Shown one piece after another: positions 1 to 64,000 of a stretch of DNA of 64,000 nucleotides. Position numbers and translations under genes: made by a program. The DNA is from Anaerolineae bacterium (lineage in GTDB: Bacteria; Chloroflexota; Anaerolineae; Aggregatilineales; UBA3940). The stretch lies in NCBI GenBank assembly GCA_016926255.1, contig JAFGOY010000061.1, forward strand, positions 62,001 to 126,000. Reading direction: 5' to 3'. Under the pieces are notes generated by a model, which saw nothing but the letters and a program-made list of their open reading frames with translations, did not search any database and was not told where the DNA came from. Numbering within the stretch: position 1 is the stretch's first letter; each line of letters starts with the position of its first letter.

Positions 1-2
1 GA

Positions 3-47
3 TTCTACTTCGGCGGTATCCGTTTTATGAAGTATAAGCGAAAATGA
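3..47 (+). CDS. Possible 3' end of an upstream gene (partial)
   Basis: The third frame is open from the window edge and ends at TGA (45-47), giving a basic tail FYFGGIRFMKYKRK. A basic end after an aromatic stretch would suit a membrane protein tail. Fourteen residues cannot identify a family, and the other two frames also stop within 40 nt, so this is only a possibility. Positions 48-178 then hold the upstream region of the B12-binding gene. Confidence 0.25.
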   Translation, partial: FYFGGIRFMKYKRK

Positions 48-178
48 ATTCTGCCCGGTTGTTGGAAACCCCATATTCACCTAGACTATGATTCAATCTG
101 TAGATGCGTTTTGCTTGCTACGGATAGATACAACGACGGAATATCCAGGTAGATAATGAATCGAACAGGGATAAAACC

Positions 179-847
179 GTGAATGACTATAGCTATCTCA
201 GTGTTGACAATCCGTATTCTCACCTGGCGCAGCAGTTTTTGAAGGCCCTCCTTGGCGGTCAGCGTGATACTGCTACCTGGCTTATTCTTGACTCAGTTGA
301 ACGTGGTATGACCGTCAAAGAGATTTACCTGAATGTATTTCAGAACACTCAGCGTGAAATTGGAAGATTGTGGGAAACCAACCAGGTCACCGTAGCCCAG
401 GAACACTATTGCACAGCCGCCACGCAGATGATTATGGCCCAGCTTTATCCCTACATCTTTAACACAACACGGGTTGGGAAACGAATCGTGGCGACCTGTG
501 TGAGCGGTGAGCTTCATGAGATTGGCATGCGTATGGTGGCTGACTTCTTTGAATTGGAAGGCTGGGATACCTACTACATTGGTTCAAATACACCTGCTTC
601 CAGTATCGTTGCTGCAATCGAAGAACGGGAGGCAGATGTGCTGGGAATCTCTGCTACCATTCATTTTCATGTGGGTGCCGTAAAGAAACTCATTGAGGCT
701 GTGCATGCAAGTGATGCCGGGCGAGATGTCAAGGTGCTCGTGGGAGGCTATCCGTTCATTACGACGGAGAACCTGTGGCAAAAGGTAGGCGCAGATGCCT
801 TTGGTCGGGACGCAGCGGAGGCGATCTCGCTGGCGAATGAACTGTAA
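179..847 (+). CDS. Cobalamin (B12)-binding protein, CarH-type photosensor motifs
   Basis: This 222-residue cytosolic protein has a helical N-terminal half (about residues 10-95) and a Rossmann-like B12-binding half (about 100-220). The helical half carries W65 followed by nine residues and E75-H76, the W-x9-EH motif of the CarH/LitR adenosylcobalamin photoreceptor family. The second half carries E111-L-H113-E-I-G116, the E-x-H-x-x-G motif whose His is the lower cobalt ligand, and a later VGGYPF turn. There is no MerR-type DNA-binding domain, so it is a stand-alone sensor rather than a repressor. The residue after W65 is Glu; in Thermus CarH the adjacent His forms the light-state bis-His adduct, so photochemistry may differ. 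The start is GTG with CAGGG about 9 nt upstream. It is followed by a helical protein and a histidine kinase on the same strand, suggesting signalling. A corrinoid methyltransferase carrier is the alternative, but no methyltransferase is nearby. Confidence 0.85.
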   Translation: MNDYSYLSVDNPYSHLAQQFLKALLGGQRDTATWLILDSVERGMTVKEIYLNVFQNTQREIGRLWETNQVTVAQEHYCTAATQMIMAQLYPYIFNTTRVGKRIVATCVSGELHEIGMRMVADFFELEGWDTYYIGSNTPASSIVAAIEEREADVLGISATIHFHVGAVKKLIEAVHASDAGRDVKVLVGGYPFITTENLWQKVGADAFGRDAAEAISLANEL

Positions 848-911
848 GCCTGATAAGACGGCTTCCGAATGCACGCGGTCGAACGTCAGGCGTATATCGG
901 GAGGATGGGTT

Positions 912-1319
912 ATGTTAGAGCCGCCCCAGATGAGCGTTTCAGTTCGGACACTGGCTGAGTTCCGCGACAAAAAAGACGAACTGGTCAGGAAGACGCTGCC
1001 CCGGCTGATGGAATTAGGGGTTGACTATACACATCTCGGTGACCGGGCAGAAGAGATTATGAGCGCCGGGTTTGGTTTTTTAACCCGGATGCTTGAAACG
1101 GCTCTAGAATTCAGTGAATCTGCCATTCTGGCGCACCAACTGGCGTGGAGTACGGAACGGCTGCCCCATGATGGCGTTTCGGTACAGATGCTGGTAAACA
1201 ACCTGTACGTTTATCGACAGGTGGTGGAGGAAAACCTGTCTGCTCAGAGTGGGAGAGAGATCGAGAGAATCCTGGCTTGGATGATCGGCCAGCTTGAGGC
1301 GTCAGACCCCAATCAATGA
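912..1319 (+). CDS. Small all-helical protein between B12 sensor and kinase
   Basis: This 135-residue soluble protein is predicted to be entirely helical, with amphipathic segments running to the C-terminus. I do not recognise it with certainty. The pattern of a helical bundle with an arm like GVSVQMLVNNLYVYRQVVEE resembles N-terminal sensor or scaffold bundles of RsbR/RsbRD-type stress regulators, but this is a weak resemblance. The ATG at 912 is chosen because GGGAGG lies about 8 nt upstream; the frame is open further upstream to 795 but that would overlap the B12 gene. The gene sits 64 nt after the B12-binding gene and 36 nt before the kinase, so all three are probably co-transcribed and it may couple the sensor to the kinase. 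Confidence 0.7.
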   Translation: MLEPPQMSVSVRTLAEFRDKKDELVRKTLPRLMELGVDYTHLGDRAEEIMSAGFGFLTRMLETALEFSESAILAHQLAWSTERLPHDGVSVQMLVNNLYVYRQVVEENLSAQSGREIERILAWMIGQLEASDPNQ

Positions 1320-1355
1320 TCAGATGATGCCTGCAATTGGGATTGGTGAGTAGTG

Positions 1356-2570
1356 ATGGGCATGCAACCGGAATATGCGGGCACTGCGTTCCGGTGTGAT
1401 TACAGTGGAACCATAAAGCAGATCGTTCGCAACGATTCTGGTATGCTGGATGGACTGGCTGTCGGGCAGTTGCTGGCCGATGTTATCGATCCTGCCAGCC
1501 ACGACAAAATGCAGAACTTCCTCAAAGCAGTCAATGAACAGGGAGCGGCCTTTGACTGGGAGTTGAATGTCCGCGACGGCGACCAGTTAACCACACTTCA
1601 TTTTGCTGGCATTCACTATGATCCTGACGAAGTGCTAATTGTATTAGCACGTACGGGCAGCGCTGTAATGGCCTTATTTGATGACATGATGCGGATGAAT
1701 AATGAACAGGTCAACCATCTGCGGCGTGTCATTAAAGAGCAGTCGGAGCGGTCTCGGACGAAATCTGAACATGACAGTGCGCTGTACGATGAACTGAGCC
1801 GCCTGAACAATGAACTCGCTAACCTGCAACGCGAACTTGTCAAGAAGAACGCTGAACTGGAACGCCTAGATAAACAAAAAAACCGGTTTCTTGGAATGGC
1901 GGCGCACGACCTTCGTTCCCCGCTCAGTGTCATCTTGATGTACAGCGATTTCATCATGCAGGAAGCTGGGGATATGCTCAATGAAGAGGCGCGGGAGTTT
2001 TTGAGTATCATCATGCAGTCAAGCCGGTTCATGACGCAGTTGATCGATGATTTGCTGGATATCACTGTAATCGAATCGGGGCAACTGGTATTGTCGCCAG
2101 TGCCTACCGATATTGTCGACCTGGTCCGGCACAATGTGGAACTCAACAATGTGTTAGCCAGTAAAAAAAATATCGATATCCGGTTCGAGGTCAGTACCGA
2201 CACCCTGGTTGTACACATTGACCCGGAACGGATTACCCAGGTGCTCAACAACCTGATCGGTAATGCGATTAAGTTTTCAGAATCTGGAGGTCAGATTCTC
2301 GTTGGAATTGCTCTCGATAGTGACAATATAATCCTGACTGTGCAGGATCACGGGAAGGGTGTTTCGCCTGAACAACTCCATATGCTTTTTGACCGGTTCA
2401 TTGGCTTAAGCACAAGAGGGACAGCCGGGGAAAAGGGGACGGGACTGGGGCTGGCAATCAGCCACAAGATTGTTACAGAACATGGTGGGACAATCGATGT
2501 AGATAGCGTAGTTGGTGAAGGTACGACTTTTACTATCACCCTGCCCTGCATCACTGCTGGGGCATACTGA
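1356..2570 (+). CDS. Soluble PAS sensor histidine kinase
   Basis: This 404-residue kinase has no transmembrane segment. Residues 5-105 look like a PAS-type domain, and about 138-177 form a charged coiled coil. The HisKA H-box MAAHDLRSP places the phospho-accepting His at about 184. The ATPase domain shows the N-box NNLIGNAIKFS (about 298-308), the G1 box DHGKG (about 331) and the G2 box GTGLGLAI (about 361). The start ATG at 1356 is preceded by GGTGAG at 1345; GTG at 1353 would be too close to it. Being cytosolic and encoded beside a B12-binding protein, it probably receives its input from that partner or through PAS. No response regulator lies in the window, so its target is unknown. Its 3' end overlaps the convergent amylosucrase gene by 20 nt. 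Confidence 0.9.
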   Translation: MGMQPEYAGTAFRCDYSGTIKQIVRNDSGMLDGLAVGQLLADVIDPASHDKMQNFLKAVNEQGAAFDWELNVRDGDQLTTLHFAGIHYDPDEVLIVLARTGSAVMALFDDMMRMNNEQVNHLRRVIKEQSERSRTKSEHDSALYDELSRLNNELANLQRELVKKNAELERLDKQKNRFLGMAAHDLRSPLSVILMYSDFIMQEAGDMLNEEAREFLSIIMQSSRFMTQLIDDLLDITVIESGQLVLSPVPTDIVDLVRHNVELNNVLASKKNIDIRFEVSTDTLVVHIDPERITQVLNNLIGNAIKFSESGGQILVGIALDSDNIILTVQDHGKGVSPEQLHMLFDRFIGLSTRGTAGEKGTGLGLAISHKIVTEHGGTIDVDSVVGEGTTFTITLPCITAGAY

Positions 2571-4524
2571 GATACATCAATTCATACGGTGACAGCTCTA
2601 TCTCTGTGTCTGAAGAGATTGTCTTCCCGGTGATCAGGTCGACGAGACGGCGATCGGTGCCGGGGAGGGGAAGTCTATCGACCGGGACGCGCTGGGGATC
2701 GGCGGTGAAATTCCCGATGCAAAGCACCTGATCATCGCCAAGCGTTTTCAGATACACATAAACGTGCCGGTTGCCGGTATCGACGACCTGTGTCGCCGAG
2801 TTCGAACCGAAAGCAGGGTGCTGCTTACGCAGGCCGATCAGCCGGGTGAACCCTTCGAATATTCGCGCCTCGACGGTGCCCGCTTCGCGCCGCCGGGCTA
2901 CCTGTTCCCAATCGGCGGGGGCGCGATGCACCCAGCGGGAGTCGTCGGCAGTGTCGGGGTTTTCCAGGTAGGTGTAGTCGTTGAGCCGCCCGATCTCATC
3001 ACCCAGGTAGATGAGCGGCATGCCGCCCATGCTCATCGTGATCCCGGTGATCAGCAGAATCCGCCGGATGGCGAGATCGATGGCATGAGGATTGTTATTT
3101 TTGATCGCCTGCTCCAACCCGGCGAGCGATGCGGCTGTCCCGGAGATGCGCATATCGAGCGTGCGCGGGTTGAACTGAAACGGATAGCCAATAGCAAAGC
3201 TGCCCGGCTCCTGGCCAGTATAAAAGCGGTTGAGGTACTGGCGGTGACCAAACCCATCGATCTGCATCGCCGCCGCATCTTCGTCAGCGAATCCCCAGCC
3301 GATGTCATCGTGGCTGCGGATATAGTTTACCCAGGCGCAGTTCTCCGGGATGACATCGAAACGGTGCTGCATGGCGTAGGTCAACAGGTGGGTGTGGCGG
3401 GTCGCCAGCGCTTCCCACAACTGCACCATCAGCAGCGGATTGTAGGAGATTTCGCATTCCTTGCCCGCCCATTCACCCTGTCCGAAATAGCTGCGCACAT
3501 CGTCGGGGTGGACGATTGCCTCGGATTTGAAGATCAGAGCAGGAGCGGCGATCCGCACCAGGGCGTTGAAGGCGCGGATGATCGTGTGCGCTTCGGGGAG
3601 ATTCTCGCAACTGGTGCCCAGCTTCTTCCAGATGAAGGGCACTGCGTCGAGGCGCAGTACGTCGATGCCGATGTTGGCCAGGGACAGCATTTCGGCGAGC
3701 ATGCGGCGGAACACGTCCGGGTTGCGATAGTTCAAATCCCACTGGTAGGTGTGGAAGGTCGTCCAGACCCATTTGTCGATATCGGGGTAAAAGGTAAACG
3801 CGCCGGGATGCTCGTCGGGGAATATCTCGCGCAGGGTCTTCTCGTAGGCGTCGGGCTGGGCACGATCCTCGAATATGAAGTAACAATCCTGATAGCCAGG
3901 ATCGCCCGCCCGGGCTTTCAATGCCCACTCGTGATCATTGGCAGTGTGGTTGAAGACAAAATCGAGGACGAGGTTGATCCCCACTGCCTGGAGCGCGATG
4001 GCCAGTTCGCACAGATCGTCCATGTGGCCCAGCGCTGGGTTGATCTCGCGATAGGAACTGACTGCGTAGCCGCCGTCGTCCGGGCCATCCGGCGTGCGGA
4101 AGATCGGCATCAGGTGCAGGTAGGTGAGGCCAAGCTCCTGAAAATAGGGGATTTTTTCTTTGATGCCCTGCAGCGTCCCGGCGAACAGGTCGACATAGCA
4201 GACGCCGCCGATCATCGTGTGATGCTGGTACCAGCGCGGGGACTCTTCCCGTTCACGATCAAGCTGTTTCAGCCTGGCCGGACGGCGCAGGAAAGCTTCG
4301 GCGGCGGTTTGCAGAATTGCCTCGGCGCTGCCGGGAAAGTCGTCACGCTCGCCGTATAACTGCTCCAGGAGGCGATAGAGATCGGGGCCGTGCTGCATAC
4401 AGCGGCGCAGGAATACGGCGGCATCACGTACATCTGCCCCGTTGAGTGTCTCGCTGATGTTTTGCAGCGCCTTTTTAAGATAGCTATTCAGGTCTTCCGG
4501 CAGTTGTTCAGTTCCGCTCGCCAT
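2551..4524 (-). CDS. Amylosucrase (GH13)
   Basis: This 657-residue enzyme matches amylosucrase (EC 2.4.1.4), which uses sucrose to extend alpha-1,4-glucan and releases fructose. An N-terminal helical domain (1-95) precedes the (beta/alpha)8 barrel, as in the family, and the length is normal. The motif CYVDLFAGTLQG near 109 and YLHLMP near 135 are typical. Catalytic residues are visible: the nucleophile D293 in RLDAVPF, the acid/base E335 in FKSEA, and D406 in SHDDIGW; NHT lies at 192-194. There is no signal peptide, so it acts in the cytoplasm. Its start overlaps the end of treS by 17 nt, which indicates translational coupling at the end of the sugar operon. Sucrose hydrolase or isomerase activity is possible, since these relatives differ by few residues. 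Confidence 0.9.
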   Translation of the reverse strand: MASGTEQLPEDLNSYLKKALQNISETLNGADVRDAAVFLRRCMQHGPDLYRLLEQLYGERDDFPGSAEAILQTAAEAFLRRPARLKQLDREREESPRWYQHHTMIGGVCYVDLFAGTLQGIKEKIPYFQELGLTYLHLMPIFRTPDGPDDGGYAVSSYREINPALGHMDDLCELAIALQAVGINLVLDFVFNHTANDHEWALKARAGDPGYQDCYFIFEDRAQPDAYEKTLREIFPDEHPGAFTFYPDIDKWVWTTFHTYQWDLNYRNPDVFRRMLAEMLSLANIGIDVLRLDAVPFIWKKLGTSCENLPEAHTIIRAFNALVRIAAPALIFKSEAIVHPDDVRSYFGQGEWAGKECEISYNPLLMVQLWEALATRHTHLLTYAMQHRFDVIPENCAWVNYIRSHDDIGWGFADEDAAAMQIDGFGHRQYLNRFYTGQEPGSFAIGYPFQFNPRTLDMRISGTAASLAGLEQAIKNNNPHAIDLAIRRILLITGITMSMGGMPLIYLGDEIGRLNDYTYLENPDTADDSRWVHRAPADWEQVARRREAGTVEARIFEGFTRLIGLRKQHPAFGSNSATQVVDTGNRHVYVYLKTLGDDQVLCIGNFTADPQRVPVDRLPLPGTDRRLVDLITGKTISSDTEIELSPYELMYLSMPQQ

Positions 4525-6157
4525 TTAACAGTAACCATAAGCTCTGATAGGGGGCCATAGACAGGCGGTAGGGGGCGGCACCAATTGGGTGAAAAGTCTG
4601 CGCGTCGTTCAAAAGATTCTGGGGCTGCTGACCGGCGTATTCGTCCAGATATGCCTCTACCCGCTGCAAACGGCGGGCCAGGTTGTGGAATACCAGGACA
4701 GTCTGATCGCCATATTCACGGACAAATCCCAGCACCGACGGGCTGCCAGTCTCAATAAAGGCTAACGTACCCAATGCCAGGACAGGATGCTCTTTGCGGA
4801 GGGCAATCAGGGAGTGCATCTGGTTCAGCAGCGATCCGGAATCGTCCTGCTGGTTGACGACATTGACCTGCTGGTATCCATAAACGGGATCGTCGATTGG
4901 CGGTGCATAGAGGTCCTCAAGGGCGGCGTTCGAAAAACCGGCGTTTGGGCCGTCGTTCCACTGCATTGGGGTTCGGACACCGTTGCGGTCGGGCAGGTCG
5001 ATGTTATCTCCCATGCCGATCTCGTCGCCGTAGTAAATGATCGGCGCGCCGGGCAGTGAGAACAGGAGCCGATTGGCCAGCAGAATCTTCTCGATGTTAT
5101 TGTCGAGCAGAGGGGCCAGCCGCCGCCGGATGCCCAGGTTCAGGCGCATTTCGTCGAGCGGCGCGTATTGCTCCCACATCCACTGCCGTTCTTCCTCGGT
5201 CACCATTTCCAGGGTCAGTTCATCATGATTTCTGAGAAAAATGCACCACTGGCAGTTATCCGGAATATGCGGCGTTTCGCTCATGATGGTGCGGATTTTG
5301 GTGCTGTCGCCCGAACGGAGCGCCATGAAGATACGGGGCATCAACGGGAAATGAAAGGCCATGTGGCATTCATCACCATCACCGAAATATTCGAGCACGT
5401 CCTGTGGGGGCTGGTTTGCCTCACAGAGCATGATCGCTTCGGGGTATTCCTCGTCCATGATCCGGCGCATCTGCCTGACGAATTCATGCGTCTCCGGGAG
5501 GTTCTCGCAGCTGGTTCCCTCGCGTTCGTAGAGATAGGGGATGGCATCGACACGGAAGCCATCAATTCCCCGGTCGAGCCAGAAGCGCATGATGTCGAAC
5601 ATGGCCTGGTGGACTTCGGGATTGTCGAAGTTCAGGTCGGGCTGGCAGGGATAGAAGCGGTGCCAGTAGTATTGTTCGGTTTGTTCGTCGTAGGTCCAAT
5701 TCGAGGTCTGGGTATCGACGAAGATGATACGGGTATCCCCGTAACGCTGATCGGTGTCACTCCAGACGTACCAATCACGTTTGGGATTGTCACGCGAGGC
5801 GCGGGACTCGACAAACCAGGGATGCTGATCGGAGGTGTGGTTGATGACCAGGTCGACGATCACATGCAGCCCGCGAGCGTGCGCTTCCTGGATCAGATAG
5901 TCGAAATCTTCCAGCGAGCCATAGTCGGGGTGGATGGCGATGTAGTCGGCGACATCGTAGCCGTCGTCTTCCAGCGGTGAGGGATTGATCGGCAGCAGCC
6001 AGATGCAGTCGATGCCCAACTGCTGGATATGATCCAGCTTCTCCGCTATACCGTGCAGGTCTCCAATACCGTCGTCGTTGCTATCGTAAAAGGCCCGCAC
6101 GTTGAGTTCGTAGAAGACGGCATCCATGTGCCAGGGTATGTTTTTCGAGTGAACCAT
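4508..6157 (-). CDS. treS: Trehalose synthase (maltose alpha-D-glucosyltransferase, GH13)
   Basis: This 549-residue enzyme is of the TreS type (EC 5.4.99.16), which isomerises maltose and trehalose in the cytoplasm. It begins with the characteristic VFYELNVRAFYDSNDDGIGD segment and has NHT at 106-108, the nucleophile D204 in GFRVDAIPYL, the acid/base E246 in MLCEANQPP and D312 in RNHDELTLEM. The C-terminal beta domain follows the segment PMQWNDGPNAGFS. It lacks the fused maltokinase domain found in some TreS proteins, and no maltokinase is present nearby. It lies downstream of an alpha-glucoside transporter and overlaps amylosucrase, so it probably handles imported maltose or trehalose. An alpha-glucosidase or sucrose hydrolase of the same clan is less likely given the TreS-specific ends. 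Confidence 0.9.
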   Translation of the reverse strand: MVHSKNIPWHMDAVFYELNVRAFYDSNDDGIGDLHGIAEKLDHIQQLGIDCIWLLPINPSPLEDDGYDVADYIAIHPDYGSLEDFDYLIQEAHARGLHVIVDLVINHTSDQHPWFVESRASRDNPKRDWYVWSDTDQRYGDTRIIFVDTQTSNWTYDEQTEQYYWHRFYPCQPDLNFDNPEVHQAMFDIMRFWLDRGIDGFRVDAIPYLYEREGTSCENLPETHEFVRQMRRIMDEEYPEAIMLCEANQPPQDVLEYFGDGDECHMAFHFPLMPRIFMALRSGDSTKIRTIMSETPHIPDNCQWCIFLRNHDELTLEMVTEEERQWMWEQYAPLDEMRLNLGIRRRLAPLLDNNIEKILLANRLLFSLPGAPIIYYGDEIGMGDNIDLPDRNGVRTPMQWNDGPNAGFSNAALEDLYAPPIDDPVYGYQQVNVVNQQDDSGSLLNQMHSLIALRKEHPVLALGTLAFIETGSPSVLGFVREYGDQTVLVFHNLARRLQRVEAYLDEYAGQQPQNLLNDAQTFHPIGAAPYRLSMAPYQSLWLLLNGERN

Positions 6158-6221
6158 GCAGTTTGCCTTTGCAGGATTTTGTGAGGACGTTGTATGAGCT
6201 AACCCGGCTATAGAAGGGATG

Positions 6222-6257
6222 GGGCGACCCTATGCGACCGAAGGTCGCTGGTCGCCC
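6222..6257 (-). other. Nested stem-loop between permease and treS
   Basis: An outer 8-bp stem GGGCGACC/GGTCGCCC (6222-6229 with 6250-6257) encloses an inner 6-bp stem GCGACC/GGTCGC (6234-6239 with 6243-6248) with a GAA loop. It lies in the 174-nt gap between aglG and treS and is not followed by a T-tract on the minus strand, so it is more likely an mRNA-processing or stability element, or partial attenuator, than a full terminator. Confidence 0.6.
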
Positions 6258-6331
6258 TTACCATTGACGCCCGATTTTTCTGTTAGACCACATTAAACGT
6301 CGCTACAAAGTCTTTAAAACGTATCTAAAGA

Positions 6332-7435
6332 TCAACCCTTAACTGAACCAGCCATCAGCCCGCGCACGAAATAACGCTGAAGCGAGAAGAAGACCACTAG
6401 CGGAACGACCATAGAGATGAACGCGGCAGCCGTGAGCAGATGCCAGTCTGCTCCACGTGAGCCGACCATCCCCGCGATACGCTGCGTCAGCACCTGGACG
6501 TTTCCACTGGTCACACCCAGGAAGATCAGTGCAACCAGGTAGTCGTTCCACACCCACAGGAACTGGAAGATGGCGAACGACGCCAGAGCAGGCACAGACA
6601 GCGGCAGGATCAGGCGGGTGAAGATGGTGAAATGGGAAGCCCCGTCGATGAAGGCCGACTCCAGAATGTCACGCGGTATGGTGCTGATGTAGTTGTAAAG
6701 CAGGTAGGTTGCCAGCGGCAGTCCAAAGCCGGTATGGGCCAGCCAGATCGCAAGGAACGTGCCGTTGAGGTTCAACTTCACGTAGTCGCGCAGGATCGGG
6801 ATCAGCGCAATCTGGAGCGGAACAACCAGCAGCGCTACCACAATGATAAACAAGATCCGCCGCCCTGGGAATTTCATCCACGCGAACCCGTAGGCCGCGA
6901 AAGCGGCAATCAGGATCGGGATCACCGTCGCGGGCACCGTTACCGTCAGCGAGTTGAGGAACGATGCGCTCAGGTCATCACCCTGAACGGTTGACGTGCT
7001 GCCGTCGGCGTTTCTGATGGTGTATTCCTTGCCGACGAGCACCTGTCCATAGTTCTCCAGCGTGAAGTTGGAACCGGCTGTCCACTGGCGGTCTTTTACC
7101 TGAATGTGCCCGTTACGAAGGTTGCCGATCCATACAAACTGCCTGCCATCGCCTGTGTCTACGCCCGCACGAAACTCGTCGTAAGTTGCTGTTACACCTT
7201 CAATTGTGATCTCCGAATCAACCGAGGCATTCTCCGGGATCGGTAGTTCGCTTACCTGGACCCAGCCCCGGTGGGGGATGATTGTCCACCAACCGGATGA
7301 CTGGATATCTTCCCGGTCGCGAATCGATGATACCAGCAGGCCGAGGGTAGGGACTGTCCAGGCAATGCATATGAGAAGCAGGATCCCGTTGACCAAAAGT
7401 TGGCCTACGAGCTTCTGTTGTTTTTTGCTCTGCAT
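6332..7435 (-). CDS. aglG: Alpha-glucoside ABC transporter permease (AglG/MalG type)
   Basis: This 367-residue inner-membrane permease belongs to the MalG side of CUT1 sugar importers. One membrane helix near residue 20 is followed by a large extracytoplasmic insert (about 40-150), then five helices. The stretch NSLTVTVPATVIPILIAAFA and FAWMKFPGR are typical of AglG, which also carries such an insert. The EAA loop appears as ESAFIDGASHFTIFTRLILP, which contacts the ATPase. Its ATG overlaps the stop codon of the upstream permease by one base (TAATG), so the two are translationally coupled. No ATPase gene is in this operon; a shared MsmX/MalK-like ATPase encoded elsewhere is expected. Substrate choice (maltose, sucrose, trehalose) cannot be read from sequence. 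Confidence 0.88.
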   Translation of the reverse strand: MQSKKQQKLVGQLLVNGILLLICIAWTVPTLGLLVSSIRDREDIQSSGWWTIIPHRGWVQVSELPIPENASVDSEITIEGVTATYDEFRAGVDTGDGRQFVWIGNLRNGHIQVKDRQWTAGSNFTLENYGQVLVGKEYTIRNADGSTSTVQGDDLSASFLNSLTVTVPATVIPILIAAFAAYGFAWMKFPGRRILFIIVVALLVVPLQIALIPILRDYVKLNLNGTFLAIWLAHTGFGLPLATYLLYNYISTIPRDILESAFIDGASHFTIFTRLILPLSVPALASFAIFQFLWVWNDYLVALIFLGVTSGNVQVLTQRIAGMVGSRGADWHLLTAAAFISMVVPLVVFFSLQRYFVRGLMAGSVKG

Positions 7436-8544
7436 TAGAAAACCTCCTGCTTGCTGAACTGGATCAGGTTATAGATCATGACCGGGATAACGGCGATCAG
7501 CAGCACAATGGCGATTGCCGAGCCGTATCCGAAGTTCTGATTGTTGAAAAACTCCCTGTAAAACCTGACGCCAATCACCTCGGTGCCGAACTGCCCACCG
7601 GTGGTTACCATCACCACGTCAAATATCTTCAGGGTGAAGATCACGACGGTGGTGGTAACGGTGATGATCGTCCCCTGGATATAGGGGATGATGATCCGGA
7701 AGAAGGTCTGTGTTTCGGTTGCGCCATCAACACGGGCGGCCTCAAGCAGGTCATCGGGCACACCCTTGATCGCTGCCGAGAACAGTACCATGGCATAGCC
7801 GGTCTGGAGCCAGATCACGATCACCGTCAGCAGCAGGTTATTCCAGGGCTGGACAAGGGTGATCCATGCTTGCGGCTCACCTCCCAGAGCGGTAACGATG
7901 GCGTTGAGCAGCCCAATGTGAGGGTCGACGTCATAGACAAAGCGCCAGATCACACCGGCACCGACCATCGAGATTGCCATTGGCAGGAAGATCACGGCCT
8001 TAGCGACGTTCTCAAAATTGCTGCGGTCAGCCAGAACGGCGATCAGTAGCCCTAATGAGACGGTGAAAGAGGTTCCCACTATCATCCATAATGCATTATT
8101 GCGATAGGCTTCCAGCATGATACGCTGGGTGAAAGTGGCGATGTAGTTCTGAAACCCGACGAATTGAGATGAGTCGGCACTTCTCAGGCTGAGCCAGAAG
8201 GTGCGGACAGTGGGGAGAGCCAGATACCAGGTTAAGATTGCCATCGCCGGGCCAACGAACAGGAATGGCTGAAGCTGGGCTTTCCATTCGTCTGGAAGGA
8301 GCTCCAACACCCAGTTAAAGACCCAGTAAAGGGCCGCTACACCGCCTACTCCCCAGATGATGGCGACGATCGCGATTATAAGCTGGGGAGCATCGCTGTC
8401 TCGGAGAAAAAGGAAGCCCGCGCGTAGCCCCAGGAACGTAACCACGGGAACCAGTACCGATATGAGAATCCTGCCGATATTTGCAGCCACCCACTCCAGT
8501 GGGGTGGTTCTTCTTTTTTCTTGTATATCTGTTTGCTGCATCAA
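7435..8544 (-). CDS. aglF: Alpha-glucoside ABC transporter permease (AglF/MalF type)
   Basis: This 369-residue inner-membrane permease has about eight hydrophobic helices: two N-terminal helices before residue 80, then the six-helix CUT1 core starting at FLFVGPAMAILTWYLALP. The EAA loop is EAARVDGATETQTFFRIIIP. It pairs with the downstream AglG-type permease to form the channel and receives sugar from the lipoprotein encoded upstream. The gap to the binding-protein gene is 183 nt and contains a strong stem-loop, which probably lowers permease expression relative to the binding protein. The start ATG at 8544 is preceded by GGGGAGG, a good ribosome-binding site. Confidence 0.88.
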   Translation of the reverse strand: MMQQTDIQEKRRTTPLEWVAANIGRILISVLVPVVTFLGLRAGFLFLRDSDAPQLIIAIVAIIWGVGGVAALYWVFNWVLELLPDEWKAQLQPFLFVGPAMAILTWYLALPTVRTFWLSLRSADSSQFVGFQNYIATFTQRIMLEAYRNNALWMIVGTSFTVSLGLLIAVLADRSNFENVAKAVIFLPMAISMVGAGVIWRFVYDVDPHIGLLNAIVTALGGEPQAWITLVQPWNNLLLTVIVIWLQTGYAMVLFSAAIKGVPDDLLEAARVDGATETQTFFRIIIPYIQGTIITVTTTVVIFTLKIFDVVMVTTGGQFGTEVIGVRFYREFFNNQNFGYGSAIAIVLLIAVIPVMIYNLIQFSKQEVF

Positions 8545-8643
8545 TGTCCTCCCCTCAACAGTATTATCGGGCTTTTGTGCCGGACAAGTGATTAAAAGGC
8601 AGGATAACCCGACCGGTCACCCTGCTCCTGATTCCACCAGTAG

Positions 8644-8676
8644 GGAGAACCCTGGAGAATGTCCCCAGGGTTCTCC
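8644..8676 (-). other. 12-bp stem-loop between binding-protein and permease genes
   Basis: A perfect inverted repeat GGAGAACCCTGG/CCAGGGTTCTCC (8644-8655 and 8665-8676) with a 9-nt loop sits between aglE and aglF. There is no T-tract on the minus strand. By analogy with other sugar-binding-protein operons it probably protects the upstream mRNA end or partly attenuates transcription, so binding protein exceeds permease. Confidence 0.75.
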
Positions 8677-8727
8677 GTTGTACGCGTCACTGACCAGGGT
8701 TAACTGGTGAGTGCCCGAACCGATTTA

Positions 8728-10119
8728 CTAGTCGGATGGCCAGGCGGCGTCGATTTCGGACAGTGCGGTATCAAGATCAACCGTGCCGCTGAAGTAGTCG
8801 GTCATGCCCTTCCAGAAGGAGCCGGAGCCAACTGCACCGGGCATCAGGTCGGAGCCATCGAAGCGAACACTGTCGGCGTCGTTCACAAGTCCGGCAATGC
8901 CGCGCTCGATGTCATCACCATACCAGCTCAGTTCAGCGTCGTTATGCGGTGAGAGTGCGCCACCACTGCCCAGCCAGGTTCGCAGCGATTCACCACGTGA
9001 GAAGAAGTCCATCACGGCGCGTACTTCTGGACGGTCATCGAACATCGCGTAGATGTCGCCAGCGATCAGGTAGGGCTTGCCATATTCTTCGTCGATAGGA
9101 GGCAGGTAGAAGAAATCGTAGTCCTCGCCAGCGACGGTCCCCTCGGGGAAGAAGCTGGTGATGAAGTTGCCCTGCTTGTGCAGCCAGCACTTGGGCGGAT
9201 CATCGAACATCGGGAGCGGCGCGTCACCGAAGAAGGTGTCGGCGATGGCAGCTGTGCCACCATAGACGTAACCTTCATGCAGCCACAGATCGCTCATGAC
9301 CTGGGCTGCATTCTTGACTTCGGGAGAAGTGAAGGGCAGACGGTCGGCAGGATCAGCGGGGAACGACCAGTTGTCGTAGTTCTCAAGCGAGGTCGTCCGT
9401 AGCATGATCTCTTCCATCCAGTCGGTGGCGGGCCAGCCGGTGGCGGCACCGGACTCGATGCCGATGCACCAGGGAGTATCGCCGTCAGCGACGATCTGGT
9501 CAGAGAGGGCTAACATTTCGTCCCAGGTTTCGGGGACTTCGTAGCCAGCATCGTCGAACGCCGGCTGCGGGTACCAGACCTGGCTCTTGCCGTTGTAGCG
9601 TGCCCACACACCAGCCTGGATACCTTCCATCTGGGCCATGTCGAGCCACGCCTGCTTGTAGTTCTTCTTCAGCCAATCCTGGTTCATTACGTCGGTCAGG
9701 TCGACAACGTCGCCGCTCTTTACGAAGTTGAGCAGGAGGCCCGGCTGCGGGAAGTCGGCAATGTCAGGGGCGTCGCCACCTTGAACCGCAGCAGTGATGA
9801 TCGTCTCGAATTCCTTCGTACCCGTATACTGAATGTCGATCCCGGTCCACTCTTCAAACTCGGCGACGGACTCGTTGAACTTCACTTCGTCCTCGTCGGT
9901 GAAGGGGCCGGTCATCGTCACAACCATGCCGTCATATTCACCCATGCAGGCGGCTTCCAGTTCAGGGGTCAGCATTTCCCAGTCACTGGGGCACATGAAT
10001 TCCGCTTCCGGCTCGGCTACTGGCTCTGGCGTTGGCGTCGCTTTCGGAGCGCAGGCCACCATCACCAAAACCAAAGCAGCCAAAAGTGCAAAAACCACGA
10101 CTCTCTTCTTAGAAGACAT
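8728..10119 (-). CDS. aglE: Alpha-glucoside ABC transporter substrate-binding lipoprotein
   Basis: This 463-residue protein starts with a basic N-end, a hydrophobic stretch and the lipobox VMVAC at residues 19-23, so it is a lipoprotein anchored outside the membrane. A Pro/Thr/Glu-rich linker (about 24-40) leads into a family 1 solute-binding fold with GGDAPDIADFPQPGLL near 115. The sequence resembles the alpha-glucoside binding proteins (AglE type). It is the first structural gene after the LacI-type regulator and precedes two matching permeases, so it captures the sugar for this importer. The 221-nt gap upstream presumably holds the operon promoter. Confidence 0.88.
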   Translation of the reverse strand: MSSKKRVVVFALLAALVLVMVACAPKATPTPEPVAEPEAEFMCPSDWEMLTPELEAACMGEYDGMVVTMTGPFTDEDEVKFNESVAEFEEWTGIDIQYTGTKEFETIITAAVQGGDAPDIADFPQPGLLLNFVKSGDVVDLTDVMNQDWLKKNYKQAWLDMAQMEGIQAGVWARYNGKSQVWYPQPAFDDAGYEVPETWDEMLALSDQIVADGDTPWCIGIESGAATGWPATDWMEEIMLRTTSLENYDNWSFPADPADRLPFTSPEVKNAAQVMSDLWLHEGYVYGGTAAIADTFFGDAPLPMFDDPPKCWLHKQGNFITSFFPEGTVAGEDYDFFYLPPIDEEYGKPYLIAGDIYAMFDDRPEVRAVMDFFSRGESLRTWLGSGGALSPHNDAELSWYGDDIERGIAGLVNDADSVRFDGSDLMPGAVGSGSFWKGMTDYFSGTVDLDTALSEIDAAWPSD

Positions 10120-10340
10120 TTCTAAAACTCCTCTTTATCTTCAGTTATCAATTGCATCGTGCATGGCATTGTCACCTGCCGATGCAGACAACTTTGTTAA
10201 TACCAAACGAGAAATACAACTTCGGTTTTAATTATTTGTTCGCTAGTACCTCCTTATGTTTTCTGATCGCTAATTATCACATCTGGAGTTCCTAAGGGAA
10301 GCATCGCCTGTTTCATGGTGGAAACGGAGATTTCCCTCCA
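10120..10340 (-). promoter_or_regulatory. Probable promoter region of the sugar operon
   Basis: This gap separates the regulator's stop codon from aglE. It is AT-rich close to aglE. It holds two loose inverted repeats, GTTTC-N6-GAAAC at about 10310 and TTCC-N4-GGAA at about 10290, which could be weak operator half-sites, but neither matches the strong palindrome upstream of the regulator. No convincing -35/-10 pair was picked out. Confidence 0.35.
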
Positions 10341-11369
10341 TTAATTTGATGGTGGCGGGCCGGTAGTCTCTCTAACGACCAGGTTGACGGGCAGCGTTAT
10401 CGATCTTGATGGGGCTTCGTCGCTGCCATTGTCAATAATTTCCATCAGTGTGGTTATGCCATCCACGCCGCTTTGAAATAATGGCTGGCTGACTGTGGTC
10501 AGTCCGATGTATGCCGAGACTTCAATGTCATCGTAACCAACAACTGATACATCTTCCGGTACCTGCAGCCCCAACGCCTGTAAAGCTTCGAGGCAGCCGA
10601 TGGCGTGGGTATCACTGGTTGTGAAGATCGATGTTGGCGGTTCGGACAAGGCCATTAGCTCCTGTGCCAGACGGTAAGCGGCTGCTTTACTGTGGTCGCC
10701 CTGCCTGTGGTACTGCTCTTTAAATACCACGTTGTTACGTTCAAGGGTCTGTCGGTAACCCTTTAGACGCTGCTGGCTGGCACCGAAACCAAAAGGATAG
10801 TCGATATAGTCGCTGAGAAATGCGATTTTGCGGTGACCAAGATCGATTAAGTGCTGTGTTCCCTGCCGCCCACCATCAATGTCATCAATAATGATGCTGG
10901 TCAACTCCGAATGTTTAGAATCCACCAACACAACCGGCATACCATACTGCTTAAACAGTCTTACATCTTCATCCGTAGGGTGAAGTGTGATGATCACCAG
11001 ACCGTCCACGCGTCTTTCACGAGGAATGCGTTTGAAGAGATCGTCTCGTTGTTCTGGTGTTTCGACGTTGTAGAGAATAAGGTCGTACTGACTTTCAAGT
11101 AAGGCTGTTTCGATACCCCTTAGACGACCAACGTAGGCTGGCCGTGTAAAAAATGGTGCAATAATACCGATAGCCTGTGAACGCCCCCCCGTTGATAGTC
11201 GGCGTGCGATGGGGCTGGGGTGGTAATCGAGTTCTTCTATGGCAGCGAGGACTTTTTCCCGGGTCTTCTCGCTGACGAGTGGGCTGTTGTTGATTACACG
11301 AGAGACGGTTCCGACGCCAACATCTGCTTTTTCTGCAACATCACGGATTGTGTAAGTTTTTGCCACCAT
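10341..11369 (-). CDS. LacI-family transcriptional repressor of the sugar operon
   Basis: This 342-residue protein has an N-terminal LacI helix-turn-helix (YTIRDVAEKADVGVGTVSRVINN, about residues 4-26), the hinge helix region ARRLSTGG near 57, and a periplasmic-binding-protein-like effector domain to the end. It is cytoplasmic and should act as a dimer on palindromic operators. The ATG at 11369 is preferred over 11375 because AGGA then sits 5 nt upstream. A 16-bp palindrome lies about 23 nt upstream, so autoregulation is likely, and the same-strand position just before aglE makes the sugar operon its obvious target. The inducer is not readable from the sequence. Confidence 0.92.
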   Translation of the reverse strand: MVAKTYTIRDVAEKADVGVGTVSRVINNSPLVSEKTREKVLAAIEELDYHPSPIARRLSTGGRSQAIGIIAPFFTRPAYVGRLRGIETALLESQYDLILYNVETPEQRDDLFKRIPRERRVDGLVIITLHPTDEDVRLFKQYGMPVVLVDSKHSELTSIIIDDIDGGRQGTQHLIDLGHRKIAFLSDYIDYPFGFGASQQRLKGYRQTLERNNVVFKEQYHRQGDHSKAAAYRLAQELMALSEPPTSIFTTSDTHAIGCLEALQALGLQVPEDVSVVGYDDIEVSAYIGLTTVSQPLFQSGVDGITTLMEIIDNGSDEAPSRSITLPVNLVVRETTGPPPSN

Positions 11370-11391
11370 CCACATCCTGTGAAGTATAAAT

Positions 11392-11407
11392 ATGGAACCG
11401 GTTCCAT
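11392..11407. promoter_or_regulatory. Palindromic LacI-type operator
   Basis: ATGGAACCGGTTCCAT is a perfect 16-bp palindrome with the central CG step typical of LacI-family operators. On the minus strand it fills most of the spacer before a TATACT -10 box (complement of 11383-11388), so a bound repressor would block the regulator's own promoter. Confidence 0.8.
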
Positions 11408-11608
11408 TTTATTGTATGAAAATTGTTATATGTTGTCAAGCGGTTTGCGGAACTCTGCAATCGATACACACTATGAGGAACAAACCACTTTCAATGCCAG
11501 GTAAATAAGCCGTTGGGCGAATGGGTATAAGACGGTAGAATAGTCACTATCTGGACAGCGAGTCTGTTCCAGCACTTTTCTAGCAATTATTCAAGGAACT
11601 TCAAGCTG

Positions 11609-12601
11609 ATGAAACCTGTCAGGCTTGTTATTCAAATTCCCTGCCTGAACGAAGAGAAGACGCTGCCAGCGACACTGAAGGAACTGCCGAAGCAGATCGA
11701 GGGGGTCGATGAAATCCTGGTTGTCGTCATCGACGACGGCAGTACCGACGGCACCGCCGAGATTGCAAAAGCCTCTGGCGTCGATCACGTTGTCCGACAC
11801 CTCCACAACAAAGGACTGGCTGCTGCTTTCCGCAGCGGACTTGAGGCAGCATTCCAGCTTGACGCCGATATCATCGTCAATACTGATGCTGACAATCAAT
11901 ATCCTGGCGAGTTTATCCCGGCACTTGTTGCACCTATTCTGGATGGGAACGCTGACATCGTGATCGGTGACCGGCAGACGGATCGGATTGCGCACTTTTC
12001 ACCGGTCAAGCGGCTGCTGCAGCGGCTGGGCAGCGCTGTTGTTCGTTATGTGTCGGGAACAAAGGTACCCGATGCCCCCAGTGGATTTCGGGCGCTCTCA
12101 CGCGAGGCTGCGATGCGGCTCAACCTGATCACGAACTATACCTATACGCTCGAAATGATCATTCAGGCCGGTAAGAAAAATATGACGGTCGGCCACATCC
12201 CGATAACAGTCAATGCCCAGACTCGGCCCTCGCGGTTGGTTCGCAGCAACGCCGGGTATGTATTCCGATCAGTGACGGCTATCCTGCACCTGTTCCTGCT
12301 CTACGAGCCGATCCGCAGCTTTCTGTATATTTCGATACCCTTCTGGCTGGTGGGGGTGGGGCTGTGGCTTCGCTACTTCATCCTGTATCTCTCCGGGGAG
12401 GTATCGCGGGGGTCGAACGTCCAATCGGTTGTGGTGGGATCGGTGGCGCTGATCGTCGCCGTGTTCATCGACCTGATCGGCCTGTTGGGGAATATACTGG
12501 CGGTTAATCGTTATTTGAACGAGCAAATCCTCTTCACCCTCAAACGACTGCAATTCGATGCCCATATAAGGATGCCTCAAGACAATGACAAAACGAAATA
12601 A
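11609..12601 (+). CDS. GT2 glycosyltransferase with C-terminal membrane helices
   Basis: This 330-residue protein has a GT-A domain of family 2 in residues 1-230 and two membrane helices near 235-300. The nucleotide-binding motifs are visible: IPCLNEEKTL at 10, VIDDGSTDGT near 41, and NTDADNQYP near 93, whose DAD holds the metal. It resembles polyprenyl-phosphate sugar transferases (dolichol-phosphate mannose synthase type), which charge a lipid carrier with a sugar at the cytoplasmic face. It overlaps the next gene by 17 nt, so the two are coupled. The sugar and acceptor cannot be read. Confidence 0.88.
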   Translation: MKPVRLVIQIPCLNEEKTLPATLKELPKQIEGVDEILVVVIDDGSTDGTAEIAKASGVDHVVRHLHNKGLAAAFRSGLEAAFQLDADIIVNTDADNQYPGEFIPALVAPILDGNADIVIGDRQTDRIAHFSPVKRLLQRLGSAVVRYVSGTKVPDAPSGFRALSREAAMRLNLITNYTYTLEMIIQAGKKNMTVGHIPITVNAQTRPSRLVRSNAGYVFRSVTAILHLFLLYEPIRSFLYISIPFWLVGVGLWLRYFILYLSGEVSRGSNVQSVVVGSVALIVAVFIDLIGLLGNILAVNRYLNEQILFTLKRLQFDAHIRMPQDNDKTK

Positions 12602-14561
12602 ACCGGCTTCGCCGGTGCTGAAACGCCTGCTGACCATCACCTGGTGGGTGGTGGCTGGAGTGTTTTTTGTTATTGCCTGGCGAGAATTTGTCGGCCCTGA
12701 CCAATCGCTGGGCGAACTGCTGCGCCCAGTCGATTGGTGGCTGTTTGTGTTGGCCCTGGCCGTATTAATTTTCGGGCAGGTGGTGCGCGCCCAGCTTACT
12801 TATGCCAGCCATACCGCGCTTAACTATCGAGTTGATCGCGGTGAGGGTTTTCGCTACTGGGTGTTTTCCCAGATGGGCAAATATATTCCGGGTGGCATCT
12901 GGCTGTTTGCTTCCAGAACCGTCTTTTACCAGCAGAACGGAATGCCCACCCTGATCGCCAGCGGGGTCGTGGTGTGGGAAACGCTTTCCATCCTCATCAC
13001 CGGGATCGTTATTGTGCTGATCAGCATCCCCACGCTGCCGGTGATCAAATGGGGGATGATCGGCAGCATCGGCGCGGCAGGTCTGCTGATCGTCACCGGG
13101 GTAGGACTGTGGCAAACGCCGCGTTTCTGGGAATGGTTAGTCAAGCTGCGCATCCCCGGCGCATCGTTGATGCTGAGGTTCGTCAACGAAACCGCCGACA
13201 AGCGAACGAAATTGTTACGGGGGCATCTGATCCTCTCGGCAGTCTCCTGGGTGATCATTGGCAGCGGATTTTACCTGCTGACTCTGTCCTTCCCGCCGCT
13301 GCGCGGCCTGTCGGTGCTGTCGGCGAATGCGATCTTCATCGCTAGCTGGGTGATCGGGTTCCTGGTTTTGATCGCGCCGGGCGGAATTGGTTCACGAGAA
13401 GCGGCCATGATCGCATTTCTGCTGCCGCTGATCAGCCCTTCAGAAGCGTTGGCCTTCGCCGTCATTGCCCGCATCTGGTGGACGTTGGGAGAGGCGCTGC
13501 TGTTCCTGTTTGGCGGGGGGATGCAGCTGCTGGCGTCGATGCGAGCTGTGGGTGAACCATCAACTGCCGCTGATGATAACATCGAAACGGCTGAACCGTT
13601 CTTTATCGTCGGATGCGGACGTTCGGGGACGACCCTGCTACGAACGATGCTTAACCATCACCCGGAAATCGCGATCCCCCTCGAATCTTTCTTTATCGTC
13701 GATTACCTGCGTGCGCCAAAGACCATTCCCGCTGCCCGTTTAGGGTCAATGCTGAGGCATGAATACGAGTTAAAAGAATGGGGGCTTGATCTTACCGGGG
13801 AAATGCTTGAGGGGTGTGAAACACCCAGAGAACTGATCACAAGGTTGCATGAACGCTACGCGGCAGAACACGGTAAGACCCGCTGGGGTCAGAAAACACC
13901 GCGGTTGATTCGTTTCGGCGGCTTGCTCAAAACCAACTATCCAAAGGCCAGATTTGTCATCGTGCTGCGTGACCCGCGTGCGACGGTCAATTCATTGATG
14001 AAATCGAACGTACACAGCGCCAATGTGCTGTTTGCGTCGAAACGGTGGGCGGCAGATGTCCGCGAGGGGCTGGCCCTCAAACAGACCTATCCCGACGACG
14101 TGCTGGAAATCCGGTATGAAGACCTGGTCACACAGCCTGAACAAAATCTAAGACAGGTTTGTGACTTTCTGGACATTGCCTACGATCCGGTCATGCTGAC
14201 CTATCACAAGAGCGGCGTGAAAGAATATTCAAGTTACTATGATCAAATCCACGCCCGGCTTGCCCAGCCACCCCAGGCCAGTCGTGTTGACGCGTGGCAG
14301 GATGAACTTAAGCCAGAGGATGTGGCGATCATCGAATCGGTTTGTGGAGACCTTATGGAACAGGTCGGTTATCAGCCGCCCGAACAACGCAGCGAAGTGC
14401 GCAAGGGCCGGATCGCCCGCTACACTCTCCTGCGGATACCGGGAATGTTTTCACAGGTGTTCTACTACACCACCAAGCGGCGTGGGTACATTTTTAACTA
14501 TGCCCGGCGAAAGCTGAATTTAGGATTGTTCTGGCGCGATTTCTGGCAGATCAACTACTGA
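12585..14561 (+). CDS. Flippase-like membrane domain fused to a sulfotransferase
   Basis: This 658-residue protein has two modules. Residues 15-320 contain about eight hydrophobic helices and resemble the LPG_synthase_TM/AglD-like family associated with lipid or glycolipid transfer (for example FSQMGKYIPGGIW near 89 and APGGIGSREAAMIAFLLPL near 263). Residues about 335-610 are a cytosolic sulfotransferase: the 5'-phosphosulfate loop FFIVGCGRSGTTLL at about 338 and the 3'-phosphate segment IVLRDPRATVNSL at about 457 bind PAPS. It should therefore sulfate a lipid-linked or membrane substrate. It follows and overlaps a GT2 gene, which points to a sulfated glycolipid or polymer. Domain order and both motifs are clear; the substrate is inference. 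It ends in a 42-nt overlap with a convergent gene. Confidence 0.88.
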   Translation: MTKRNKPASPVLKRLLTITWWVVAGVFFVIAWREFVGPDQSLGELLRPVDWWLFVLALAVLIFGQVVRAQLTYASHTALNYRVDRGEGFRYWVFSQMGKYIPGGIWLFASRTVFYQQNGMPTLIASGVVVWETLSILITGIVIVLISIPTLPVIKWGMIGSIGAAGLLIVTGVGLWQTPRFWEWLVKLRIPGASLMLRFVNETADKRTKLLRGHLILSAVSWVIIGSGFYLLTLSFPPLRGLSVLSANAIFIASWVIGFLVLIAPGGIGSREAAMIAFLLPLISPSEALAFAVIARIWWTLGEALLFLFGGGMQLLASMRAVGEPSTAADDNIETAEPFFIVGCGRSGTTLLRTMLNHHPEIAIPLESFFIVDYLRAPKTIPAARLGSMLRHEYELKEWGLDLTGEMLEGCETPRELITRLHERYAAEHGKTRWGQKTPRLIRFGGLLKTNYPKARFVIVLRDPRATVNSLMKSNVHSANVLFASKRWAADVREGLALKQTYPDDVLEIRYEDLVTQPEQNLRQVCDFLDIAYDPVMLTYHKSGVKEYSSYYDQIHARLAQPPQASRVDAWQDELKPEDVAIIESVCGDLMEQVGYQPPEQRSEVRKGRIARYTLLRIPGMFSQVFYYTTKRRGYIFNYARRKLNLGLFWRDFWQINY

Positions 14562-16130
14562 ATCAGAGAGCATGTCGCCAGGATCATCTTCAGGCTGCTT
14601 TTTCGATCCCAACTGCATTCCAATATAGGTCAGGCTGATCAGCGCATAGAGCGGGACCAGGATAGCGAGCTGACTTCCTCGCAGCCATTGGTAAAGCCAT
14701 TGCCAATCAGGCAGGTTAAACTCGTACAGTTCATCGAGTAAAACCTGGTCCTTACTCGAACTGGGTGGGTCGAGATAGGGCTGCGGATCGGACAGCAGGT
14801 TCATGAAATTTCGGACGGTGGTTTTTGCGTTAGCCACCAAAGGATTATGACGAACCGTCCACAGCCTGCCGTTCAGATCGAGGGTTGGTTCCTCAAGGCC
14901 AAGTTCGATGATATGACGCTCGACCGGGACACTGATTGTCGTCAACTGCACGGCGATGCTCAAAACGATGACCCCAACGATCAATCCGCGCTGCCATTTC
15001 TTGTGCTGAGTCCAGTTTTCGAACAGTTCGGCAATGGGCAGGAGTATGGAAAGGAAGGCGGGCATCAGGTAGTACGATCCCCATCCCCAGAAGGCACGCA
15101 GCGGCGTAAGGCTGGAATAGAAGACGACATAAGTCACGAATAAAACCAGCAGGCTGATCACCATCACCCGGTGCTTTTTGTAAGCCTTTCCAATCGCAAA
15201 TGGAACCAGCCATAAAACCGGCGTATAGATCAACATACCGCGCCAGGGGCTGACAAACCACGACAGGCCCTTGATGAAATTCGGTGGCATGAAATCCGGT
15301 GTCCGGTTTTCGTAGCCGCTTTTGAACAGCGTTTCAAAGCGCACATAGTTATAGGCCAGTTGTACCCAGCCGATCAGAGTGAAGCCGAGGCCGAACCATA
15401 TCGCATCTTTGATGTGCTCCTGCAAGGTGCGGTCTTCACCGCGAAAAAGGACAAGGATCGCAAGGCTCGGTCCGGCGATCACCGCCGACACCCGTGTGAT
15501 GAAAGATACACCCAGAAACGCGCCGGCTATCAAATAGTGCAGCGACCGGTTCTTCTCTTTGTTTTGGGCAATCAGGATGAATGTCATCGAGCCGAATATG
15601 CCCATCGTCGTTTGAACCGAATTATGGGTGTGGCCGGAAACGACCCAGAGAATGGTGCCAAAGGCAATGACGAAGGCAGTGAGAAGAGCGGATCGGGGCG
15701 TGTAGCCAAGCTCCCGCAGCAGCAAATACGCCAGCGTAGGAATCAATGCACCGGTGAGTGCCATGAGCATAATCATCGGAGAGAAAAGCCCGGCGATACT
15801 CTGCCCCAATCGCCCGGTGGTGGCTACCCATTTGTTGGCGGCGATGAAGGGCATTTCAAGCAGCGATTGGCCGATAGCATAATAGGAGTACATGCGGCCA
15901 TCCTTGCCTGCTGTGCCCCGGTTCGCACCGATCTCCCCGGTGTCGATCTGGACAAGCGCCAGTTCACCCTGGAGGAGATTTTCGGCGACCAACTCCCGGA
16001 TCGCGCCGTCGGTGTGGAGGAATGAATGTGGTGCCGTACCGAGGTAGATGCCGAATATGGCAAGGAATATGGTGAGGGCACCGGGTTTTTTGAAGATGGT
16101 TTTTAATTTCATGACGAAACTATTCTGCAT
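14520..16130 (-). CDS. Polytopic membrane protein, GT-C glycosyltransferase type
   Basis: This 536-residue protein has about ten hydrophobic helices between residues 18 and 380, with one more near 490-510. The first extracytoplasmic loop contains HTDGAIRELVAENLLQGE, where an Asp soon after the first helix matches the position of the catalytic acid of GT-C (ArnT/PMT-like) enzymes. These enzymes transfer sugars from polyprenyl-phosphate donors outside the membrane, which fits the neighbouring GT2 that would make such a donor. It is convergent with the sulfotransferase fusion and divergent from an LCP gene. I assign only the fold class. Confidence 0.7.
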   Translation of the reverse strand: MQNSFVMKLKTIFKKPGALTIFLAIFGIYLGTAPHSFLHTDGAIRELVAENLLQGELALVQIDTGEIGANRGTAGKDGRMYSYYAIGQSLLEMPFIAANKWVATTGRLGQSIAGLFSPMIMLMALTGALIPTLAYLLLRELGYTPRSALLTAFVIAFGTILWVVSGHTHNSVQTTMGIFGSMTFILIAQNKEKNRSLHYLIAGAFLGVSFITRVSAVIAGPSLAILVLFRGEDRTLQEHIKDAIWFGLGFTLIGWVQLAYNYVRFETLFKSGYENRTPDFMPPNFIKGLSWFVSPWRGMLIYTPVLWLVPFAIGKAYKKHRVMVISLLVLFVTYVVFYSSLTPLRAFWGWGSYYLMPAFLSILLPIAELFENWTQHKKWQRGLIVGVIVLSIAVQLTTISVPVERHIIELGLEEPTLDLNGRLWTVRHNPLVANAKTTVRNFMNLLSDPQPYLDPPSSSKDQVLLDELYEFNLPDWQWLYQWLRGSQLAILVPLYALISLTYIGMQLGSKKQPEDDPGDMLSDSVVDLPEIAPEQS

Positions 16131-16259
16131 AAGCCCACAGTTCTCCAGTTATTGCAATACCTGCCAACTAAGCGAGCAGGCCGAGTGACATTATACCAGC
16201 GAGGTGACTGTTTTGTTACAGTGTTTGGGCTGGGGAACTGCCGGTTGTAAACTTAATCC

Positions 16260-17387
16260 ATGAGGAAAAAGCAGCAAGCCCCGGATGTTTTACCTGATGA
16301 AAGTGGGATCGACGAACTATCGCTGTCTGAAGAAACTCTGGCGGGGAAATCTCCATACCGGCGGGCGATAATCAGCGGTGTGGTGACCGGGCTGCTGCTT
16401 ATCACGTTTTTCGTCGTTCGCTGGTACTGGCTTCGCCCCCTGGGACCGAAATTGACGATTTCAACCGAATCGCTTGATCGGGGATCCGGTATCGACAACG
16501 CCGAACGTCCAGAAACTGTTGAGTCGGAGCAGATGGACGCCCCGGCCTCTTCTGCCCCCTACTGCGGTGGGCCGCCGGTGATGTACCTGATGATCGTCGG
16601 GAAAGATACATTGGAGTACGAGTACAATATCGGCGATGCCGATGCGATCCGGCTCGTCCGGGTAGATTTCGTCTATCCCTCGATTACAATCCTGCCCATC
16701 CCGCGCGATCTGCTGGTGCCCATACCGGGTATGGCCGACCATGGTGTCGGCTCCAACCGGATCAAGACGGCTTATGCTTACGGGAATCGCTATCTTGGCC
16801 CCGGTGGGGGGCCGAGCCTGCTGGCCGAGACACTGCTTGTCAACTTTGACGCACAGGTCGATCACTATGCGGTGGCGAATTTCGACGCATTCAAGGAGGG
16901 AATCGACGCCGTTGGTGGGGTCGATCTTTACTTCGACGAGGCGTTCGACGTCGACGAAGACGGTACGGTGGAATTCCTCCAGGGCATGAATCATCTGGAT
17001 GGGGAAGCCGCGCTGAGCTATGCCCGCGCCCGTCCGGAGGATGCCACCGACCTGTACCGCATCGGGCGGCAAACCGAATTGATCAAGGCGATTCAAGTCA
17101 AACTGCTCAGTCCGCAGCTATTCCCATCGCTGCCCCGGCTGATCCGGTCGATCTCTGCATTGATGCTGACCGATTTAAGTCCATCGGATATTTCGAACTT
17201 GCTGTGCATCATGCAGCGTGTCGAACCCGATTATATTCAAAGCATCTCTCTCGAAAAGACCATGTATTCGTCAGAGATCGATCAGAATGGCTATGAATAC
17301 CTGCGCCCCGATATAGATGCGATCAGTGTCTATATTGTCGATTTTGAGGCCGGTGAACTGTCGGCTTTGCCGGATCGATCTGACTGA
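16260..17387 (+). CDS. LytR-CpsA-Psr (LCP) family transferase
   Basis: This 375-residue protein has a cytoplasmic N-terminus of about 38 residues, one membrane helix (about 40-60) and an extracellular LCP domain (about 105-330). The arginine motifs that bind the polyprenyl pyrophosphate are present: IPRDLLVPIPG near 142 and YARARPEDATDLYRIGRQ near 256. LCP enzymes attach glycopolymers to peptidoglycan or cell-wall proteins. The neighbours, including membrane glycosyltransferases and a nucleotide-sugar epimerase 79 nt downstream, fit an envelope glycan role. No clear ribosome-binding site precedes the ATG, so the start is less certain. Confidence 0.9.
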   Translation: MRKKQQAPDVLPDESGIDELSLSEETLAGKSPYRRAIISGVVTGLLLITFFVVRWYWLRPLGPKLTISTESLDRGSGIDNAERPETVESEQMDAPASSAPYCGGPPVMYLMIVGKDTLEYEYNIGDADAIRLVRVDFVYPSITILPIPRDLLVPIPGMADHGVGSNRIKTAYAYGNRYLGPGGGPSLLAETLLVNFDAQVDHYAVANFDAFKEGIDAVGGVDLYFDEAFDVDEDGTVEFLQGMNHLDGEAALSYARARPEDATDLYRIGRQTELIKAIQVKLLSPQLFPSLPRLIRSISALMLTDLSPSDISNLLCIMQRVEPDYIQSISLEKTMYSSEIDQNGYEYLRPDIDAISVYIVDFEAGELSALPDRSD

Positions 17388-17466
17388 CATCGGCTTTTGT
17401 AAACGATGAACTTGACCGGTAGAATGAGCGATTATGAGCCGGAACCGTTCAGCATCGAGAGGAACC

Positions 17467-18450
17467 ATGAACGAGGAAACCAAAACCGCCAACACGACTA
17501 TTCTGGTTACCGGGGGCGCGGGCTTCATCGGCAGCAACCTAGTCGATAAGCTCCTGGAGCGCGGCGACAGGGTAGTCTGCATCGATAATTTCAACGATTA
17601 CTACAATCCGGGGCAGAAACGATCCAATATAAAGGGCTGCCAGGAGAATCCTCGTTACACGCTGGTGGAGGGCGACATCCGCGATCGCGATCTGATCATG
17701 CAGGTCTTCAAAGAGCACCAGCCGAAGCGGGTGGCGCACCTGGCGGCGATGGCTGGGGTGCGCTACTCGATTGAACGGGCCACGCTCTACACGGATGTCA
17801 ATATCCAGGGGACGATCAACGTGATGGACGCGGCACGCAGTGTCGGGGTTGAGAACCTGGTATTCGCTTCGACTTCCTCGATTTACGGGGATACCGATCG
17901 CACCCCATTCCTGGAGACACAATCAACCGACCGACCGCTGGCCCCCTACCCGGCGACAAAGAAAGCGGGCGAAGTGATGGGCAGCGCCTATCACAACCTG
18001 TTTGGGCTGAACTTCACCGCGCTGCGCTTCTTTACTGTTTATGGACCGCGCGTTAGACCGGATATGATGGCCTATATCGTCATGAATCGGATTGTGAAGG
18101 ACGAAGAGATTGTCCTCTACAACAATGGTGAAATGCACCGCGACTGGACATACGTCGATGACATCGTTACGGGGGTCGCGGCTGCGCTGGATAAACCACT
18201 GGGATATGAGATATTTAACATTGGGCGCGGCGAACCGGTTCGATTGGGTGATTTTGTCGACATCATCCAGGAGTTGGTGGGAAAACCGGCGCGGATCAAG
18301 TCGGTTGAGGCACCGGCAAGCGAACCGGCGATCACATTTGCCAGCACCGAAAAGATGCTTGGGGTGTTTGGCTACCAGCCGAGGGTATCGATCCGGGAGG
18401 GGTTGACAAATACCTGGGAGTGGTACCGGCGGGAACATGGCCTGGTGTAA
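17467..18450 (+). CDS. NAD-dependent nucleotide-sugar epimerase (UDP-glucuronate 4-epimerase-like)
   Basis: This 327-residue extended short-chain dehydrogenase begins with the NAD-binding motif VTGGAGFIGSNL (residues about 11-22). The catalytic ASTSSIYG segment is near 138 and the YxxxK pair appears as YPATK near 163. The segments CIDNFNDYY and FTVYGPRVRPDMM are close to UDP-glucuronate 4-epimerases; a UDP-glucose 4-epimerase is the alternative. It supplies activated sugars in the cytoplasm, presumably for the surrounding glycosyltransferases. The ATG at 17467 is chosen because GAGAGGA lies 4-5 nt upstream; the in-frame ATG at 17434 has no such site. Confidence 0.88.
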   Translation: MNEETKTANTTILVTGGAGFIGSNLVDKLLERGDRVVCIDNFNDYYNPGQKRSNIKGCQENPRYTLVEGDIRDRDLIMQVFKEHQPKRVAHLAAMAGVRYSIERATLYTDVNIQGTINVMDAARSVGVENLVFASTSSIYGDTDRTPFLETQSTDRPLAPYPATKKAGEVMGSAYHNLFGLNFTALRFFTVYGPRVRPDMMAYIVMNRIVKDEEIVLYNNGEMHRDWTYVDDIVTGVAAALDKPLGYEIFNIGRGEPVRLGDFVDIIQELVGKPARIKSVEAPASEPAITFASTEKMLGVFGYQPRVSIREGLTNTWEWYRREHGLV

Positions 18451-18467
18451 ATTCACTGCGACGAACA

Positions 18468-18495
18468 AAAAAGGGACGAGCCATCGTCCCTTTTT
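18468..18495. terminator. Bidirectional intrinsic terminator
   Basis: AAAAAGGGACGA and TCGTCCCTTTTT form a perfect 12-bp stem with a GCCA loop between the convergent epimerase and HEAT-repeat genes. Each strand ends in a T-tract. Confidence 0.9.
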
Positions 18496-18521
18496 GATTC
18501 TTTGATTAATTTACCGGTAGG

Positions 18522-20063
18522 TTATACCGATCTTTGTGAAACATCGGCGCTGTCAAATGTGCGGGTGACTTCATCGAGCAAAAGGGAAGAAACCGGATCG
18601 ATGGCATGAGTGGTGCGAACTTTGTCAACTGCCCTGGCGATGGCCCATCTGGTATCGTATTCCTGGCTGCGCCAGTAGTTAACCAGGATTGGAATATCCG
18701 GTTCGCCCATCGCCACCAGCCCGATCGCCGCCGCCCAGCGAACGTGGGGTTCTGAACTCCGGAGTGCCCCGATTAGCCCCGGCAGGGCTTCTTCGCCGAT
18801 GGCGGCAAGCGCCTCAGCCGCCGCGATCCTGACGCCGTTGTCTTCGTCTTTCAGGTTTTTCAATAAACCATTGACCGCGTCGGGGCTGCCGATGATACCT
18901 AACGAGCGGGCCGCCGCCCAGCGTTTCATCCAGTCTTCGCTGCGGAGCGCGCGGAGCAGGCCGAGCATGGCCGCTGTGTTGCCGATCACCCCCAGCACCC
19001 AGGCCATCGGCACATAGATCGTCCGATCTTCGCTTGCCAGGCCCTCCAACAGACTGGGCACCGCCGCTTCCCCCATCTGGTTAAAGATACCGGTAATGAT
19101 CCTCCTGGCTGATGGGCTGGCCTTGCGCAAGTCTTCGCTCAGGCCAACTATTGCTTCTGCCCCGATTTCGGCCAGGGCCTGGGCTGCCATCTCCTGGAGA
19201 TCGCCGTGAGAGTCGTCGAGAACAACCTGCCGAAGGGTGGACATAACCGTCCTGCCGCCGATTTCGACAAGGGTCTGGAGGACTATATCGCGCGTATCGG
19301 GGTTTTGCTCTTGCGATTGCAGGATATCGAGCAGTGCCGGAACGGAGGCTTCGCCGATCTGTACCAGCGCCTTGCTGACAATCGGATGGCAATGGAAGTA
19401 TTCCGGGCTGGCGAGGATCGAGGTCAGACCGGGTATGGCTGATTCTTCCATGTCGCATAATACCCGGTAAGCGGCCATCTGGGATTCTTCATCGTTGCTG
19501 CATAGAGCTTCCATGAGACCGGGGATCACGGCTTCTCCCATACTTTTTAGAACATTGGTGGCGGCCCAGCGAACGCTGCGATTAGAACTGTGGAGAGCCT
19601 CCAGCAGTTCAGGAATCGCGGCCTTCTCACTCTGTGATAGAATGCCCGCCGCTGCTTTTCGGACGTTGCGATCTTCATCGACGAGGGCTTCCAGGATGCC
19701 GGGGACGGTGCGAAGATCGTCGATCCAGCTCAAAGACATCACCGTGTAAAGACGAATTTCGTTATCGGGACTTTTTAATAAATCCAGCAAGCCTGGGACG
19801 GCGTCTGCGCTTCCGATCCAGCCCAGGGCTTGAATCGCCGAAAGCTGCACCTCGCGATCCGGGTCGGCAACAGCCTGGAAAAGGTATGGAATAGCGGAGG
19901 GATCACCCAACCGTCCGAGCGACTTTACTGCGACAAGCCGTACCTGTGGATTGTCATGCGACAGTTCGCGGACAAGTGAAGGAATAGTGCTTTGATCCCC
20001 ATCCCATCCCAATTTTTCAATTTGTTGTATTCGTTTTTGTACTCGCTTGGAAACCGGTTCCAT
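18522..20063 (-). CDS. HEAT-repeat protein
   Basis: This 513-residue protein is built almost entirely from 30-35-residue HEAT (PBS lyase-like) units, for example RLVAVKSLGRLGDPSAIPYL, VQLSAIQALGWIGSADAVPG and IRLYTVMSLSWIDDLRTVPG. There is no signal peptide, membrane helix or catalytic domain. Such solenoids act as scaffolds for protein binding; the partner is unknown. The ATG at 20063 is preferred because the preceding frame back to 20141 has a Cys/Val-rich start without repeats and AAGGG lies 6-10 nt before 20063. It stands alone between a terminator and a 175-nt gap. A second, different HEAT protein occurs at 38859. Confidence 0.88.
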   Translation of the reverse strand: MEPVSKRVQKRIQQIEKLGWDGDQSTIPSLVRELSHDNPQVRLVAVKSLGRLGDPSAIPYLFQAVADPDREVQLSAIQALGWIGSADAVPGLLDLLKSPDNEIRLYTVMSLSWIDDLRTVPGILEALVDEDRNVRKAAAGILSQSEKAAIPELLEALHSSNRSVRWAATNVLKSMGEAVIPGLMEALCSNDEESQMAAYRVLCDMEESAIPGLTSILASPEYFHCHPIVSKALVQIGEASVPALLDILQSQEQNPDTRDIVLQTLVEIGGRTVMSTLRQVVLDDSHGDLQEMAAQALAEIGAEAIVGLSEDLRKASPSARRIITGIFNQMGEAAVPSLLEGLASEDRTIYVPMAWVLGVIGNTAAMLGLLRALRSEDWMKRWAAARSLGIIGSPDAVNGLLKNLKDEDNGVRIAAAEALAAIGEEALPGLIGALRSSEPHVRWAAAIGLVAMGEPDIPILVNYWRSQEYDTRWAIARAVDKVRTTHAIDPVSSLLLDEVTRTFDSADVSQRSV

Positions 20064-20238
20064 CCTACCCTTACAGTCTCTATACCTCACCGAACGTATA
20101 CAGCAGTCGACAACTAAGACTACTTTATAGTCTAGGGCCATAATCGAAAAATGGGGTTACAGACTTGTTACACTGATAACATCAGTTCGCATTGTCGTTC
20201 TGCATGTAACGCTGCTGTACAACGCGCGGATGCCCTTA

Positions 20239-20766
20239 TCAGCCTGCCTTATTTGTAGCTTGATTATAGCCTTTTGTCGGCCTTTTTCTCGTGATTATGT
20301 AAATCGCTATTCCTCCGGCGAGGATCACGAGTTCTAAGATGGCGGATATGATAAGGCCCGGCCCCGATGTCCATAGGCCAAGCCCAGTCATCGGAGAGCC
20401 GCCGAACAAGAGAGGGAGATCGGGGCCGTGGACGATGAAATCCAGCACCCAATGGCTGAAGACCGCAAGCCCCATAATGCCGCCTGTTTTGATGTCTTTG
20501 CTGATTAGGCAGGTGATACCGGCAGCCAGCAGCGACCAGACGATAGACATCAGTAGCCCGTGCGACCAGGGAATATATCCTATGCTTTTGTAGACCAACC
20601 CCTGGCTGAGAGTCGTCTCGGTGACGCTTGCCTGCTCAATACCGAGAGTCAGAAATGCGATGGACAGTATATCGAGTAGTTCGGTCGCCAGCAGTAAAGC
20701 CCAGAGCGGGGCTTTGGGGGCGGCGGGTTTTGCTGCGAAACCAATGCCAAAGTGACCTGGACCCAT
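20239..20766 (-). CDS. Small polytopic membrane protein with conserved His/Asp
   Basis: This 175-residue protein has about four hydrophobic helices. It begins MGPGHFGIGFAAKP and has ATELLDI, PWSHGLL and SHWVLDFIVHGPD, so polar His and Asp residues lie at helix ends. This pattern resembles the YdjM/DUF457 group of putative membrane metal-dependent hydrolases, but I assign only low-level similarity. The ATG at 20766 is chosen over 20823 because AGGGAAG lies upstream and the extra 19 residues are not hydrophobic. It is followed by no other gene in its operon. Confidence 0.75.
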   Translation of the reverse strand: MGPGHFGIGFAAKPAAPKAPLWALLLATELLDILSIAFLTLGIEQASVTETTLSQGLVYKSIGYIPWSHGLLMSIVWSLLAAGITCLISKDIKTGGIMGLAVFSHWVLDFIVHGPDLPLLFGGSPMTGLGLWTSGPGLIISAILELVILAGGIAIYIITRKRPTKGYNQATNKAG

Positions 20767-20847
20767 GTCGATCTTCCCTTTCTGTGATGCATAATAGCAT
20801 CGAGGCGGGAGGTGAACAAACACGGCTTTTGAAGATGCCGGGGCAAG

Positions 20848-20874
20848 AAAAAAGGCTGCTCCCGGAGCAGCCTT
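20848..20874 (-). terminator. Intrinsic terminator after glyA
   Basis: AAGGCTGCTC/GAGCAGCCTT (20852-20861 and 20865-20874) forms a 10-bp stem with a CCG loop, followed on the minus strand by six T (complement of 20848-20853). It lies 25 nt after the glyA stop. Confidence 0.9.
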
Positions 20875-20898
20875 GTGATGTTACCTGCGGCGCGGTAC

Positions 20899-22194
20899 TC
20901 AGTACCAGAGTGGGTACTGCTTGCAGAGTTCGATTACTTCGTTACGAACGCGTTCGACGGTCGTTCCGTCTTCTACATTCTCGACGACATCGGCAAGCCA
21001 GTTGGCAACCATCCGCATCTCGGCTTCTTTGAAGCCGCGTGTGGTGAGCGCGGGTGATCCGAGCCGGATGCCGGAGGGATCAAACGCTGATCGCTTGTCT
21101 CCGGGCACCATGTTGGCGTTACAGGTGATGTTGGCGCGATCCAGGGTTTGCTGGGCGACCTTACCGGGAACACCCGTGCTGGACAAATCGGCCAGAATGA
21201 GATGATTGTCCGTTCCACCGGTGACGACATCAATGCCCCGCTTGACAAGTTCTTCGGCCAGGGCTTTCGCGTTCGCCACGACCTGCTTGCAGTACTCGGT
21301 GTAGGAGGGATCGGCGGCCTCTTGCAGGCAGACGCCAATCGCTGCCGTGACGTGATCGTGCGGGCCGCCCTGCAAGCCGGGGAATACTGCCCGGTCGATG
21401 CTGCGGGCATGTTCCTCCTTTGCGAGGATCATTGCACCGCGAGGACCGCGCAGCAGCTTGTGGGTGGTCATGGTGACAACGTCGGCATAGGGAACCGGGT
21501 CGGGATGGAGGCCGGTGGCAACCAGCCCGGAAATGTGGGCAATATCAGCAGCGAAACGTGCGCCAACATCTTCCGCGATCTGGGCAAATTTGTCGAATTC
21601 GAAAATGCGCGAGTACGCGGTCGCCCCGGCCCAGATCAGTTTGGGGCGGTGTTCCTTCGCCAGTTCCCACACTACGTCATAGTCGATGAGACCCGTTTCG
21701 GGATCGACGGGGTACTGCACCGATGAGAAAAAGTGAGCGGAGAAATTGACTTTCCAGCCGTGAGTCAGGTGTCCGCCTGCTGGTAGGGCCATTCCCATCA
21801 CTGTTTCGCCAGGCTCCAGAAGCGCGTAATACACGGCCAGGTTTGCCGGAGAACCCGAATAAGGCTGGACGTTGGCATGGTCGGCTCCAAAGAGTGCTTT
21901 GGCGCGTTCAATGGCGATAGTCTCAATCGTATCGACGTTCTCATTGCCGCCGTAGTAGCGTTTGTGGGCGTAACCCTCGGAATACTTGTTCGTAAAAACC
22001 GAACCGATGGCGGTCAGTACTGCACGGCTGACGTAGTTTTCGGATGGGATGAGTTCCAGGCCGTAGTGCTGCCGTTCCGTCTCGGCAAACAGGGCAGCAA
22101 AGACTTCGGGGTCGGTTTGCTCGATAGCTTTCCGGTCAAGAATCGCTGAGCCTATGCTGGCAGATTCGGCAGGGTGGTTCTGGGTGTTGTTCAT
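20899..22194 (-). CDS. glyA: Serine hydroxymethyltransferase
   Basis: This 431-residue cytosolic PLP enzyme (EC 2.1.2.1) converts serine and tetrahydrofolate to glycine and methylene-THF. Family signatures are clear: ELIPSENYVS near 46, YAEGY-like YSEGYAHKRYYGG, ADIAHISGLVATG near 215, and the PLP lysine in TMTTHKLLRGPRGAM near 240. Length is normal (about 415-430). The ATG at 22194 is chosen over 22239 because the added 15 residues are not typical and the next residues MNNTQNH lead into the known start. It is divergent from the PBP gene and has its own terminator. Confidence 0.97.
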   Translation of the reverse strand: MNNTQNHPAESASIGSAILDRKAIEQTDPEVFAALFAETERQHYGLELIPSENYVSRAVLTAIGSVFTNKYSEGYAHKRYYGGNENVDTIETIAIERAKALFGADHANVQPYSGSPANLAVYYALLEPGETVMGMALPAGGHLTHGWKVNFSAHFFSSVQYPVDPETGLIDYDVVWELAKEHRPKLIWAGATAYSRIFEFDKFAQIAEDVGARFAADIAHISGLVATGLHPDPVPYADVVTMTTHKLLRGPRGAMILAKEEHARSIDRAVFPGLQGGPHDHVTAAIGVCLQEAADPSYTEYCKQVVANAKALAEELVKRGIDVVTGGTDNHLILADLSSTGVPGKVAQQTLDRANITCNANMVPGDKRSAFDPSGIRLGSPALTTRGFKEAEMRMVANWLADVVENVEDGTTVERVRNEVIELCKQYPLWY

Positions 22195-22385
22195 TGGCTG
22201 ACTGCTCCACTTCAAGGGTTGTTTGCTGGCAAATTGCACAGAAGTTTATCGTATTGTATCGATTTTGCCAGCACAACCACCAAAGTGGCGTAGGATTGGC
22301 GTCGTTGCTGGTGACATACCGGCAAGCTATAATCTGCGTCGTTCAGGGGTGTGGTTACGAACGAAAAACACAGGAATTACAAGAA

Positions 22386-24647
22386 ATGAGTTTGATTATG
22401 AAGCGACATTACATCGCCATGCTGGTGTTAGTCGTATTTTCCTTCGGGCTGACCGGCTGTGATTTGATTGCAGCCCAACTGCCAACTGATTCGCCGGCTG
22501 AAGCCAGCAGCGAGGCCGCTCCAACCCCTGACAGCGGCAAGCCGGATGGGGTCGCACAGTCGTTTCTAAATGCCTGGATGGAGGGGGATTACACAACCAT
22601 GTATGGCTATCTCTCTTCGAATAGCCAGGCGGACTACACGCTCGAAGAATTCACCTCTATCTATACAACAACTGAGGAAACGATGCAGCTCATCGACCTG
22701 GAAGCATCACCGCAGTCGGTGCTTTTAGGACCAAATGGTGATACGGCACAGCTTGCTTTCCGGGTGGTCTATAACACCCTGGTGCTGGGGCCAATCGTCG
22801 AAGAACTGACCATGCCGCTGGTTTACGATGGTGTCAAGTGGGGGATCGTATGGCGACCCTCGTTGATCTTCGAAGAACTGGCAGGCGGCAACACCCTGCG
22901 GCTTGAGGTCGAGACGCCTTCACGGGCCAATATCTACGATAGAAATGGCGAATGGCTTGTCTCGGCCAATGCTTCAACGGTGACGATCACGGCGATACCA
23001 GGAAGAGTTGGCGCGGCCTATGAGGACCAAATGCTCGACCTGTTGAGTTCGGTGCTGCGGATGACCCCCGCCGAGATCAAGCAGCAGTATTCCGGCCAGC
23101 CGGACGATTGGGTCGTGGCGCTGGGCGATGCTGATGCCGAAACCGTCCAGGCGAACTGGGACGCGTTAAGCAGTTACTCAGCATTGGGTTTTATCGAGAA
23201 GAGTGGACGGCGCTATTACAACGTACTGGCCTCACATCTGCTGGGCTACACCGGATACATTCAGGAAAGCCAGCTCGAGTATTATCAAAGCCTTGGGTAT
23301 ACGGGTGACGAGATCGTCGGGCAGAGCGGGCTTGAACTGTGGGGCGAACAATACCTGGCTGGTTCTCGCGGGGGCATTCTGAGCGCCTGGACAGCAGGCG
23401 GACAGTATTTCGGCGAAGTCGCGCGGAAAGACCCACAGCCCGCACAAAGCCTGTACCTGACAATCGACCGCGAGTTCCAGGCCGAGGTCGAACAGGCACT
23501 CGAAGACGCCTACCGGGTTGGCAGCGAGACCTGGGTGCCGAACGCCGGAGGCGCAGCGATTGTTGTGCTTGAGGTCGATACCGGCAACGTGCTGGCAATG
23601 GCAAGCTATCCCAGCTTCGATCCGAATGTGCTGCACCCGTACAACGCCCATCCGCTGTATACCGATACGTATATCTCGGATTTGATCAATAACCCGCTCA
23701 AACCGCTGTATAATCGTGCCACCCAGGGGCAGTATCCGCCCGGTTCGATATTCAAGGTTGTGTCGATGACGACGGCCCTGGAAAGCGGTATTTTCTCTCC
23801 CAATTCGACTTATAACTGCACTGGTGTCTGGAACGAGACGGGCGATATGGTGCGTTATGATTGGCGCGAGGGAGGTCATGGTACGTTGACACTGACTCAG
23901 GGATTGATGGCATCGTGCAACCCTTGGTTTTACCATGTTGGGATGTATACCGGTCAGCAAAGCTATGATTTGCTTCCCTACTATGCCCGCGAATACTTCC
24001 TGGGGCAGGAGTTGGGCCTGGAAATCGCCGAAGAGCCAGGACTGGTGCCCGATCAGGAATGGCTGTGGGAGGAACGCGGCGAAGAGTGGAATCTCAGCGA
24101 CAGCGTCAACATGGCGATCGGGCAGGGGGATGTGCTCGTCAGCCCGATGCAAATTGCAGTGACCGTCGCGGCGATTGCCAACGGGGGCACGGTCTACCAG
24201 CCGCAGTTCGTCGACCGGATCGGACTGATTGCCGAAGAACCTACCATTGTGATGGAACCGGTCATACTGAATCAGGTGGACGCATCACCGGAGACACTGG
24301 CGGCTGTTCGGGAGGGTATGCGCGGCGTCGTTTCCAACCCACTAATCGGTACTGCCGAGTACCGGCTGGGTACCCTGGAAATTGCGGTAGCAGGCAAGAC
24401 CGGCACGGCGCAGGTTTCAGGTGAAGGCCGCCCGATAGCCTGGTTTGGGGGATTTGCGCCCTATGACGATCCGGAAATCGCGGTGGTGGTGATGATAGAG
24501 AACGGTGGACAGGGATCGGGGGTAGCTGCTCCGATATTCCGACGGGTCATCGAGAAATACTACAACCTGACCGTGCTCTCATACCCGGAGGACTGGGGCA
24601 ACCCGGAGGAATTCGACTTCGGCGACGAGGTATTTACCGGCGAATAA
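22386..24647 (+). CDS. Class B penicillin-binding protein with MecA_N-like domain, lipoprotein-anchored
   Basis: This 753-residue protein starts with a signal sequence ending in the lipobox LTGC near residue 20, so it is tethered by lipid rather than by a helix. Residues about 57-160 form an NTF2-like MecA_N domain, about 170-360 the PBP dimerisation domain, and about 380-735 the transpeptidase. Catalytic motifs are complete: S-x-x-K as GSIFK near 453, S-x-N as SCN near 509, and KTG as GKTGTAQ near 669. It cross-links peptidoglycan outside the membrane. MecA_N-type PBPs include low-affinity beta-lactam-resistant forms, but resistance cannot be inferred here. ATG 22386 has AGGA about 10 nt upstream; the earlier frame to 22194 lacks a signal and overlaps glyA. 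Confidence 0.93.
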   Translation: MSLIMKRHYIAMLVLVVFSFGLTGCDLIAAQLPTDSPAEASSEAAPTPDSGKPDGVAQSFLNAWMEGDYTTMYGYLSSNSQADYTLEEFTSIYTTTEETMQLIDLEASPQSVLLGPNGDTAQLAFRVVYNTLVLGPIVEELTMPLVYDGVKWGIVWRPSLIFEELAGGNTLRLEVETPSRANIYDRNGEWLVSANASTVTITAIPGRVGAAYEDQMLDLLSSVLRMTPAEIKQQYSGQPDDWVVALGDADAETVQANWDALSSYSALGFIEKSGRRYYNVLASHLLGYTGYIQESQLEYYQSLGYTGDEIVGQSGLELWGEQYLAGSRGGILSAWTAGGQYFGEVARKDPQPAQSLYLTIDREFQAEVEQALEDAYRVGSETWVPNAGGAAIVVLEVDTGNVLAMASYPSFDPNVLHPYNAHPLYTDTYISDLINNPLKPLYNRATQGQYPPGSIFKVVSMTTALESGIFSPNSTYNCTGVWNETGDMVRYDWREGGHGTLTLTQGLMASCNPWFYHVGMYTGQQSYDLLPYYAREYFLGQELGLEIAEEPGLVPDQEWLWEERGEEWNLSDSVNMAIGQGDVLVSPMQIAVTVAAIANGGTVYQPQFVDRIGLIAEEPTIVMEPVILNQVDASPETLAAVREGMRGVVSNPLIGTAEYRLGTLEIAVAGKTGTAQVSGEGRPIAWFGGFAPYDDPEIAVVVMIENGGQGSGVAAPIFRRVIEKYYNLTVLSYPEDWGNPEEFDFGDEVFTGE

Positions 24648-24662
24648 CACCGGATGAAATAT

Positions 24663-24700
24663 AAAAAGGGCTTCTGTCTGATGAACTGAAGCCCTTTTTT
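24663..24700 (+). terminator. Intrinsic terminator after the PBP gene
   Basis: AAAAAGGGCTTC (24663-24674) pairs with GAAGCCCTTTTT (24688-24699) around a 13-nt loop and ends in six T. The A-tract on the left makes it usable for the convergent chelatase gene as well. Confidence 0.88.
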
Positions 24701-24717
24701 GATCTAACTGCTATCTC

Positions 24718-25677
24718 TCAGACTGACATCTCGCTGCGAACGGTGTCGTAGAGCAGGTCGGCGCGGAGTTCTTGCAGCGTGTAGCATGGCCCGCCGAGCC
24801 AGTCGGCCAATCCCTGAGCCAGCCCCTGATCGAAACTGATATGTTCCATGTTGATCACAATCGACCGGATATTCTCGGCCTTGATCTGCTCGGCGATCTG
24901 GTGAGCTTCTTCCTGCGGGGGGATATTGCCCAGAGAGACATTGCCCGCACCGTCGGTGAGGATGATCATCAGGGGGAGTGCGTCGGGATGGGCGAGGCTG
25001 TCACGCTGGATGATCCTGTGCGCCAGTGCCAGGCCCGCCGAGAGCGGTGTCTTGCCGCCAACGGGAATATCGCTGAGTGCTTTTTGCGCCAACTGCACGG
25101 AGTTGGTTGGGGGCAGCACTTCCACTGCCCGGTCTTTCTGGAAAACAACCAACCCTACCCGGTCACGGCGCTGGTAAGCGTCGGTGAGCAGCGACATGAT
25201 CGCACCCTTGGTGGCCGTCATCCGTTCGGCAACGGCCATACTCCAGGAGGCATCGACAACAAATAGAACCAGGTTGGCCTGTTTAGCGACCCGGACTTTG
25301 CGTTGGAGGTCCTGTTTGCGGAGGGCAAAAGCCAGATCGCCTTTATCGCGTTCTGTCTGGTAGGGTGCGGCAGCGCGGATGGTGGCATCGAAGGCAATAT
25401 CGGAGGTTTCCCCGTTGGCCGGGCGAGACTGAATGTAACGACCGCGTTTGCGCTCGGTGCGGGTCTTCGTCCTCCGCCCGGTACGCTGCCGGGTCAGGCG
25501 GTCGAGAGGAGCTTCGAACCGTCGAGAGATTTTGAACGGCTCGCCGGTTTCGACTTTGTCTCCACCTTCCCACCAGTGGCCGTCCTGCGCCTGGAATACG
25601 CTTTGCTGGGCCTGCTCCGCAGGCATCGTTTCCGGATTCTGGTCAAGCCCGGCATCCTGGCTTACGGACTTATCTTT
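24718..25677 (-). CDS. chlD: VWA (ChlD/CobT-like) half of a chelatase subunit, reached by -1 frameshift
   Basis: This frame encodes an acidic linker, an Arg/Lys-rich segment and a von Willebrand A domain with the MIDAS motif D-A-S-W-S (DASWSM, residues 125-130 counted from the internal ATG at 25626) and later GGKTPLSAGL and ILTDGAGN. This is the C-terminal half of magnesium/cobalt chelatase medium subunits. The frame is open back through the A9 tract at 25675-25683, so a -1 shift there joins it to the upstream AAA+ half to give about 682 residues, the usual size of fused ChlD-type proteins. Initiation at ATG 25626 would give a separate 302-residue protein, but no ribosome-binding site is evident there. 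The domain call is firm; the mode of expression is inferred. Confidence 0.88.
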   Translation of the reverse strand, partial: KDKSVSQDAGLDQNPETMPAEQAQQSVFQAQDGHWWEGGDKVETGEPFKISRRFEAPLDRLTRQRTGRRTKTRTERKRGRYIQSRPANGETSDIAFDATIRAAAPYQTERDKGDLAFALRKQDLQRKVRVAKQANLVLFVVDASWSMAVAERMTATKGAIMSLLTDAYQRRDRVGLVVFQKDRAVEVLPPTNSVQLAQKALSDIPVGGKTPLSAGLALAHRIIQRDSLAHPDALPLMIILTDGAGNVSLGNIPPQEEAHQIAEQIKAENIRSIVINMEHISFDQGLAQGLADWLGGPCYTLQELRADLLYDTVRSEMSV

Positions 25678-26765
25678 TTTTTTACGTCGGGATATTCATC
25701 CAGCGACTGTTCATCGACATCGGCGGTCATTGCTTCGGCCTGGGCCTGCTCGAGCTTTTCCTGCATCTCGTGCATGCCGACAGGGGAGTCTTCAAGCGGG
25801 CCTCGTTTCAGCCGGTGCGGCAGGGCGAGTTCAGCCGCCAACAGGATGTCACGGTCGGTGATTGCGCCGCGACCTTCCAGTGCGGCATGGGCGCGGGCGG
25901 CTTTCAGGATAACCAGGTCGGCGCGGTGACCGTCAACATGCATACTGGCGGTCAGGTTGGCGATTGTTGCCAGGTCGCGGCGTGAATACGCAATCTGGGA
26001 AACTGCCCCGCGCGCCTGCTCAATCACTTCCGATAACTGCTGCTCGTCATCGAACCTGTTTTCACGGAAGGCAACCGGGTTGCTTTCAAACTCGATGTGC
26101 CGTTCGAGGATTGCTATCCGCGCGCTCGCTTCGTGGATGCCCTGAACGTCAACACAAAGGGCAAACCGGTCGAGAAGCTGCGGGCGGAGATCGCCCTCTT
26201 CGGGGTTCATGGTGCCGATCAGGATGAATCGCGCCGGGTGAGAGAAGCTGATTCCTTCACGCTCCACGACATTGATCCCCATCGCTGCCGAGTCGAGCAG
26301 GAGATCGACAACATGATCGTCGAGAAGGTTTACTTCGTCCACGTAGAGAATACCCCGGTTGGCTGCCGCCAGGACGCCTGCATCGAAGTGACGCTTACCC
26401 TGCTGGATTGCTTTTTCGATGTCGAGTGTGCCGACAACGCGGTCTTCGGTCGCGCTGACCGGAAGATCGACGAAACGGATGCGGCGGCGAACGATCGGCA
26501 TCGGATCACCGGATTTTGAACGTTCGCGGCATTCGTCGCACCATGTTTCGGGCTGTTTGGGGTCGCAGTTGAAGCGGCAGTCCTCCACGACCTCGATTTC
26601 GGGAAGGAGATCGGCCAGAGCACGGGCTGCCGTTGATTTGGCCGTGCCGCGTTCGCCGCGAATGAGAACCCCACCGATTTGAGGATAGATGGCGTTGAGG
26701 ATCAATGCGCGGCGCATACGATCCTGTCCGACGATAGCGGTAAAGGGAAATATCACTGATGACAT
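25662..26765 (-). CDS. chlI: AAA+ chelatase subunit (ChlI/BchI-like)
   Basis: This 367-residue protein is the AAA+ motor of a magnesium- or cobalt-chelatase. Walker A is GERGTAKST at 37-45 and Walker B GILYVDEVN at 138-146. A four-cysteine insert (C63, C67, C76, C79) is like that of the fused chelatase subunits used for cobalamin. Unlike true ChlI it continues into an acidic, Gln/Glu-rich linker near 330-360 and stops four codons after an A9 tract, which is the small-subunit product expected if ribosomes do not shift frame. No porphyrin-synthesis or cobN gene lies in this window. It forms an ATPase ring with the VWA subunit that drives metal insertion by a large subunit encoded elsewhere. Confidence 0.9.
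   Translation of the reverse strand: MSSVIFPFTAIVGQDRMRRALILNAIYPQIGGVLIRGERGTAKSTAARALADLLPEIEVVEDCRFNCDPKQPETWCDECRERSKSGDPMPIVRRRIRFVDLPVSATEDRVVGTLDIEKAIQQGKRHFDAGVLAAANRGILYVDEVNLLDDHVVDLLLDSAAMGINVVEREGISFSHPARFILIGTMNPEEGDLRPQLLDRFALCVDVQGIHEASARIAILERHIEFESNPVAFRENRFDDEQQLSEVIEQARGAVSQIAYSRRDLATIANLTASMHVDGHRADLVILKAARAHAALEGRGAITDRDILLAAELALPHRLKRGPLEDSPVGMHEMQEKLEQAQAEAMTADVDEQSLDEYPDVKKKISP
25674..25683 (-). other. Slippery A9G tract, candidate programmed -1 frameshift site
   Basis: On the minus strand the sequence reads gtA AAA AAA AAG in the chlI frame, containing both A_AAA_AAA and the dnaX-type A_AAA_AAG heptamer. A -1 slip gives AAA GAT AAG and enters the VWA frame. The zero-frame stop TAA is 10 nt further on (25662-25664). 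A short stem AAGCC/GGCTT (25659-25663 with 25645-25649) begins about 10 nt downstream and could stimulate slippage. Programmed frameshifting that makes both small and medium subunits from one gene has been reported for bacterial chlD. Confidence 0.75.
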
Positions 26766-26910
26766 TTAAAACTCGATTCCGGTTTCACCCAAACAATACT
26801 GTCATTGGGTCGGCACCTTCTTTTTACAAGGCGGTTGGATTATAACGCAGCAAGGAAACCCGGAACAACCGGGGTTCTTGATTCTGGAATATCCATACGA
26901 AACCGGTTCG

Positions 26911-28143
26911 TTATTTTTGCATCTCTGCTTTGATGACGTCGGACAGACGCTTGATGCCCTGCTCGATTTGTTCAGGCGTGGCGTTCGAGAAATTGATGCG
27001 CATGGTATTCTCTCCGCCGCCGAGTGGATGGAAAGCTGCCCCTGGGACAAAGGCCACCCTGTTTTCGACTGCTTTCTCGAACAACTCGGTGGCGTTCATA
27101 CCCTCTGGCAGACGCACCCAGAGGAACAATCCACCCTGGGGATGAGTCCAGGTGACGCCGGGCGGAAACAGTTCGTCCATCAGACCCAGCATCAGGTCGC
27201 GGCGCTCCCGGTAGACTTGGCGAAGCTCCTCCACGTGCGATTCGACAAAACCGTCACGGGCTGTCTGGTAGGCGACCATCTGGGTATAGGTGCTGGTGTG
27301 CAGATCGGCACCCTGTTTGGCCTGCACAACATGCTGAATGACTTCCACCGGCCCAACAATCCAGGCAACCCGGAAACCGGGGCATAAAGTCTTGGAGAAT
27401 GTGCCCAAATAAAGGACATTGCCATCGATCATCGTGCCGTCTTCGGCGGTGGCACGCCCCTTCGCGTCGAGGGCGATCAGCAGGCTGTTTTCTTCGCCTT
27501 CGAAACGAAGTTCGCCGTAGGGGTTGTCTTCAACAATTGGCGTGTTGTACTCTGCCGCCAGCCGGGCCAACTGTTCCCGGCGTTCCGGAGAAAGTGAAAT
27601 ACCGGTCGGATTCTGGTAGTTGGGCAGCGCGTAGAGGAATTTACCCTTACTGGTCTTAAGCGCTTCTTCCAGCGCGTCCATACGCAGCCCTTCATCGTCG
27701 GTGGCGACGGTGATGTACCCGGCCTGGTAGGCGTTCCAGGCTTGCAATGCCCCCAGGTAAGTCGGCTCCTCAACCAGGATTTTGTCGCCGGGATCGATCA
27801 TGATTTTTCCGATCAGATCGAGGGCTTGCTGAGAACCTGACGTGATGAGGATATTGTCGATAGTGCAAGGAACACCTTTCGCCCGCAACTGTTCACAGAC
27901 CATCTCTCGGAGCGGGGGATACCCCTCGGTGACACTGTATTGAAGGGCACGAGAACCATGTTGGTCAAGCACCTGAATAGAGGCCTCTTTAACCCTCTCC
28001 GAGGGGAAAAGCTCCGGGGCGGGCAACCCACCGGCGAAAGAAATTACATCGGGGTTTTCAGTAAGCTTGAGTATTTCACGGATTGCCGAACCCTGCATTG
28101 ACTGGATTCGCGTGGCATAACGTCCCGCCCAATTCTTCGACAT
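26911..28143 (-). CDS. PLP-dependent aminotransferase (class I/II, LysN/2-aminoadipate type)
   Basis: This 410-residue cytosolic aminotransferase of fold type I has the PLP lysine in YLGTFSKTLCPGFRVAW near 242 and the Asn/Asp pocket in PNYQNPTG and VEDNPYGELRF. The start SKNWAGRYATRIQSMQGSAIREILKL is typical of the ARO8/LysN group, which act on aromatic, branched-chain or 2-aminoadipate substrates with 2-oxoglutarate. The exact substrate is unclear. ATG 28143 is chosen because GGAGGAAAGG lies upstream; the in-frame ATG at 28185 adds a Gly/Lys-rich extension across that site. An imperfect stem-loop lies at 26857-26876 after the stop. Confidence 0.9.
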   Translation of the reverse strand: MSKNWAGRYATRIQSMQGSAIREILKLTENPDVISFAGGLPAPELFPSERVKEASIQVLDQHGSRALQYSVTEGYPPLREMVCEQLRAKGVPCTIDNILITSGSQQALDLIGKIMIDPGDKILVEEPTYLGALQAWNAYQAGYITVATDDEGLRMDALEEALKTSKGKFLYALPNYQNPTGISLSPERREQLARLAAEYNTPIVEDNPYGELRFEGEENSLLIALDAKGRATAEDGTMIDGNVLYLGTFSKTLCPGFRVAWIVGPVEVIQHVVQAKQGADLHTSTYTQMVAYQTARDGFVESHVEELRQVYRERRDLMLGLMDELFPPGVTWTHPQGGLFLWVRLPEGMNATELFEKAVENRVAFVPGAAFHPLGGGENTMRINFSNATPEQIEQGIKRLSDVIKAEMQK

Positions 28144-28354
28144 GGTACTTTTTGCCTTTCCTCCATAACCGGAGCCTGATTTCAATAGCGGATTATTCCA
28201 TATCTACTAGAATGTCATGGCTGTGATTGCCGAACCAGTTACCTTTGCAACAGCTTTGATATGATAACTCTCATTCCTGTCCTGTAAAATAGATATACAG
28301 GATATTCTGCCTTTCATTGTCTCCAGACTGTTCTGGACGGAAAGCGAGGCCGTA

Positions 28355-29092
28355 TTGGTCACCCCACATAGCTTCTTCGATCTGGTTGAGACGTTTCCAT
28401 CGTCAGGCTGTGCAATCTGCAACCTTGTCAAACGAGATGTCAACCGATATCTGAATTTTGTCCTCTATGAGCGTGTCACAAAGCCGGATACCCAGGAAAC
28501 GTTTCGTGCGGCGCGTGGTTTGTGTGATCAACATGGCTGGCAGCTTCCGGACTATAAAGGCGGTGTGTTGGGGGTGGCGATCCTGTACCGGGCCTGCATC
28601 GCCGAGGTATTGCAAATCATCGAAGAATCGCCGGCATCGCCCGACAGGGGAGGAATCGTTCGCCGACTCGCCACGAACACGGATACACAGGCAACGGCGT
28701 TAGCCAATCAACTCGATCCTGTCGAACCCTGCCCGGCCTGTGCCCTTCTGCAAGAACGCGAGGACGAGTACCAGGAGATCATGGCAAAATATATTGCGGA
28801 AACACGTATGGAGGAGGGTTTCAGAAATTCGGATGGGTTGTGCCTGCGGCACTTTCAGGGCGTGCTGCGGCAGATCAAGGATGGCCGGGAGCGCGAACTG
28901 CTGGTTTCTATCCAGGTGGGACATTTCGAGGCGCTCAAGGACGAACTTGAACAATTCATCAACCAGCACGACTATCGCCATCTGGATGAAGAGATGGCGG
29001 GGGAAAGGGACAGTTGGCTACGGGCCATCGCCCGGTTAGGCGGCGAAAAGGGTGTCTTTGGCCTTCGCCGGGGAGATCGACGCCGGAAGTAA
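28355..29092 (+). CDS. Cys/His-motif protein, DUF6062-like
   Basis: This 245-residue soluble protein has two copies of a C-x-x-C pair followed by a C-x-x-H pair: GCAICNL then LCDQHGW in the first half, and PCPACAL then LCLRHFQ in the second. Such spacing suggests two metal-binding or redox sites within helices. It resembles the DUF6062 family seen in Chloroflexota and related bacteria; no function is assigned to that family to my knowledge. The start appears to be TTG at 28355, with GCGAGG upstream; no ATG gives the first Cys pair. It stands alone and is 18 nt from a convergent GH1 gene. Confidence 0.7.
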   Translation: MVTPHSFFDLVETFPSSGCAICNLVKRDVNRYLNFVLYERVTKPDTQETFRAARGLCDQHGWQLPDYKGGVLGVAILYRACIAEVLQIIEESPASPDRGGIVRRLATNTDTQATALANQLDPVEPCPACALLQEREDEYQEIMAKYIAETRMEEGFRNSDGLCLRHFQGVLRQIKDGRERELLVSIQVGHFEALKDELEQFINQHDYRHLDEEMAGERDSWLRAIARLGGEKGVFGLRRGDRRRK

Positions 29093-29110
29093 ATCTCCTG
29101 ATGGACGATC

Positions 29111-30403
29111 TTACCGTGCCAGGATTTCCGATGTCAGACCACCCTGCTTGCTGATTTCGCCGTATAGTTTCCCGCTTGGCCGGAGGTGGCGTTCCTGCGT
29201 CTCGAAGTCAACGCCGAACAGTCCAAACCTGAAGCTTGGATTGTAGCCTTCCGTCCACTCGAAGTTGTCGACCAGGCTCCAGAAATAGTAGCCCAGGATC
29301 GGTATCTGCTTCTCAATCGCCTGCCACACCTGTGAGAGATGCGAAATGATGAATTCGGGGCGGTGGGCGTCGGTATGATCGGGAATTCCGTTTTCGGTGA
29401 TGTAGATCGGCAGACGATAGCGCTGCCACAACTGTTTCAACATGATAAGCATGCCCTGCGGGTGAATCTCGCCCCATTCGCCGGGGCCTTTCATCGCACC
29501 GGGTTTGAAGCGGGGTTTGAGCTGGGACGAAAACAGTTCGAATTGAATCCGGTAGCGTGTATAGTAGTTCAAGCCGATCCAGTCGAGTGTATTGGCTGTT
29601 TCAGGCAGGAGGTAAGACCTGCGACCGGGAACGCGCGTGATGCCCCTGGTCATCATTGTCAGCAAGAGATGATTGAATAGGTATTCGAGAAAGTGGGTCG
29701 CAATCTGGTCGTTTGGCAGGAAAGGCCGCCAGGGTTTCCAGAGCACCATATGTTTGGCGATCCCTACCTGTGCATTGGGGAGCAGTCGGTGAATGGCATG
29801 ATAGGAGGCAGCATGTGACCTGACAACGTTGATCGCCACGCGCAACCAGGCGTTGAAGTCACGGATGCCGGGTGGAAAGCGGCCCAGCCCATAAGCGTGG
29901 CTGATCATGACCGCCGGTTCGTTGATCGTACACCAGATCGGGGTCAGGTCGCCTAAGACAGAAACGACCTTTTGTGTGTAACGTTCGAACAAACCGATGA
30001 TGGCTTCGTTGTCCCATCCGCCCTGTTCGGTCAGCCAGAGGGGGTTGGTAAAATGGTGAAGGGTAACCATTGGCTCGATCCCCCGCTGGTGCAAGCCGAT
30101 CAGCATTTCGCGGTAGCGGGCAAGAGCGTCGTTGTCCCAGACACCCGGACTTGGTTCGATCCGGCTCCATTCAATCGAAAGGCGATGGGCATTCTGGTTC
30201 AAAGTGACCATCCGGTCGAAGTCTTCTTCGGCTCGGTTCCACCAGTCGCAGGCCAACCCGGCAGCCTGATCCTGATAGATATAGCCGCCGGTCTGTGCCG
30301 CGGCGAACCAATCGTTATTGGTCAGGTTGCCTTCAACCTGATAAGAGGAAGTTGCTGTACCCCATCGGAAGAAGTCTGGAAAGAGTAGCGGTGAGGAGAC
30401 CAT
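29111..30403 (-). CDS. GH1 beta-glucosidase
   Basis: This 430-residue enzyme is a family 1 glycoside hydrolase that removes beta-linked glucose or related sugars. It starts with FFRWGTATSSYQVEGN, the N-terminal GH1 signature. The acid/base Glu is in CTINEP near 162 and the nucleophile Glu in YITENG near 337. Length is normal and no signal peptide is present, so it acts in the cytoplasm on imported oligosaccharides or glycosides. It is not linked to a transporter here. Beta-galactosidase or beta-fucosidase activity cannot be excluded. Confidence 0.95.
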   Translation of the reverse strand: MVSSPLLFPDFFRWGTATSSYQVEGNLTNNDWFAAAQTGGYIYQDQAAGLACDWWNRAEEDFDRMVTLNQNAHRLSIEWSRIEPSPGVWDNDALARYREMLIGLHQRGIEPMVTLHHFTNPLWLTEQGGWDNEAIIGLFERYTQKVVSVLGDLTPIWCTINEPAVMISHAYGLGRFPPGIRDFNAWLRVAINVVRSHAASYHAIHRLLPNAQVGIAKHMVLWKPWRPFLPNDQIATHFLEYLFNHLLLTMMTRGITRVPGRRSYLLPETANTLDWIGLNYYTRYRIQFELFSSQLKPRFKPGAMKGPGEWGEIHPQGMLIMLKQLWQRYRLPIYITENGIPDHTDAHRPEFIISHLSQVWQAIEKQIPILGYYFWSLVDNFEWTEGYNPSFRFGLFGVDFETQERHLRPSGKLYGEISKQGGLTSEILAR

Positions 30404-30616
30404 GTCGGGTTCCTTGTGATGCGCATGTACGGCGTACGTTGTTCTTTCGAGTATTTCGCATTATGATGCAACGAGGCTAGATAAACTTACGTTATTGATT
30501 AATGAGTTGATACTTTCCCCCTCATCATAATGCTTGATGAGAATGACTCGATCAGTTTGCTTAATTTGAGTATAGCGTGATAAATAATCATTGAAGGTTA
30601 TTGTTAGGCAATTGAA

Positions 30617-31756
30617 ATGAGCAATAATTCGACGATTCTGATACTCACATCCGATGCGGGTTTTGGTCACCGGCGGGCCGCCGAAGCGCTCGAAGCGGCA
30701 TTGATCAAATCGCACGGCGATGAATGCCGGGTCGAGGTCGTGAACCCGGTTCAGGACCCAGCACTTCCTGACATGATCAAGTTGATAGAGACGGGCTACG
30801 ACGATGTTGTGGTCGACGATCCGACGCTGTATCAACTGGCCTATTCGGCAACCGATGCGCCGATGGTCGCACAACTGCTGCAGCGCGTCTCGACAACCGT
30901 TATGAACAAAACGCTGACCAAACTGGTCGCCGATTTTCGCCCGGATGTGATTGTGACGACTTATCCGGCATTTACGCAGGCGGCGATACATGCTGCCCGT
31001 AAAATGGATCGGCCTGTTCTGGTTGACGTGATCGTGACGGACTTGATCGGCGTTCACAGTTTGTGGTTCCATCAGGGAGCAAGTATGACGTTTGCCGCTA
31101 CAGGCAATGTCTATCGGCAGGCGCTTGACAACGGGCTGGCGAAATCCCAGGTACAATTGACGGGACTCCCTATCCACCCACAGTTCGCCGATGAAACCCG
31201 CAGCCGGGCCAGACTGAGGAATGTGCTGGGTTGGGAGACCGAGCTACCAACGGCGCTGATCGTCGGTTCCGCCCGATCGCGCCAGGCAGCAGGGATTGCG
31301 CGTTTGCTGGATCGCAGCGGACTGCCTTTGCAGATCGTGGTGGTCAGCGGCGGTGATACAGAAACCGATGAGGAACTGAAAGCCAGCCGCTGGCAAGGCA
31401 AAGTAAAAACCTATGGGCTGGTCGATAACATGCCTGAGATGATGCGTGCATCTGATTTTATTGTCTGTAAAGCGGGCGGGCTGATTGTGACGGAATCGCT
31501 GGCCTGTGGTTTGCCGCTCATCCTTCATGAGGCGCTTCCCGGCCAGGAGGTCGGGAACGTGCGTTATGTTGTCGACAACGGTGCCGGGACATGGTCGCCG
31601 GGGCCGATCGGTGTTTTGACGACGGCCTATGCCTGGTTGACCGGTGATGGAACTGCATTGGAAAAGTATCGCAAAGCAGCCAAACACCTTGGTAAACCCC
31701 GGGCGTCATACGATATTGCCGATTGGATCTACCGGCAGGTCAAAGTTATGGAGTGA
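30617..31756 (+). CDS. MGDG-synthase-like glycosyltransferase (GT28, lipid glycosylation)
   Basis: This 379-residue GT-B protein resembles monogalactosyldiacylglycerol synthases and UgtP. The N-terminal half has LTSDAGFGHRRAAEALEAAL (residues 9-28), the typical glycine/His acceptor loop, and the C-terminal half has the donor-binding segment FIVCKAGGLIVTESLACGLP near 281-300. These peripheral membrane enzymes add glucose or galactose to diacylglycerol. The product is probably a membrane glycolipid, but the sugar is not readable. It is divergent from the GH1 gene with a 213-nt AT-rich gap between them. Confidence 0.88.
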   Translation: MSNNSTILILTSDAGFGHRRAAEALEAALIKSHGDECRVEVVNPVQDPALPDMIKLIETGYDDVVVDDPTLYQLAYSATDAPMVAQLLQRVSTTVMNKTLTKLVADFRPDVIVTTYPAFTQAAIHAARKMDRPVLVDVIVTDLIGVHSLWFHQGASMTFAATGNVYRQALDNGLAKSQVQLTGLPIHPQFADETRSRARLRNVLGWETELPTALIVGSARSRQAAGIARLLDRSGLPLQIVVVSGGDTETDEELKASRWQGKVKTYGLVDNMPEMMRASDFIVCKAGGLIVTESLACGLPLILHEALPGQEVGNVRYVVDNGAGTWSPGPIGVLTTAYAWLTGDGTALEKYRKAAKHLGKPRASYDIADWIYRQVKVME

Positions 31757-31779
31757 TCACTCCGTTACACGGCAACGGC

Positions 31780-32778
31780 TTATTCGATGCTTTGTATAGG
31801 GAGGGTTTCTTCTTCTTCCTCTTCATCTTCTCCGCGCCGGCGCATCAGGAGCAGTATTAAAACGATGATTCCCGCAATGACAATCATCCCGGCGCAGGAA
31901 ATCAGCACGATGGTGGCCGGAGTCCATTCGCGCCGGACTCGGAGCGGTTCGTCCAGCAGGGCCAGCGCACAGCCTTGCTCGCAGTCGATCCTGTCACTGG
32001 GGCGAATCTCAAAACAAATCTGCTCACCGACAATCTGCCCGATCTCCTGGAGAAGCTGGCAGCCTTCGTCGGTGCAGTCCACCATGCCAATGCGGGCCTG
32101 GTCACCCTCTGCGGCTGAAAGCAAACCATCATACAGGAGGAAACACAGGCGTCCGACTGGCGGTTCCGGGCAAATGTAAACTTCCCGGTTGTCGCTGCGG
32201 GTGGGTATCGTGTAATCGGCGGAGGTCATCGTTGAGTAGGAGTCTTTCCAGGCATCCGGCTGATTCTCATAAGGGCTTAGAATACATCCCATGATACCGA
32301 TGAGATCATCGGGAGAGAGGGGTTGTCCCGGGAGCGGTGTTGGACCTTCCGTCGCGGTAGCTTCCCCGGTGGCGGTTGGTGATGCGGTCACGGTGGGTGT
32401 CTGAGTGGGTGTCTGCGTCGGTTCGAACGTAGAGGTTATGGTGGGTGTGAGCGTCGTCGTGGCGGTGATAGTCGGCGTTGGGCTGGTTGTGGCGGTTGGG
32501 GTGAGTGTGAAGACACAGTCTTCGGGACATGTGTCAGGGTCTTCCAGATAGTCGATTTGACAGATGCCATCACCACACAACTGGCTGCAATCAACGCACC
32601 CTAAGAAGGTTTCCCCAAGTCCTGGTTCGCAGTCCTCATTGTAATTACAGATGCCCTGCAGGGTGTTGGGATGCTGGTCGGCGGCAGAAGCAATCGCTAC
32701 CGAACTGACAAAGGTGATCGAAAGCAGAACGAGCACAAGAATCCCCAGTTTTCTATCGGCCGGTTTTCTAATATGCAT
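31780..32778 (-). CDS. Cys-rich surface protein with Thr/Pro linker and C-terminal anchor
   Basis: This 332-residue protein has a signal peptide (about 1-32), a Cys-rich domain (about 43-90) with the pattern CGDGICQ...CPEDC, a Thr/Pro-rich linker (about 93-152), and a second domain with several Cys (about 160-280). One C-terminal membrane helix (about 288-312) is followed by RRR and an acidic tail. It should be displayed outside the membrane with a disulfide-rich head. The CGDGxC...CPxDC pattern occurs in many secreted bacterial proteins. I cannot assign a function. It is convergent with the glycosyltransferase gene and 59 nt after the antiporter gene on the same strand. Confidence 0.8.
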   Translation of the reverse strand: MHIRKPADRKLGILVLVLLSITFVSSVAIASAADQHPNTLQGICNYNEDCEPGLGETFLGCVDCSQLCGDGICQIDYLEDPDTCPEDCVFTLTPTATTSPTPTITATTTLTPTITSTFEPTQTPTQTPTVTASPTATGEATATEGPTPLPGQPLSPDDLIGIMGCILSPYENQPDAWKDSYSTMTSADYTIPTRSDNREVYICPEPPVGRLCFLLYDGLLSAAEGDQARIGMVDCTDEGCQLLQEIGQIVGEQICFEIRPSDRIDCEQGCALALLDEPLRVRREWTPATIVLISCAGMIVIAGIIVLILLLMRRRGEDEEEEEETLPIQSIE

Positions 32779-32837
32779 TAGAATTCTCCCTGTTCAAGAT
32801 TCGAAGTAGTATCCTGTGCTGTTCTGGCGAGAAAGCG

Positions 32838-33887
32838 CTAACCCGGCAAGAAGAAAAATGCCAGACCGACGATCAAATAGACGGCCAACAACTGTGCTCC
32901 TTCCAGCCAGTTCGATTCGCCATCAAGCGCGATTATTGAGGCAACCAGCGCCGCACCAAACAGCGCAACAAGCTCAAAAGTGTCGAAAATCAGGAGCAGC
33001 GTATGATCGAACAACAGGCTGATGAATACCAGTAACGGCGCGACGAAAAGCGCGATTTGCAGGCTGGATCCCAGCGATATGGCAAGACTTAATTCCATAT
33101 CATTTTTGGACGCGACCTCGACGGCAACGAGATGCTCGGCGACGTTGCCGATCAGCGGGATCAAAATGATGCCGAGGAAAATCTCTGTCAGGCCCAGCGA
33201 GGTAGTGACATGCTCGACAGCCCCAACCAGTATCTCGCTGATGAGTGCTGTTCCCAGAGTGGCGAGCAGTAAAATGATCAATGATTTGGGCAGACTCCAA
33301 CGGGCTTCGTGGGGGACGGCTTCGCGGGCCAGCGGCCCCTTCTGGGCGGTCAGGGAATAGACGATCCCCAGGGCGTAGATGATGATCATGACGACAGCGA
33401 CGCTTTCGCTGAACCATTTCTCAGCCTGGAAATCAGGTTCAATCGCCGCACTGAAGAGTGATGGGATGATCAGGGCAACGACGGCAAGAATCAGCATGGT
33501 GCCATTCAGGGCCGCCTGCCTCCGGTCAAAACTCTGGATACCGTTGCGCAGCCCGCCGACCAGGACACTGATACCAAGAACCAGTAACAGATTGCCCAGT
33601 ATCGAGCCCGTAATGGAGGCTTTTACCAGGTCGAGTAATCCTTCTTTGATTGCGAAAATCGTGATGATCAACTCAGCGGCATTGCCCAGAGTGGCATTCA
33701 GCAGCCCGCCCACTCGTGGACCGGTGTAGATGGTGAGTTCTTCGGTCGCCTCACCGATCAGATCGGCCAGGGGGATTATTCCCAGCGCAGCAAAGATGAA
33801 CACCAGCACCGGACTGGCCCCAACCCATTCAAGGACGACGGCGGCCAGTCCAAATAACAACATGAAGTACAGGATTTTCTTAACCAA
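32838..33887 (-). CDS. cax: Calcium/proton antiporter (CaCA superfamily)
   Basis: This 349-residue inner-membrane protein has about eleven hydrophobic helices. The two alpha repeats that form the ion site are visible: GNAAELIITIFAIKEGLLDL near 66-86 and GNVAEHLVAVEVASKNDMEL near 245-265. These features match Ca2+/H+ exchangers of the CAX/VCX1 type, which expel or sequester calcium using the proton gradient. Length is normal. The start appears to be TTG at 33887, with GGAG 7-8 nt upstream; the second codon gives VKKIL. It shares a strand with the Cys-rich surface protein downstream. Confidence 0.92.
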   Translation of the reverse strand: MVKKILYFMLLFGLAAVVLEWVGASPVLVFIFAALGIIPLADLIGEATEELTIYTGPRVGGLLNATLGNAAELIITIFAIKEGLLDLVKASITGSILGNLLLVLGISVLVGGLRNGIQSFDRRQAALNGTMLILAVVALIIPSLFSAAIEPDFQAEKWFSESVAVVMIIIYALGIVYSLTAQKGPLAREAVPHEARWSLPKSLIILLLATLGTALISEILVGAVEHVTTSLGLTEIFLGIILIPLIGNVAEHLVAVEVASKNDMELSLAISLGSSLQIALFVAPLLVFISLLFDHTLLLIFDTFELVALFGAALVASIIALDGESNWLEGAQLLAVYLIVGLAFFFLPG

Positions 33888-34284
33888 GAGTTCACTCCTG
33901 ATTTGTTGAGGTCATTGGTATCAACTATTCATTATTGTACAGGCAGAGTCAGTATCGGACTAGGCCAGATGGCCGATATGGAAATCATTCTGGTGGAGGA
34001 TGTCAACCGGTGCAGGCCATTATATAGTAAAGACAGATAAACGGAGTTGGGCAGCTTCCCCAAGTAGCACAAACGCAGCTCCCGGCCCAAACATATTTTT
34101 GCTCCCAACTCCTCATCTTCTTAGTTTCTTCTCCTGTACAAAGGGCTCAGAATTGTCTGAGCCCTCTTCTCCTTTTTATGCCGACCACTGCCGAAGGTCC
34201 CGAAATGCTTTTTGAAGATTGATGCAATATATTTAAGAGGCTGATTTTGTGATCAAACAGAGAAATCAATTGGAGAACAAGGTG
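33888..34284 (+). promoter_or_regulatory. Intergenic region with a stem-loop before the S41 protease gene
   Basis: This 397-nt gap separates divergent genes. An 8-bp stem GGGCTCAG/CTGAGCCC (34143-34150 with 34157-34164) with a 6-nt loop is followed by TCTTCTCC and five T, so on the plus strand it looks like an intrinsic terminator that would act before the S41 gene. Either a small upstream transcript ends here or the S41 gene is attenuated. Nothing else coding is evident in the gap. Confidence 0.55.
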
Positions 34285-36360
34285 ATGAAGAGGCAAAAAC
34301 CGGTCATTGTATTGATAGCCATTGTGCTTGCAAGCCTGGCTTGCGGCACATCTCAACTGGACAGCCTGGTTGCTACCGATATCCCGGAACCTTCCCCTAT
34401 GCCTACCGGGGAATCGGCAGGGGTTATGGCCCCCGAGAGTGATTCCGATATTCCCCCGGCGGTGGTCGTCAACGACGAGGGCGGGCCGGTTGTCCTTCAT
34501 GGCGAGGTGACGTATACCAACTACTTCTTCACCGCAGGGGTTGCCCAGCCGATAGTTATTCTCGAAGATCAGGCCGGGTTTGTCGACCGGGATCGAACCT
34601 ATGTCATGCCAGTCGCATCACAAACCCTGGGCCAGATCACCTCGGATTTTTACACGTCCCCATTTACCTACAGCCTTGCTCTGCCAATCGAGCCGCAGGG
34701 GGCACTGCGTGACGTGGACAACGACGGCGAGAGCGATACCGGTGTGATGGTCTTCGCGGTCGCTTACTGGACGAACACCTGGGGCGATCCGTTCCTGGAA
34801 GAACGGGACCTCGGCGGCGGCGGCTGGTCGACGGCCTATGCGTCGACGATCACCAGTGAAGAATACGAGACGGAACGCGAGATCATCGGCGGAAAGCTGC
34901 TTGTTTATGCCCCCGATGACCGGCAGGCGTTCCCCTCGGAATTTGGAGCGGATGGCCTGCTGTTCACCGATGACGACCCGGTTGTTATGCTGCCTCAGGG
35001 CTACACAATTGTCGATCTGAATGTCGAGCCATTCCTCTTTGATCGCTCCCAGGAACCCCAAATTGACCTACACGAGCCTGAAGGATCGGCAATGGACGAT
35101 TTCTCGTCGATGAGCTACACGGATGCTTTCGACGCGATGGTCGATAAGATGAGCAAGGAGTACGCCTTTACCGAATACAAAGGCATCGACTGGAATGCGC
35201 TGCACAATGAGTTCTACCCACGTTTCGAAGAAGCAGAGCGCAGCGGGGACTATTTGACCTACATGCGCGCCCTGAGAGATTTCATCTGGCAGATACCCGA
35301 CACACACGTCAGTGGCGGGTTTGTGGTGGAAGATTTCTGGGATTTGAAGGGCGGCGCGCTGGGATTCAACATACGCGAGACGGACGATGACCATACCTAC
35401 GTCACTACCATGCTGGATGGCAGTCCCGCCGATAATGCCGGGATCAAGATTGGAGCGGAGATTTTCTCGTTCGATGGCACGCCGATTTCTGATGTGGTCT
35501 CGGCAACCACCGCCTGGTTTGGCCCGCACAGTTCGCCGCATACCTACCGCCTTGACCAACTACTGTTTGCCGTCCGGTTCCCACCTGACACGGAGGTAGA
35601 GGTCGAGTACCAGAACCCGGATCAGCGGGCTATACAGACAGCCACTCTGCGGGCCGTCGAGGAAACGGAGAGCCTGTTCGCCGGGTATTCTGGCGGTGAC
35701 CTGACCGGGTTCGAACTGCCGGTTGAATACGAGGTGCTTGATGGAGGGATCGTGCATGCCACCATTTACGGGTTCCTCGACGACGAACTGCTGACGATCA
35801 AACTCTGGGAGCGTTTAATGCAAACGCTGAATGAAACTGCCGCGCCGGGGTTGATCATCGACATGCGGCTGAACAGCGGCGGGAGCGGATTCCTGGCCGA
35901 CGAGATGGCGGCCTATTTCTTCGACGACGAACTGGCGCTCGGCAATACCGGCTACTACGACGAGAAACTCGACACGTTTACATTCGATGAGCAGGATATG
36001 AGCTACTACATCCTGCCGCCCGAAGACCTGCGTTATCATGGCAACGTGGTGGTGTTGATCAGCCCGGACTGCGTCAGTGCGTGCGAGTTCTTCTCCTATG
36101 ACATGACTCTTGAGGACCGGGCGACGCTGATCGGTTACTATCCGACCGCCGGAGCCGGTGGCAGCGTTGAAGTCTTCACGATGCCGGAAGATCAGGAAAT
36201 TAGCTTCACGATTGGCCGTGCAGTTGACGCCAATGGCAACATCCATATCGAGGGAACGGGTGTCCTGCCGGATATCGACGTGCCGGTTACCGAAGAATCG
36301 CTCGTCGGCGACCGGGATGTGCTGCTCGACACCGCACTCGACTACCTGCTGGGGAGGTAA
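34285..36360 (+). CDS. S41-family (C-terminal-processing-like) protease, lipoprotein
   Basis: This 691-residue protein starts with a signal sequence and lipobox LASLAC near 20, so it is anchored outside the membrane. A Pro/Ser-rich linker and a unique N-terminal domain (about 60-290) precede a PDZ domain (about 353-425) and an S41 peptidase domain (about 480-680). The latter has IIDMRLNSGGSG near 530 and the catalytic Ser region SPDCVSACEFFS near 590. S41 proteases cut secreted or envelope proteins. The N-terminal domain is not one I recognise. ATG 34285 is chosen because GGAG lies 9 nt upstream and it gives the signal peptide directly. A strong terminator follows. Confidence 0.88.
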   Translation: MKRQKPVIVLIAIVLASLACGTSQLDSLVATDIPEPSPMPTGESAGVMAPESDSDIPPAVVVNDEGGPVVLHGEVTYTNYFFTAGVAQPIVILEDQAGFVDRDRTYVMPVASQTLGQITSDFYTSPFTYSLALPIEPQGALRDVDNDGESDTGVMVFAVAYWTNTWGDPFLEERDLGGGGWSTAYASTITSEEYETEREIIGGKLLVYAPDDRQAFPSEFGADGLLFTDDDPVVMLPQGYTIVDLNVEPFLFDRSQEPQIDLHEPEGSAMDDFSSMSYTDAFDAMVDKMSKEYAFTEYKGIDWNALHNEFYPRFEEAERSGDYLTYMRALRDFIWQIPDTHVSGGFVVEDFWDLKGGALGFNIRETDDDHTYVTTMLDGSPADNAGIKIGAEIFSFDGTPISDVVSATTAWFGPHSSPHTYRLDQLLFAVRFPPDTEVEVEYQNPDQRAIQTATLRAVEETESLFAGYSGGDLTGFELPVEYEVLDGGIVHATIYGFLDDELLTIKLWERLMQTLNETAAPGLIIDMRLNSGGSGFLADEMAAYFFDDELALGNTGYYDEKLDTFTFDEQDMSYYILPPEDLRYHGNVVVLISPDCVSACEFFSYDMTLEDRATLIGYYPTAGAGGSVEVFTMPEDQEISFTIGRAVDANGNIHIEGTGVLPDIDVPVTEESLVGDRDVLLDTALDYLLGR

Positions 36361-36433
36361 CCGAATCCCGGCGCTGAAGCACCGGACTAAAATGGGCAAT
36401 CTCAGACTGCGGCCTGATCATACGATTTTCATC

Positions 36434-36474
36434 TGAGGCGGAATCATTCACGGTTCCGCCTCAGCCTTTTTTTT
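36434..36474 (+). terminator. Intrinsic terminator after the S41 gene
   Basis: TGAGGCGGAA (36434-36443) pairs with TTCCGCCTCA (36454-36463), a 10-bp stem with a 10-nt loop, followed by GCC and eight T. Confidence 0.92.
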
Positions 36475-36541
36475 ATGAGGGAGTCTTCCCAGGTTGTGCT
36501 AAACTAATGCACAGGTCTTCTTCGAGTAGGGAGTTGGGAGC

Positions 36542-38854
36542 ATGACTCTTGTTTACCTTGCCTGCGGCTGGCTGATCGGGATCGCGCTGGCAAAACACGC
36601 CGCCGCTGTCTGGTGGCAGTGGTTGATCATGGCCGGGGTCGCCCTAGCAGCATTGATAATTGCTCGCCGTCACGAAACATGGCGAACGGCATTTGCCTGC
36701 CTCCTGCTGTTGTTTCTCGGTGCGGCCCGTTACAGCGCAGCAGTTCCCCATTTTGACGAACATGATCTGGCAGCGTATAACGATCAGGGCTTCGTGACTA
36801 TCGAAGGGATGATCGCCGATGCTCCCGACAGGCGGGACACTTACGCGATGCTGCGGGTGCGGGCTGAAAAACTGATCGGCGACGAGGGCGAGACGCCCGT
36901 CGAGGGCCTTGTGCTGGTCGAGGCCCCGGTCGGCGGATCATATCGCTATGGCGACCCGGTACGGGTGCGCGGAGAGTTGATCTCCCCGCCGGAACTCGAT
37001 ACTTTTTCATACCGAGACTACCTGGCCCGGCAGGGCGTCTACAGCCTGATGCGCTACGCCCAGGTCGAGGTCAGCGGAGATCGGCAGGGAAACCCCATCC
37101 GGGCGGCGCTGCTCGATTTCAGAGAGCAGGCCCGGATTGAGATCGCCCGACTGCTGCCCGATCCGCAGGCGTCGCTGCTGGCGGGGATTCTGCTGGGCAT
37201 CGAAACCGGGATCAGCGCGGACGTGCGCGAGGCATTCAACGCCACCGGTGCGACTCATGTGATCGCCATCTCCGGGTCGAATATGGTGATCCTTGCCGGG
37301 TTGATTCAAAGCGTCTGCCTGCGGCTGATCAAGAAACCGAGAGTCGTGGCGGCAATCACCATCGCCGGGGTGCTGGGCTATGCGGTCTTTGTCGGCGGAG
37401 ACGCAGCAGTGATGCGGGCAGCGATCATGACCACGCTGGGATTGGTCGCCACGCAGCTATACCGGCAGACCTTTGGCCTCGCGTCGCTCTCGTTCTCGGC
37501 GCTGCTGATGACGGCGATCAACCCGCTTGTGGTGTGGGATGTCGGCTTCCAGTTGAGCTTCCTGGCAACGCTGGGATTGATCCTCTACGTCGAGCCATTG
37601 CAAAACTGGCTGGAGAAAGGACTGCTTCGAGTGTTCTCCGAATCGACTGCTCAACAGGTCGTGGCGCTGGTCTCCGACGCTTTCGTCGTGACAGTCGCCG
37701 CGCAGATCACCACGACGCCGATCATGGCCTACACGTTCGAGCGGTTCTCGCTGGTGTCGCTGCCGGTTAACTTCCTGATCATTCCCGCACAGACTCCGCT
37801 GATGGTGCTGGGCGGGATCGGCGTGCTGGCCGGGCTGATCTTCCAGCCGTTGGGCCAGATTTTCGCCTGGGGAAGCTGGGTGTTCCTGACCTGGACGCTG
37901 TGGGTCGTCAGGATGTTTGCGCGGCTGCCCAACGCTTCGCTGGTGGTCGAAGGGATTTCCCCGGAGGCGGTGTGGGGAATATACCTGATCATGCTGGCGG
38001 TGACCGTAACTGCCCAACTGCCCGACGAGCGGCGTCAAAAGCTGCGCGAGTGGATCAACCAGGCTTTTTCGGTGAAAGTGATCGGCGGGGCGGGGGCGAT
38101 CTGCGCGGTGCTGGTGTGGATCGCTGCTTTCCAGGTTCCCGACGGGATGCTGAACGTAACGACCATCGACGCCGGAGACGCCCCCGTCGTGCTGGTCGAG
38201 ACACCGAGCGGTCGACAGGTATTGATCGACGCGGGTGGGAGCGGTCGGAAGCTCTCTACCGCGCTGGGCGATTCCCTGCCATTCTGGGATCGCCGGATCG
38301 ACTTGCTGATCGTCACCCAGACCAGCCGGTCACATGTCGAGGGGCTGCCAGCACTGCTCGAACGCTATCAATTTGATGCAGTCATGGCTCCGATCACCCT
38401 GGAAGGAAGTTCAGCCGACCCTTACCTCGCGCCGATGATTTCGGAGGGTGTACCGGTGGTAATGGCTCGACCGGGGATGCCGGTCAGTGTTGGCGATGGC
38501 GTGACGCTGATGATCGTCGATGCGCCTTATGAGGCCGCCGCCGAAGATGAATCACCCCAGCCGGTGAGCGTGCTGATTTCCTACGGGCAGATGAATTTAC
38601 TGCTGCCCGGCGAAGGCATCGACGAGGCTGCCTTGATTAGATCTCCGGGCGTTTCTGGGGCCACGATTCTGGTAACTGGGCGATCAACTGCCGGTGAGGA
38701 ATTCCTGGCGGCGGTCGATCCGCAGATCGTCGTCTGGGCGTCCGGCGAAGCCGTTGCCGGGCCAGAGTCGACGGCGCAGGTCTACCGACCGGGCGAGGAG
38801 GGAATCGTACAGATTCGCAGCGATGGCGGGCAGGTGTGGATACGGGAGCGATGA
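36542..38854 (+). CDS. comEC: ComEC/Rec2 DNA-uptake channel with degenerate MBL domain
   Basis: This 770-residue membrane protein has the ComEC layout: two N-terminal helices, an OB-like extracellular domain (about 60-190), the polytopic Competence domain (about 210-500, with GATHVIAISGSNMVILAGL near 236) and a C-terminal metallo-beta-lactamase-like domain (about 530-770). ComEC carries single-stranded DNA across the membrane during transformation. The MBL metal motif HxHxDH is replaced by QTSRSH (TQTSRSHVEGLP near 590), keeping only the last His, and the later GD is GE. The nuclease activity proposed for this domain is therefore probably lost. The ATG has GGGAG just upstream. No other competence gene is in the window. 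Confidence 0.93.
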   Translation: MTLVYLACGWLIGIALAKHAAAVWWQWLIMAGVALAALIIARRHETWRTAFACLLLLFLGAARYSAAVPHFDEHDLAAYNDQGFVTIEGMIADAPDRRDTYAMLRVRAEKLIGDEGETPVEGLVLVEAPVGGSYRYGDPVRVRGELISPPELDTFSYRDYLARQGVYSLMRYAQVEVSGDRQGNPIRAALLDFREQARIEIARLLPDPQASLLAGILLGIETGISADVREAFNATGATHVIAISGSNMVILAGLIQSVCLRLIKKPRVVAAITIAGVLGYAVFVGGDAAVMRAAIMTTLGLVATQLYRQTFGLASLSFSALLMTAINPLVVWDVGFQLSFLATLGLILYVEPLQNWLEKGLLRVFSESTAQQVVALVSDAFVVTVAAQITTTPIMAYTFERFSLVSLPVNFLIIPAQTPLMVLGGIGVLAGLIFQPLGQIFAWGSWVFLTWTLWVVRMFARLPNASLVVEGISPEAVWGIYLIMLAVTVTAQLPDERRQKLREWINQAFSVKVIGGAGAICAVLVWIAAFQVPDGMLNVTTIDAGDAPVVLVETPSGRQVLIDAGGSGRKLSTALGDSLPFWDRRIDLLIVTQTSRSHVEGLPALLERYQFDAVMAPITLEGSSADPYLAPMISEGVPVVMARPGMPVSVGDGVTLMIVDAPYEAAAEDESPQPVSVLISYGQMNLLLPGEGIDEAALIRSPGVSGATILVTGRSTAGEEFLAAVDPQIVVWASGEAVAGPESTAQVYRPGEEGIVQIRSDGGQVWIRER

Positions 38855-38858
38855 GCCA

Positions 38859-40547
38859 CTACTCGTCGGGGCCGATGTGTTCATTGGTGTCGATGAGTGT
38901 CCGTTTGTACTGGATGGACAGCCGGTCGAGGAATCTGTCGATCCTGGCCTGGAGTTGATTATCCTCACCGGGATAAATTCTGATATCGGCGAAGAAGGAT
39001 TCCCGATCCCGGCTGGCTGCGCTGAGAGGCAGGTTGACCTTGAGACGCGGGGCCGGTTCGCTGTTCAGCCCGGTGATCGCCAGATAGAACCCGCCCTCGG
39101 AACCGGTGAGGGCGCGCGGGCTGATCGCTTTCCACTGCCAGTTATCACGATCCGGTGAGAGATGTTCCTGGACAACCTGGACGGCGGCATTCTGGACCGG
39201 CTGACGGTTGTCGTTTAGCAGCACCCCGCCGAGGGTCGTGATGTTGGGATCGAGTTGGCGCAGCCTTTCCAGGCTGCGAGCGCAGGTCATGGTCGCCAGG
39301 GCGGCGATCACCGGCGCCTGTGGAATCGAAGCGGCAAGCTCGAACAGAGTGTCGGCGGTTTCGTCGGTATTGATCGCGGCGAGGGCATTCAGGGCGACTT
39401 CCTGAACGGCGCTGTGATTGTCGCGGCTCAATCGAACCAGCAGCAGGATGGTGTCCGTGTGCCCGCTGCGGGAGATGACTTCGACCATCTGCTGGCGGGC
39501 GGCTGGCGTGTCGTGATCGATCAGGTGGTGGAGCCTGTCGACGGTTGGTGAACCGATCGTCTCAATCGACCGCCAGGCCGCGCCGACGTTGCCATGCCCG
39601 GCGGGCGGATTGACGATGAACCAGAAAAGGGCTTCGACCGCCTTCGGCGAGGCGATCTCGCCCAGCAGGTGGAGCGCTTCGCGGGCGTCGGTCGGGTTGG
39701 CCGCCCCGGTCTGCTCGACGATCTGGTCGATGGCGCTGGCATCACCCGCCTGCTCCAACCCACGAATCAATGCGGCGATAAGTTTCTGATCGCTGCCAGC
39801 GCGGACTGCCCGCCGGTATTCCCACTTCAAGAGCCAGGCGATCCAGGGAAACTGGGCATTCGAAGCGAGCCGATCAATTGCGGCGATGCGGACGGCGGTG
39901 TTGGAATGGCGCAGCCCGCGCAGCAGATCGCCGAGGGTATGCACTCCGCTCCGATATAACCCGATATTGGCTAACTGCTTGCGAAAGCGCGTGGGAGGGA
40001 TTACACCGTTGTTCACTGCCTCGGTCAGCACGTGCTGGCGTTTGGCCGAAGGCCAGTTGGCGTACTGTTCGCTCTGTAACACGATGGACAGCACCGGGAT
40101 CGCCTCTTCGGGCAGGTCTTGAAACGCATCCCAATTGTTACGGGAAATGATCGTCCGGATGTCGAGCGCGAGAGCGGCCCGTGACGATTCCAGCCCGGTG
40201 AGCGCCTGCGCCGCCAGGGGAGCCTCTTCGACGCTGGCGCTGAACATCGCTTCGATCAACCTGTCGACGGCAGATTCGCTGCCGATGGCCTTCAGCGCCT
40301 TGAACGCTTCCCGCCGAACGTAGCTGTCACGGTCGTGGCGCAGAGCGTGCGACAGGCAGTCTACCCCGGCAGGATCGCCACGTTCGCCCAGTTCCAGGGC
40401 CGCCTGGCGGCGGGTCAGGGCATTGCGGTGGTGGAGCGCCCGGCATAACTGCCTGACACTTCTACTTTTTGTTTGCCGTTTTTTCGCTTTGCGTTTTGTC
40501 ACTGGTGATTCCAAGACTATTTGCGCCGTGAACAGGCCGTGAAGCAT
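38859..40547 (-). CDS. HEAT-repeat protein
   Basis: This 562-residue protein has a basic N-terminus (TKRKAKKRQTKSRSVRQ) and then HEAT units such as TRRQAALELGERGDPAGVDC and YVRREAFKALKAIGSESAVD. Repeats continue to about residue 430; the last 120 residues look like a beta-rich domain (TTLGGVLLNDNRQPVQNAAV onward), perhaps a carboxypeptidase-regulatory-like or Ig-like fold. There is no signal peptide. The role is probably scaffolding. The start is uncertain: ATG 40547 has no clear ribosome-binding site and GTG at about 40502 is an option. It ends 4 nt from the comEC stop (convergent). Confidence 0.8.
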   Translation of the reverse strand: MLHGLFTAQIVLESPVTKRKAKKRQTKSRSVRQLCRALHHRNALTRRQAALELGERGDPAGVDCLSHALRHDRDSYVRREAFKALKAIGSESAVDRLIEAMFSASVEEAPLAAQALTGLESSRAALALDIRTIISRNNWDAFQDLPEEAIPVLSIVLQSEQYANWPSAKRQHVLTEAVNNGVIPPTRFRKQLANIGLYRSGVHTLGDLLRGLRHSNTAVRIAAIDRLASNAQFPWIAWLLKWEYRRAVRAGSDQKLIAALIRGLEQAGDASAIDQIVEQTGAANPTDAREALHLLGEIASPKAVEALFWFIVNPPAGHGNVGAAWRSIETIGSPTVDRLHHLIDHDTPAARQQMVEVISRSGHTDTILLLVRLSRDNHSAVQEVALNALAAINTDETADTLFELAASIPQAPVIAALATMTCARSLERLRQLDPNITTLGGVLLNDNRQPVQNAAVQVVQEHLSPDRDNWQWKAISPRALTGSEGGFYLAITGLNSEPAPRLKVNLPLSAASRDRESFFADIRIYPGEDNQLQARIDRFLDRLSIQYKRTLIDTNEHIGPDE

Positions 40548-40591
40548 AATCTACCGCATTGTTGGCCGTAAAGCGATTGAGAAACAACACG

Positions 40592-41596
40592 ATGGCCGTT
40601 TTCCCTTTAGGTAAGCTCCCCCCTGACGTGCTGGCCGATCTGCTGGCACGGTACCCGATCAGCGACCCGCGAGTGATCGTTGGCCCCAGGCCGGGCGAGG
40701 ATGCATCGGTACTCGATGTTGGAGCCGATACTTACCTGGTTGCTAAGTCTGACCCGATCACATTTGCCACCGAGGAGATCGGTTGGTACGCGGTCAACGT
40801 CAACGCGAATGATATCGCCACGACGGGCGGCCAACCGGCCTGGTTCATGGCCGTGCTTCTGCTGCCGGAGGGTAAAACCAATCGGGCGCTGGTCGACAAA
40901 ATCTACGATCAGATCGCCGGGGCCTGTGATGCGCTTGGTGCCACACTGATCGGCGGGCACACCGAGATCACCTACGGCATCGACCGCCCGATCATTGCCG
41001 GGACGATGCTGGGCTTTGTCGAGAAAGATCGGTTGGTACATACCGGAAGCGTCCAACCGGGCGACTCGGTAATCGTGACCAAAGGCGTGCCTATCGAGGC
41101 GACGGCGATCATCGCCAGTGAGAAGGCCGATGAACTTCGTCAAACGCTGCCTGATGAATTCGTCAAGCGGTGCGCCGGATACCTGCACTCGCCAGGGATC
41201 AGCGTTGTCAAGGATGCTCGCATTGCGATGCGGTCGGGGCGGGTACATGCGATGCACGATCCAACCGAGGGCGGGCTGGCGACTGCGCTGTGGGAAATGG
41301 CCGACGCCTCACAAAAACAATTGGTCGTCGATCCCTCCCCGGCAGTTCTGACGGATGGCAAGGTATTGTGTGAAGCCTTCGGATTGAATCCACTGGGCGC
41401 GATTGCCAGCGGCGCGCTGCTGATGGCCGTCCATCCAGACGACTCGGCGGCGGTGATCGCTGCGCTTGCCGGGGAAAACATCGCGGCTTTCGAGATCGGG
41501 CGCGTTCAGGATGCCAGCCCGGCGGTGATCGATGCGGCGACCGGGCATCTAATAACACGGCCTGCGCGGGACGAGATCGCCCGGCTGTTTGAATAA
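40592..41596 (+). CDS. AIR synthase-related protein (HypE/ThiL/PurM superfamily)
   Basis: This 334-residue protein has the two-domain PurM/HypE fold. The Gly/Asp-rich ATP site is GPRPGEDASVLDVG near 30, followed by VNVNANDIATTGGQPAWFMA near 67-86 and the later HDPTEGGLATAL near 218. This superfamily binds ATP and phosphorylates or dehydrates a substrate. HypE has a C-terminal Cys; here the protein ends ...RDEIARLFE without one, so it is not a standard HypE, and no hydrogenase genes are nearby. Function is open. ATG 40592 is preferred over TTG 40559, which would add 11 basic residues. It is divergent from the HEAT gene by 44 nt. Confidence 0.82.
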   Translation: MAVFPLGKLPPDVLADLLARYPISDPRVIVGPRPGEDASVLDVGADTYLVAKSDPITFATEEIGWYAVNVNANDIATTGGQPAWFMAVLLLPEGKTNRALVDKIYDQIAGACDALGATLIGGHTEITYGIDRPIIAGTMLGFVEKDRLVHTGSVQPGDSVIVTKGVPIEATAIIASEKADELRQTLPDEFVKRCAGYLHSPGISVVKDARIAMRSGRVHAMHDPTEGGLATALWEMADASQKQLVVDPSPAVLTDGKVLCEAFGLNPLGAIASGALLMAVHPDDSAAVIAALAGENIAAFEIGRVQDASPAVIDAATGHLITRPARDEIARLFE

Positions 41597-41603
41597 CCTC
41601 CGG

Positions 41604-44600
41604 TTATGGTGCCGGACTCTCGATGGTCGTTCCCTGGATGGCGATCAGTTCGATGGTTACCTCCCGATCCAACTCTTTACCGAGCGTATCTTCCAGCGCG
41701 TCGATATCGAGCGAGGGCAGATCGCCGGTGGCGTAGAGCGTCCCATTTATCGAAACGCTCTGCCGGGTAACGTCGATGTTCAGGTCGATCAGTTCGGTGC
41801 CTTCCCAGGTAGAGACGATCTGCTGTATCTCCTGGTTGGCCCTTCCCTTAATTTGATCTTCTTCTGCGGCATTATAGAGGACCCCACACAGAGGAACGCT
41901 GAGGATGAACAGCGAAGAGATCGAGACGATCAGGCCCTGCCTGAGCCAGCGCTGGCGCTGGGGAAGCTGCGGCGGGCGAACGCCCAACAGCAGGAAGACG
42001 ACAGCCGAGCTAAAGATGATCGCCACCAGGTTGGTGACGAACAGCAGCAGCGCGCCCATGCTGATCGCAGCACTGCCCAGGGCAATGCCGATCCCGATCG
42101 TGCAGACGGGCGGCATCAACGCGGCGGCGATGGCGACGCCGGGCAGCGCCTCGCCGACTTCTTTACGGGCGATGGCATAAGCCCCTGCCATGCCGGACGC
42201 CAGCGCGACCAGCAGATCGAGGAGATTGGGCTGGGTGCGGGCCAGAACCTCCGGGCTGGCGTGGGATAGCGGGGAGATCAGCGTGAAGATGACAGCGATA
42301 AAGATCGCGGCCAGCACGCCTTGCAGAGTCGAGGTGAGGGCGTTGCCCAGCGTTCGCCCGTCACCGGTGACGATGCCCAGCGACGCCGCGACGATTGGAC
42401 TCATCAGCGGGGCAACGAGCATTGCACCGATGATCACTGCCGGGCTGTTCAAGAGCAAACCCAGCGTGGCGATCACCGCCGAAAGGGTGATCAGCACAAA
42501 ATAGTTGATATTGGGACGGGCGGCGGCGCGAAGATGCTGGTACAGTTCGACCTGTTCTTCAGAAACAAGCGTGGGGAGCAGGTTCGTGAAAAACTGCCAG
42601 GTGCGGCGGGCCAGCAGATTCGTAAAGCCTGTATAGCCGCGCACCAGGGCAACCATCTGCTTGGTGTTCCGGGCGACCTCCCAGGGAAGGTGCCCAAAAT
42701 AGGTGCGGTCGAGGATACCTGCTTCACTTGCCCCTAACAGGATGATATCCTGATCCTGCGAGGCCTCCAGAATACCGGCCAGCGCCGACCGTGCCTGGAG
42801 AACGCGGGGGAGTACCCGGTCGGGATCGCTGAGTTCGTCTCGCAGCCGGTTGACCAGCCTGATACCCGTTTCGACGGCGCTGCCGCCGTCAATTTCGCGG
42901 GCGATGTTGAGCAGCGTCACCATGCCGCCGGATTCGGCAGTGAGCGCCAGGGCCAATTCAGCCGCGCGCGGCGCATGGGGGCCACCGGCTACCGGCACAA
43001 TGACCTGGGATGGCTTGTGCTGCCACTGACCGCGCACGACGATGACATCACAGGGTGCGTTTTCGAGGAGTTCGTCGAGGATTGGTCCCAGGCTCCGATG
43101 GGCGGCGATCATTTCGCGGGCGTTCCAACCGAGTATGAGCGCCTTTGCGCTTTCTTCGGCGACGGTATCGAGAATACCCTGAGAAATGCTGCGGGAAAGC
43201 CGCGTGACGCCTTCAATGGGGACGCCATATTGTTCACCTTCTTCAAGCACCCGTTCGAGCAGGTCGAGTGCCTGCTGTGCTTGAACGCGCTCCGAATCGA
43301 GGGGAAGCTGATCGGGGACTTCCAACACCTGAACAACACTGACATGTCCGTTGTTTTTCCTGGCGATTGCAGCTCCGAAAGCAACCAGGTCGGCGGCGGT
43401 TTCGGGATTGGCAACCGGCACGACGACCGGAAAATCGGAGGTGATATCGGGGGCGTCCTGGAAGACCGTTCGCCCCAACTGGGACGTGCGCATACGTTCC
43501 AGACCACCCTGCCAGTAGATCAAAGCCCCCAACCCGATCCACAGCAGCCCAACGATCAGCACTTCCCACGAGATGGCGACAAGCAGCAGGAAGCTGATCG
43601 CTGCACCGGTGGCCGGGATGATCGGGTAAAGCGGCAGCCGGAAGGCACGATCTTCTGCCCTGGCGTGTTTGCCGAGCATAATCGCCGCGATATTTACGCC
43701 CAATTGCAGCAGTAAAATACTCATTGACGCGACCAGCGCATAGATCAAGATAACGTCGACTCTGCCACCCAACAGCATGACGAGACCTTCACCGGCCAGC
43801 AGCGCCACAGCGGTAACAAGTGCCTGAAAGATAATAAGCAGGGCAGGCGTATCGAAGGTCGTGTAAGAACGCCGGAGCCAGCCGGGTATCCACCCGGCCA
43901 ATCCAATGACCTGGAAACGCCTCAGCATGATCAGGGCAAGAACCTGCCATGAGATGGCGGCTACCAATGAGCCCATGATCAGTGTGATCAACTCACCATA
44001 GCCGGGAAGCAGCCTTTCGGCGAGGGCAGCGAGGTACAACGTGTCGGCGAGGTCCTGTTGTTTGAGAGCAGCCAGAGTTTCACGGGCGAGCGGGGTGCTG
44101 ACCAGCGCTAGAGTCCCCCCGATCAAGGCACCGCCAAACAGTAAAAGCAGTGCGGTGCGTGGTGTCCGCTTGCGCCGGTCACCGGTTTCCGATAATAGTT
44201 CGATTGCCCATTGACCAACTAAGAGAAGAACGACTGTATAGAAGAAATGATCCTGTGTCGAGAGATCGGCGGCGGCGTTTACCGGCTGCCCGGTCCAGTG
44301 AAAAGAAAGCGTAGCCAACAGGACGACCAGCCCGACGATCACGCTGCTGATCAGCCAGATACCGAGCTTCCATGGTGGCCGCGAACCGATGGTATTGGTC
44401 AGGACGAAAAAGAGCAGCGGCAGTGCGATCAACCCGGCGGTAAGTAAAGAACTGTCGATTGACCAGCCTGTTACCAGGACAATCAGCCGACCGGTGTACT
44501 GGGCAAACAGTTGAACCAGGTAGGCACTCAGCCCGGCCCAGCCAAGAATATGAACCCACCCGGCGAAAAATGTAAAATCGTTCCGCTCGGCGGCCTTGAT

Positions 44601-44867
44601 CAGCCGGTAGCTGCCGCCAGAATACCCGATCCAGCTCCGCAGTTCGAGACAGCTCAACACGGTGGGCAGCAGAACGAATATCGAGATGAAATAGGTCCAT
44701 TCCGCACTCTGGGAGAACCTGGCGACCGGGCCGAGCAGCCCAAAGACTCCGATCACCAGCCACATCCCGATCCCCATCAGTAAGATGGCAGGCTGGCGAA
44801 GGCGGAAACTGCGCCGCAGGGAGATCAGCGAGGCTGCGGGCTTGTGATCGGTTGGTGTGGATGACAT
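41604..44867 (-). CDS. APC-type permease fused to two universal-stress domains and a DUF389 domain
   Basis: This 1087-residue membrane protein joins three known parts. Residues about 18-470 form a 12-helix amino acid/polyamine/cation (APC) permease. About 479-615 and 619-750 are two cytosolic universal stress protein domains, with IVPVAGGPHAPRAAELALAL near 623 marking the second. About 789-966 is a DUF389 membrane domain (IIGAMLVAPLMSPIVAASLG near 810). The C-terminal 90 residues form a soluble domain resembling BON-like units. Permease-USP fusions are known in archaea and bacteria; the added DUF389 is unusual. USP domains may sense nucleotide or stress and gate transport. ATG 44867 has AAAGG 8 nt upstream; the frame is open to 44945 but without a ribosome-binding site. 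Substrate unknown. Confidence 0.88.
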   Translation of the reverse strand: MSSTPTDHKPAASLISLRRSFRLRQPAILLMGIGMWLVIGVFGLLGPVARFSQSAEWTYFISIFVLLPTVLSCLELRSWIGYSGGSYRLIKAAERNDFTFFAGWVHILGWAGLSAYLVQLFAQYTGRLIVLVTGWSIDSSLLTAGLIALPLLFFVLTNTIGSRPPWKLGIWLISSVIVGLVVLLATLSFHWTGQPVNAAADLSTQDHFFYTVVLLLVGQWAIELLSETGDRRKRTPRTALLLLFGGALIGGTLALVSTPLARETLAALKQQDLADTLYLAALAERLLPGYGELITLIMGSLVAAISWQVLALIMLRRFQVIGLAGWIPGWLRRSYTTFDTPALLIIFQALVTAVALLAGEGLVMLLGGRVDVILIYALVASMSILLLQLGVNIAAIMLGKHARAEDRAFRLPLYPIIPATGAAISFLLLVAISWEVLIVGLLWIGLGALIYWQGGLERMRTSQLGRTVFQDAPDITSDFPVVVPVANPETAADLVAFGAAIARKNNGHVSVVQVLEVPDQLPLDSERVQAQQALDLLERVLEEGEQYGVPIEGVTRLSRSISQGILDTVAEESAKALILGWNAREMIAAHRSLGPILDELLENAPCDVIVVRGQWQHKPSQVIVPVAGGPHAPRAAELALALTAESGGMVTLLNIAREIDGGSAVETGIRLVNRLRDELSDPDRVLPRVLQARSALAGILEASQDQDIILLGASEAGILDRTYFGHLPWEVARNTKQMVALVRGYTGFTNLLARRTWQFFTNLLPTLVSEEQVELYQHLRAAARPNINYFVLITLSAVIATLGLLLNSPAVIIGAMLVAPLMSPIVAASLGIVTGDGRTLGNALTSTLQGVLAAIFIAVIFTLISPLSHASPEVLARTQPNLLDLLVALASGMAGAYAIARKEVGEALPGVAIAAALMPPVCTIGIGIALGSAAISMGALLLFVTNLVAIIFSSAVVFLLLGVRPPQLPQRQRWLRQGLIVSISSLFILSVPLCGVLYNAAEEDQIKGRANQEIQQIVSTWEGTELIDLNIDVTRQSVSINGTLYATGDLPSLDIDALEDTLGKELDREVTIELIAIQGTTIESPAP

Positions 44868-44932
44868 CAGGCGGCCTTTCCCATCCTTAAAGAGCTGTAA
44901 AAATATGAGTCCGCATTTTTCGATCCCTAAAT

Positions 44933-44954
44933 CCCCTCTCCTCATGGCGAGGGG
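44933..44954 (-). other. CCCCTC/GAGGGG stem-loop upstream of the permease fusion
   Basis: CCCCTC (44933-44938) and GAGGGG (44949-44954) flank a 10-nt loop, 66 nt before the permease-fusion start. Similar CCCTC/GAGGG palindromes are common dispersed intergenic elements in bacteria, but only one copy is visible here. Confidence 0.4.
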
Positions 44955-45134
44955 ACTTAAGCCCTTATTTTGCCTGTATACGGAAATTGCGGCGTTATTT
45001 CTTTACAACCAATAACCACTAACGATAATGGCCGGTTGGTTGTCTTTCTCAGGGGATACCATACAGCAAGCAATGGGGTGTGTCAACGAATTGCCAATAT
45101 GATGTCATATCAATTGGTCGGGGCCGCCTTGAGG

Positions 45135-45860
45135 CTAAAGCAGCGTCTTGAGTTTTGCCAGCAGGTGTTGTTTCGACGCTGCACCGACGATACGGTCTAC
45201 TACCGCACCATTCTGAATGAACAGCATGGTGGGGATTCCCTGCACGCCATATCGACCGGCGAAATGCGGATTCTCGTCGACGTTCAATTTTGCGATTCGA
45301 AGCCTTCCGCCGAATTCCTTTGCTAACTGGTCGAGAATGGGGGCCACCATCCGGCAGGGGGCACACCAGGGTGCCCAGAAATCGACAAGGACCGGGATGG
45401 GCGATTTCAAAACCTGCTGCTCAAAAGTCGCATCAGTGACCATTACCGGTCGGCCGTCGTATGCCGGACGGCTGCCGCCGGGTGTATCTGGCGAGCGGTG
45501 GGACTTCTTTTCCCTGATGGGTTCTGGCCCATTTCCGAGCAGATAGTCAGCGTAGCGATTGATCTCGGCGGCCTTTGGATTGTCAGCGCGGGTGACTTCT
45601 TTACCATCCCTGACGCCGATTAGGGTGATGGTGCCCGTGAGACCAAACTGGTTCGCGGCAATGGGATTATCCTGCCAGTTTATCTTGGCGATGATCAATG
45701 TCCCGGCTTTCGTTTTTGCGAGATCGATCATCGCCTGGCTGAGGGGTTCAGGCAGCGATTTGCCATCCCAGAAAAGAATGAGGCTTGGGATTGGTGCAGC
45801 GAGCAGGCGGTCGAGACTTTGATCGTTTGAAATAATGGGTGCATCAAAAGCACGGATCAC
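45135..45860 (-). CDS. Double thioredoxin-like protein, only the second domain has CxxC
   Basis: This 241-residue cytosolic protein has two thioredoxin-fold halves. The C-terminal half (about 135-241) carries FWAPWCAPCRMVAP with active-site WCAPC near 166 and the cis-Pro GIPTM near 209, a standard thioredoxin. The N-terminal half (about 10-100) starts SLILFWDGKSLPEPLS, where the CxxC position has no Cys, so it is redox-inactive and may bind partners. The linker is basic and Gly/Pro-rich (about 100-125). It may reduce disulfides of specific targets. It stands between the permease fusion and dnaN on the minus strand with its own gap of 172 nt upstream. Confidence 0.88.
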   Translation of the reverse strand: MIRAFDAPIISNDQSLDRLLAAPIPSLILFWDGKSLPEPLSQAMIDLAKTKAGTLIIAKINWQDNPIAANQFGLTGTITLIGVRDGKEVTRADNPKAAEINRYADYLLGNGPEPIREKKSHRSPDTPGGSRPAYDGRPVMVTDATFEQQVLKSPIPVLVDFWAPWCAPCRMVAPILDQLAKEFGGRLRIAKLNVDENPHFAGRYGVQGIPTMLFIQNGAVVDRIVGAASKQHLLAKLKTLL

Positions 45861-45976
45861 GGAACTATCCTTAACATGGTCACAGTTGACGATTTTTCTG
45901 GCGGTTCACATCACTAAAGATAGCGAACGAATATTAGATCAACGATAGAAACGCATCAGTGTTTTGATATAAACGA

Positions 45977-46006
45977 CAGGAGTCCGGCTCGTTGGCCGGA
46001 CTCCTG
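45977..46006 (-). terminator. Stem-loop terminator after dnaN
   Basis: CAGGAGTCCGGC and GCCGGACTCCTG form a 12-bp stem with a 6-nt loop 26 nt after the dnaN stop. The minus-strand tail TCGTTTATATC is only moderately T-rich, so termination may be partial. Confidence 0.75.
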
Positions 46007-46032
46007 TATAGATTTTCGGCAGGCGGGGCGTC

Positions 46033-47172
46033 TTACCGCCCGATGTGCATCGGCATGATAACGTGGGTGAAACTTTCGTCGCCAACCGGCTGGATGACGC
46101 CGGGTTTGTCCGGGCGAATGGTCTTGATCACAACCTGATCCTGCGGAATGACGCTCAGGACATCGATCAGATAGCGGACGTTGAAGGCGATTTCCAGACC
46201 GTCGCCCTCGATGCTGGCATCAAGCACGACTTCGTTTTCGCCGGTTTCGGATGCCTGGGCGCGTATCCTGACGATGCCGCCCATGCCGTCCTGGGGTTCG
46301 GCTACAAAGCGGACGGTGTGATTCGCTTCACGGGCAAAAATGTCGGCGCGTTTGCAGGCACGCAGCAGGTCGGCGGTGTAGACGATGGTTCGCGTGGAAA
46401 TGTCTCGCGGGATGATCTGGCGATAATCGGGGAAGGTGCCATCGATCAGCTGCGAGGCGACATTGATACTTTCCATATGGAATAAGACCTGGGAGCGATC
46501 ACGCGGGAGAACCAGTTCGGAGAACTCTTCATCGTCCGAACTGATACGGGCCAGTTCCATCAGGGCTTTAGAGGGGATCACCATCAGGAAGCTTTCGTAG
46601 AATTCGGCTTCGATGGGTATCTCGCGGACAGACAACCGGAAGCCATCGGCGGCGGCCATGGTCAGCAGGCCGTTTTCGTAGCTGACCGAGACGCCGGTCA
46701 GGATCGGGCGGCTGTCGTCACGGGCGGCGGCGAAAGCGACCATGTTGATCGTCTCTTTCAGTAAATCCGCCGGAATGGGGAGCCGCTCGTCTTCTTCGCC
46801 GGGTTCCGGGATTGGCGGGAATTCGTAGGCATCGATCCCCTTGATGGTGGCGGTCGTCGAGCCGCAGGCGAGGTGAAGGGCGTTCGTCCTGACCGCAACT
46901 TCCAGGTCGACGCGTTCGGGTGAAAGGGTGTTGACCAGATCGCTGAGGGTGCGGGCCGGGACGGTGATCGCGCCGTCCTCCTCGACAGAAGCGCCAATCC
47001 AGGCGGTAATGCCCATATCGAGATTGGTTGCGGCCAGGCGCAGCCGCCCGTTATCCGTGGCAAGCAGCACATTGGAAAGGACCGGCAGTGTAGTGCGCGT
47101 TCCAACTGCCCGCCCGACAGTATTCAGCCCGCGTGCCAGATTATCTTGCAGGCATGAGACTTTCATACCCAT
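46033..47172 (-). CDS. dnaN: DNA polymerase III beta sliding clamp
   Basis: This 379-residue protein matches the bacterial beta clamp, which encircles DNA and holds the replicase. Diagnostic stretches are RTTLPVLSNVLLAT near 26, AAADGFRLSVRE near 172, the IDGTFPDYRQIIP segment near 241, and the C-terminal FTHVIMPMHIGR, equivalent to the conserved MPMR(L/I) end that contacts partners. Length and three-domain pattern are normal. ATG 47172 has GAGG 5 nt upstream. It is not next to dnaA or recF, and no DnaA boxes were seen, so this is not evidently the origin. A palindrome lies about 70 nt upstream. Confidence 0.97.
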   Translation of the reverse strand: MGMKVSCLQDNLARGLNTVGRAVGTRTTLPVLSNVLLATDNGRLRLAATNLDMGITAWIGASVEEDGAITVPARTLSDLVNTLSPERVDLEVAVRTNALHLACGSTTATIKGIDAYEFPPIPEPGEEDERLPIPADLLKETINMVAFAAARDDSRPILTGVSVSYENGLLTMAAADGFRLSVREIPIEAEFYESFLMVIPSKALMELARISSDDEEFSELVLPRDRSQVLFHMESINVASQLIDGTFPDYRQIIPRDISTRTIVYTADLLRACKRADIFAREANHTVRFVAEPQDGMGGIVRIRAQASETGENEVVLDASIEGDGLEIAFNVRYLIDVLSVIPQDQVVIKTIRPDKPGVIQPVGDESFTHVIMPMHIGR

Positions 47173-47243
47173 GGTAACCTCGCTTTATCTTTTATGATTC
47201 GGTCAGTTATATAGTGTCGAAATGGCAAAGTATTGCTGTGATC

Positions 47244-47261
47244 GTGCAACATATGTTGTAC
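47244..47261. promoter_or_regulatory. Palindrome in the dnaN upstream region
   Basis: GTGCAACATATGTTGTAC has a perfect 12-bp core (CAACATATGTTG) and one mismatched pair outside it. It lies between dnaN and the divergent SWIM gene in an AT-rich promoter region and could be an operator for either. The protein that binds it is unknown. Confidence 0.5.
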
Positions 47262-47430
47262 CATTACAAGGATATTATAGTATAAGTTTGTTAAAAAATG
47301 CAATAGGGCCGGTGATCATCCCCGATCACCGGTTTTTAATGCCGCCCAATTGTGACATTACCTGTCACGTCCGGGTGGTATTGTATAGATGATAGAGCGT
47401 GTATTGGAAATAAAGTTTTGTGGTGAAGTT

Positions 47431-48060
47431 ATGATGGAAAAACAAAAAGAGGTTTCACAACACGGGCTGACGGTCACGCGCGGTGGGAAATCACAGCAAG
47501 CAGCGGTACTGGTAAATCTGCTGCGCGATACAAGTATGCCCATGCTCAACTATCTGGCCGAACACTATGGTTTGTACCGCATCCCCGGCCAGTCGAAGTC
47601 GATTCTTATCGAGCGGCTGCTGCGCCAGCTTCCTGACACTGCCCTGAACCAGATAGAAAACGATCTGATCGCCGGGCGGTACGGGCACCTGTCGGTGGAC
47701 GAACTGCTGAATATTGCGCTGGTCAGCGACGCCCAGCGCAGTGGACGGGCAGGTATTCCGCGTCTCGACGATATGGACCCCGAAGAGGTCGTACTGGTTG
47801 ACAGCAGCGTCGATCGCTGGGTATATGTGATGCATGGTTATGACGTGGAGATCGACCTTGACCGGCGAAGGTTGAAGTGCGGCTGCCCATATTTCGAGTT
47901 TTCATCCCGACGACAGGCGATCTGTAAACATATTGCACGCGGGCTGACCATGATCCCCGAAGTGTATGCCCGTAAAGCCCTGATCGACCTGCTGCTCTCG
48001 CGCGAGTATGGCGGGCCGCATACACCACGCTGGGAATTCGATCACAGCCAGGCAGCGTAA
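47431..48060 (+). CDS. SWIM zinc-finger protein with SAP-like segment
   Basis: This 209-residue protein has an N-terminal helical segment resembling a SAP DNA-binding motif (LNYLAEHYGLYRIPGQSKSI near 40-59) and a C-terminal SWIM zinc finger of the form C-x-C-x(n)-C-x-H: LKCGCPYF then AICKHIARG near 165-185. SWIM fingers bind DNA or proteins. The two motifs suggest a DNA-associated protein, and it is divergent from dnaN, but a link to replication is only inference. ATG 47431 is used because GGTGAAG lies just upstream. A strong terminator follows. Confidence 0.8.
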   Translation: MMEKQKEVSQHGLTVTRGGKSQQAAVLVNLLRDTSMPMLNYLAEHYGLYRIPGQSKSILIERLLRQLPDTALNQIENDLIAGRYGHLSVDELLNIALVSDAQRSGRAGIPRLDDMDPEEVVLVDSSVDRWVYVMHGYDVEIDLDRRRLKCGCPYFEFSSRRQAICKHIARGLTMIPEVYARKALIDLLLSREYGGPHTPRWEFDHSQAA

Positions 48061-48073
48061 CCAAACTAACGAA

Positions 48074-48105
48074 AAAGCCGGATCAGCTTGAAATGATCCG
48101 GCTTT
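48074..48105. terminator. Bidirectional intrinsic terminator
   Basis: AAAGCCGGATCA and TGATCCGGCTTT form a 12-bp stem with an 8-nt loop. The minus strand continues with five T, so it mainly ends the dehydrogenase gene at 48123 and can also end the SWIM gene. Confidence 0.9.
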
Positions 48106-48122
48106 GCTGTCTTCCTGCGAGA

Positions 48123-49196
48123 TTACTCGCCAAGCGAATCCCACACCTCAAGTTTTCCTTTGACCCGCTTGATGACTTCATCGGTGAAATCAGAGGTGCT
48201 GGTCTGCCCACCGAGATCAGGAGTTCTGATCCCATCGTAGACGGCTTCGAAACACGACTCGTAAATCGCCCTGCTCGCAGCAGTGCCCGCATTGGTGCGC
48301 AGATTACGTAATAAGGCTGCCCCGGCGAGGATCATCGCCATCGGGTTGGCGATATTCTTCCCTTCGAGCATGGGGGCAGTGCCGTGCGGCGCTTCTGTGA
48401 TGATAGTCTTGACTCTGAAATCCTCATCGAGGGCCAGCACAGCCGATTCTGCCCCGGCAATCGTACCAAACATCTTGAGGATCAGGTCGCTGATCGTATC
48501 ACCATCGCGGTTGAGGGCCGGGATCACCAGCGCTTCGCCAGAGGTTTCTAAAAGAAGGGCGTAGGTTGCATCGATCAGGTGCAGGTTATAGCGGACATCG
48601 GGATATCGTTCATGAGCGGCATCCAACTCTTCTTTGAACATTCCTTCGTACACCGGGCTGACGGTATATTTCGGGCCGCCAAAGACTGTTGCCGAATTTC
48701 GCTGTGCATAACGGAAGGTGTACTCGGCGACCGCCCGGCAGGTGCGGCGAGAGATGCGGCGGGTGCTGTAGGCAATCTCATCAAGCCCTTCACCCTCGCG
48801 CCACTCTTTGGCATTGTATGCACCATCGACGGCCATCCTGACGACGGCAATCGGCGCGTGAACGCCCGCTACAGGCCGAATGTGAGGGATGCGCCGCCCA
48901 ATGCGCAGAATCACCTGGGCACCGATCAATTCACGAAGCAGTGCGTTTGGGCTGCCCACGTCGTCGGAATCGCCGGGGGTGATCGTCGCTGCCTTGATCG
49001 CATAACCGGCTTTTTTGATTTGTTCACTGGCGTCATAGACAACCTGGTTACCGGTCGCCCGGCGATTTTCAAGTGAGAGGTCGAATCTCTTGAAAGAAAG
49101 ATCACAGCGGGTGACTTCGGGATCGAGCGTGCGGAGAGCTTCTTCCAGAAGCTCCTGTCCGGTCTGATCCCCGTCGAGCACAACTATCGTGGTCAT
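48123..49196 (-). CDS. Isocitrate/isopropylmalate dehydrogenase family protein, divergent
   Basis: This 357-residue protein has the beta-decarboxylating dehydrogenase fold. It keeps LDGDQTGQELLEEAL at the start, GVHAPIAVVRM near 111, the metal/NAD region NRDGDTISDLILKMFGTIAGAES near 231-253 and the signature EAPHGTAPMLEGKNIANPMAM near 269. However, the usual substrate motif RENTE is replaced by RMAVDGAYNAKEW near 120. It probably oxidises a 2-hydroxy acid with NAD(P), but the substrate may differ from isocitrate or 3-isopropylmalate. No leucine or TCA genes are adjacent. It is followed by a terminator. Confidence 0.8.
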   Translation of the reverse strand: MTTIVVLDGDQTGQELLEEALRTLDPEVTRCDLSFKRFDLSLENRRATGNQVVYDASEQIKKAGYAIKAATITPGDSDDVGSPNALLRELIGAQVILRIGRRIPHIRPVAGVHAPIAVVRMAVDGAYNAKEWREGEGLDEIAYSTRRISRRTCRAVAEYTFRYAQRNSATVFGGPKYTVSPVYEGMFKEELDAAHERYPDVRYNLHLIDATYALLLETSGEALVIPALNRDGDTISDLILKMFGTIAGAESAVLALDEDFRVKTIITEAPHGTAPMLEGKNIANPMAMILAGAALLRNLRTNAGTAASRAIYESCFEAVYDGIRTPDLGGQTSTSDFTDEVIKRVKGKLEVWDSLGE

Positions 49197-49283
49197 AATA
49201 CAACCCTATTTGTTCAAAATGAAAAGCAGGCTACTAATAAGCGATTATTGTAGCCTGCCCAACAGCCAGAATACGAATTAACG

Positions 49284-50369
49284 TTACTTACCGATAAACT
49301 CGTCCAGGCCAGCCAGCACTTCTTCCAGGGTTTCGGGCTGCATATCGCCCATGTGGGCAATGCGGAACGTCTCACCCTTGATCTTCCCGTAGCCCTTGTC
49401 CATAGCGAAACCCTTCTCCGCCATGAATGCTTCCATTTCGAACACATCGATGCCAAGCGTGTTCTTGATGCAGGTTACTGTCGGTGAGCGGAAGCCTTCC
49501 GCCGCGTACAGCTCGAAACCGCGATCCTGCGCCCATTCGATGGTGCGATCCCGCATCTGAAGATGGCGTGCCCACCGATTTTCCAATCCTTCGGCCAGGA
49601 CATCGTCAAGCTGCTGGTTGGCGGCAAACATAATCGAGATCGGAGGCGTGGTGGGAGTATTGTCTTTCGCGAGGTTTTTTTCCAGCGTCAGAAAATCGAA
49701 GTAGTAACCTCTAAATTCGATCTGCTCTGCACGTGCCAGGACACGGTCGCTTACAGCGCCAAAAGCCATGCCCGGCGATAGAGCGAAGGCTTTCTGTGAG
49801 GAAGTCAGGGCAACGTCAACCTTCCAGTCGTCGGTGCGAAGTTCTGCACCCAGAACACCGCTGACGGTATCGAGCAGAAACAGGGTGTCCTCGTACCGAC
49901 TGATAACCTCGCCGATTTCTTTGACCGGGCTGACAACCCCGGTGCTCGTTTCGCTGTGTACGAGACAAACGGCATCATAGTGATCGTTCTTAAGCGCGTC
50001 CTCAACCAGATCAGGGGTGACCCCCTCACCCCAATTCACGGAGAGTACGTCGACCTGCTTGCCGTTGGCGCGGCTTACGTCTGCCCAACGATTACTGAAT
50101 GCCCCGTTGGTGAGATGCAGGACTTTTCTGTCATCGCGGACACAACAGCGTGATGTGGCTTCCCATAGACCCGATCCCGACGAGGTGCTGACATAAACAC
50201 GGTTCTCAGTCAGGAATGCCTGTTTAAGTTTTGCCTGTAGTTCAGAAAATAACTTTTTGAATTCGCCTGAACGGTGCCCAATCATCCACTGGGACTGTGC
50301 TTCGAGAATCTCTTTGCGAATCTCGATCGGTCCAGGAATCATCAGCCGCTTGTGATCGACGCCACTCAT
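49284..50369 (-). CDS. Class V aminotransferase (alanine/serine-glyoxylate type)
   Basis: This 361-residue PLP enzyme of fold type I class V starts RLMIPGPIEIRKEILEAQ, the typical substrate-binding N-end of alanine-glyoxylate and serine-glyoxylate aminotransferases. The PLP lysine lies in LTSSQKAFALSPG near 193 and the PLP-binding Asp in LLDTVSGVLGAE near 165. It could make glycine from glyoxylate with serine or alanine as donor; phosphonopyruvate relatives are an alternative. The ATG at 50369 has AAGGAGG upstream, a strong site. It lies 87 nt upstream of the dehydrogenase gene on the same strand, so the two may be co-transcribed. Confidence 0.9.
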   Translation of the reverse strand: MSGVDHKRLMIPGPIEIRKEILEAQSQWMIGHRSGEFKKLFSELQAKLKQAFLTENRVYVSTSSGSGLWEATSRCCVRDDRKVLHLTNGAFSNRWADVSRANGKQVDVLSVNWGEGVTPDLVEDALKNDHYDAVCLVHSETSTGVVSPVKEIGEVISRYEDTLFLLDTVSGVLGAELRTDDWKVDVALTSSQKAFALSPGMAFGAVSDRVLARAEQIEFRGYYFDFLTLEKNLAKDNTPTTPPISIMFAANQQLDDVLAEGLENRWARHLQMRDRTIEWAQDRGFELYAAEGFRSPTVTCIKNTLGIDVFEMEAFMAEKGFAMDKGYGKIKGETFRIAHMGDMQPETLEEVLAGLDEFIGK

Positions 50370-50516
50370 GAGTTCCTCCTTGTGAAAAAAAGCCCGCAGA
50401 ATAAAGGTAGATCAAGCAGGAAAAATACCCCACTTCAGCCAATAGAACAATGAGAAATGTCAAGATTATTAGTGCCATATTTCACAAAGAGGCACAAAAG
50501 GTCAGTTGACAACATA

Positions 50517-50552
50517 AAAGGGAGACTGAGATATTCCCAATAGTCTCCCTTT
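50517..50552 (-). terminator. Intrinsic terminator after the RRM gene
   Basis: AAAGGGAGACT (50517-50527) and AGTCTCCCTTT (50542-50552) form an 11-bp stem with a 14-nt loop, followed on the minus strand by TATGTTG, 22 nt after the RRM stop. Confidence 0.85.
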
Positions 50553-50574
50553 GGTTTTCGTCTGCCAGTGTGAA

Positions 50575-50862
50575 TTAGCGGCGGTTGTAATCCTGCTGCC
50601 GAGGACGTCGTTCGGCGCGGGGGCGGGCAAGGTCGACTTTAATTGTTCTGCCGCCAAATGCTGTGCCATTGAGCCCATTCATTGCGGCGACAGCATCTTC
50701 CTCAGTGGTCATTGTGACAAAGCCAAATCCCTTTGAAAGCCCTGTTTCGCGGTCAGTTATAATTGCAATTTCCTGAACATCACCATATTCACCAAAATAC
50801 TCGCGGAGTTGTTCGTCAGTTGTGGAATAGGGCAAGTTGCCAACATATAGACGGTTCTGCAT
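50575..50862 (-). CDS. RRM-type RNA-binding protein
   Basis: This 95-residue protein is a single RNA-recognition motif with RNP2 LYVGNLP at 5-11 and RNP1 KGFGFVTM at 44-51, and a short basic tail (RPRAERRPRQQDYNRR). The aromatic residues that stack on RNA are in place. Such Rbp proteins occur in cyanobacteria and Chloroflexota and are often linked to cold response or mRNA handling, though nothing here shows that directly. It is single-gene, with a hairpin in its 5' leader (50906-50922) and its own terminator. Confidence 0.95.
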   Translation of the reverse strand: MQNRLYVGNLPYSTTDEQLREYFGEYGDVQEIAIITDRETGLSKGFGFVTMTTEEDAVAAMNGLNGTAFGGRTIKVDLARPRAERRPRQQDYNRR

Positions 50863-51475
50863 TTTAGCTTAGGTCCTTTTCATTGATGCCGGTCAATCGT
50901 ATCACCTCGCCGGGCGGGCGAGTATCGCTAGGTAACAAGCGGGGAGCGGTTCCCCTGGTTTCATTGTTCTTCTTGTTTTCCAGGTTACCTTATCTGGCAC
51001 AAGCGAAGGTCCCGGTGCGGCATACTTGTGTCCCTATTCTCACTCCTTATTTTTTCCAATGGCGCGGCTCGAAAATGCCTATATGCAGTGTAGTGGAATT
51101 TGTACAAATAGGCCAGTTCGGTGATCGCGCGGAACTATTCGTCCCGGTGCTGATATTTGATTCGGGAAAAAACCGCCGAATTGCTAAAAGCGACCAGCGA
51201 AATGCCCGGCGTTCGCGGCACCGAGGGATGTTTGAACTACTACCCGGATGACAAAGCTCACAATTTTCTAAAAATCGTGTTAAAAAACGGGGAGAGGAAC
51301 AACTTATAGCTTTACGTCCCGCTCAAATGCGGTACAATTGTCCAGGCACCGCTAGATTTGCCAACCCGGTTGTGCAATTGTCTCATTAATGCACTCCAGA
51401 GGCACACTTGCCAGTTCATTAAATCCGATGGGATAAACTAAAGGTCGATCCTTCCAATGAGAGGAGTTTTAAAAT
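50863..51475. promoter_or_regulatory. 613-nt divergent intergenic region between RRM and ppdK genes
   Basis: No gene is convincing here; an open plus-strand frame at 50883-51251 has no ribosome-binding site or recognisable motif. A stem CTCGCC/GGCGAG (50906-50911 with 50917-50922) lies in the RRM leader, 44 nt before its start. A sigma70-like promoter for ppdK is at 51311-51338: TTTACG, 16 nt, TACAAT. The ppdK ribosome-binding site GAGAGGAG is at about 51460. Confidence 0.6.
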
Positions 51476-54145
51476 ATGGCTAAAAAGTGGGTATATACCT
51501 TCGAAGAAGGTCAAGCATCGATGCGCAACCTTCTTGGTGGTAAAGGCGCGAATCTGGGCGAAATGACCAGCATTGGCCTGCCAGTTCCACCAGGGTTCAC
51601 CGTCACCACCGAGGCTTGCCTCGCTTATCTCGACTTCGGCGAAACTTTCGCTGAGGGAATGTGGGATCAGGTTGTTGACGGGATGAAAGACCTCAGCAAG
51701 AAGATGGGGCGCGAGTTTGGCGATAACAGTGATCCGCTTCTGGTTTCGGTTCGCTCCGGCGCACGGATTTCGATGCCCGGTATGATGGACACCATCCTGA
51801 ATCTTGGCCTGAACGATGAATCGGTTGAGTCGCTGGCTGCCAAAGCCGGTGACCGCTTCGCCTGGGACTCATACCGCCGCCTGGTGCAGATGTTTGGCAA
51901 GGTTGTGCTCAATGTTGAGGGCCTGAAGTTCGAGCATTTCATCGAGCAGATCAGAGAAAAAGAAGGCGTCAAGAGCGACCCTGAAGTCTCCGCTGAAGGT
52001 TGGAAGACGGTCGTCCAGCAGTTCAAGGACCTGATCAAGAAGGAAACCGGCACAGAATTCCCGCAGGACCCCTGGGTGCAGCTTGAGTATGCCGTCGCCG
52101 CCGTGTTCAAGTCCTGGAACGGCGCCCCGGCGATCAATTATCGAAATGCTACCGGCATTCCCCACGACCTCGGCACGGCAGTCAACGTCATGGCGATGGT
52201 CTTCGGCAACGTCGGCGATGACTGCGGTACAGGTGTTGCCTTTACCCGTAACCCCGCCACCGGTGAGATTGAACTGTTCGGCGAGTACCTGTTCAATGCC
52301 CAAGGTGAAGACGTGGTATCCGGTGCCCGCACCCCGCTCAAGGTAGCCGATCTTGAAGAAAGAGCACCTGAGATTCACGAGCGGATGATGGAAGTTTCCA
52401 GCCTGCTTGAAAAGCACTATCGTGAAATGCAGGACATGGAATTCACGGTCGAACACGGCAAGCTCTGGATGCTCCAGACCCGTAACGGCAAGCGCACCGC
52501 CGCCGCCGCTGTCAAGATCGCCGTCGATATGGTTGCAGAAGGGCTGATCAGCAAGGAAGAGGCTGTTGGTCGCATCGAAGCCGGGCAGATCGACATGCTG
52601 CTCCACCCTCGTTTCGACGCCAAAGCGATGGCAGATGCCGAAGTCCTAACCCAGGGCCTCAACGCCTCACCGGGCGCTGCGGTTGGTGTCGTTTACCTCG
52701 ACGCCGATACAGCCCAGGCCAAAGCGCAGGCAGGCGAAGCCGTCATCCTGGTGCGCCCCGAAACAACCCCCGACGACGTTCACGGTATGCTCGCAGCAAA
52801 GGGTGTTCTGACCCAGCGCGGCGGCGCGACCAGCCATGCTGCCGTCGTCGCCCGCCAGCTTGGTAAGCCCTGCGTGGCAGGCTGTGAAGATATCAGCATC
52901 GACTTTGCTGCTGGGCAGTTCTCCGTCGGCGATGTGGTCGTCAAAGTAGGTGACGTCATCTCATTGGACGGTGGCACCGGACGTGTTTTCCTGGGCGAGA
53001 TTCCCACTGTTGCGCCTTCCTTCGATGATCAGCCCGATCTTCAGCGAATCCTTTCGTGGGCCGACGACATTCGTCGCCTGCAGGTATGGGCAAATGCCGA
53101 CGATCCCGAACAGGCCACCCGTGCCCGCCGATACGGCGCTCAGGGGATCGGCCTGTGCCGCACCGAGCATATGTTTCTCGGTGACCGCACCGAAAAGTTC
53201 CAGGAAGCCATTCTCGCCCACCAGAGCGGCGATGCCGACGAGTTCGAGCGTGTGCTGAAAGAAATCCTGCTGCCGCTTCAGCGCGATGACTTCCACGGCA
53301 TCTTCAAGTCGATGGACGGCCTCCCGGTGATCATCCGTTTGCTCGACCCGCCCCTACACGAGTTCCTGCCTTCGCTTGAAGAACTGATAGCCGAAGTAGC
53401 CACATTGAAAGCTACGGGTAAAAGCGACGCGGCAAAAGAGCACCTGCTGGCAATGGTCGAGGATATGCATGAGTTCAACCCGATGCTGGGCCTTCGTGGT
53501 TGCCGCCTGGGAATCACCATGCCGTCGCTGAACAAGATGCAGGTTCGTGCCATTTTCGAGGCTGCCTGCGATGCAGCTAAAGAAGGCGTGACGGTTAAGC
53601 CTGAGGTGATGATCCCGCTGACCAGCCATGTCAACGAGATGAACAAGATCCAGCCGCTGCTGGTAGAAGTCGCCAAGCAGGTCATGCAGGAGAAGGGCAT
53701 CGAGATCGAGTATAAGTTCGGTACGATGATCGAAATTCCGCGTGCCGCGCTGACCGCCGGGGAGATGGCCGAAGTTGCCGAGTTCTTCAGCTTTGGCACC
53801 AACGACCTGACCCAGATGACCTTTGGCCTCAGCCGTGACGACGCAGAGCGCAAGTTCCTGCTTCGCTACGCTGACCCGGACGATCTCAATATCCTGCCTG
53901 TGAATCCTTTCCAGGCAATCGACCAGGTTGGTGTTGGCCGTCTGATGGAAATCGCCGTGACCGAAGGCCGCGCAACCCGCCCCGACCTCGAGGTTGGTAT
54001 CTGCGGTGAGCACGGTGGTGAGCCATCGAGCATCGACTTCTGCCATCGCATCGGTTTGAACTACGTAAGCTGCTCGCCGTACCGCGTGCCGATTGCACGC
54101 CTGGCGGCGGCGCATGCCGTGTTGAAAGAGCAGGGCAAGAAGTAA
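51476..54145 (+). CDS. ppdK: Pyruvate, phosphate dikinase
   Basis: This 889-residue cytosolic enzyme (EC 2.7.9.1) interconverts pyruvate, ATP and phosphate with PEP, AMP and pyrophosphate. The N-terminal ATP-grasp domain starts VYTFEEGQ...LLGGKGANLGEM. The swivelling phospho-His is in RGGATSHAAVVARQLG near 453, and the C-terminal PEP/pyruvate barrel has GLCRTEHMF near 560 and the catalytic Cys in EVGICGEHGGEPSS near 843. Length is normal. No PPDK regulatory protein gene is next to it. It is monocistronic, with a promoter and a terminator. Confidence 0.98.
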   Translation: MAKKWVYTFEEGQASMRNLLGGKGANLGEMTSIGLPVPPGFTVTTEACLAYLDFGETFAEGMWDQVVDGMKDLSKKMGREFGDNSDPLLVSVRSGARISMPGMMDTILNLGLNDESVESLAAKAGDRFAWDSYRRLVQMFGKVVLNVEGLKFEHFIEQIREKEGVKSDPEVSAEGWKTVVQQFKDLIKKETGTEFPQDPWVQLEYAVAAVFKSWNGAPAINYRNATGIPHDLGTAVNVMAMVFGNVGDDCGTGVAFTRNPATGEIELFGEYLFNAQGEDVVSGARTPLKVADLEERAPEIHERMMEVSSLLEKHYREMQDMEFTVEHGKLWMLQTRNGKRTAAAAVKIAVDMVAEGLISKEEAVGRIEAGQIDMLLHPRFDAKAMADAEVLTQGLNASPGAAVGVVYLDADTAQAKAQAGEAVILVRPETTPDDVHGMLAAKGVLTQRGGATSHAAVVARQLGKPCVAGCEDISIDFAAGQFSVGDVVVKVGDVISLDGGTGRVFLGEIPTVAPSFDDQPDLQRILSWADDIRRLQVWANADDPEQATRARRYGAQGIGLCRTEHMFLGDRTEKFQEAILAHQSGDADEFERVLKEILLPLQRDDFHGIFKSMDGLPVIIRLLDPPLHEFLPSLEELIAEVATLKATGKSDAAKEHLLAMVEDMHEFNPMLGLRGCRLGITMPSLNKMQVRAIFEAACDAAKEGVTVKPEVMIPLTSHVNEMNKIQPLLVEVAKQVMQEKGIEIEYKFGTMIEIPRAALTAGEMAEVAEFFSFGTNDLTQMTFGLSRDDAERKFLLRYADPDDLNILPVNPFQAIDQVGVGRLMEIAVTEGRATRPDLEVGICGEHGGEPSSIDFCHRIGLNYVSCSPYRVPIARLAAAHAVLKEQGKK

Positions 54146-54172
54146 GCTTCGCTCAACCTGAACCGAGTATCG

Positions 54173-54203
54173 AGAGTGGGGTCATTACGATCCCACTCTT
54201 TTT
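54173..54203. terminator. Intrinsic terminator between ppdK and the deacetylase gene
   Basis: AGAGTGGG (54173-54180) and CCCACTCT (54192-54199) form an 8-bp stem followed by TTTT on the plus strand, ending ppdK just before the convergent deacetylase stop at 54206. Confidence 0.85.
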
Positions 54204-54205
54204 GT

Positions 54206-55237
54206 TTACAACTGATGAAGGATTCGTAACTGTTCGACGAGGTGTTCGGTGCTGTGACCGGGCATGTAGAGCGGCCCGACCGGGTCAGTGATCTCGTCCT
54301 GACCGCGCAGGGCATAGACGACGTTCAATACCCCGTTCGCCAGTACTTCCAGATCGTAGCCACCTTCAAGGACAAAGATAATCCGACCCGCACACAATTC
54401 TCTGGCCATCTCGATCAGATCGCGGGTCAGTTCGACGTAGCCGGACAGGTCGAGCTGCATCATCGCCAGTGGATCGGCCCAGTGGGCATCGAAACCGGCT
54501 GAAACGAGGATCAGATCGGGGTTGAAGCGGCGGGCAGCGGGCCACAAGACCTGTTGGAACAACATGCAGTAGCCGTCGTTACCCGTCCCGGCGTGGAGCG
54601 GCATGTTGAGGGTTGTCCCCTGCGCTTCGCCCGCGCCGATCTCCTCCAGCGCCCCGGTGCCGGGATAATATGGGTACTGGTGGGTCGAGACGTAGAGGAC
54701 GGTTGGATCGTCGTAGAAGGCATCCTGCGTCCCGTTGCCATGATGGACATCGTAATCGACGATCATGATGCGCTCAACAGAGCCAGAGGTTCGCTGCGCG
54801 TGGCGGGCAGCAATCGCCACGTTGTTGAACAGGCAGAAACCCATTGCCCTGACAGGTGTGGCATGGTGGCCGGGAGGTCTGGCAACGACAAGCGCATTGT
54901 CAGCCGTTCCGTTCAATATCGTATCGACGGCGGCAGCCGCGCCGCCAGCCGACAGGCAGGCGACATGGTAAGAAGTGGGCAGCGTATAGGTGTCGGGGTC
55001 GAGCATACCACCGCCCCGTTCGGCGGCTCCTTTCACCCTTGCGATATGCCTGGGATCATGGATCAGGGCAAGCTGCTCAGGCGTGGCCGGTTCCGGCTCG
55101 ATCAGCAGTAGATTGTCCAGTTCTCTGGATTTCTCCAATATCTGCCAGATGTGTTCGATGCGCGAGGCATTTTCAGGATGCCCGTCAAGGGTATGCAGCC
55201 GGTAGTCCGGGTGGGTGATATAGGCTGTTGTTGTCAT
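54206..55237 (-). CDS. Histone deacetylase-like (HDAC/AcuC/acetylpolyamine) amidohydrolase
   Basis: This 343-residue protein is a class II HDAC-type zinc hydrolase. The tandem active-site His pair is in RPPGHHATP near 121, the zinc ligands are in VDYDVHHGNGTQ near 157 and VSAGFDAHWADP near 245, and the glycine loop is ILEGGYDLE near 293. In bacteria such enzymes remove acetyl groups from lysines, polyamines or small molecules; the substrate here is not readable. It is cytosolic. The gene lies 14 nt downstream of an ArsA-like ATPase gene on the same strand, so they are probably co-transcribed. Confidence 0.93.
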   Translation of the reverse strand: MTTTAYITHPDYRLHTLDGHPENASRIEHIWQILEKSRELDNLLLIEPEPATPEQLALIHDPRHIARVKGAAERGGGMLDPDTYTLPTSYHVACLSAGGAAAAVDTILNGTADNALVVARPPGHHATPVRAMGFCLFNNVAIAARHAQRTSGSVERIMIVDYDVHHGNGTQDAFYDDPTVLYVSTHQYPYYPGTGALEEIGAGEAQGTTLNMPLHAGTGNDGYCMLFQQVLWPAARRFNPDLILVSAGFDAHWADPLAMMQLDLSGYVELTRDLIEMARELCAGRIIFVLEGGYDLEVLANGVLNVVYALRGQDEITDPVGPLYMPGHSTEHLVEQLRILHQL

Positions 55238-55251
55238 ATAGCACTGCCTGA

Positions 55252-56448
55252 CTATTTTTGCGCAGCCGGTTCGCTTTGCTCTTCAACAAAGTGTAACGAC
55301 AGGGTCCCGTTCTGCAGTCGGGCCGACTCGATCTCGTAGGGCCACAGGACTCGTGGGATCACGATATTGCGACGGTAAGTGCCAACACCAAGCGTCAGTT
55401 CGTCGGTGCCGCGATAGAGATCGATGGACGCTCTATCGGCAAAGGGGAGCGGAATTTGCAGGGTGTAGCTGCCATCCTCATTCTGCTCCAGGTTTTGCAT
55501 CGTGCCCTCGTAGAGATGTTCGGTCGGGTCCTGTTCCGAAAAGAGCGAGGTTCCCATCTCTCTCAGCAGGTCAAGGCCGCCTATCTCCTGCTGGAACAGG
55601 GGCGCGGTCAGCAGGGGGAGCGGATCAAAGCACTCGTGGATCAATTCAAGGTGCTCCGCCTGCATATCTTTCCACGCCTGGAAATAGGGATCGCTGATAG
55701 TGTCGGGCAGCAGGCGATTGCAGATCACCGCGTCGACCGGGTAGCCGTACAGATTGAGATAGGTGTAGGTGCGCTGGGTTTCTTTGATGACCATCCGCTC
55801 GGCGTTGACAACCAGACGCATGGACGAAACAGCCTGATCGCCAAGCATGGCGCGCACCTCGTCGAGGGTATCGAAAAGACGTTCAACCGCGTCGATGGCC
55901 TCGACGTCGGGAGTGGTCATCCCTAACGGGCGGGCCACCGGGGTTATGAATCGGGCAGCGGTGCGACCCAGCGGGATGAGTTTTTCGACCCACCAGCGGG
56001 CGACATCGGGGAGGCTGAGAAGGCGAAGCGTCTCGGCGGTCGGGGCAGCATCGATCACGACGACGTCGTAATTGTTGCTTTGTGCATACTCACTGAGCCA
56101 TAGAAGGCTTGCGCCCTCTTCCAGGCCGGGAATGATGGTCACTTCTTCGGCGACGACATCCTTCGCACCGCGCTGGGTGAAAAGAGTGACCATGAACTTC
56201 TGAAAGCTGCCCCAATACTTATCAATTGAGTAGTGAACGTCGATCTCCTGGGCATCCAGGTTCTTCGTCACGTTAATTGGCTCAGGCTCAAGGTCAGTCT
56301 GGAGCGAGTCTCCCAGCGAGTGGGCGGTATCGGTGCTAACCACCAGGGTGCGATAACCTAGATCGGCGCAGCGTAAAGCAGTGGAAGCGGCGACGCTGGT
56401 TTTCCCCACGCCACCCTTGCCGGTATAAACGATTACACGCATAGTCAA
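55252..56448 (-). CDS. ArsA/Get3-family ATPase
   Basis: This 398-residue protein has the deviant Walker A GKGGVGKT at 10-17, the switch I region STDTAHSLGDSL near 39, and the switch II DAAPTAETLRLL near 134. The ATPase domain is followed by a C-terminal ArsA_HSP20-like beta domain (about 325-390). ArsA relatives with such tails in photosynthetic and Chloroflexota bacteria are of uncertain function; none of the Cys ligands expected for arsenite is obvious and no arsB is nearby, so arsenite export is unlikely. Handling of membrane proteins or lipids is possible. It precedes the deacetylase gene by 14 nt. Confidence 0.9.
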   Translation of the reverse strand: MTMRVIVYTGKGGVGKTSVAASTALRCADLGYRTLVVSTDTAHSLGDSLQTDLEPEPINVTKNLDAQEIDVHYSIDKYWGSFQKFMVTLFTQRGAKDVVAEEVTIIPGLEEGASLLWLSEYAQSNNYDVVVIDAAPTAETLRLLSLPDVARWWVEKLIPLGRTAARFITPVARPLGMTTPDVEAIDAVERLFDTLDEVRAMLGDQAVSSMRLVVNAERMVIKETQRTYTYLNLYGYPVDAVICNRLLPDTISDPYFQAWKDMQAEHLELIHECFDPLPLLTAPLFQQEIGGLDLLREMGTSLFSEQDPTEHLYEGTMQNLEQNEDGSYTLQIPLPFADRASIDLYRGTDELTLGVGTYRRNIVIPRVLWPYEIESARLQNGTLSLHFVEEQSEPAAQK

Positions 56449-56641
56449 TAACCCTCGATTCGATGTTCTCTCTTGATTTCCATTACGAACAGCTGCCGAT
56501 CCGGTTGCAGTCCTAGCCGATCCGTAAATTCACTGCATTCATTTTGGATAGGTAAAAATGTTAACTCCAGTATATCGATTTGAGTTTACCTCGCATTGGA
56601 TAATGTTTTCAGCATAGCCCCGGATTGGTTACAATCGCGGC

Positions 56642-58585
56642 ATGGTCACTCAAACGAAAAACAACTCAAACCGGCAGCGCGATCTGCTGCCAATGATCCT
56701 GCTCCTGCTGCTGGGATTCGCGCTGCGCGTGTGGCGGCTCGATGCTATCGCATTGCGTGGTGACGAAGGCTTCACGATGATCGTCTGGCTGGAGTCTCTG
56801 CGTGATGTGCTGGGGCCGATGGCGGGCACCGAGCCGCATCCCCCGGTGGCGGTTCTATCGATCTTTGGCTGGACGCGCCTCGTCGGGGAGACGGAGTTCG
56901 CGGCGCGGTATCTCTCGGTGCTGGCGGGGACGGTCACTATCGCTGCGCTGTATGGGATGGGGCGGCAGCTCCTCGACCGACAGACCGGGGTCCTGGCCGC
57001 ATTCCTGTGGGCGATCAATCCCTACCAAATCTGGTTCGCGCAGGACTTGCGAAGCAACGCGCTGTGGATCGCGTTCAGCGCGGTGGCGACGCTCGCCTTG
57101 CTCCGGGTGCTCAGGTCGCCGCGCCGGGCTGGAATGTGGGTGCTCTACGCGATCATGATGGCGCTGGGGCTGTACACCTTCTACCTCGAACTGTTTGTGC
57201 TGGCGGCGCACAACCTGTTTGCGCTGTTCGAGATCATCAAGCGGCGTTTGAGGTTACACACATGGGTGATCGTTCAGGCAGGGATCGGGGCGCTGCTGGC
57301 TCCCTGGTTCTTGCAGCCCCGGCTCTACAGCGGAGGCTACAGCCCGACCGCCGGGCCGGTCAACCTGCCCTGGACATTCCAGGCATTCGTCTTCGGGGAG
57401 ACGCTGCCCGCGCCGCTTCAATCGATGCCGCAGCAGCCAGAGCTGGGTGGATTGGCCGCGTGGCTTGCAATCGGACTGATCGCGGCGGGGCTGATCATTA
57501 TCTGGCGATACCAGGAGCGGTCTACGGCGCTGTTCGTGACGCTCTACGCGCTGCTGCCGGTGGCGCTGCTTGCCGCCGTCGAGTGGATTTCCCGCAGCGG
57601 CTATTACCGCCCACGCTACGCTGCGTCGAGCACGCCCGGCTGGGTGCTGATCCTCGCGCTGGGAATCATCACCGCTTCGAGGCAGATCGACCGGCACGGG
57701 CTGAAACGAATGGTGACCGGTGCGGCGGTGATCGGGATCACGCTGATCTGCATGCTGGGGCTGTGGGATTATTACCTCGTCCCGGCCTATGCCAAAGCCC
57801 CGCCCTGGCGTGATCTGATGGAAGCGTTCGATGCACAGGTCTATCCAGGCGATCTGATCATCCGCAACTACCCCGATCAGTCGTTCGAGTATTACTATCA
57901 CGGCGAGGCGGATGTCGTGCTGCTCCCTGCCGACCCGGAGGTCGATCCGATTCCGGAGCTAGAAAATCTCGCGGATCAGTACGAGACGATCTGGTTTGTG
58001 CCCCAGCCGAGCGTCTGGGACTCCGATCAGGTGGTCGGAGGATGGCTCAACGATCACCGGCAGATGGTTTCCGAGCAGTTCGCCGGATCGTTCCATTTGC
58101 AGCAGTTCGCAGCATATGAGGCCAGCCCGGACGAGGTGATCAATCCGATCAATGTCCGGTTTGGCGATTTCGTCACACTCGTAGGCTGCCGGATGACGCC
58201 GATTGACGTCGGCTCGCTGCATCCAGGTGACACGATCACTATCGAGCTTTTCTGGCAGCCGGAGCAGCAAACTGACATCGATCTGACCGTGTTTATGCAT
58301 TTGATTGGGCCACCACAGGCCGATGGATCGCCGCTGTGGACAGCGGGCGATCATCCACCCCAGTACGGGCGATCCAGTACGACGGCGTGGCCGGTCGAAA
58401 CGCTGCTGCGCGATCCTTATCTACTGGTGATACCAGAATCCGCCCCAGCCGGGACGTACACCGTCACGGTCGGGTTCTACGATCCGGCCAGCGGCGAGCG
58501 GGTGGAAGACGTCTCGCCGGGTGATGGGCTGATCGGGCCGGGGGCCTTGCGGCTGTTCGAGGTGGTGCTCGAGCCTGAGCCGTAG
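56642..58585 (+). CDS. GT39/ArnT-like membrane glycosyltransferase with C-terminal soluble domain
   Basis: This 647-residue protein has about ten hydrophobic helices (about 15-375). The first outer loop has LRGDEGFTMIVWLESLRD near 37-54, with the Asp-Glu pair typical of GT-C mannosyl- or arabinosyltransferases (PMT/ArnT/GT39). A soluble extracytoplasmic domain (about 390-647) follows, with a beta-rich end (GDTITIELFWQPEQQTDIDL onward). Such enzymes transfer a sugar from a polyprenyl-phosphate donor to proteins or lipids outside the membrane. The GC-rich codon use is slightly higher than in neighbours, which is not enough to suggest transfer. Confidence 0.82.
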   Translation: MVTQTKNNSNRQRDLLPMILLLLLGFALRVWRLDAIALRGDEGFTMIVWLESLRDVLGPMAGTEPHPPVAVLSIFGWTRLVGETEFAARYLSVLAGTVTIAALYGMGRQLLDRQTGVLAAFLWAINPYQIWFAQDLRSNALWIAFSAVATLALLRVLRSPRRAGMWVLYAIMMALGLYTFYLELFVLAAHNLFALFEIIKRRLRLHTWVIVQAGIGALLAPWFLQPRLYSGGYSPTAGPVNLPWTFQAFVFGETLPAPLQSMPQQPELGGLAAWLAIGLIAAGLIIIWRYQERSTALFVTLYALLPVALLAAVEWISRSGYYRPRYAASSTPGWVLILALGIITASRQIDRHGLKRMVTGAAVIGITLICMLGLWDYYLVPAYAKAPPWRDLMEAFDAQVYPGDLIIRNYPDQSFEYYYHGEADVVLLPADPEVDPIPELENLADQYETIWFVPQPSVWDSDQVVGGWLNDHRQMVSEQFAGSFHLQQFAAYEASPDEVINPINVRFGDFVTLVGCRMTPIDVGSLHPGDTITIELFWQPEQQTDIDLTVFMHLIGPPQADGSPLWTAGDHPPQYGRSSTTAWPVETLLRDPYLLVIPESAPAGTYTVTVGFYDPASGERVEDVSPGDGLIGPGALRLFEVVLEPEP

Positions 58586-58638
58586 GACATCAGTTCAGGG
58601 ATTGACAACGTGGGGTATAATGAAATTCAGCAGGTTTT

Positions 58639-58769
58639 GAGCAGTCGTAAGGATTATGCCATGCATCGTGGGCACGTATTGATGGGCATGCGCAGCCTGC
58701 CGTGGCAGCGGAGAAGCGGAACGCTTCGCTGCGATGGCTGTTCGCGCATGTCTGATTAGCGCGACGCTC
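58639..58769 (+). ncRNA. Structured leader RNA upstream of metG
   Basis: Several stems nest in this stretch. An outer stem GAGC(A)GTCG/CGACGCTC pairs 58639-58647 with 58762-58769 with one bulged A. Inside it CATGCGC-AGCC (58687-58697) pairs with GGCT...GCGCATG (58736-58750), and an inner hairpin joins GCAGC/GCTGC and GAAGCG/CGCTTC around a GAA loop (58705-58732). A TATAAT box lies just upstream at 58616-58621 and an intrinsic terminator just downstream. It may be a small RNA or a regulatory leader of metG. I see no T-box, SAM or SRP consensus. Confidence 0.6.
58661..58759 (+). CDS. Possible 32-residue leader peptide with Met codons
   Basis: An ATG at 58661 preceded 7 nt earlier by TAAGGA opens a frame of 32 codons ending in TAG at 58757-58759. 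The peptide begins MHRGHVLMGMRSLPW, so Met codons occur at positions 1, 8, 10 and 30, within the stems of the leader RNA and before a terminator and metG. A Met-sensing attenuator peptide is an attractive but unproven reading. Chance is possible for so short a frame. Confidence 0.35.
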   Translation: MHRGHVLMGMRSLPWQRRSGTLRCDGCSRMSD

Positions 58770-58789
58770 ACGGCAAAAGGTCAGCACTG

Positions 58790-58818
58790 GCCGCCAGTTC
58801 CGCACTGGCGGCTTTTTT
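58790..58818 (+). terminator. Intrinsic terminator between leader RNA and metG
   Basis: GCCGCCAGT (58790-58798) and ACTGGCGGC (58804-58812) form a 9-bp stem with a 5-nt loop, followed by six T. It lies 55 nt before the metG start codon. ACTGG at 58786 could compete for the left arm, which would allow antitermination. Confidence 0.9.
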
Positions 58819-58873
58819 GTTTGCCCCGGTTCGCGGGTAAAATCGTGACCAAGCACGGAGGAGAAAAGGATCA

Positions 58874-60637
58874 ATGACCGAAACAATACATGTATCTGTC
58901 GCCTGGCCCTATGCCAACGGCGACTTACACGTCGGGCACCTTGCAGGTGCCTATCTACCGGCGGACATCTTTGCCCGGTATCAGCGGCTGAAGGGCAACC
59001 GTGTGCTGATGGTTTCTGGGTCGGATGCGCACGGCACGCCGATCACGGTGACGGCTGAAAAGTTGGGCATCTCGCCGCGTGAGGTCTTCGAGACGAATCA
59101 CCGGCGGTTCCTGGAAACGCAGCAGAAGATCGGCATCAGCTATGATCTGTTCACCCATACTGATACAGAAAATCACTACCGGGTTTCGCAGGACTTTTTC
59201 CTAGGGTTGAAAAAGGCCGGTGCGCTTTACGAGGAAACACAGGCACTTCTGTTCGACGAGGAAGCGAATCGCTTCCTGCCTGACCGGATGGTCGAGGGCA
59301 CCTGCCCGCACTGCGGCTACGACAGTGCACGCGGCGATCAATGCGATAACTGCGGGCATCTGATCGATGCAGTGCAGTTGATCAATCCGCGCAGCAAGCA
59401 GACCGGCAATAAGCCAATCATCCGCGAGACGACTCACTATTTCCTCGATCTGGCGAAGTTCAAGGATCAACTTCACGAATACCTAAGTGACAAGGATTAC
59501 TGGCGCCCGAACGTGATCAAGTTTGCGCGGAACATGGTCGACGATCTGCGCGGGAGGCCGATCACCCGTGACATCAGTTGGGGAATCCCGGTGCCGCTCG
59601 AAGGCTGGGAAGACAAGTGCCTGTACGTGTGGTTCGAAGCGGTGATCGGGTATTTCAGCGCGTCGATTGAATGGTCGAAGAACAACGATCAGCCGGAAGC
59701 GTGGAAGGACTGGTGGTATAACCCCGACTGCAAGATGTACAACTTTATCGGCAAGGATAATATCCCGTTCCATACGGTGATCTGGCAGGCGGAACTGATG
59801 GGTGTCTCCGGGATATACAACGACGATACCGGATCGCTGGTGCTGCCTTACGATGTGCCTGCAAATGAGTACATGAACGTGCAGGGCGCGCAGTTTTCCA
59901 AGAGCCGCAACTGGGCGGTCTGGCTGCCTGATATTCTTGAACGCTACGATCCGGACGCGATCCGCTATTATGTCGGGGCGGTGCTGCCCGAAACCCGTGA
60001 CAGTGATTTCACCTGGGAGGATTTCGTTGCGCGGAACAACAATGAGTTGGTCGCGTGGTGGGGCAATCTGGTCAACCGGGTGCTGAAGTTTGCCTATAAG
60101 AATTGGGACGGAATCGTGCCCGATCCGGGTGAGCTGCGTCCTGACGATAAAGCCCTGCTCGAAAAGATCGAGGCCGGTTTCAAGACTGTCGGCGGACTGC
60201 TGGACGAGGTCAAGCTGCGCCGCGCACTTGAAGAAGCGATGTCACTGGCGCGGGAGGTCAATGTTTACCTTGACGGCGCGCCCTGGTTTAGCGTGGTGAA
60301 AGAGGATAAACAGGCGGCGGCGATGACGGTCTATACCGCTTTGCAGGCGATCACCTACCTGAAGACTCTGCTTGCACCGTTTTTGCCGTTCACGGCGCAG
60401 CAGCTTCACGAACTACTTGGATTCGATGGGCAGGTGTTCGGCGAGCAGGTGATCGAGGAGATCGAAGAATCGACACGCAATCATGGTGGGCTTACCTACG
60501 ATGGCAGCGCCGCCATTGGTACCTGGGAACCGGTGACGCTTCCGCCGGGACAGGCCCTCAAGCCGCCGGTAGCGTTATTTAAGAAACTGGACGAGAAAAC
60601 GGTCATCGAAACGGAAACGGCCCGGTTAGGCAACTGA
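58874..60637 (+). CDS. metG: Methionyl-tRNA synthetase
   Basis: This 587-residue enzyme (EC 6.1.1.10) charges tRNA-Met. The class I HIGH motif is HVGH at 19-22, the signature KMSKS is replaced by the accepted variant FSKSR near 340, and the zinc knuckle is CPHCGYDSARGDQCDNCG near 143-160. The anticodon-binding helical domain occupies about 400-540. It lacks the C-terminal EMAP/Trbp111-like tRNA-binding domain found in many longer MetRS, as in the shorter form. Its ATG has GGAGGAGAAAAGG upstream. Its leader contains a structured RNA and a terminator, suggesting regulated read-through. Confidence 0.98.
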   Translation: MTETIHVSVAWPYANGDLHVGHLAGAYLPADIFARYQRLKGNRVLMVSGSDAHGTPITVTAEKLGISPREVFETNHRRFLETQQKIGISYDLFTHTDTENHYRVSQDFFLGLKKAGALYEETQALLFDEEANRFLPDRMVEGTCPHCGYDSARGDQCDNCGHLIDAVQLINPRSKQTGNKPIIRETTHYFLDLAKFKDQLHEYLSDKDYWRPNVIKFARNMVDDLRGRPITRDISWGIPVPLEGWEDKCLYVWFEAVIGYFSASIEWSKNNDQPEAWKDWWYNPDCKMYNFIGKDNIPFHTVIWQAELMGVSGIYNDDTGSLVLPYDVPANEYMNVQGAQFSKSRNWAVWLPDILERYDPDAIRYYVGAVLPETRDSDFTWEDFVARNNNELVAWWGNLVNRVLKFAYKNWDGIVPDPGELRPDDKALLEKIEAGFKTVGGLLDEVKLRRALEEAMSLAREVNVYLDGAPWFSVVKEDKQAAAMTVYTALQAITYLKTLLAPFLPFTAQQLHELLGFDGQVFGEQVIEEIEESTRNHGGLTYDGSAAIGTWEPVTLPPGQALKPPVALFKKLDEKTVIETETARLGN

Positions 60638-60668
60638 GCCACCCTATCTTATATCAGGAGAAAAGTGC

Positions 60669-61007
60669 ATGAAGGTCGAAAATTACACGGAAACCGTTGC
60701 CGAAAAATACGGAGATCTACAGGGAGTCAGCATCCGCTGGGTGGTCGATAAAGGTGACGGGGCACCCAATTTCGCCATGCGGGTGATCGACGTTGAGCCG
60801 GATTGCAACACGCCATACCACGCGCATGATTTCGAACACGAGGTCTTTGTGCTGCAAGGGGATGGCGTGGTACGGGACAAAGACGGCGATCATGCCATTT
60901 CACCGGGAACAATCGTCTATGTTGCCCCGAATGAGGAACACGGGTTCTTCAATCAGGGGGACGAAGTTCTGCGGTTTATCTGCGTGATCCCACACCAGGA
61001 TCGATAG
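60669..61007 (+). CDS. Cupin-domain protein
   Basis: This 112-residue protein is a single cupin barrel. Metal ligands are seen as HAHDFEHEVFVLQG near 51-64 (two His and the Glu) and EEHGFFN near 90 (His). Small cupins of this kind can be metal-binding enzymes, isomerases or sugar/ligand sensors; nothing more specific can be said. It lies 31 nt after metG with an AGGAG site and may be co-transcribed with it. It ends 2 nt from the convergent TlpA-like gene. Confidence 0.85.
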   Translation: MKVENYTETVAEKYGDLQGVSIRWVVDKGDGAPNFAMRVIDVEPDCNTPYHAHDFEHEVFVLQGDGVVRDKDGDHAISPGTIVYVAPNEEHGFFNQGDEVLRFICVIPHQDR

Positions 61008-61009
61008 CG

Positions 61010-61543
61010 CTACTGTGCAGCAAGCAGCGGTGTAATTTTTGCATCCAGCGTGTCGCGGGTGATCATCCCGGTGTGGCGATAATGGATTGTTCCCTCGGCG
61101 TCGATCACAATGGTGACCGGCAGCCCGGTCACACCGAAATGATTGCTGAGTGATCCGTCATAGTCGATGCCGACCGGAATGACAAACCCGAAGTCCTGAA
61201 AGTAAGCCTGGGCCGCCGCCGGAGCTTCTCCTGAGTTGACGGCCAGCATCACAAGGCCATCGGACTGATGATCCCGGTAATAGACGTCGAGTTCGGGCAT
61301 CTCGGCGCGGCAGGGTGGACACCAGGTGGCCCAGAAATTGATCACGACAACCTGGCCACGATAATCGGCCAGGTTGACTATTTCTCCGCTGATCAGTGTG
61401 ATATCAACCTCTTCCGGTTGATTTGCCTGATCGCCGTCTTTCGATAAAACTACAATCACCAGGATGATCAACACGGCGGCAATGCCACCGACGACCAAAA
61501 GGGGGATGTTCTGGGGGCGCTTTCGGCGCCTAGGCTGGCTCAT
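61010..61543 (-). CDS. TlpA/ResA-like membrane-anchored thiol-disulfide reductase
   Basis: This 177-residue protein has a basic N-end, one membrane helix (about 14-35) and an extracytoplasmic thioredoxin domain. The active site is WCPPC in NFWATWCPPCRAEMPELD near 71-88, and the cis-Pro is GLPVT near 138. TlpA/ResA proteins keep cytochrome c or other exported thiols reduced. It lacks neighbouring cytochrome genes, so the target is unknown. The ATG follows an AGAGGAACC site. It is convergent with the cupin gene. Confidence 0.93.
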   Translation of the reverse strand: MSQPRRRKRPQNIPLLVVGGIAAVLIILVIVVLSKDGDQANQPEEVDITLISGEIVNLADYRGQVVVINFWATWCPPCRAEMPELDVYYRDHQSDGLVMLAVNSGEAPAAAQAYFQDFGFVIPVGIDYDGSLSNHFGVTGLPVTIVIDAEGTIHYRHTGMITRDTLDAKITPLLAAQ

Positions 61544-61706
61544 AACAGGTTCCTCTGGATATTGATGTCACTTTGGTTAGATGAGAATACGTTAAAAACG
61601 GTTCAACGGTCAAGGAACCTCATGGTATCCTGATAATCTCTTGACCGGATCACCAGGTGAGTTCTTACCTGCCACCCGTAATTTGTGTCCAATTGTAAAA
61701 AAGGAA

Positions 61707-61735
61707 ATGAGCCATCCTAACCCAGGATGGCTCAT
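61707..61735 (-). terminator. Intrinsic terminator after the FHA gene
   Basis: ATGAGCCATCCT (61707-61718) and AGGATGGCTCAT (61724-61735) form a 12-bp stem with an AACCC loop, followed on the minus strand by TTCCTTTTTT, 33 nt after the FHA stop. Confidence 0.9.
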
Positions 61736-61767
61736 ATTTTGTAGCCTGATCGATCAGAAACTGCTGC

Positions 61768-62370
61768 TTACTGGATGCAGAAGAAGGACATATCCTGCAT
61801 GATCGGTATCTCGCAGTAAAGGTCATTGCTGTCGATGTAGATGGCGGCGATGACCAGAACGCAGCAGAAGACCAGTGTCATGACAGCGCAGCCGATCACG
61901 ATCCAGCGGCTCATATCAGATTCGGTTTCTTCTTCCATTGGCGGTGGCGCATACTGAGGCTGCGCTGATGGTGAAACCGGCTGGGCTGGTGGGGGCATCG
62001 ACGAGGGTACAGTCTGAGCCTGGGCGGGCATCGTCTGTTCGCCGGGAACCTGCCCGGGAATGCCGAGTGTTTCATATGACAGGGTGACCGTCTCGCCCAT
62101 GCCAACCAGATCACCGTTTGACAATGGGTGAGGCGTCGATATCCGTTGGCGATTGACAAAAGTCCCGTTGGTGCTTCTCAGGTCTTCAAGCGTGTAACCG
62201 GCGGCGGTGCGAACCAGCCGGGCGTGATGACGCGAAACCTCCGGATCGTTAATAACAATATCGTTGGTAATATCCCGACCAATAGTAACTGTGTCACGAT
62301 TCAATTCATATTGCTGGTTGGGCTGCGGTCCACGGCGGACAACAAGCCTAAAACGAGCGCCCGGTTGCAT
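61768..62370 (-). CDS. FHA-domain membrane protein
   Basis: This 200-residue protein has an N-terminal forkhead-associated domain (about 8-100) with TIGRDITNDIVI, PEVSRHHARL near 43 and STNGTFVN near 65, which bind phosphothreonine peptides. A Pro/Gln/Ala-rich linker (about 108-148) leads to one membrane helix (about 155-178) and a short Cys-containing end. The FHA domain would be cytosolic and could recruit a Ser/Thr kinase substrate to the membrane. No kinase lies in the window. The ATG has AGGAGG upstream. Confidence 0.92.
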   Translation of the reverse strand: MQPGARFRLVVRRGPQPNQQYELNRDTVTIGRDITNDIVINDPEVSRHHARLVRTAAGYTLEDLRSTNGTFVNRQRISTPHPLSNGDLVGMGETVTLSYETLGIPGQVPGEQTMPAQAQTVPSSMPPPAQPVSPSAQPQYAPPPMEEETESDMSRWIVIGCAVMTLVFCCVLVIAAIYIDSNDLYCEIPIMQDMSFFCIQ

Positions 62371-62477
62371 GGCTTACGCCTCCTAGTGCAATACATCAAT
62401 GCATAACATAATGCCGTCGTTATGATAGGGGCTTTTCGCCCATGTGTCAAACTCGTCGGACGTTAATTGTTCGAGTG

Positions 62478-63185
62478 TTATATCGGAGCAAAGATAGCAT
62501 CGAGCACTTTCTGAGTGTCGCTCAGGTCATCAAACATGAAGTCGGGGTCGGACAGTGTTAGTTCAACACGATTATGATAACCGGTGAGCACGGCAATACT
62601 CCGCGCCCCCAGTTCCAAGCCACAGGTTACATCAGCCGGTGTATCGCCGATCATGACGATCTGCTTGCCCTGGAATTGATACCCGGTGAGGGCATATGCC
62701 CGCTCCACAGCCAGCTTCAGCAGTTCGGTCCTGATCGCAGACTCATCACCATAGGCCCCTACCTGAAACAATCCAACGTTGTACCCGGCTGCTTCGAGTT
62801 TAACGGCGGCGGTACTGCCGATGTTGCCTGTCAACAATCCGATCATGACGTTCTCATAGCTGGCCGCAGCCTGAACCAGTTCGGGCGCTCCGGGGCAGGG
62901 TCTGACATGATAGCTGCCCTGAGCGATACATTCGATTAACTCAGTTTCAAGAACGAGACTGAGATCGTCAAAACGCTCCCAGATCGTGTTATCGTCTATG
63001 CCTTCGGCGCTCAACAGGTCACGCACTGCTTCACGGTCAGTATGCCCGCCGAAGTAATAATCCTCAATCGGCCCGGCAGTGCCATAGACCCGTTTGAGTG
63101 CGGATTCCATCGCAGCCCTGCCTGATCCATCGGACCAGAGCAGTGTACCATCGATATCAAAGAGTATCAGTCGCGGATTGTTCAA
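62478..63185 (-). CDS. HAD-family phosphatase (phosphoglycolate phosphatase-like)
   Basis: This 235-residue cytosolic HAD hydrolase has motif I FDIDGTLL at 9-16 (nucleophile Asp), motif II LLTGN near 117, a conserved Lys near 170 and motif IV IGDTPADV near 177. A helical cap lies between motifs I and II (about 20-90). The arrangement is that of phosphoglycolate phosphatases and pyrophosphatases of the PpaX/Gph group. The substrate is not readable. It stands alone, divergent from the small gene at 63344. Confidence 0.92.
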   Translation of the reverse strand: MNNPRLILFDIDGTLLWSDGSGRAAMESALKRVYGTAGPIEDYYFGGHTDREAVRDLLSAEGIDDNTIWERFDDLSLVLETELIECIAQGSYHVRPCPGAPELVQAAASYENVMIGLLTGNIGSTAAVKLEAAGYNVGLFQVGAYGDESAIRTELLKLAVERAYALTGYQFQGKQIVMIGDTPADVTCGLELGARSIAVLTGYHNRVELTLSDPDFMFDDLSDTQKVLDAIFAPI

Positions 63186-63310
63186 AACTATCGTTTCCCT
63201 TCAATAATTCGTCTAGATTATACTCAAGTTCGTGATACTGTGCCGTGATCAAGGCACTTGCTCGTGATCGGCAAAGTGATATACTGGCGGTAGAGAGAAC
63301 CTGACAGGTT

Positions 63311-63337
63311 TTAACAAGATTGTCTCCATGCTATACT
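63311..63337 (+). promoter_or_regulatory. Promoter for a probably leaderless transcript
   Basis: TTAACA (63311-63316) and TATACT (63332-63337) are separated by 15 nt. The -10 box ends 6 nt before the ATG at 63344, so the transcript would start at or within a base or two of the start codon. No ribosome-binding site precedes that ATG. Confidence 0.55.
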
Positions 63338-63343
63338 GCGATT

Positions 63344-63607
63344 ATGGGTGAGGATAAACAATCAAGCGGCAGCCGGCCAAATACGGGCTGGGAGGAAAGA
63401 CTGAATCAGTCCGGCCTGGGGGGACTCGCACTCTCGATCATTCACGCGATGCGACCGGTGGCACCCATCGCAGCCAATCTCCTGTGGATTGTGCAGCCAG
63501 CTTTTGCCGTTTTTGGTCGTGCCGAGGAGATCGAAGCGTTGGCGAACCGGTTGAGCGATTCGCCGGGAGAAGATGGGATGAATCAGCCGCCGCCTGGGAG
63601 TGGGTGA
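63344..63607 (+). CDS. Small protein of unknown function
   Basis: This 87-residue protein has a polar N-end, a hydrophobic central segment (about 27-60, with LALSIIHAMRPVAPIAANLL) and a polar tail rich in Glu, Pro and Gly. It could be a small membrane-associated subunit. I recognise no family. ATG 63344 lies 6 nt after a TATACT box, so the message is probably leaderless; an in-frame TTG at 63320 is less likely. It precedes a DUF6754-like gene by 4 nt, so they form an operon. Confidence 0.65.
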   Translation: MGEDKQSSGSRPNTGWEERLNQSGLGGLALSIIHAMRPVAPIAANLLWIVQPAFAVFGRAEEIEALANRLSDSPGEDGMNQPPPGSG

Positions 63608-63611
63608 AACT

Positions 63612-64000
63612 ATGCTGGGAATGCTTGAGAATTATCTGGGCCTGATACTTGCCGGGGCGGGAGCCGTGCTCTTCTTCGTCTTTCGTTTTCTTGCACGGTA
63701 CGGGTTTAAGCCTGTTTTACGCCCTATTCACGGTTACGAGACGCTGTCCAAACAGGTCGGGGAGGCAGTCGAGAGCGGCGGGCGGATGCATGTTTCACTT
63801 GGCCCTAACCGTATTATCGATGAGGGAACCGGCGTTACGCTGGCCGGGTTAGCCGTGCTGGATATCGTCTCGGAGGCATCGGCGATTAGCGACCAGACTC
63901 CGATTGTCACGACGAGTGATGCGGCGACCCTTCCGGTAGCGGCAGACACCATTCGCCATTCCTACCGGAGGCAGGGGGTCATCGATAAATTTGAAACCAA
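63612..64000 (+). CDS. DUF6754-like membrane protein (partial, runs off the window)
   Basis: An ATG at 63612, with GGGTGAAAC just upstream, opens a frame that is still open at the window end (about 129 residues visible). It begins MLGMLENYLGLILAGAGAVL, one membrane helix near 8-26, then RIIDEGTGVTLAGLAVLDIV and a polar region with SDQTPIVTTSDAATLPVAAD. This resembles the DUF6754 family found in Chloroflexota, whose function is unknown to me. The small gene 4 nt upstream is probably in the same operon. Confidence 0.65.
   Translation, partial: MLGMLENYLGLILAGAGAVLFFVFRFLARYGFKPVLRPIHGYETLSKQVGEAVESGGRMHVSLGPNRIIDEGTGVTLAGLAVLDIVSEASAISDQTPIVTTSDAATLPVAADTIRHSYRRQGVIDKFET

Follow-up and report, generated by a model that had tools for sequence, protein, structure and literature searches.

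Sulfated surface glycans occur in some bacteria and microbial mats, and to our knowledge the genes that make them in bacteria are poorly assigned. In the Arn system (ArnC, ArnD, ArnE/F and ArnT), a GT2 enzyme acts on undecaprenyl phosphate, the lipid-linked sugar is modified on the cytosolic side and flipped, and a PMT-family transferase completes the route. The Arn flippase is of another family than the one described here, and a deformylase stands where the window (the whole stretch of 64,000 nucleotides, from an uncultured Chloroflexota bacterium of the Anaerolineae, that was analysed) has a sulfotransferase. Archaeal AglD combines a GT2 with an LPG_synthase_TM-type membrane domain, and we know of no flippase domain in NoeE or other bacterial carbohydrate sulfotransferases. 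MprF is presented in excerpts of PMC8131360 as a flippase domain followed by a modifying enzyme domain in one chain. Excerpts of PMC10128005 and PMC12713373 describe HexSDF of C. difficile and GpgSDF of P. aeruginosa as sets of a glycosyltransferase (a GT4 enzyme in the case of GpgS, PMC12713373), a sugar-modifying enzyme and an MprF-like flippase of the AglD2/YbhN type, encoded by three separate genes and producing glycolipids; the modifier there is a deacetylase that gives a positive charge. In Halobacterium the N-glycan is sulfated and its DolP-linked form is described as sulfated, Agl30 and Agl31 being assigned to the alkaline-phosphatase/sulfatase superfamily, not to Sulfotransfer_3, in excerpts of PMC11980604. 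No description of a flippase/sulfotransferase architecture was found in the titles and abstracts listed by keyword searches of the open-licence PMC literature.

The window encodes such an architecture in a single ATG-started open frame without an internal stop (Table 1). Pfam places LPG_synthase_TM at residues 40-297 (49.9 bits, cut-off 33.4) and Sulfotransfer_3 at residues 338-535 (123.8 bits, cut-off 27), with Sulfotransfer_1 at 49.5 bits, and both domains score far above chance. The preliminary description had proposed this fusion, the motifs GCGRSGTTLL and RDPRATVNS and a 17 nt overlap with an upstream GT2 gene, and all three hold. At its 3' end the gene overlaps the convergent PMT_2 gene by 42 nt.

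Table 1. Positions in the window of the fusion gene, its parts and the neighbouring genes.
Feature	Position	Strand	Basis
GT2 glycosyltransferase, polyprenyl-phosphate-sugar synthase kind, 330 aa	11609..12601	+	PF00535, 88.6 bits
Fusion protein, flippase-like domain and sulfotransferase, 658 aa	12585..14561	+	ORF, Pfam
Flippase-like domain, residues 1-320	12585..13544	+	PF03706; hydropathy, charge; model matches MprF
Linker, residues 321-337, outside both domains	13545..13595	+	Borders of stand-alone relatives; low pLDDT
Predicted PAPS-dependent sulfotransferase domain, residues 338-600	13596..14384	+	PF13469; Foldseek; conserved columns
C-terminal basic and aromatic tail, residues 601-658	14385..14558	+	Alignment with stand-alone relatives; model
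PMT_2-type membrane glycosyltransferase (GT-C), 536 aa	14520..16130	-	PF13231, 36.5 bits (cut-off 26.1)
LytR-CpsA-Psr family protein, system membership uncertain	16260..17387	+	PF03816, 105.9 bits; neighbour only
NAD-dependent sugar-nucleotide epimerase/dehydratase, system membership uncertain	17434..18450	+	PF01370, 209.5 bits; neighbour only

The N-terminal domain resembles that of MprF in belonging to the same Pfam family and in finding its best structural match there. Eight membrane segments are predicted from hydropathy and charge, with both ends on the cytosolic side. Because the alignment behind the whole-chain model (A4, with L068 and L070 left out) had no other flippase rows, the membrane half of that model was poor, and the flippase domain was therefore modelled alone (pLDDT 68.9). 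The model matched six MprF entries at Z 11.5-13.2, the next fold scoring 6.5; Foldseek alone gave a weak match to MprF (best E 0.06), and searching PDB sequences with a profile built from the flippase set gave two rows at chance level and no true relative. The modelling points to an MprF-type flippase fold, which may translocate a lipid. Unlike MprF, the fusion carries a PAPS sulfotransferase as its modifier and no aminoacyl-transferase Pfam domain, and a GT2 gene accompanies it.

Profile, residues and fold all lead us to predict that the C-terminal domain is PAPS-dependent. Its top Foldseek matches are sulfotransferases, with TPST2 the best (E 1.9e-10), and it carries RSGTT (346-350), E367, K437, R462 and S470; the 5'-phosphosulfate loop, the 3'-phosphate motif and the catalytic Glu and Lys are presumably among these, the roles being assigned from the alignment and from TPST2 numbering. 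Loss of the PAPS-binding residues in homologues had been named in advance as evidence against the preliminary proposal, and they are retained: E367, K437, R462 and S470 in 13/13 alignment rows, and R346, G348 and T349 in all 12 rows that reach those columns. TPST-like protein tyrosine sulfation was considered and set aside; TPSTs are the nearest solved structures, but this may only mirror the range of structures that have been solved, and the residues beside the catalytic Glu of TPSTs are not conserved here. The one NCBIfam row matched by the fusion is NoeE (NF052394), a member of the same catalytic superfamily, at 51.7 bits, far below the equivalog cut-off of 500. The tail, which is retained in stand-alone relatives, has two predicted helices (607-631 and 633-646) and is suggested to contact the membrane.

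The predicted topology puts the sulfotransferase domain on the cytosolic side, where PAPS is. Genes for PAPS synthesis, on which the preliminary description had made its proposal depend, are present in the genome (APS kinase, E 1.1e-60; ATP sulfurylase, E 3.8e-98), and no match to PAPS reductase (PF01507) was found there by a search that was positive in 14/14 controls. PAPS in this organism therefore probably serves sulfotransferases.

The fused chain is known from one assembled genome. It was not found in the 399 other genomes of the phylum, for which at most three candidates per genome were scored so that a fusion may have been missed, nor in 60 relatives, for which all candidates were scored. 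A whole-protein search of genome contigs and viral contigs gave no relative, and none of the 52 plasmid records returned by tblastn covered 80% of the query. Such a distribution would also be seen if a base error in assembly or sequencing had joined adjacent flippase and sulfotransferase genes, leaving the gene set real and the single chain not. One genome only carries the fusion, the remaining members of the sulfotransferase lineage all stand alone, the order's five other genomes scoring >490 bits have open frames of 342-377 codons, and third-position GC falls to 0.32 in the very short 19-codon stretch 319-337, against 0.59-0.71 in the flanking domains. Yet both domains are complete, the stop-free frame crosses a linker lying outside both of them, and inspection by eye showed no internal start preceded by a clear ribosome-binding site, so that we regard an artefact as very improbable. 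Stand-alone flippase relatives end before this linker and stand-alone sulfotransferase relatives begin at its border, and the model is of low confidence here (pLDDT <50 for residues 310-334).

By its sequence the sulfotransferase domain is a member of a small lineage present across phyla. In a tree of 15 lineage rows and 16 of the 24 control sulfotransferases, the window groups with 13/14 related loci (fork 82/98), L070 lies outside and many branches are weak; the tree supports the lineage and does not order the fusion event. The 14 other loci have a separate flippase gene in 7 cases and a GT2 scoring >300 bits in 8, against 0/24 and 1/24 (GT2 at least 140 bits) of the control loci (Fisher p 2.7e-4 and 4.5e-4), an imperfect control in that its neighbourhoods of 4.8 to 18 kb all come from the window's phylum whereas the lineage loci span several. 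The flippase profiles were partly trained on counted loci, and the untrained loci alone give 4/11 (p 0.006). The distant L068 and L070 are included in the 14 (flippase 7/12 without both), and loci that hold the same genes were counted once (L058 with L044, L060 with L045, L062 with L047, L071 with L046, and L075 with L059). L044, L059, L068 and L070 showed no partner genes in the stretch examined.

These neighbourhoods bear on whether the two halves of the fusion share a substrate. The fusion might serve mainly as a membrane anchor, with the sulfotransferase acting at the cytosolic face on, for example, a polymer, a protein or a small molecule that has nothing to do with the flippase cargo. 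That the fusion was observed once, that 7/14 lineage loci had no flippase gene in the stretch available, and that L048, L049 and L053 have a flippase and a GT2 without a sulfotransferase all agree with this. The same flippase family nevertheless stands beside the lineage in 7/14 loci and beside none of the 24 controls, which argues for a shared pathway, and we consider separate substrates unlikely. The fusion suggests that sulfotransferase and flippase work on the same or successive intermediates; taken by themselves, the loci with separate genes give no more than a hint of this.

The GT2 gene gives an indication of what that intermediate may be. The C-terminal part of its product is hydrophobic, and its nearest solved structures are dolichol-phosphate mannose synthase (DPMS, E 8e-15) and ArnC (E 1.4e-10 to 3.7e-10), both of them enzymes that produce polyprenyl-phosphate sugars. 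Its best NCBIfam row is AglJ at 100.8 bits (cut-off 325), and against ArnC (PRK10714) it scores 42.6, below the equivalog cut-off of 529. The locus would share the step logic of Arn, and its GT2 resembles ArnC. In AglD the GT2 is combined with the membrane domain, whereas here it is a separate gene. The neighbouring PMT_2 protein, for which no relative was found among PDB sequences, is a candidate user of the exported sugar. PMT_2-like GT-C genes also lie near 5/14 lineage loci, two of the five passing the Pfam cut-off (L047 and L069). L069 is a Wenzhouxiangella locus whose GT2, sulfotransferase and flippase are separate genes. A search for a GT-C beside L065, L067 and L061, with a profile of the PMT set against large membrane proteins, was negative, and these loci were not counted.

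The preliminary description suggested that a sulfated membrane glycolipid could be the joint product of the GT2 and the fusion. The GT2 would then glycosylate a membrane lipid, the sulfotransferase would sulfate the sugar and the membrane domain would flip the final product outward, with no need of a GT-C; such a system would be the acidic equivalent of HexSDF, GpgSDF and MprF. The MprF-like membrane domain, the glycolipid products of hexSDF and gpgSDF, and the clustered GT2, sulfotransferase and flippase genes of L061 and L067, where no GT-C was detected, make this plausible. It is too specific, however, with a GT2 that resembles polyprenyl-phosphate-sugar synthases, a GT4 enzyme in the place of that GT2 in GpgSDF, and a PMT_2-type gene adjoining both the window genes and 5/14 related loci. 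A final glycolipid is thus possible but rather doubtful. Since the GT2 resembles DPMS and ArnC and a PMT_2 GT-C adjoins, export of a sulfated lipid-linked sugar followed by its transfer fits better.

To that reading, a two-domain enzyme-transporter whose sulfated lipid-linked sugar is made, flipped and then transferred by a GT-C, we give an even chance, and we infer its substrate, step order, flipping and GT-C role as follows. On the cytosolic face the GT2 would produce a lipid-linked sugar, which is most likely a polyprenyl-phosphate sugar. Its fusion to the flippase, perhaps together with its own tail, would keep the C-terminal sulfotransferase at the membrane, and this enzyme would move sulfate from PAPS onto the sugar. 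The N-terminal MprF-like domain would carry the lipid, now sulfated, to the outer leaflet; there a GT-C, for instance the adjacent PMT_2 protein, may hand the sugar on to a glycan or protein of the cell surface. No polysaccharide deacetylase was found among the adjacent genes scanned, and the sulfotransferase stands in its place. Compared with HexSDF and GpgSDF as excerpted in PMC10128005 and PMC12713373, the modifier is a sulfotransferase, the glycosyltransferase is a GT2 and not a GT4 as in GpgS, and modifier and flippase are fused. Most likely, then, the locus would follow an Arn/HexSDF-like logic within an MprF-like two-domain protein, with sulfate replacing the amino group.

More tentatively, the same components may make up an undescribed pathway that occurs in Chloroflexota, Pseudomonadota and Bacteroidota, and perhaps in an archaeal bin. 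A GT2, a PAPS sulfotransferase of a dedicated lineage and an MprF-like flippase would together make and export a sulfated lipid-linked sugar, which a GT-C would transfer to the surface; here the pathway would unite modification and flipping in one chain as an acidic counterpart of MprF. If true, this would define which bacterial genes sulfate a lipid-linked sugar ahead of its export, and it would name a lineage of sulfotransferases for which the neighbouring genes allow the substrate to be guessed. The pathway would also be a mirror of MprF and Arn: those systems make the surface more positive, and the pathway of the fusion would make it more negative.

The gene at the centre of this analysis encodes a single protein of 658 residues in which a membrane half precedes a sulfotransferase (ST) half, the Pfam domains being LPG_synthase_TM (residues 40-297) and Sulfotransfer_3 (residues 338-535), both above their curated cut-offs. 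This confirms the fusion of a flippase-like domain to a PAPS sulfotransferase proposed in the preliminary description, and the short overlap with the preceding GT2 gene was also found as described there. Upstream, on the opposite strand, lie LacI regulator, sugar ABC transporter and alpha-amylase family genes that look like a separate operon.

Coordinates and gene orders in the window and at the loci compared (L numbers)
Locus	Feature	Coordinates	Strand	Remark
Window	GT2 gene	11609-12601	+	3' end shares 17 nt with fusion gene start
Window	Fusion gene	12585-14561	+	
Window	PMT_2-type membrane glycosyltransferase gene	14520-16130	-	Convergent with fusion gene
Window	Tail-to-tail overlap, fusion and PMT_2 genes	14520-14561		42 nt
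Window	LytR-CpsA-Psr protein, then sugar-nucleotide epimerase/dehydratase			Downstream of PMT_2 gene; Pfam
Window	539-aa protein	18522-20141		Nearly all HEAT repeats
L057 (window's genome, contig C74)	ATP sulfurylase, then phosphodiesterase/nucleotide pyrophosphatase family and another PMT_2-type glycosyltransferase gene	5753-10191		Same strand
L061, L067	GT2, ST, flippase			
L069 (Wenzhouxiangella)	PMT_2, GT2, ST, flippase			
L069	752-aa protein with Sulfatase (PF00884) domain	8932-11190		Next after flippase gene
L063	GT2, ST, PMT_2, flippase			
L065	GT2, 609-aa membrane protein, ST, flippase			
L066 (Methyloceanibacter marginalis)	Flippase and ST	5904-6964, 6968-7983		Each match over two frames; GT2 nearby
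L064	ST and flippase			Convergent
L045	PMT_2, GT2, ST			
L047	GT2, ST, PMT_2			
L046	ST and PMT_2			
L044, L059, L068, L070	ST			None of flippase, GT2, PMT_2
L085	Tandem array, related sulfotransferase genes	1800-6075		Five genes; other phylum genome
L090	Tandem array, related sulfotransferase genes	6554-12690		Five genes; other phylum genome

Hydropathy analysis gives the membrane half eight segments; from this even number and the basic N-terminus we infer that both of its ends would be cytosolic. Residues 1-320 were modelled alone from seven alignment rows (mean pLDDT 68.9), and six MprF entries ranked highest among 998 chains aligned to the model (Z 11.5-13.2, next fold 6.5), the aligned MprF stretch being residues about 51-343. 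Taken with the Pfam match, the drop in Z after the MprF entries speaks for an MprF-like flippase domain, in which flipping itself is predicted. Foldseek alone ranked MprF first at an E value of only 0.06, and searching PDB sequences with a flippase profile returned no credible match.

The sulfotransferase half was confidently modelled, with block means of pLDDT between 75 and 98 over residues 341-650, and its structural matches were tyrosylprotein sulfotransferases (TPSTs) and the CurM and olefin-synthase sulfotransferase domains, then others. E367, K437, R462 and S470 are invariant in all 13 aligned proteins, as are R346, G348 and T349 in the 12 rows that reach those columns. From the alignment and the TPST2 numbering, we take the conserved residues to correspond to the base and the lysine of TPST2 catalysis and to its PAPS-binding residues. 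Neighbouring TPST arginines are replaced by F369 and D373 in the fusion. Residues 601-658 form a basic, aromatic C-terminal tail with two predicted helices, also present in stand-alone relatives; the tail may lie on the membrane.

The check for PAPS synthesis genes proposed in the preliminary description found both elsewhere in the genome, one APS kinase and one ATP sulfurylase on different contigs; the assembly totals 4.6 Mb in 82 contigs and is 96% complete. No match to the PAPS reductase family (PF01507) came up in this genome, whereas the same search detected it in 14/14 control genomes. Taking the 96% complete assembly at its word, the usual sulfate assimilation route seems to be absent. 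With both synthesis genes present and no reductase match, PAPS is probably made for sulfotransferases. Further Sulfotransfer_3 matches are two well-scoring genes (contigs C33 and C49), one above the cut-off on C38 and two weaker matches within one frame on C72; PF03706 has six matches, fusion included.

No other match spanning both halves was found in 400 genomes of the phylum, with at most three candidates scored per genome, or in 61 relatives with all candidates scored (own genome included in both). Among 154 genomes of the order, five others (G415, G404, G408, G451 and G502) carry close relatives of the ST half, all above 490 bits and each within a frame of 342-377 codons. Stand-alone relatives of the flippase half (35-39% identity) adjoin GT2 genes in genomes G441 and G458, and in G426 a GT2 64% identical to that of the window adjoins a flippase 30% identical to the window's flippase domain. 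Both halves therefore exist separately, and GT2 can accompany the flippase without the sulfotransferase.

Searching named genomes with a profile of the ST half yielded 14 loci; pooling these with the whole-genome matches and removing duplicates left 14 distinct loci besides the window, whose neighbours were scored by scanning all frames. They come from Chloroflexota, two Wenzhouxiangella, another Gammaproteobacteria MAG, Methyloceanibacter, and one MAG each of Alphaproteobacteria, Chitinophagales and 'Deltaproteobacteria', with one contig filed under Woesearchaeota that may be a binning error. A flippase is present at 7/14, GT2 at 8/14 and a PMT_2-like gene at 5/14, the last passing the Pfam cut-off at L047 and L069 only. 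Pfam independently called the flippases of L061, L064 and L067; those of L063, L065, L066 and L069 were identified by profile comparison only (94.6-97.1% probability, three over part of their length; Wzx-type control 0.3%). The split matches at L066 may reflect decaying genes or sequence errors.

As controls, 24 other sulfotransferase loci were scored with the same profiles; all lie in genomes of the window's phylum, and two (L054 and L055) belong to the window's own genome. None had a flippase (7/14 versus 0/24, Fisher p 2.7e-4; 4/11 versus 0/24, p 0.006, for loci outside the flippase profile training only). GT2 matched at six, one of these at 140 bits or more (8/14 versus 1/24 at that threshold, p 4.5e-4), and PMT_2 weakly at two. 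The association of flippase and GT2 with this sulfotransferase lineage is strong but not final, because the control loci are not matched to the 14 in phylum or flank length. Searches of open-licence papers found none describing this set of GT2, ST and flippase.

Because the GT2 most closely resembles DPMS and ArnC and a GT-C gene often lies near, our preferred substrate is a polyprenyl-phosphate sugar, which we give an even chance. The preliminary description had the GT2 and the fusion building and sulfating a membrane glycolipid; this has partial support, a final glycolipid as the product being less likely than the favoured polyprenyl-phosphate sugar. The window's parts fit an established scheme, in which a lipid-linked sugar is made, then modified, flipped and passed on. 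For gpgSDF, GlcN-PG is made by a glycosyltransferase and a deacetylase, with the flippase role predicted only (PMC12713373); the hexSDF flippase is described as MprF-like (PMC10128005); MprF joins a flippase and a headgroup-modifying domain in one protein (PMC8131360), and that of P. aeruginosa scrambles many lipids (PMC11980842). Halobacterium offers a precedent in the sulfate on its dolichol-phosphate-linked glycan (PMC11980604), its enzymes belonging to another superfamily than the ST of the fusion. By analogy with those glycan sulfotransferases, which share its superfamily, the Sulfatase-domain protein of L069 may belong to the pathway. The fusion is not general; it is a variant, seen in one genome, of a set of genes that is found repeatedly across several phyla.

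Follow-up and report, generated by a model that had tools for sequence, protein, structure and literature searches.

The described proteins nearest in layout to the one analysed here are those of the SLC12/CCC group and KimA. The CTD of the prokaryotic CCC consists of two dimerising subdomains that resemble universal-stress (USP) domains (PMC10043231), the CTD of KCC1 binds ATP (PMC8280820), and KimA carries a domain similar to the CCC CTD (PMC6994465). DUF389 is a membrane domain that occurs in bacteria and archaea; no function is described for it in the literature searched, in which no paper treating the subject was found (DUF3893 and DUF3892, which that search also brought up, have no more than the beginning of the name in common with it), and a sequence search found no solved structure. 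We analysed a 64,000-nucleotide stretch (the window) from the 4.6-Mb draft genome of an Anaerolineae bacterium, assembled in 82 contigs, where a single gene joins an APC permease unit and two USP domains to DUF389; its product is the only DUF389 protein of that genome.

The gene and its modules

The reverse-strand frame at 41604-44867 is unbroken by any stop and encodes 1087 amino acids. An alternative in-frame ATG at 44945, 26 codons upstream, would give a protein of 1113 residues; the N-termini of homologues fall close to the 44867 start. Upstream of this start is GGGAAAGG. From the N-terminus, the order of modules is APC permease unit, USP A, USP B, DUF389, and an alpha/beta tail, as follows (window coordinates).

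41604..44867, reverse strand: whole gene, 1087 amino acids in one frame (alternative ATG at 44945)
45058..45086, reverse strand: sigma-70-like promoter TTGACA-17-TATGGT, upstream of the fusion gene, a candidate by consensus match alone
43467..44795, reverse strand: APC-type (LeuT-fold) permease unit, about residues 25-467, 12 TM, TM1 substrate motif lost
43032..43427, reverse strand: USP domain A, residues 481-612
42633..43007, reverse strand: USP domain B, about residues 621-745
41856..42560, reverse strand: DUF389 membrane region, about residues 770-1004 (Pfam core 816-952), 7 predicted TM
41607..41855, reverse strand: stalk and alpha/beta tail, residues 1005-1087, predicted extracytoplasmic

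Pfam, a homologue profile, and AlphaFold together give this composition, as the original prediction had proposed from the letters of the DNA. The AlphaFold model of the whole protein (pLDDT 77, pTM 0.56) places 12 TM helices, with TM1 interrupted, in residues 25-464; two alpha/beta domains, the DUF389 bundle, a stalk, and the tail follow. Upstream of the fusion gene lies a thioredoxin-like gene (45135-47172, reverse strand), which is also found in one close relative (L032 10572-12556, reverse strand); in the window it is adjoined by dnaN, an arrangement that is not kept more widely. The gene-neighbour comparison revealed no conserved neighbour beyond close relatives, and no pathway is backed by context.

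Distribution of the four-part fusion

Eight further genomes from the family were compared, and four of them, each from another genus (G002, G003, G006, and G007), encode the same order of modules in one frame; these relatives are 44-58% identical, and the G002 copy ends at a contig edge. In the class as a whole, full-length matches occur in at least 29 genomes out of 396, spread over 16 families, and two more came from elsewhere in the phylum, in families that do not belong to the class. Scanning GTDB contigs, with an alignment of nine sequences as the query (a single-protein query gave no matches, and a 25-sequence alignment was too diverse), returned 22 loci with all four modules, every one titled Chloroflexi, Chloroflexota, or a subgroup of these; the nearest named relatives were Anaerolineae. 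The same scan found APC-USP-USP proteins without DUF389 in records titled Chrysiogenales, Aminicenantes, Bacteroidetes, Desulfonema, and Gemmatimonadales. None of 198 genomes from the phylum of Aminicenantes had the four-part order, and both halves of the fusion occur there separately. A plasmid search detected no four-part protein, and its match on haloarchaeal plasmids was to the permease-USP part only.

The gene cannot be an artefact, since the colinear, stop-free frame recurs in assemblies made independently from other genera. The host genome is of course a draft in 82 contigs, but a frameshift, mis-join, or chimeric contig as the origin of the gene is virtually inconceivable, having already been refuted by the many independent assemblies that share the uninterrupted frame. 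The four-part fusion is thus real and conserved; it is made of known families and is undescribed in the literature searched. It had been called unusual, and this is correct in so far as it is rare outside Chloroflexota and our literature search found no description of the architecture, let alone many described proteins that share it. Within Anaerolineae, however, the four-part order is an old and widespread family, and all named loci lie within Chloroflexota.

The permease unit

As a single sequence, the permease unit scores slightly below the Pfam cut-offs (AA_permease_C, 24.1 of 27 bits) and matches the TIGR00909 "amino acid transporter" model at 32.9 bits. A profile built from 23 homologues is decisive for APC: over profile positions 10-426, its best APC match is GkApcT (5oqt, E 1.7e-44), followed by CAT and LAT proteins, ApcT, and AdiC, with SLC12 matched only weakly (E 1.7e-7) and ranking under the amino-acid transporters. 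With its 12-TM LeuT fold, this profile similarity, and a fold match of TM 0.75-0.79 of the target, the unit belongs to the APC superfamily.

The canonical amino-acid substrate site, taken as G[AST]G[I/V]F in TM1 together with F-x-G-[YF]-E in TM6, was nevertheless not found in the fused proteins. The TM1 motif is kept in all eight APC-USP-USP proteins that are without DUF389, where it reads G-A-G-I-F throughout, vs none of 37 fused proteins; the count is the same for the slightly wider form G[AST]G[IVLA][FY], and only the looser GxG[IVLA][FY] recovers five of the 37. TM1 of the window protein reads LVIGVF. Similarly, the TM6 signature is retained in 8/8 APC-USP-USP proteins and eroded in the fused ones. 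Residues that matter at the level of the fold (GGxY, GW, and several prolines) do persist in the fused permease, so that a change of substrate is no less likely than a complete loss of transport.

Mean pairwise identity among 25 fused proteins is 26% in the permease, 37% and 34% in the two USPs, and 61% in DUF389. The corresponding values for the APC-USP-USP set, which spans several phyla but numbers only eight sequences, are 62% for the permease and 37% and 33% for the USPs. Constraint is thus reversed between the two architectures, which suggests that the fused permease is relaxed or repurposed. The original prediction of an APC permease holds for fold and ancestry; with the TM1 substrate motif lost in every fused homologue examined, ordinary amino-acid permease function is doubtful. 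Note that the window genome (G000) also encodes two APC-USP-USP proteins with an intact substrate motif (L044 7284-9710, forward strand, on contig C15, and L045 7356-9797, forward strand, on contig C82), and one genome thus holds both conserved and degenerate permease types.

The tandem USP domains

Pfam Usp (PF00582) matches the protein at 81.1 bits over two stretches, which places both domains in that family, and Foldseek aligned them with the tandem USP TTHA0350 in its ATP-bound structure (3ab8, TM 0.71). A motif scan of 40 fused proteins did not recover ATP-binding USPs as usually defined: the full motif, G-2x-G-9x-G(S/T) with the beta1-loop Asp, is present in USP A of none and in USP B of one, and the Asp itself in four and two, respectively. 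A GGPHA-type loop replaces the ATP motif in most fused USP B domains. A degenerate motif need not prevent ATP binding by a USP, as one half of TTHA0350 illustrates (PMC3673472), and the fused USPs may therefore bind ATP too. A nucleotide sensor between two membrane modules had been proposed; the USPs do lie between two such modules, but the case for a sensor is weakened by the absence of the canonical motif. When APC-USP-USP, USP-USP-DUF389, and four-part proteins are compared, each USP matches its counterpart in the same position (A with A, B with B), and one tandem USP module is therefore shared by all three architectures.

DUF389 and the C-terminal tail

Assignment of the second membrane module to DUF389 (PF04087) is straightforward, at 140.7 bits against a cut-off of 23.9, with model positions 1-137 aligned to residues 816-952. 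In the model of the whole protein, a helix of 51 residues connects the DUF389 bundle to a tail of beta-beta-alpha-beta form; modelled by itself, DUF389 plus tail reached a pLDDT of 84. The cytoplasmic loops of DUF389 are rich in Lys and Arg, and in the tail acidic residues outweigh basic ones (7.5 K/R, 14.7 D/E); this positive-inside pattern and the acidic tail argue for seven TM helices with the tail outside. Independent support comes from permease-less relatives that carry SH3_3, or LTD plus PLD domains, beyond the tail. The soluble tail originally predicted is present as an alpha/beta domain, and is most likely extracellular.

The permease-less relatives include L073 (760-3471, forward strand), a USP-USP-DUF389 protein with a C-terminal bacterial SH3 domain, and L134 (1-3696, reverse strand), where a single frame, at least 1232 amino acids long, continues from USP-USP-DUF389 into a Lamin Tail Domain and a PLD-like domain. 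In one subclade of fused proteins (L059, L061, L062, L063, and L064) the tail is doubled in tandem, at about residues 1075-1160, the second copy scoring weakly.

The DUF389 region carries the motifs AMLVAPLMSP and LPGVAIAAALMPP. The segments around NSPAVIIGAMLVAPLMSP and EALPGVAIAAALMPP are marginally alike (hhalign P 0.0018, probability 15%), and the helices that hold them are predicted to run in opposite directions, a hint that the two motif-bearing helices may form an inverted repeat. Foldseek also related DUF389 plus tail to zinc transporters of the CDF/YiiP type (E 7e-4), but TM was below 0.31. Judged by six TM helices, metal-site D/H in TM2 and TM5, and a cytoplasmic CTD, this candidate was rejected: no metal-site D/H is conserved in the alignment, and the tail is predicted to be outside whereas the CDF CTD is cytoplasmic.

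Three genomes of the phylum of Aminicenantes encode a further DUF389 fusion, in which the partner is a Na_H_Exchanger domain and the C-terminal region is long:

L124, 1177-4308, forward strand: Na_H_Exchanger-DUF389
L125, 1259-4372, reverse strand: Na_H_Exchanger-DUF389
L136, 542-3673, reverse strand: Na_H_Exchanger-DUF389

That DUF389 has repeatedly been joined to secondary transporters is the chief hint of a place for it in membrane transport.

Ancestry of the fusion

A DUF389 tree rooted on DUF389 proteins that are devoid of USPs had permease-less USP-USP-DUF389 proteins branching from within the fused ones at two or more points, and a single clade of all fused proteins was rejected (p-AU 0.0096). 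This is most simply explained if the ancestor in the Chloroflexota lineage was a four-part protein from which the permease was lost several times; the permease thus looks old, relaxed, and repeatedly lost. This history is provisional because the outgroup is distant and several inner branches have only moderate support. Two proteins labelled permease-less in an unrooted tree were rejected as such: L095 is truncated at a contig edge, and L110 (4919-8060, forward strand) is a fused gene whose frame is broken between the permease and the USP/DUF389 parts.

Interpretation of the fusion

Sequence comparison establishes the architecture and the fact that it is conserved, as well as the loss of the substrate signature in the APC unit and the strong constraint under which DUF389 evolves. 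The reading we prefer, and to which we give roughly even credence, is a regulated membrane assembly laid out like SLC12 or KimA. An APC-type LeuT-fold unit is joined to DUF389 through a cytoplasmic tandem-USP platform, which probably serves for dimerisation and regulation as in SLC12 and KimA; DUF389 would be the conserved working unit and probably act as a transporter or channel for ions or solutes, and the C-terminal tail would stand outside the cell on its long helical stalk. The APC unit would be a scaffold or sensor (a "pseudo-permease"), or have an altered substrate, any of which would account for its fast evolution and for the several losses that left USP-USP-DUF389. A more far-reaching version, in which DUF389 is an unrecognised transporter or channel acting as a plug-in effector for other membrane proteins, and in which an APC transporter has become, in Chloroflexota, a non-transporting pseudo-permease that senses a ligand and controls DUF389 via the tandem-USP coupler, strikes us as rather unlikely.

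The roles could also be the other way round, with the APC unit an active transporter of changed substrate that DUF389 and the USPs regulate, as the USP-like domains of SLC12 and KimA do. A LeuT fold that is complete in the AlphaFold model (12 TM, TM1 broken), a layout nearest to those same transporters, the passing of Pfam AA_permease_2 by some fused members (L091, 83.6 bits), and GxG[IVLA][FY] in five of 37 proteins all favour this; it is nonetheless somewhat unlikely, given 26% identity in the permease against 61% in DUF389, a TM1 motif gone from 37/37, and several lineages nested among the fused proteins that dropped the permease and retained USP-USP-DUF389. Two independent transporters, linked for co-expression but functionally uncoupled, would fit the unrelated partners of DUF389 (APC, Na+/H+ exchanger, or USPs alone); that the order is preserved in at least 16 families, and that the modules are bridged by a shared pair of USPs, makes mere linkage quite improbable.

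The main interest is less the number of domains than the reversed constraint and a testable role for DUF389. Repeated transporter fusion, strong constraint, and an APC unit whose substrate signature seems lost together make a concrete, testable hypothesis for this domain, and the fusion may be a bacterial case of a transporter turned sensor or scaffold.

Comparison with known systems

The DUF389 membrane domain is shared with TIGR00341, TIGR00271, and PF04087, families without an assigned function. The three Na_H_Exchanger-DUF389 proteins likewise join a secondary transporter to DUF389, but the transporter is from another superfamily and no USPs were found in them. The USP-USP-DUF389 proteins of Chloroflexota (about 600-770 amino acids) have the same USP pair, DUF389, and tail; they differ in having no permease, and are probably derived by its loss. 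APC-USP-USP permeases (about 760-830 amino acids, including those on C15 and C82 of the window genome and haloarchaeal proteins annotated "amino acid permease") show the permease-USP-USP order and matching USP A and B, but have no DUF389, and their permease is highly conserved with GAGIF intact.

By structure, Foldseek with the whole model ranked KCC3 and NKCC1 first (E to 1e-15), then KimA, and then GkApcT (TM 0.75) and BasC. KimA, a KUP-family protein of Bacillus subtilis, similarly combines a LeuT-fold unit with a dimerising cytoplasmic domain of nucleotide-binding type (PMC6994465), though with a single such domain and no DUF389. The best whole-length structural match is to SLC12 and the prokaryotic CCC (Methanosarcina acetivorans CTD), in which an APC-fold unit also precedes two USP-like subdomains; they are without DUF389, identity is 13%, and whole-length TM-scores are only 0.3-0.4, indicating that the layout of modules is alike and the overall packing is not. 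Because its APC and tandem-USP layout parallels that of human SLC12, the fusion could be useful as a bacterial model of platform regulation.
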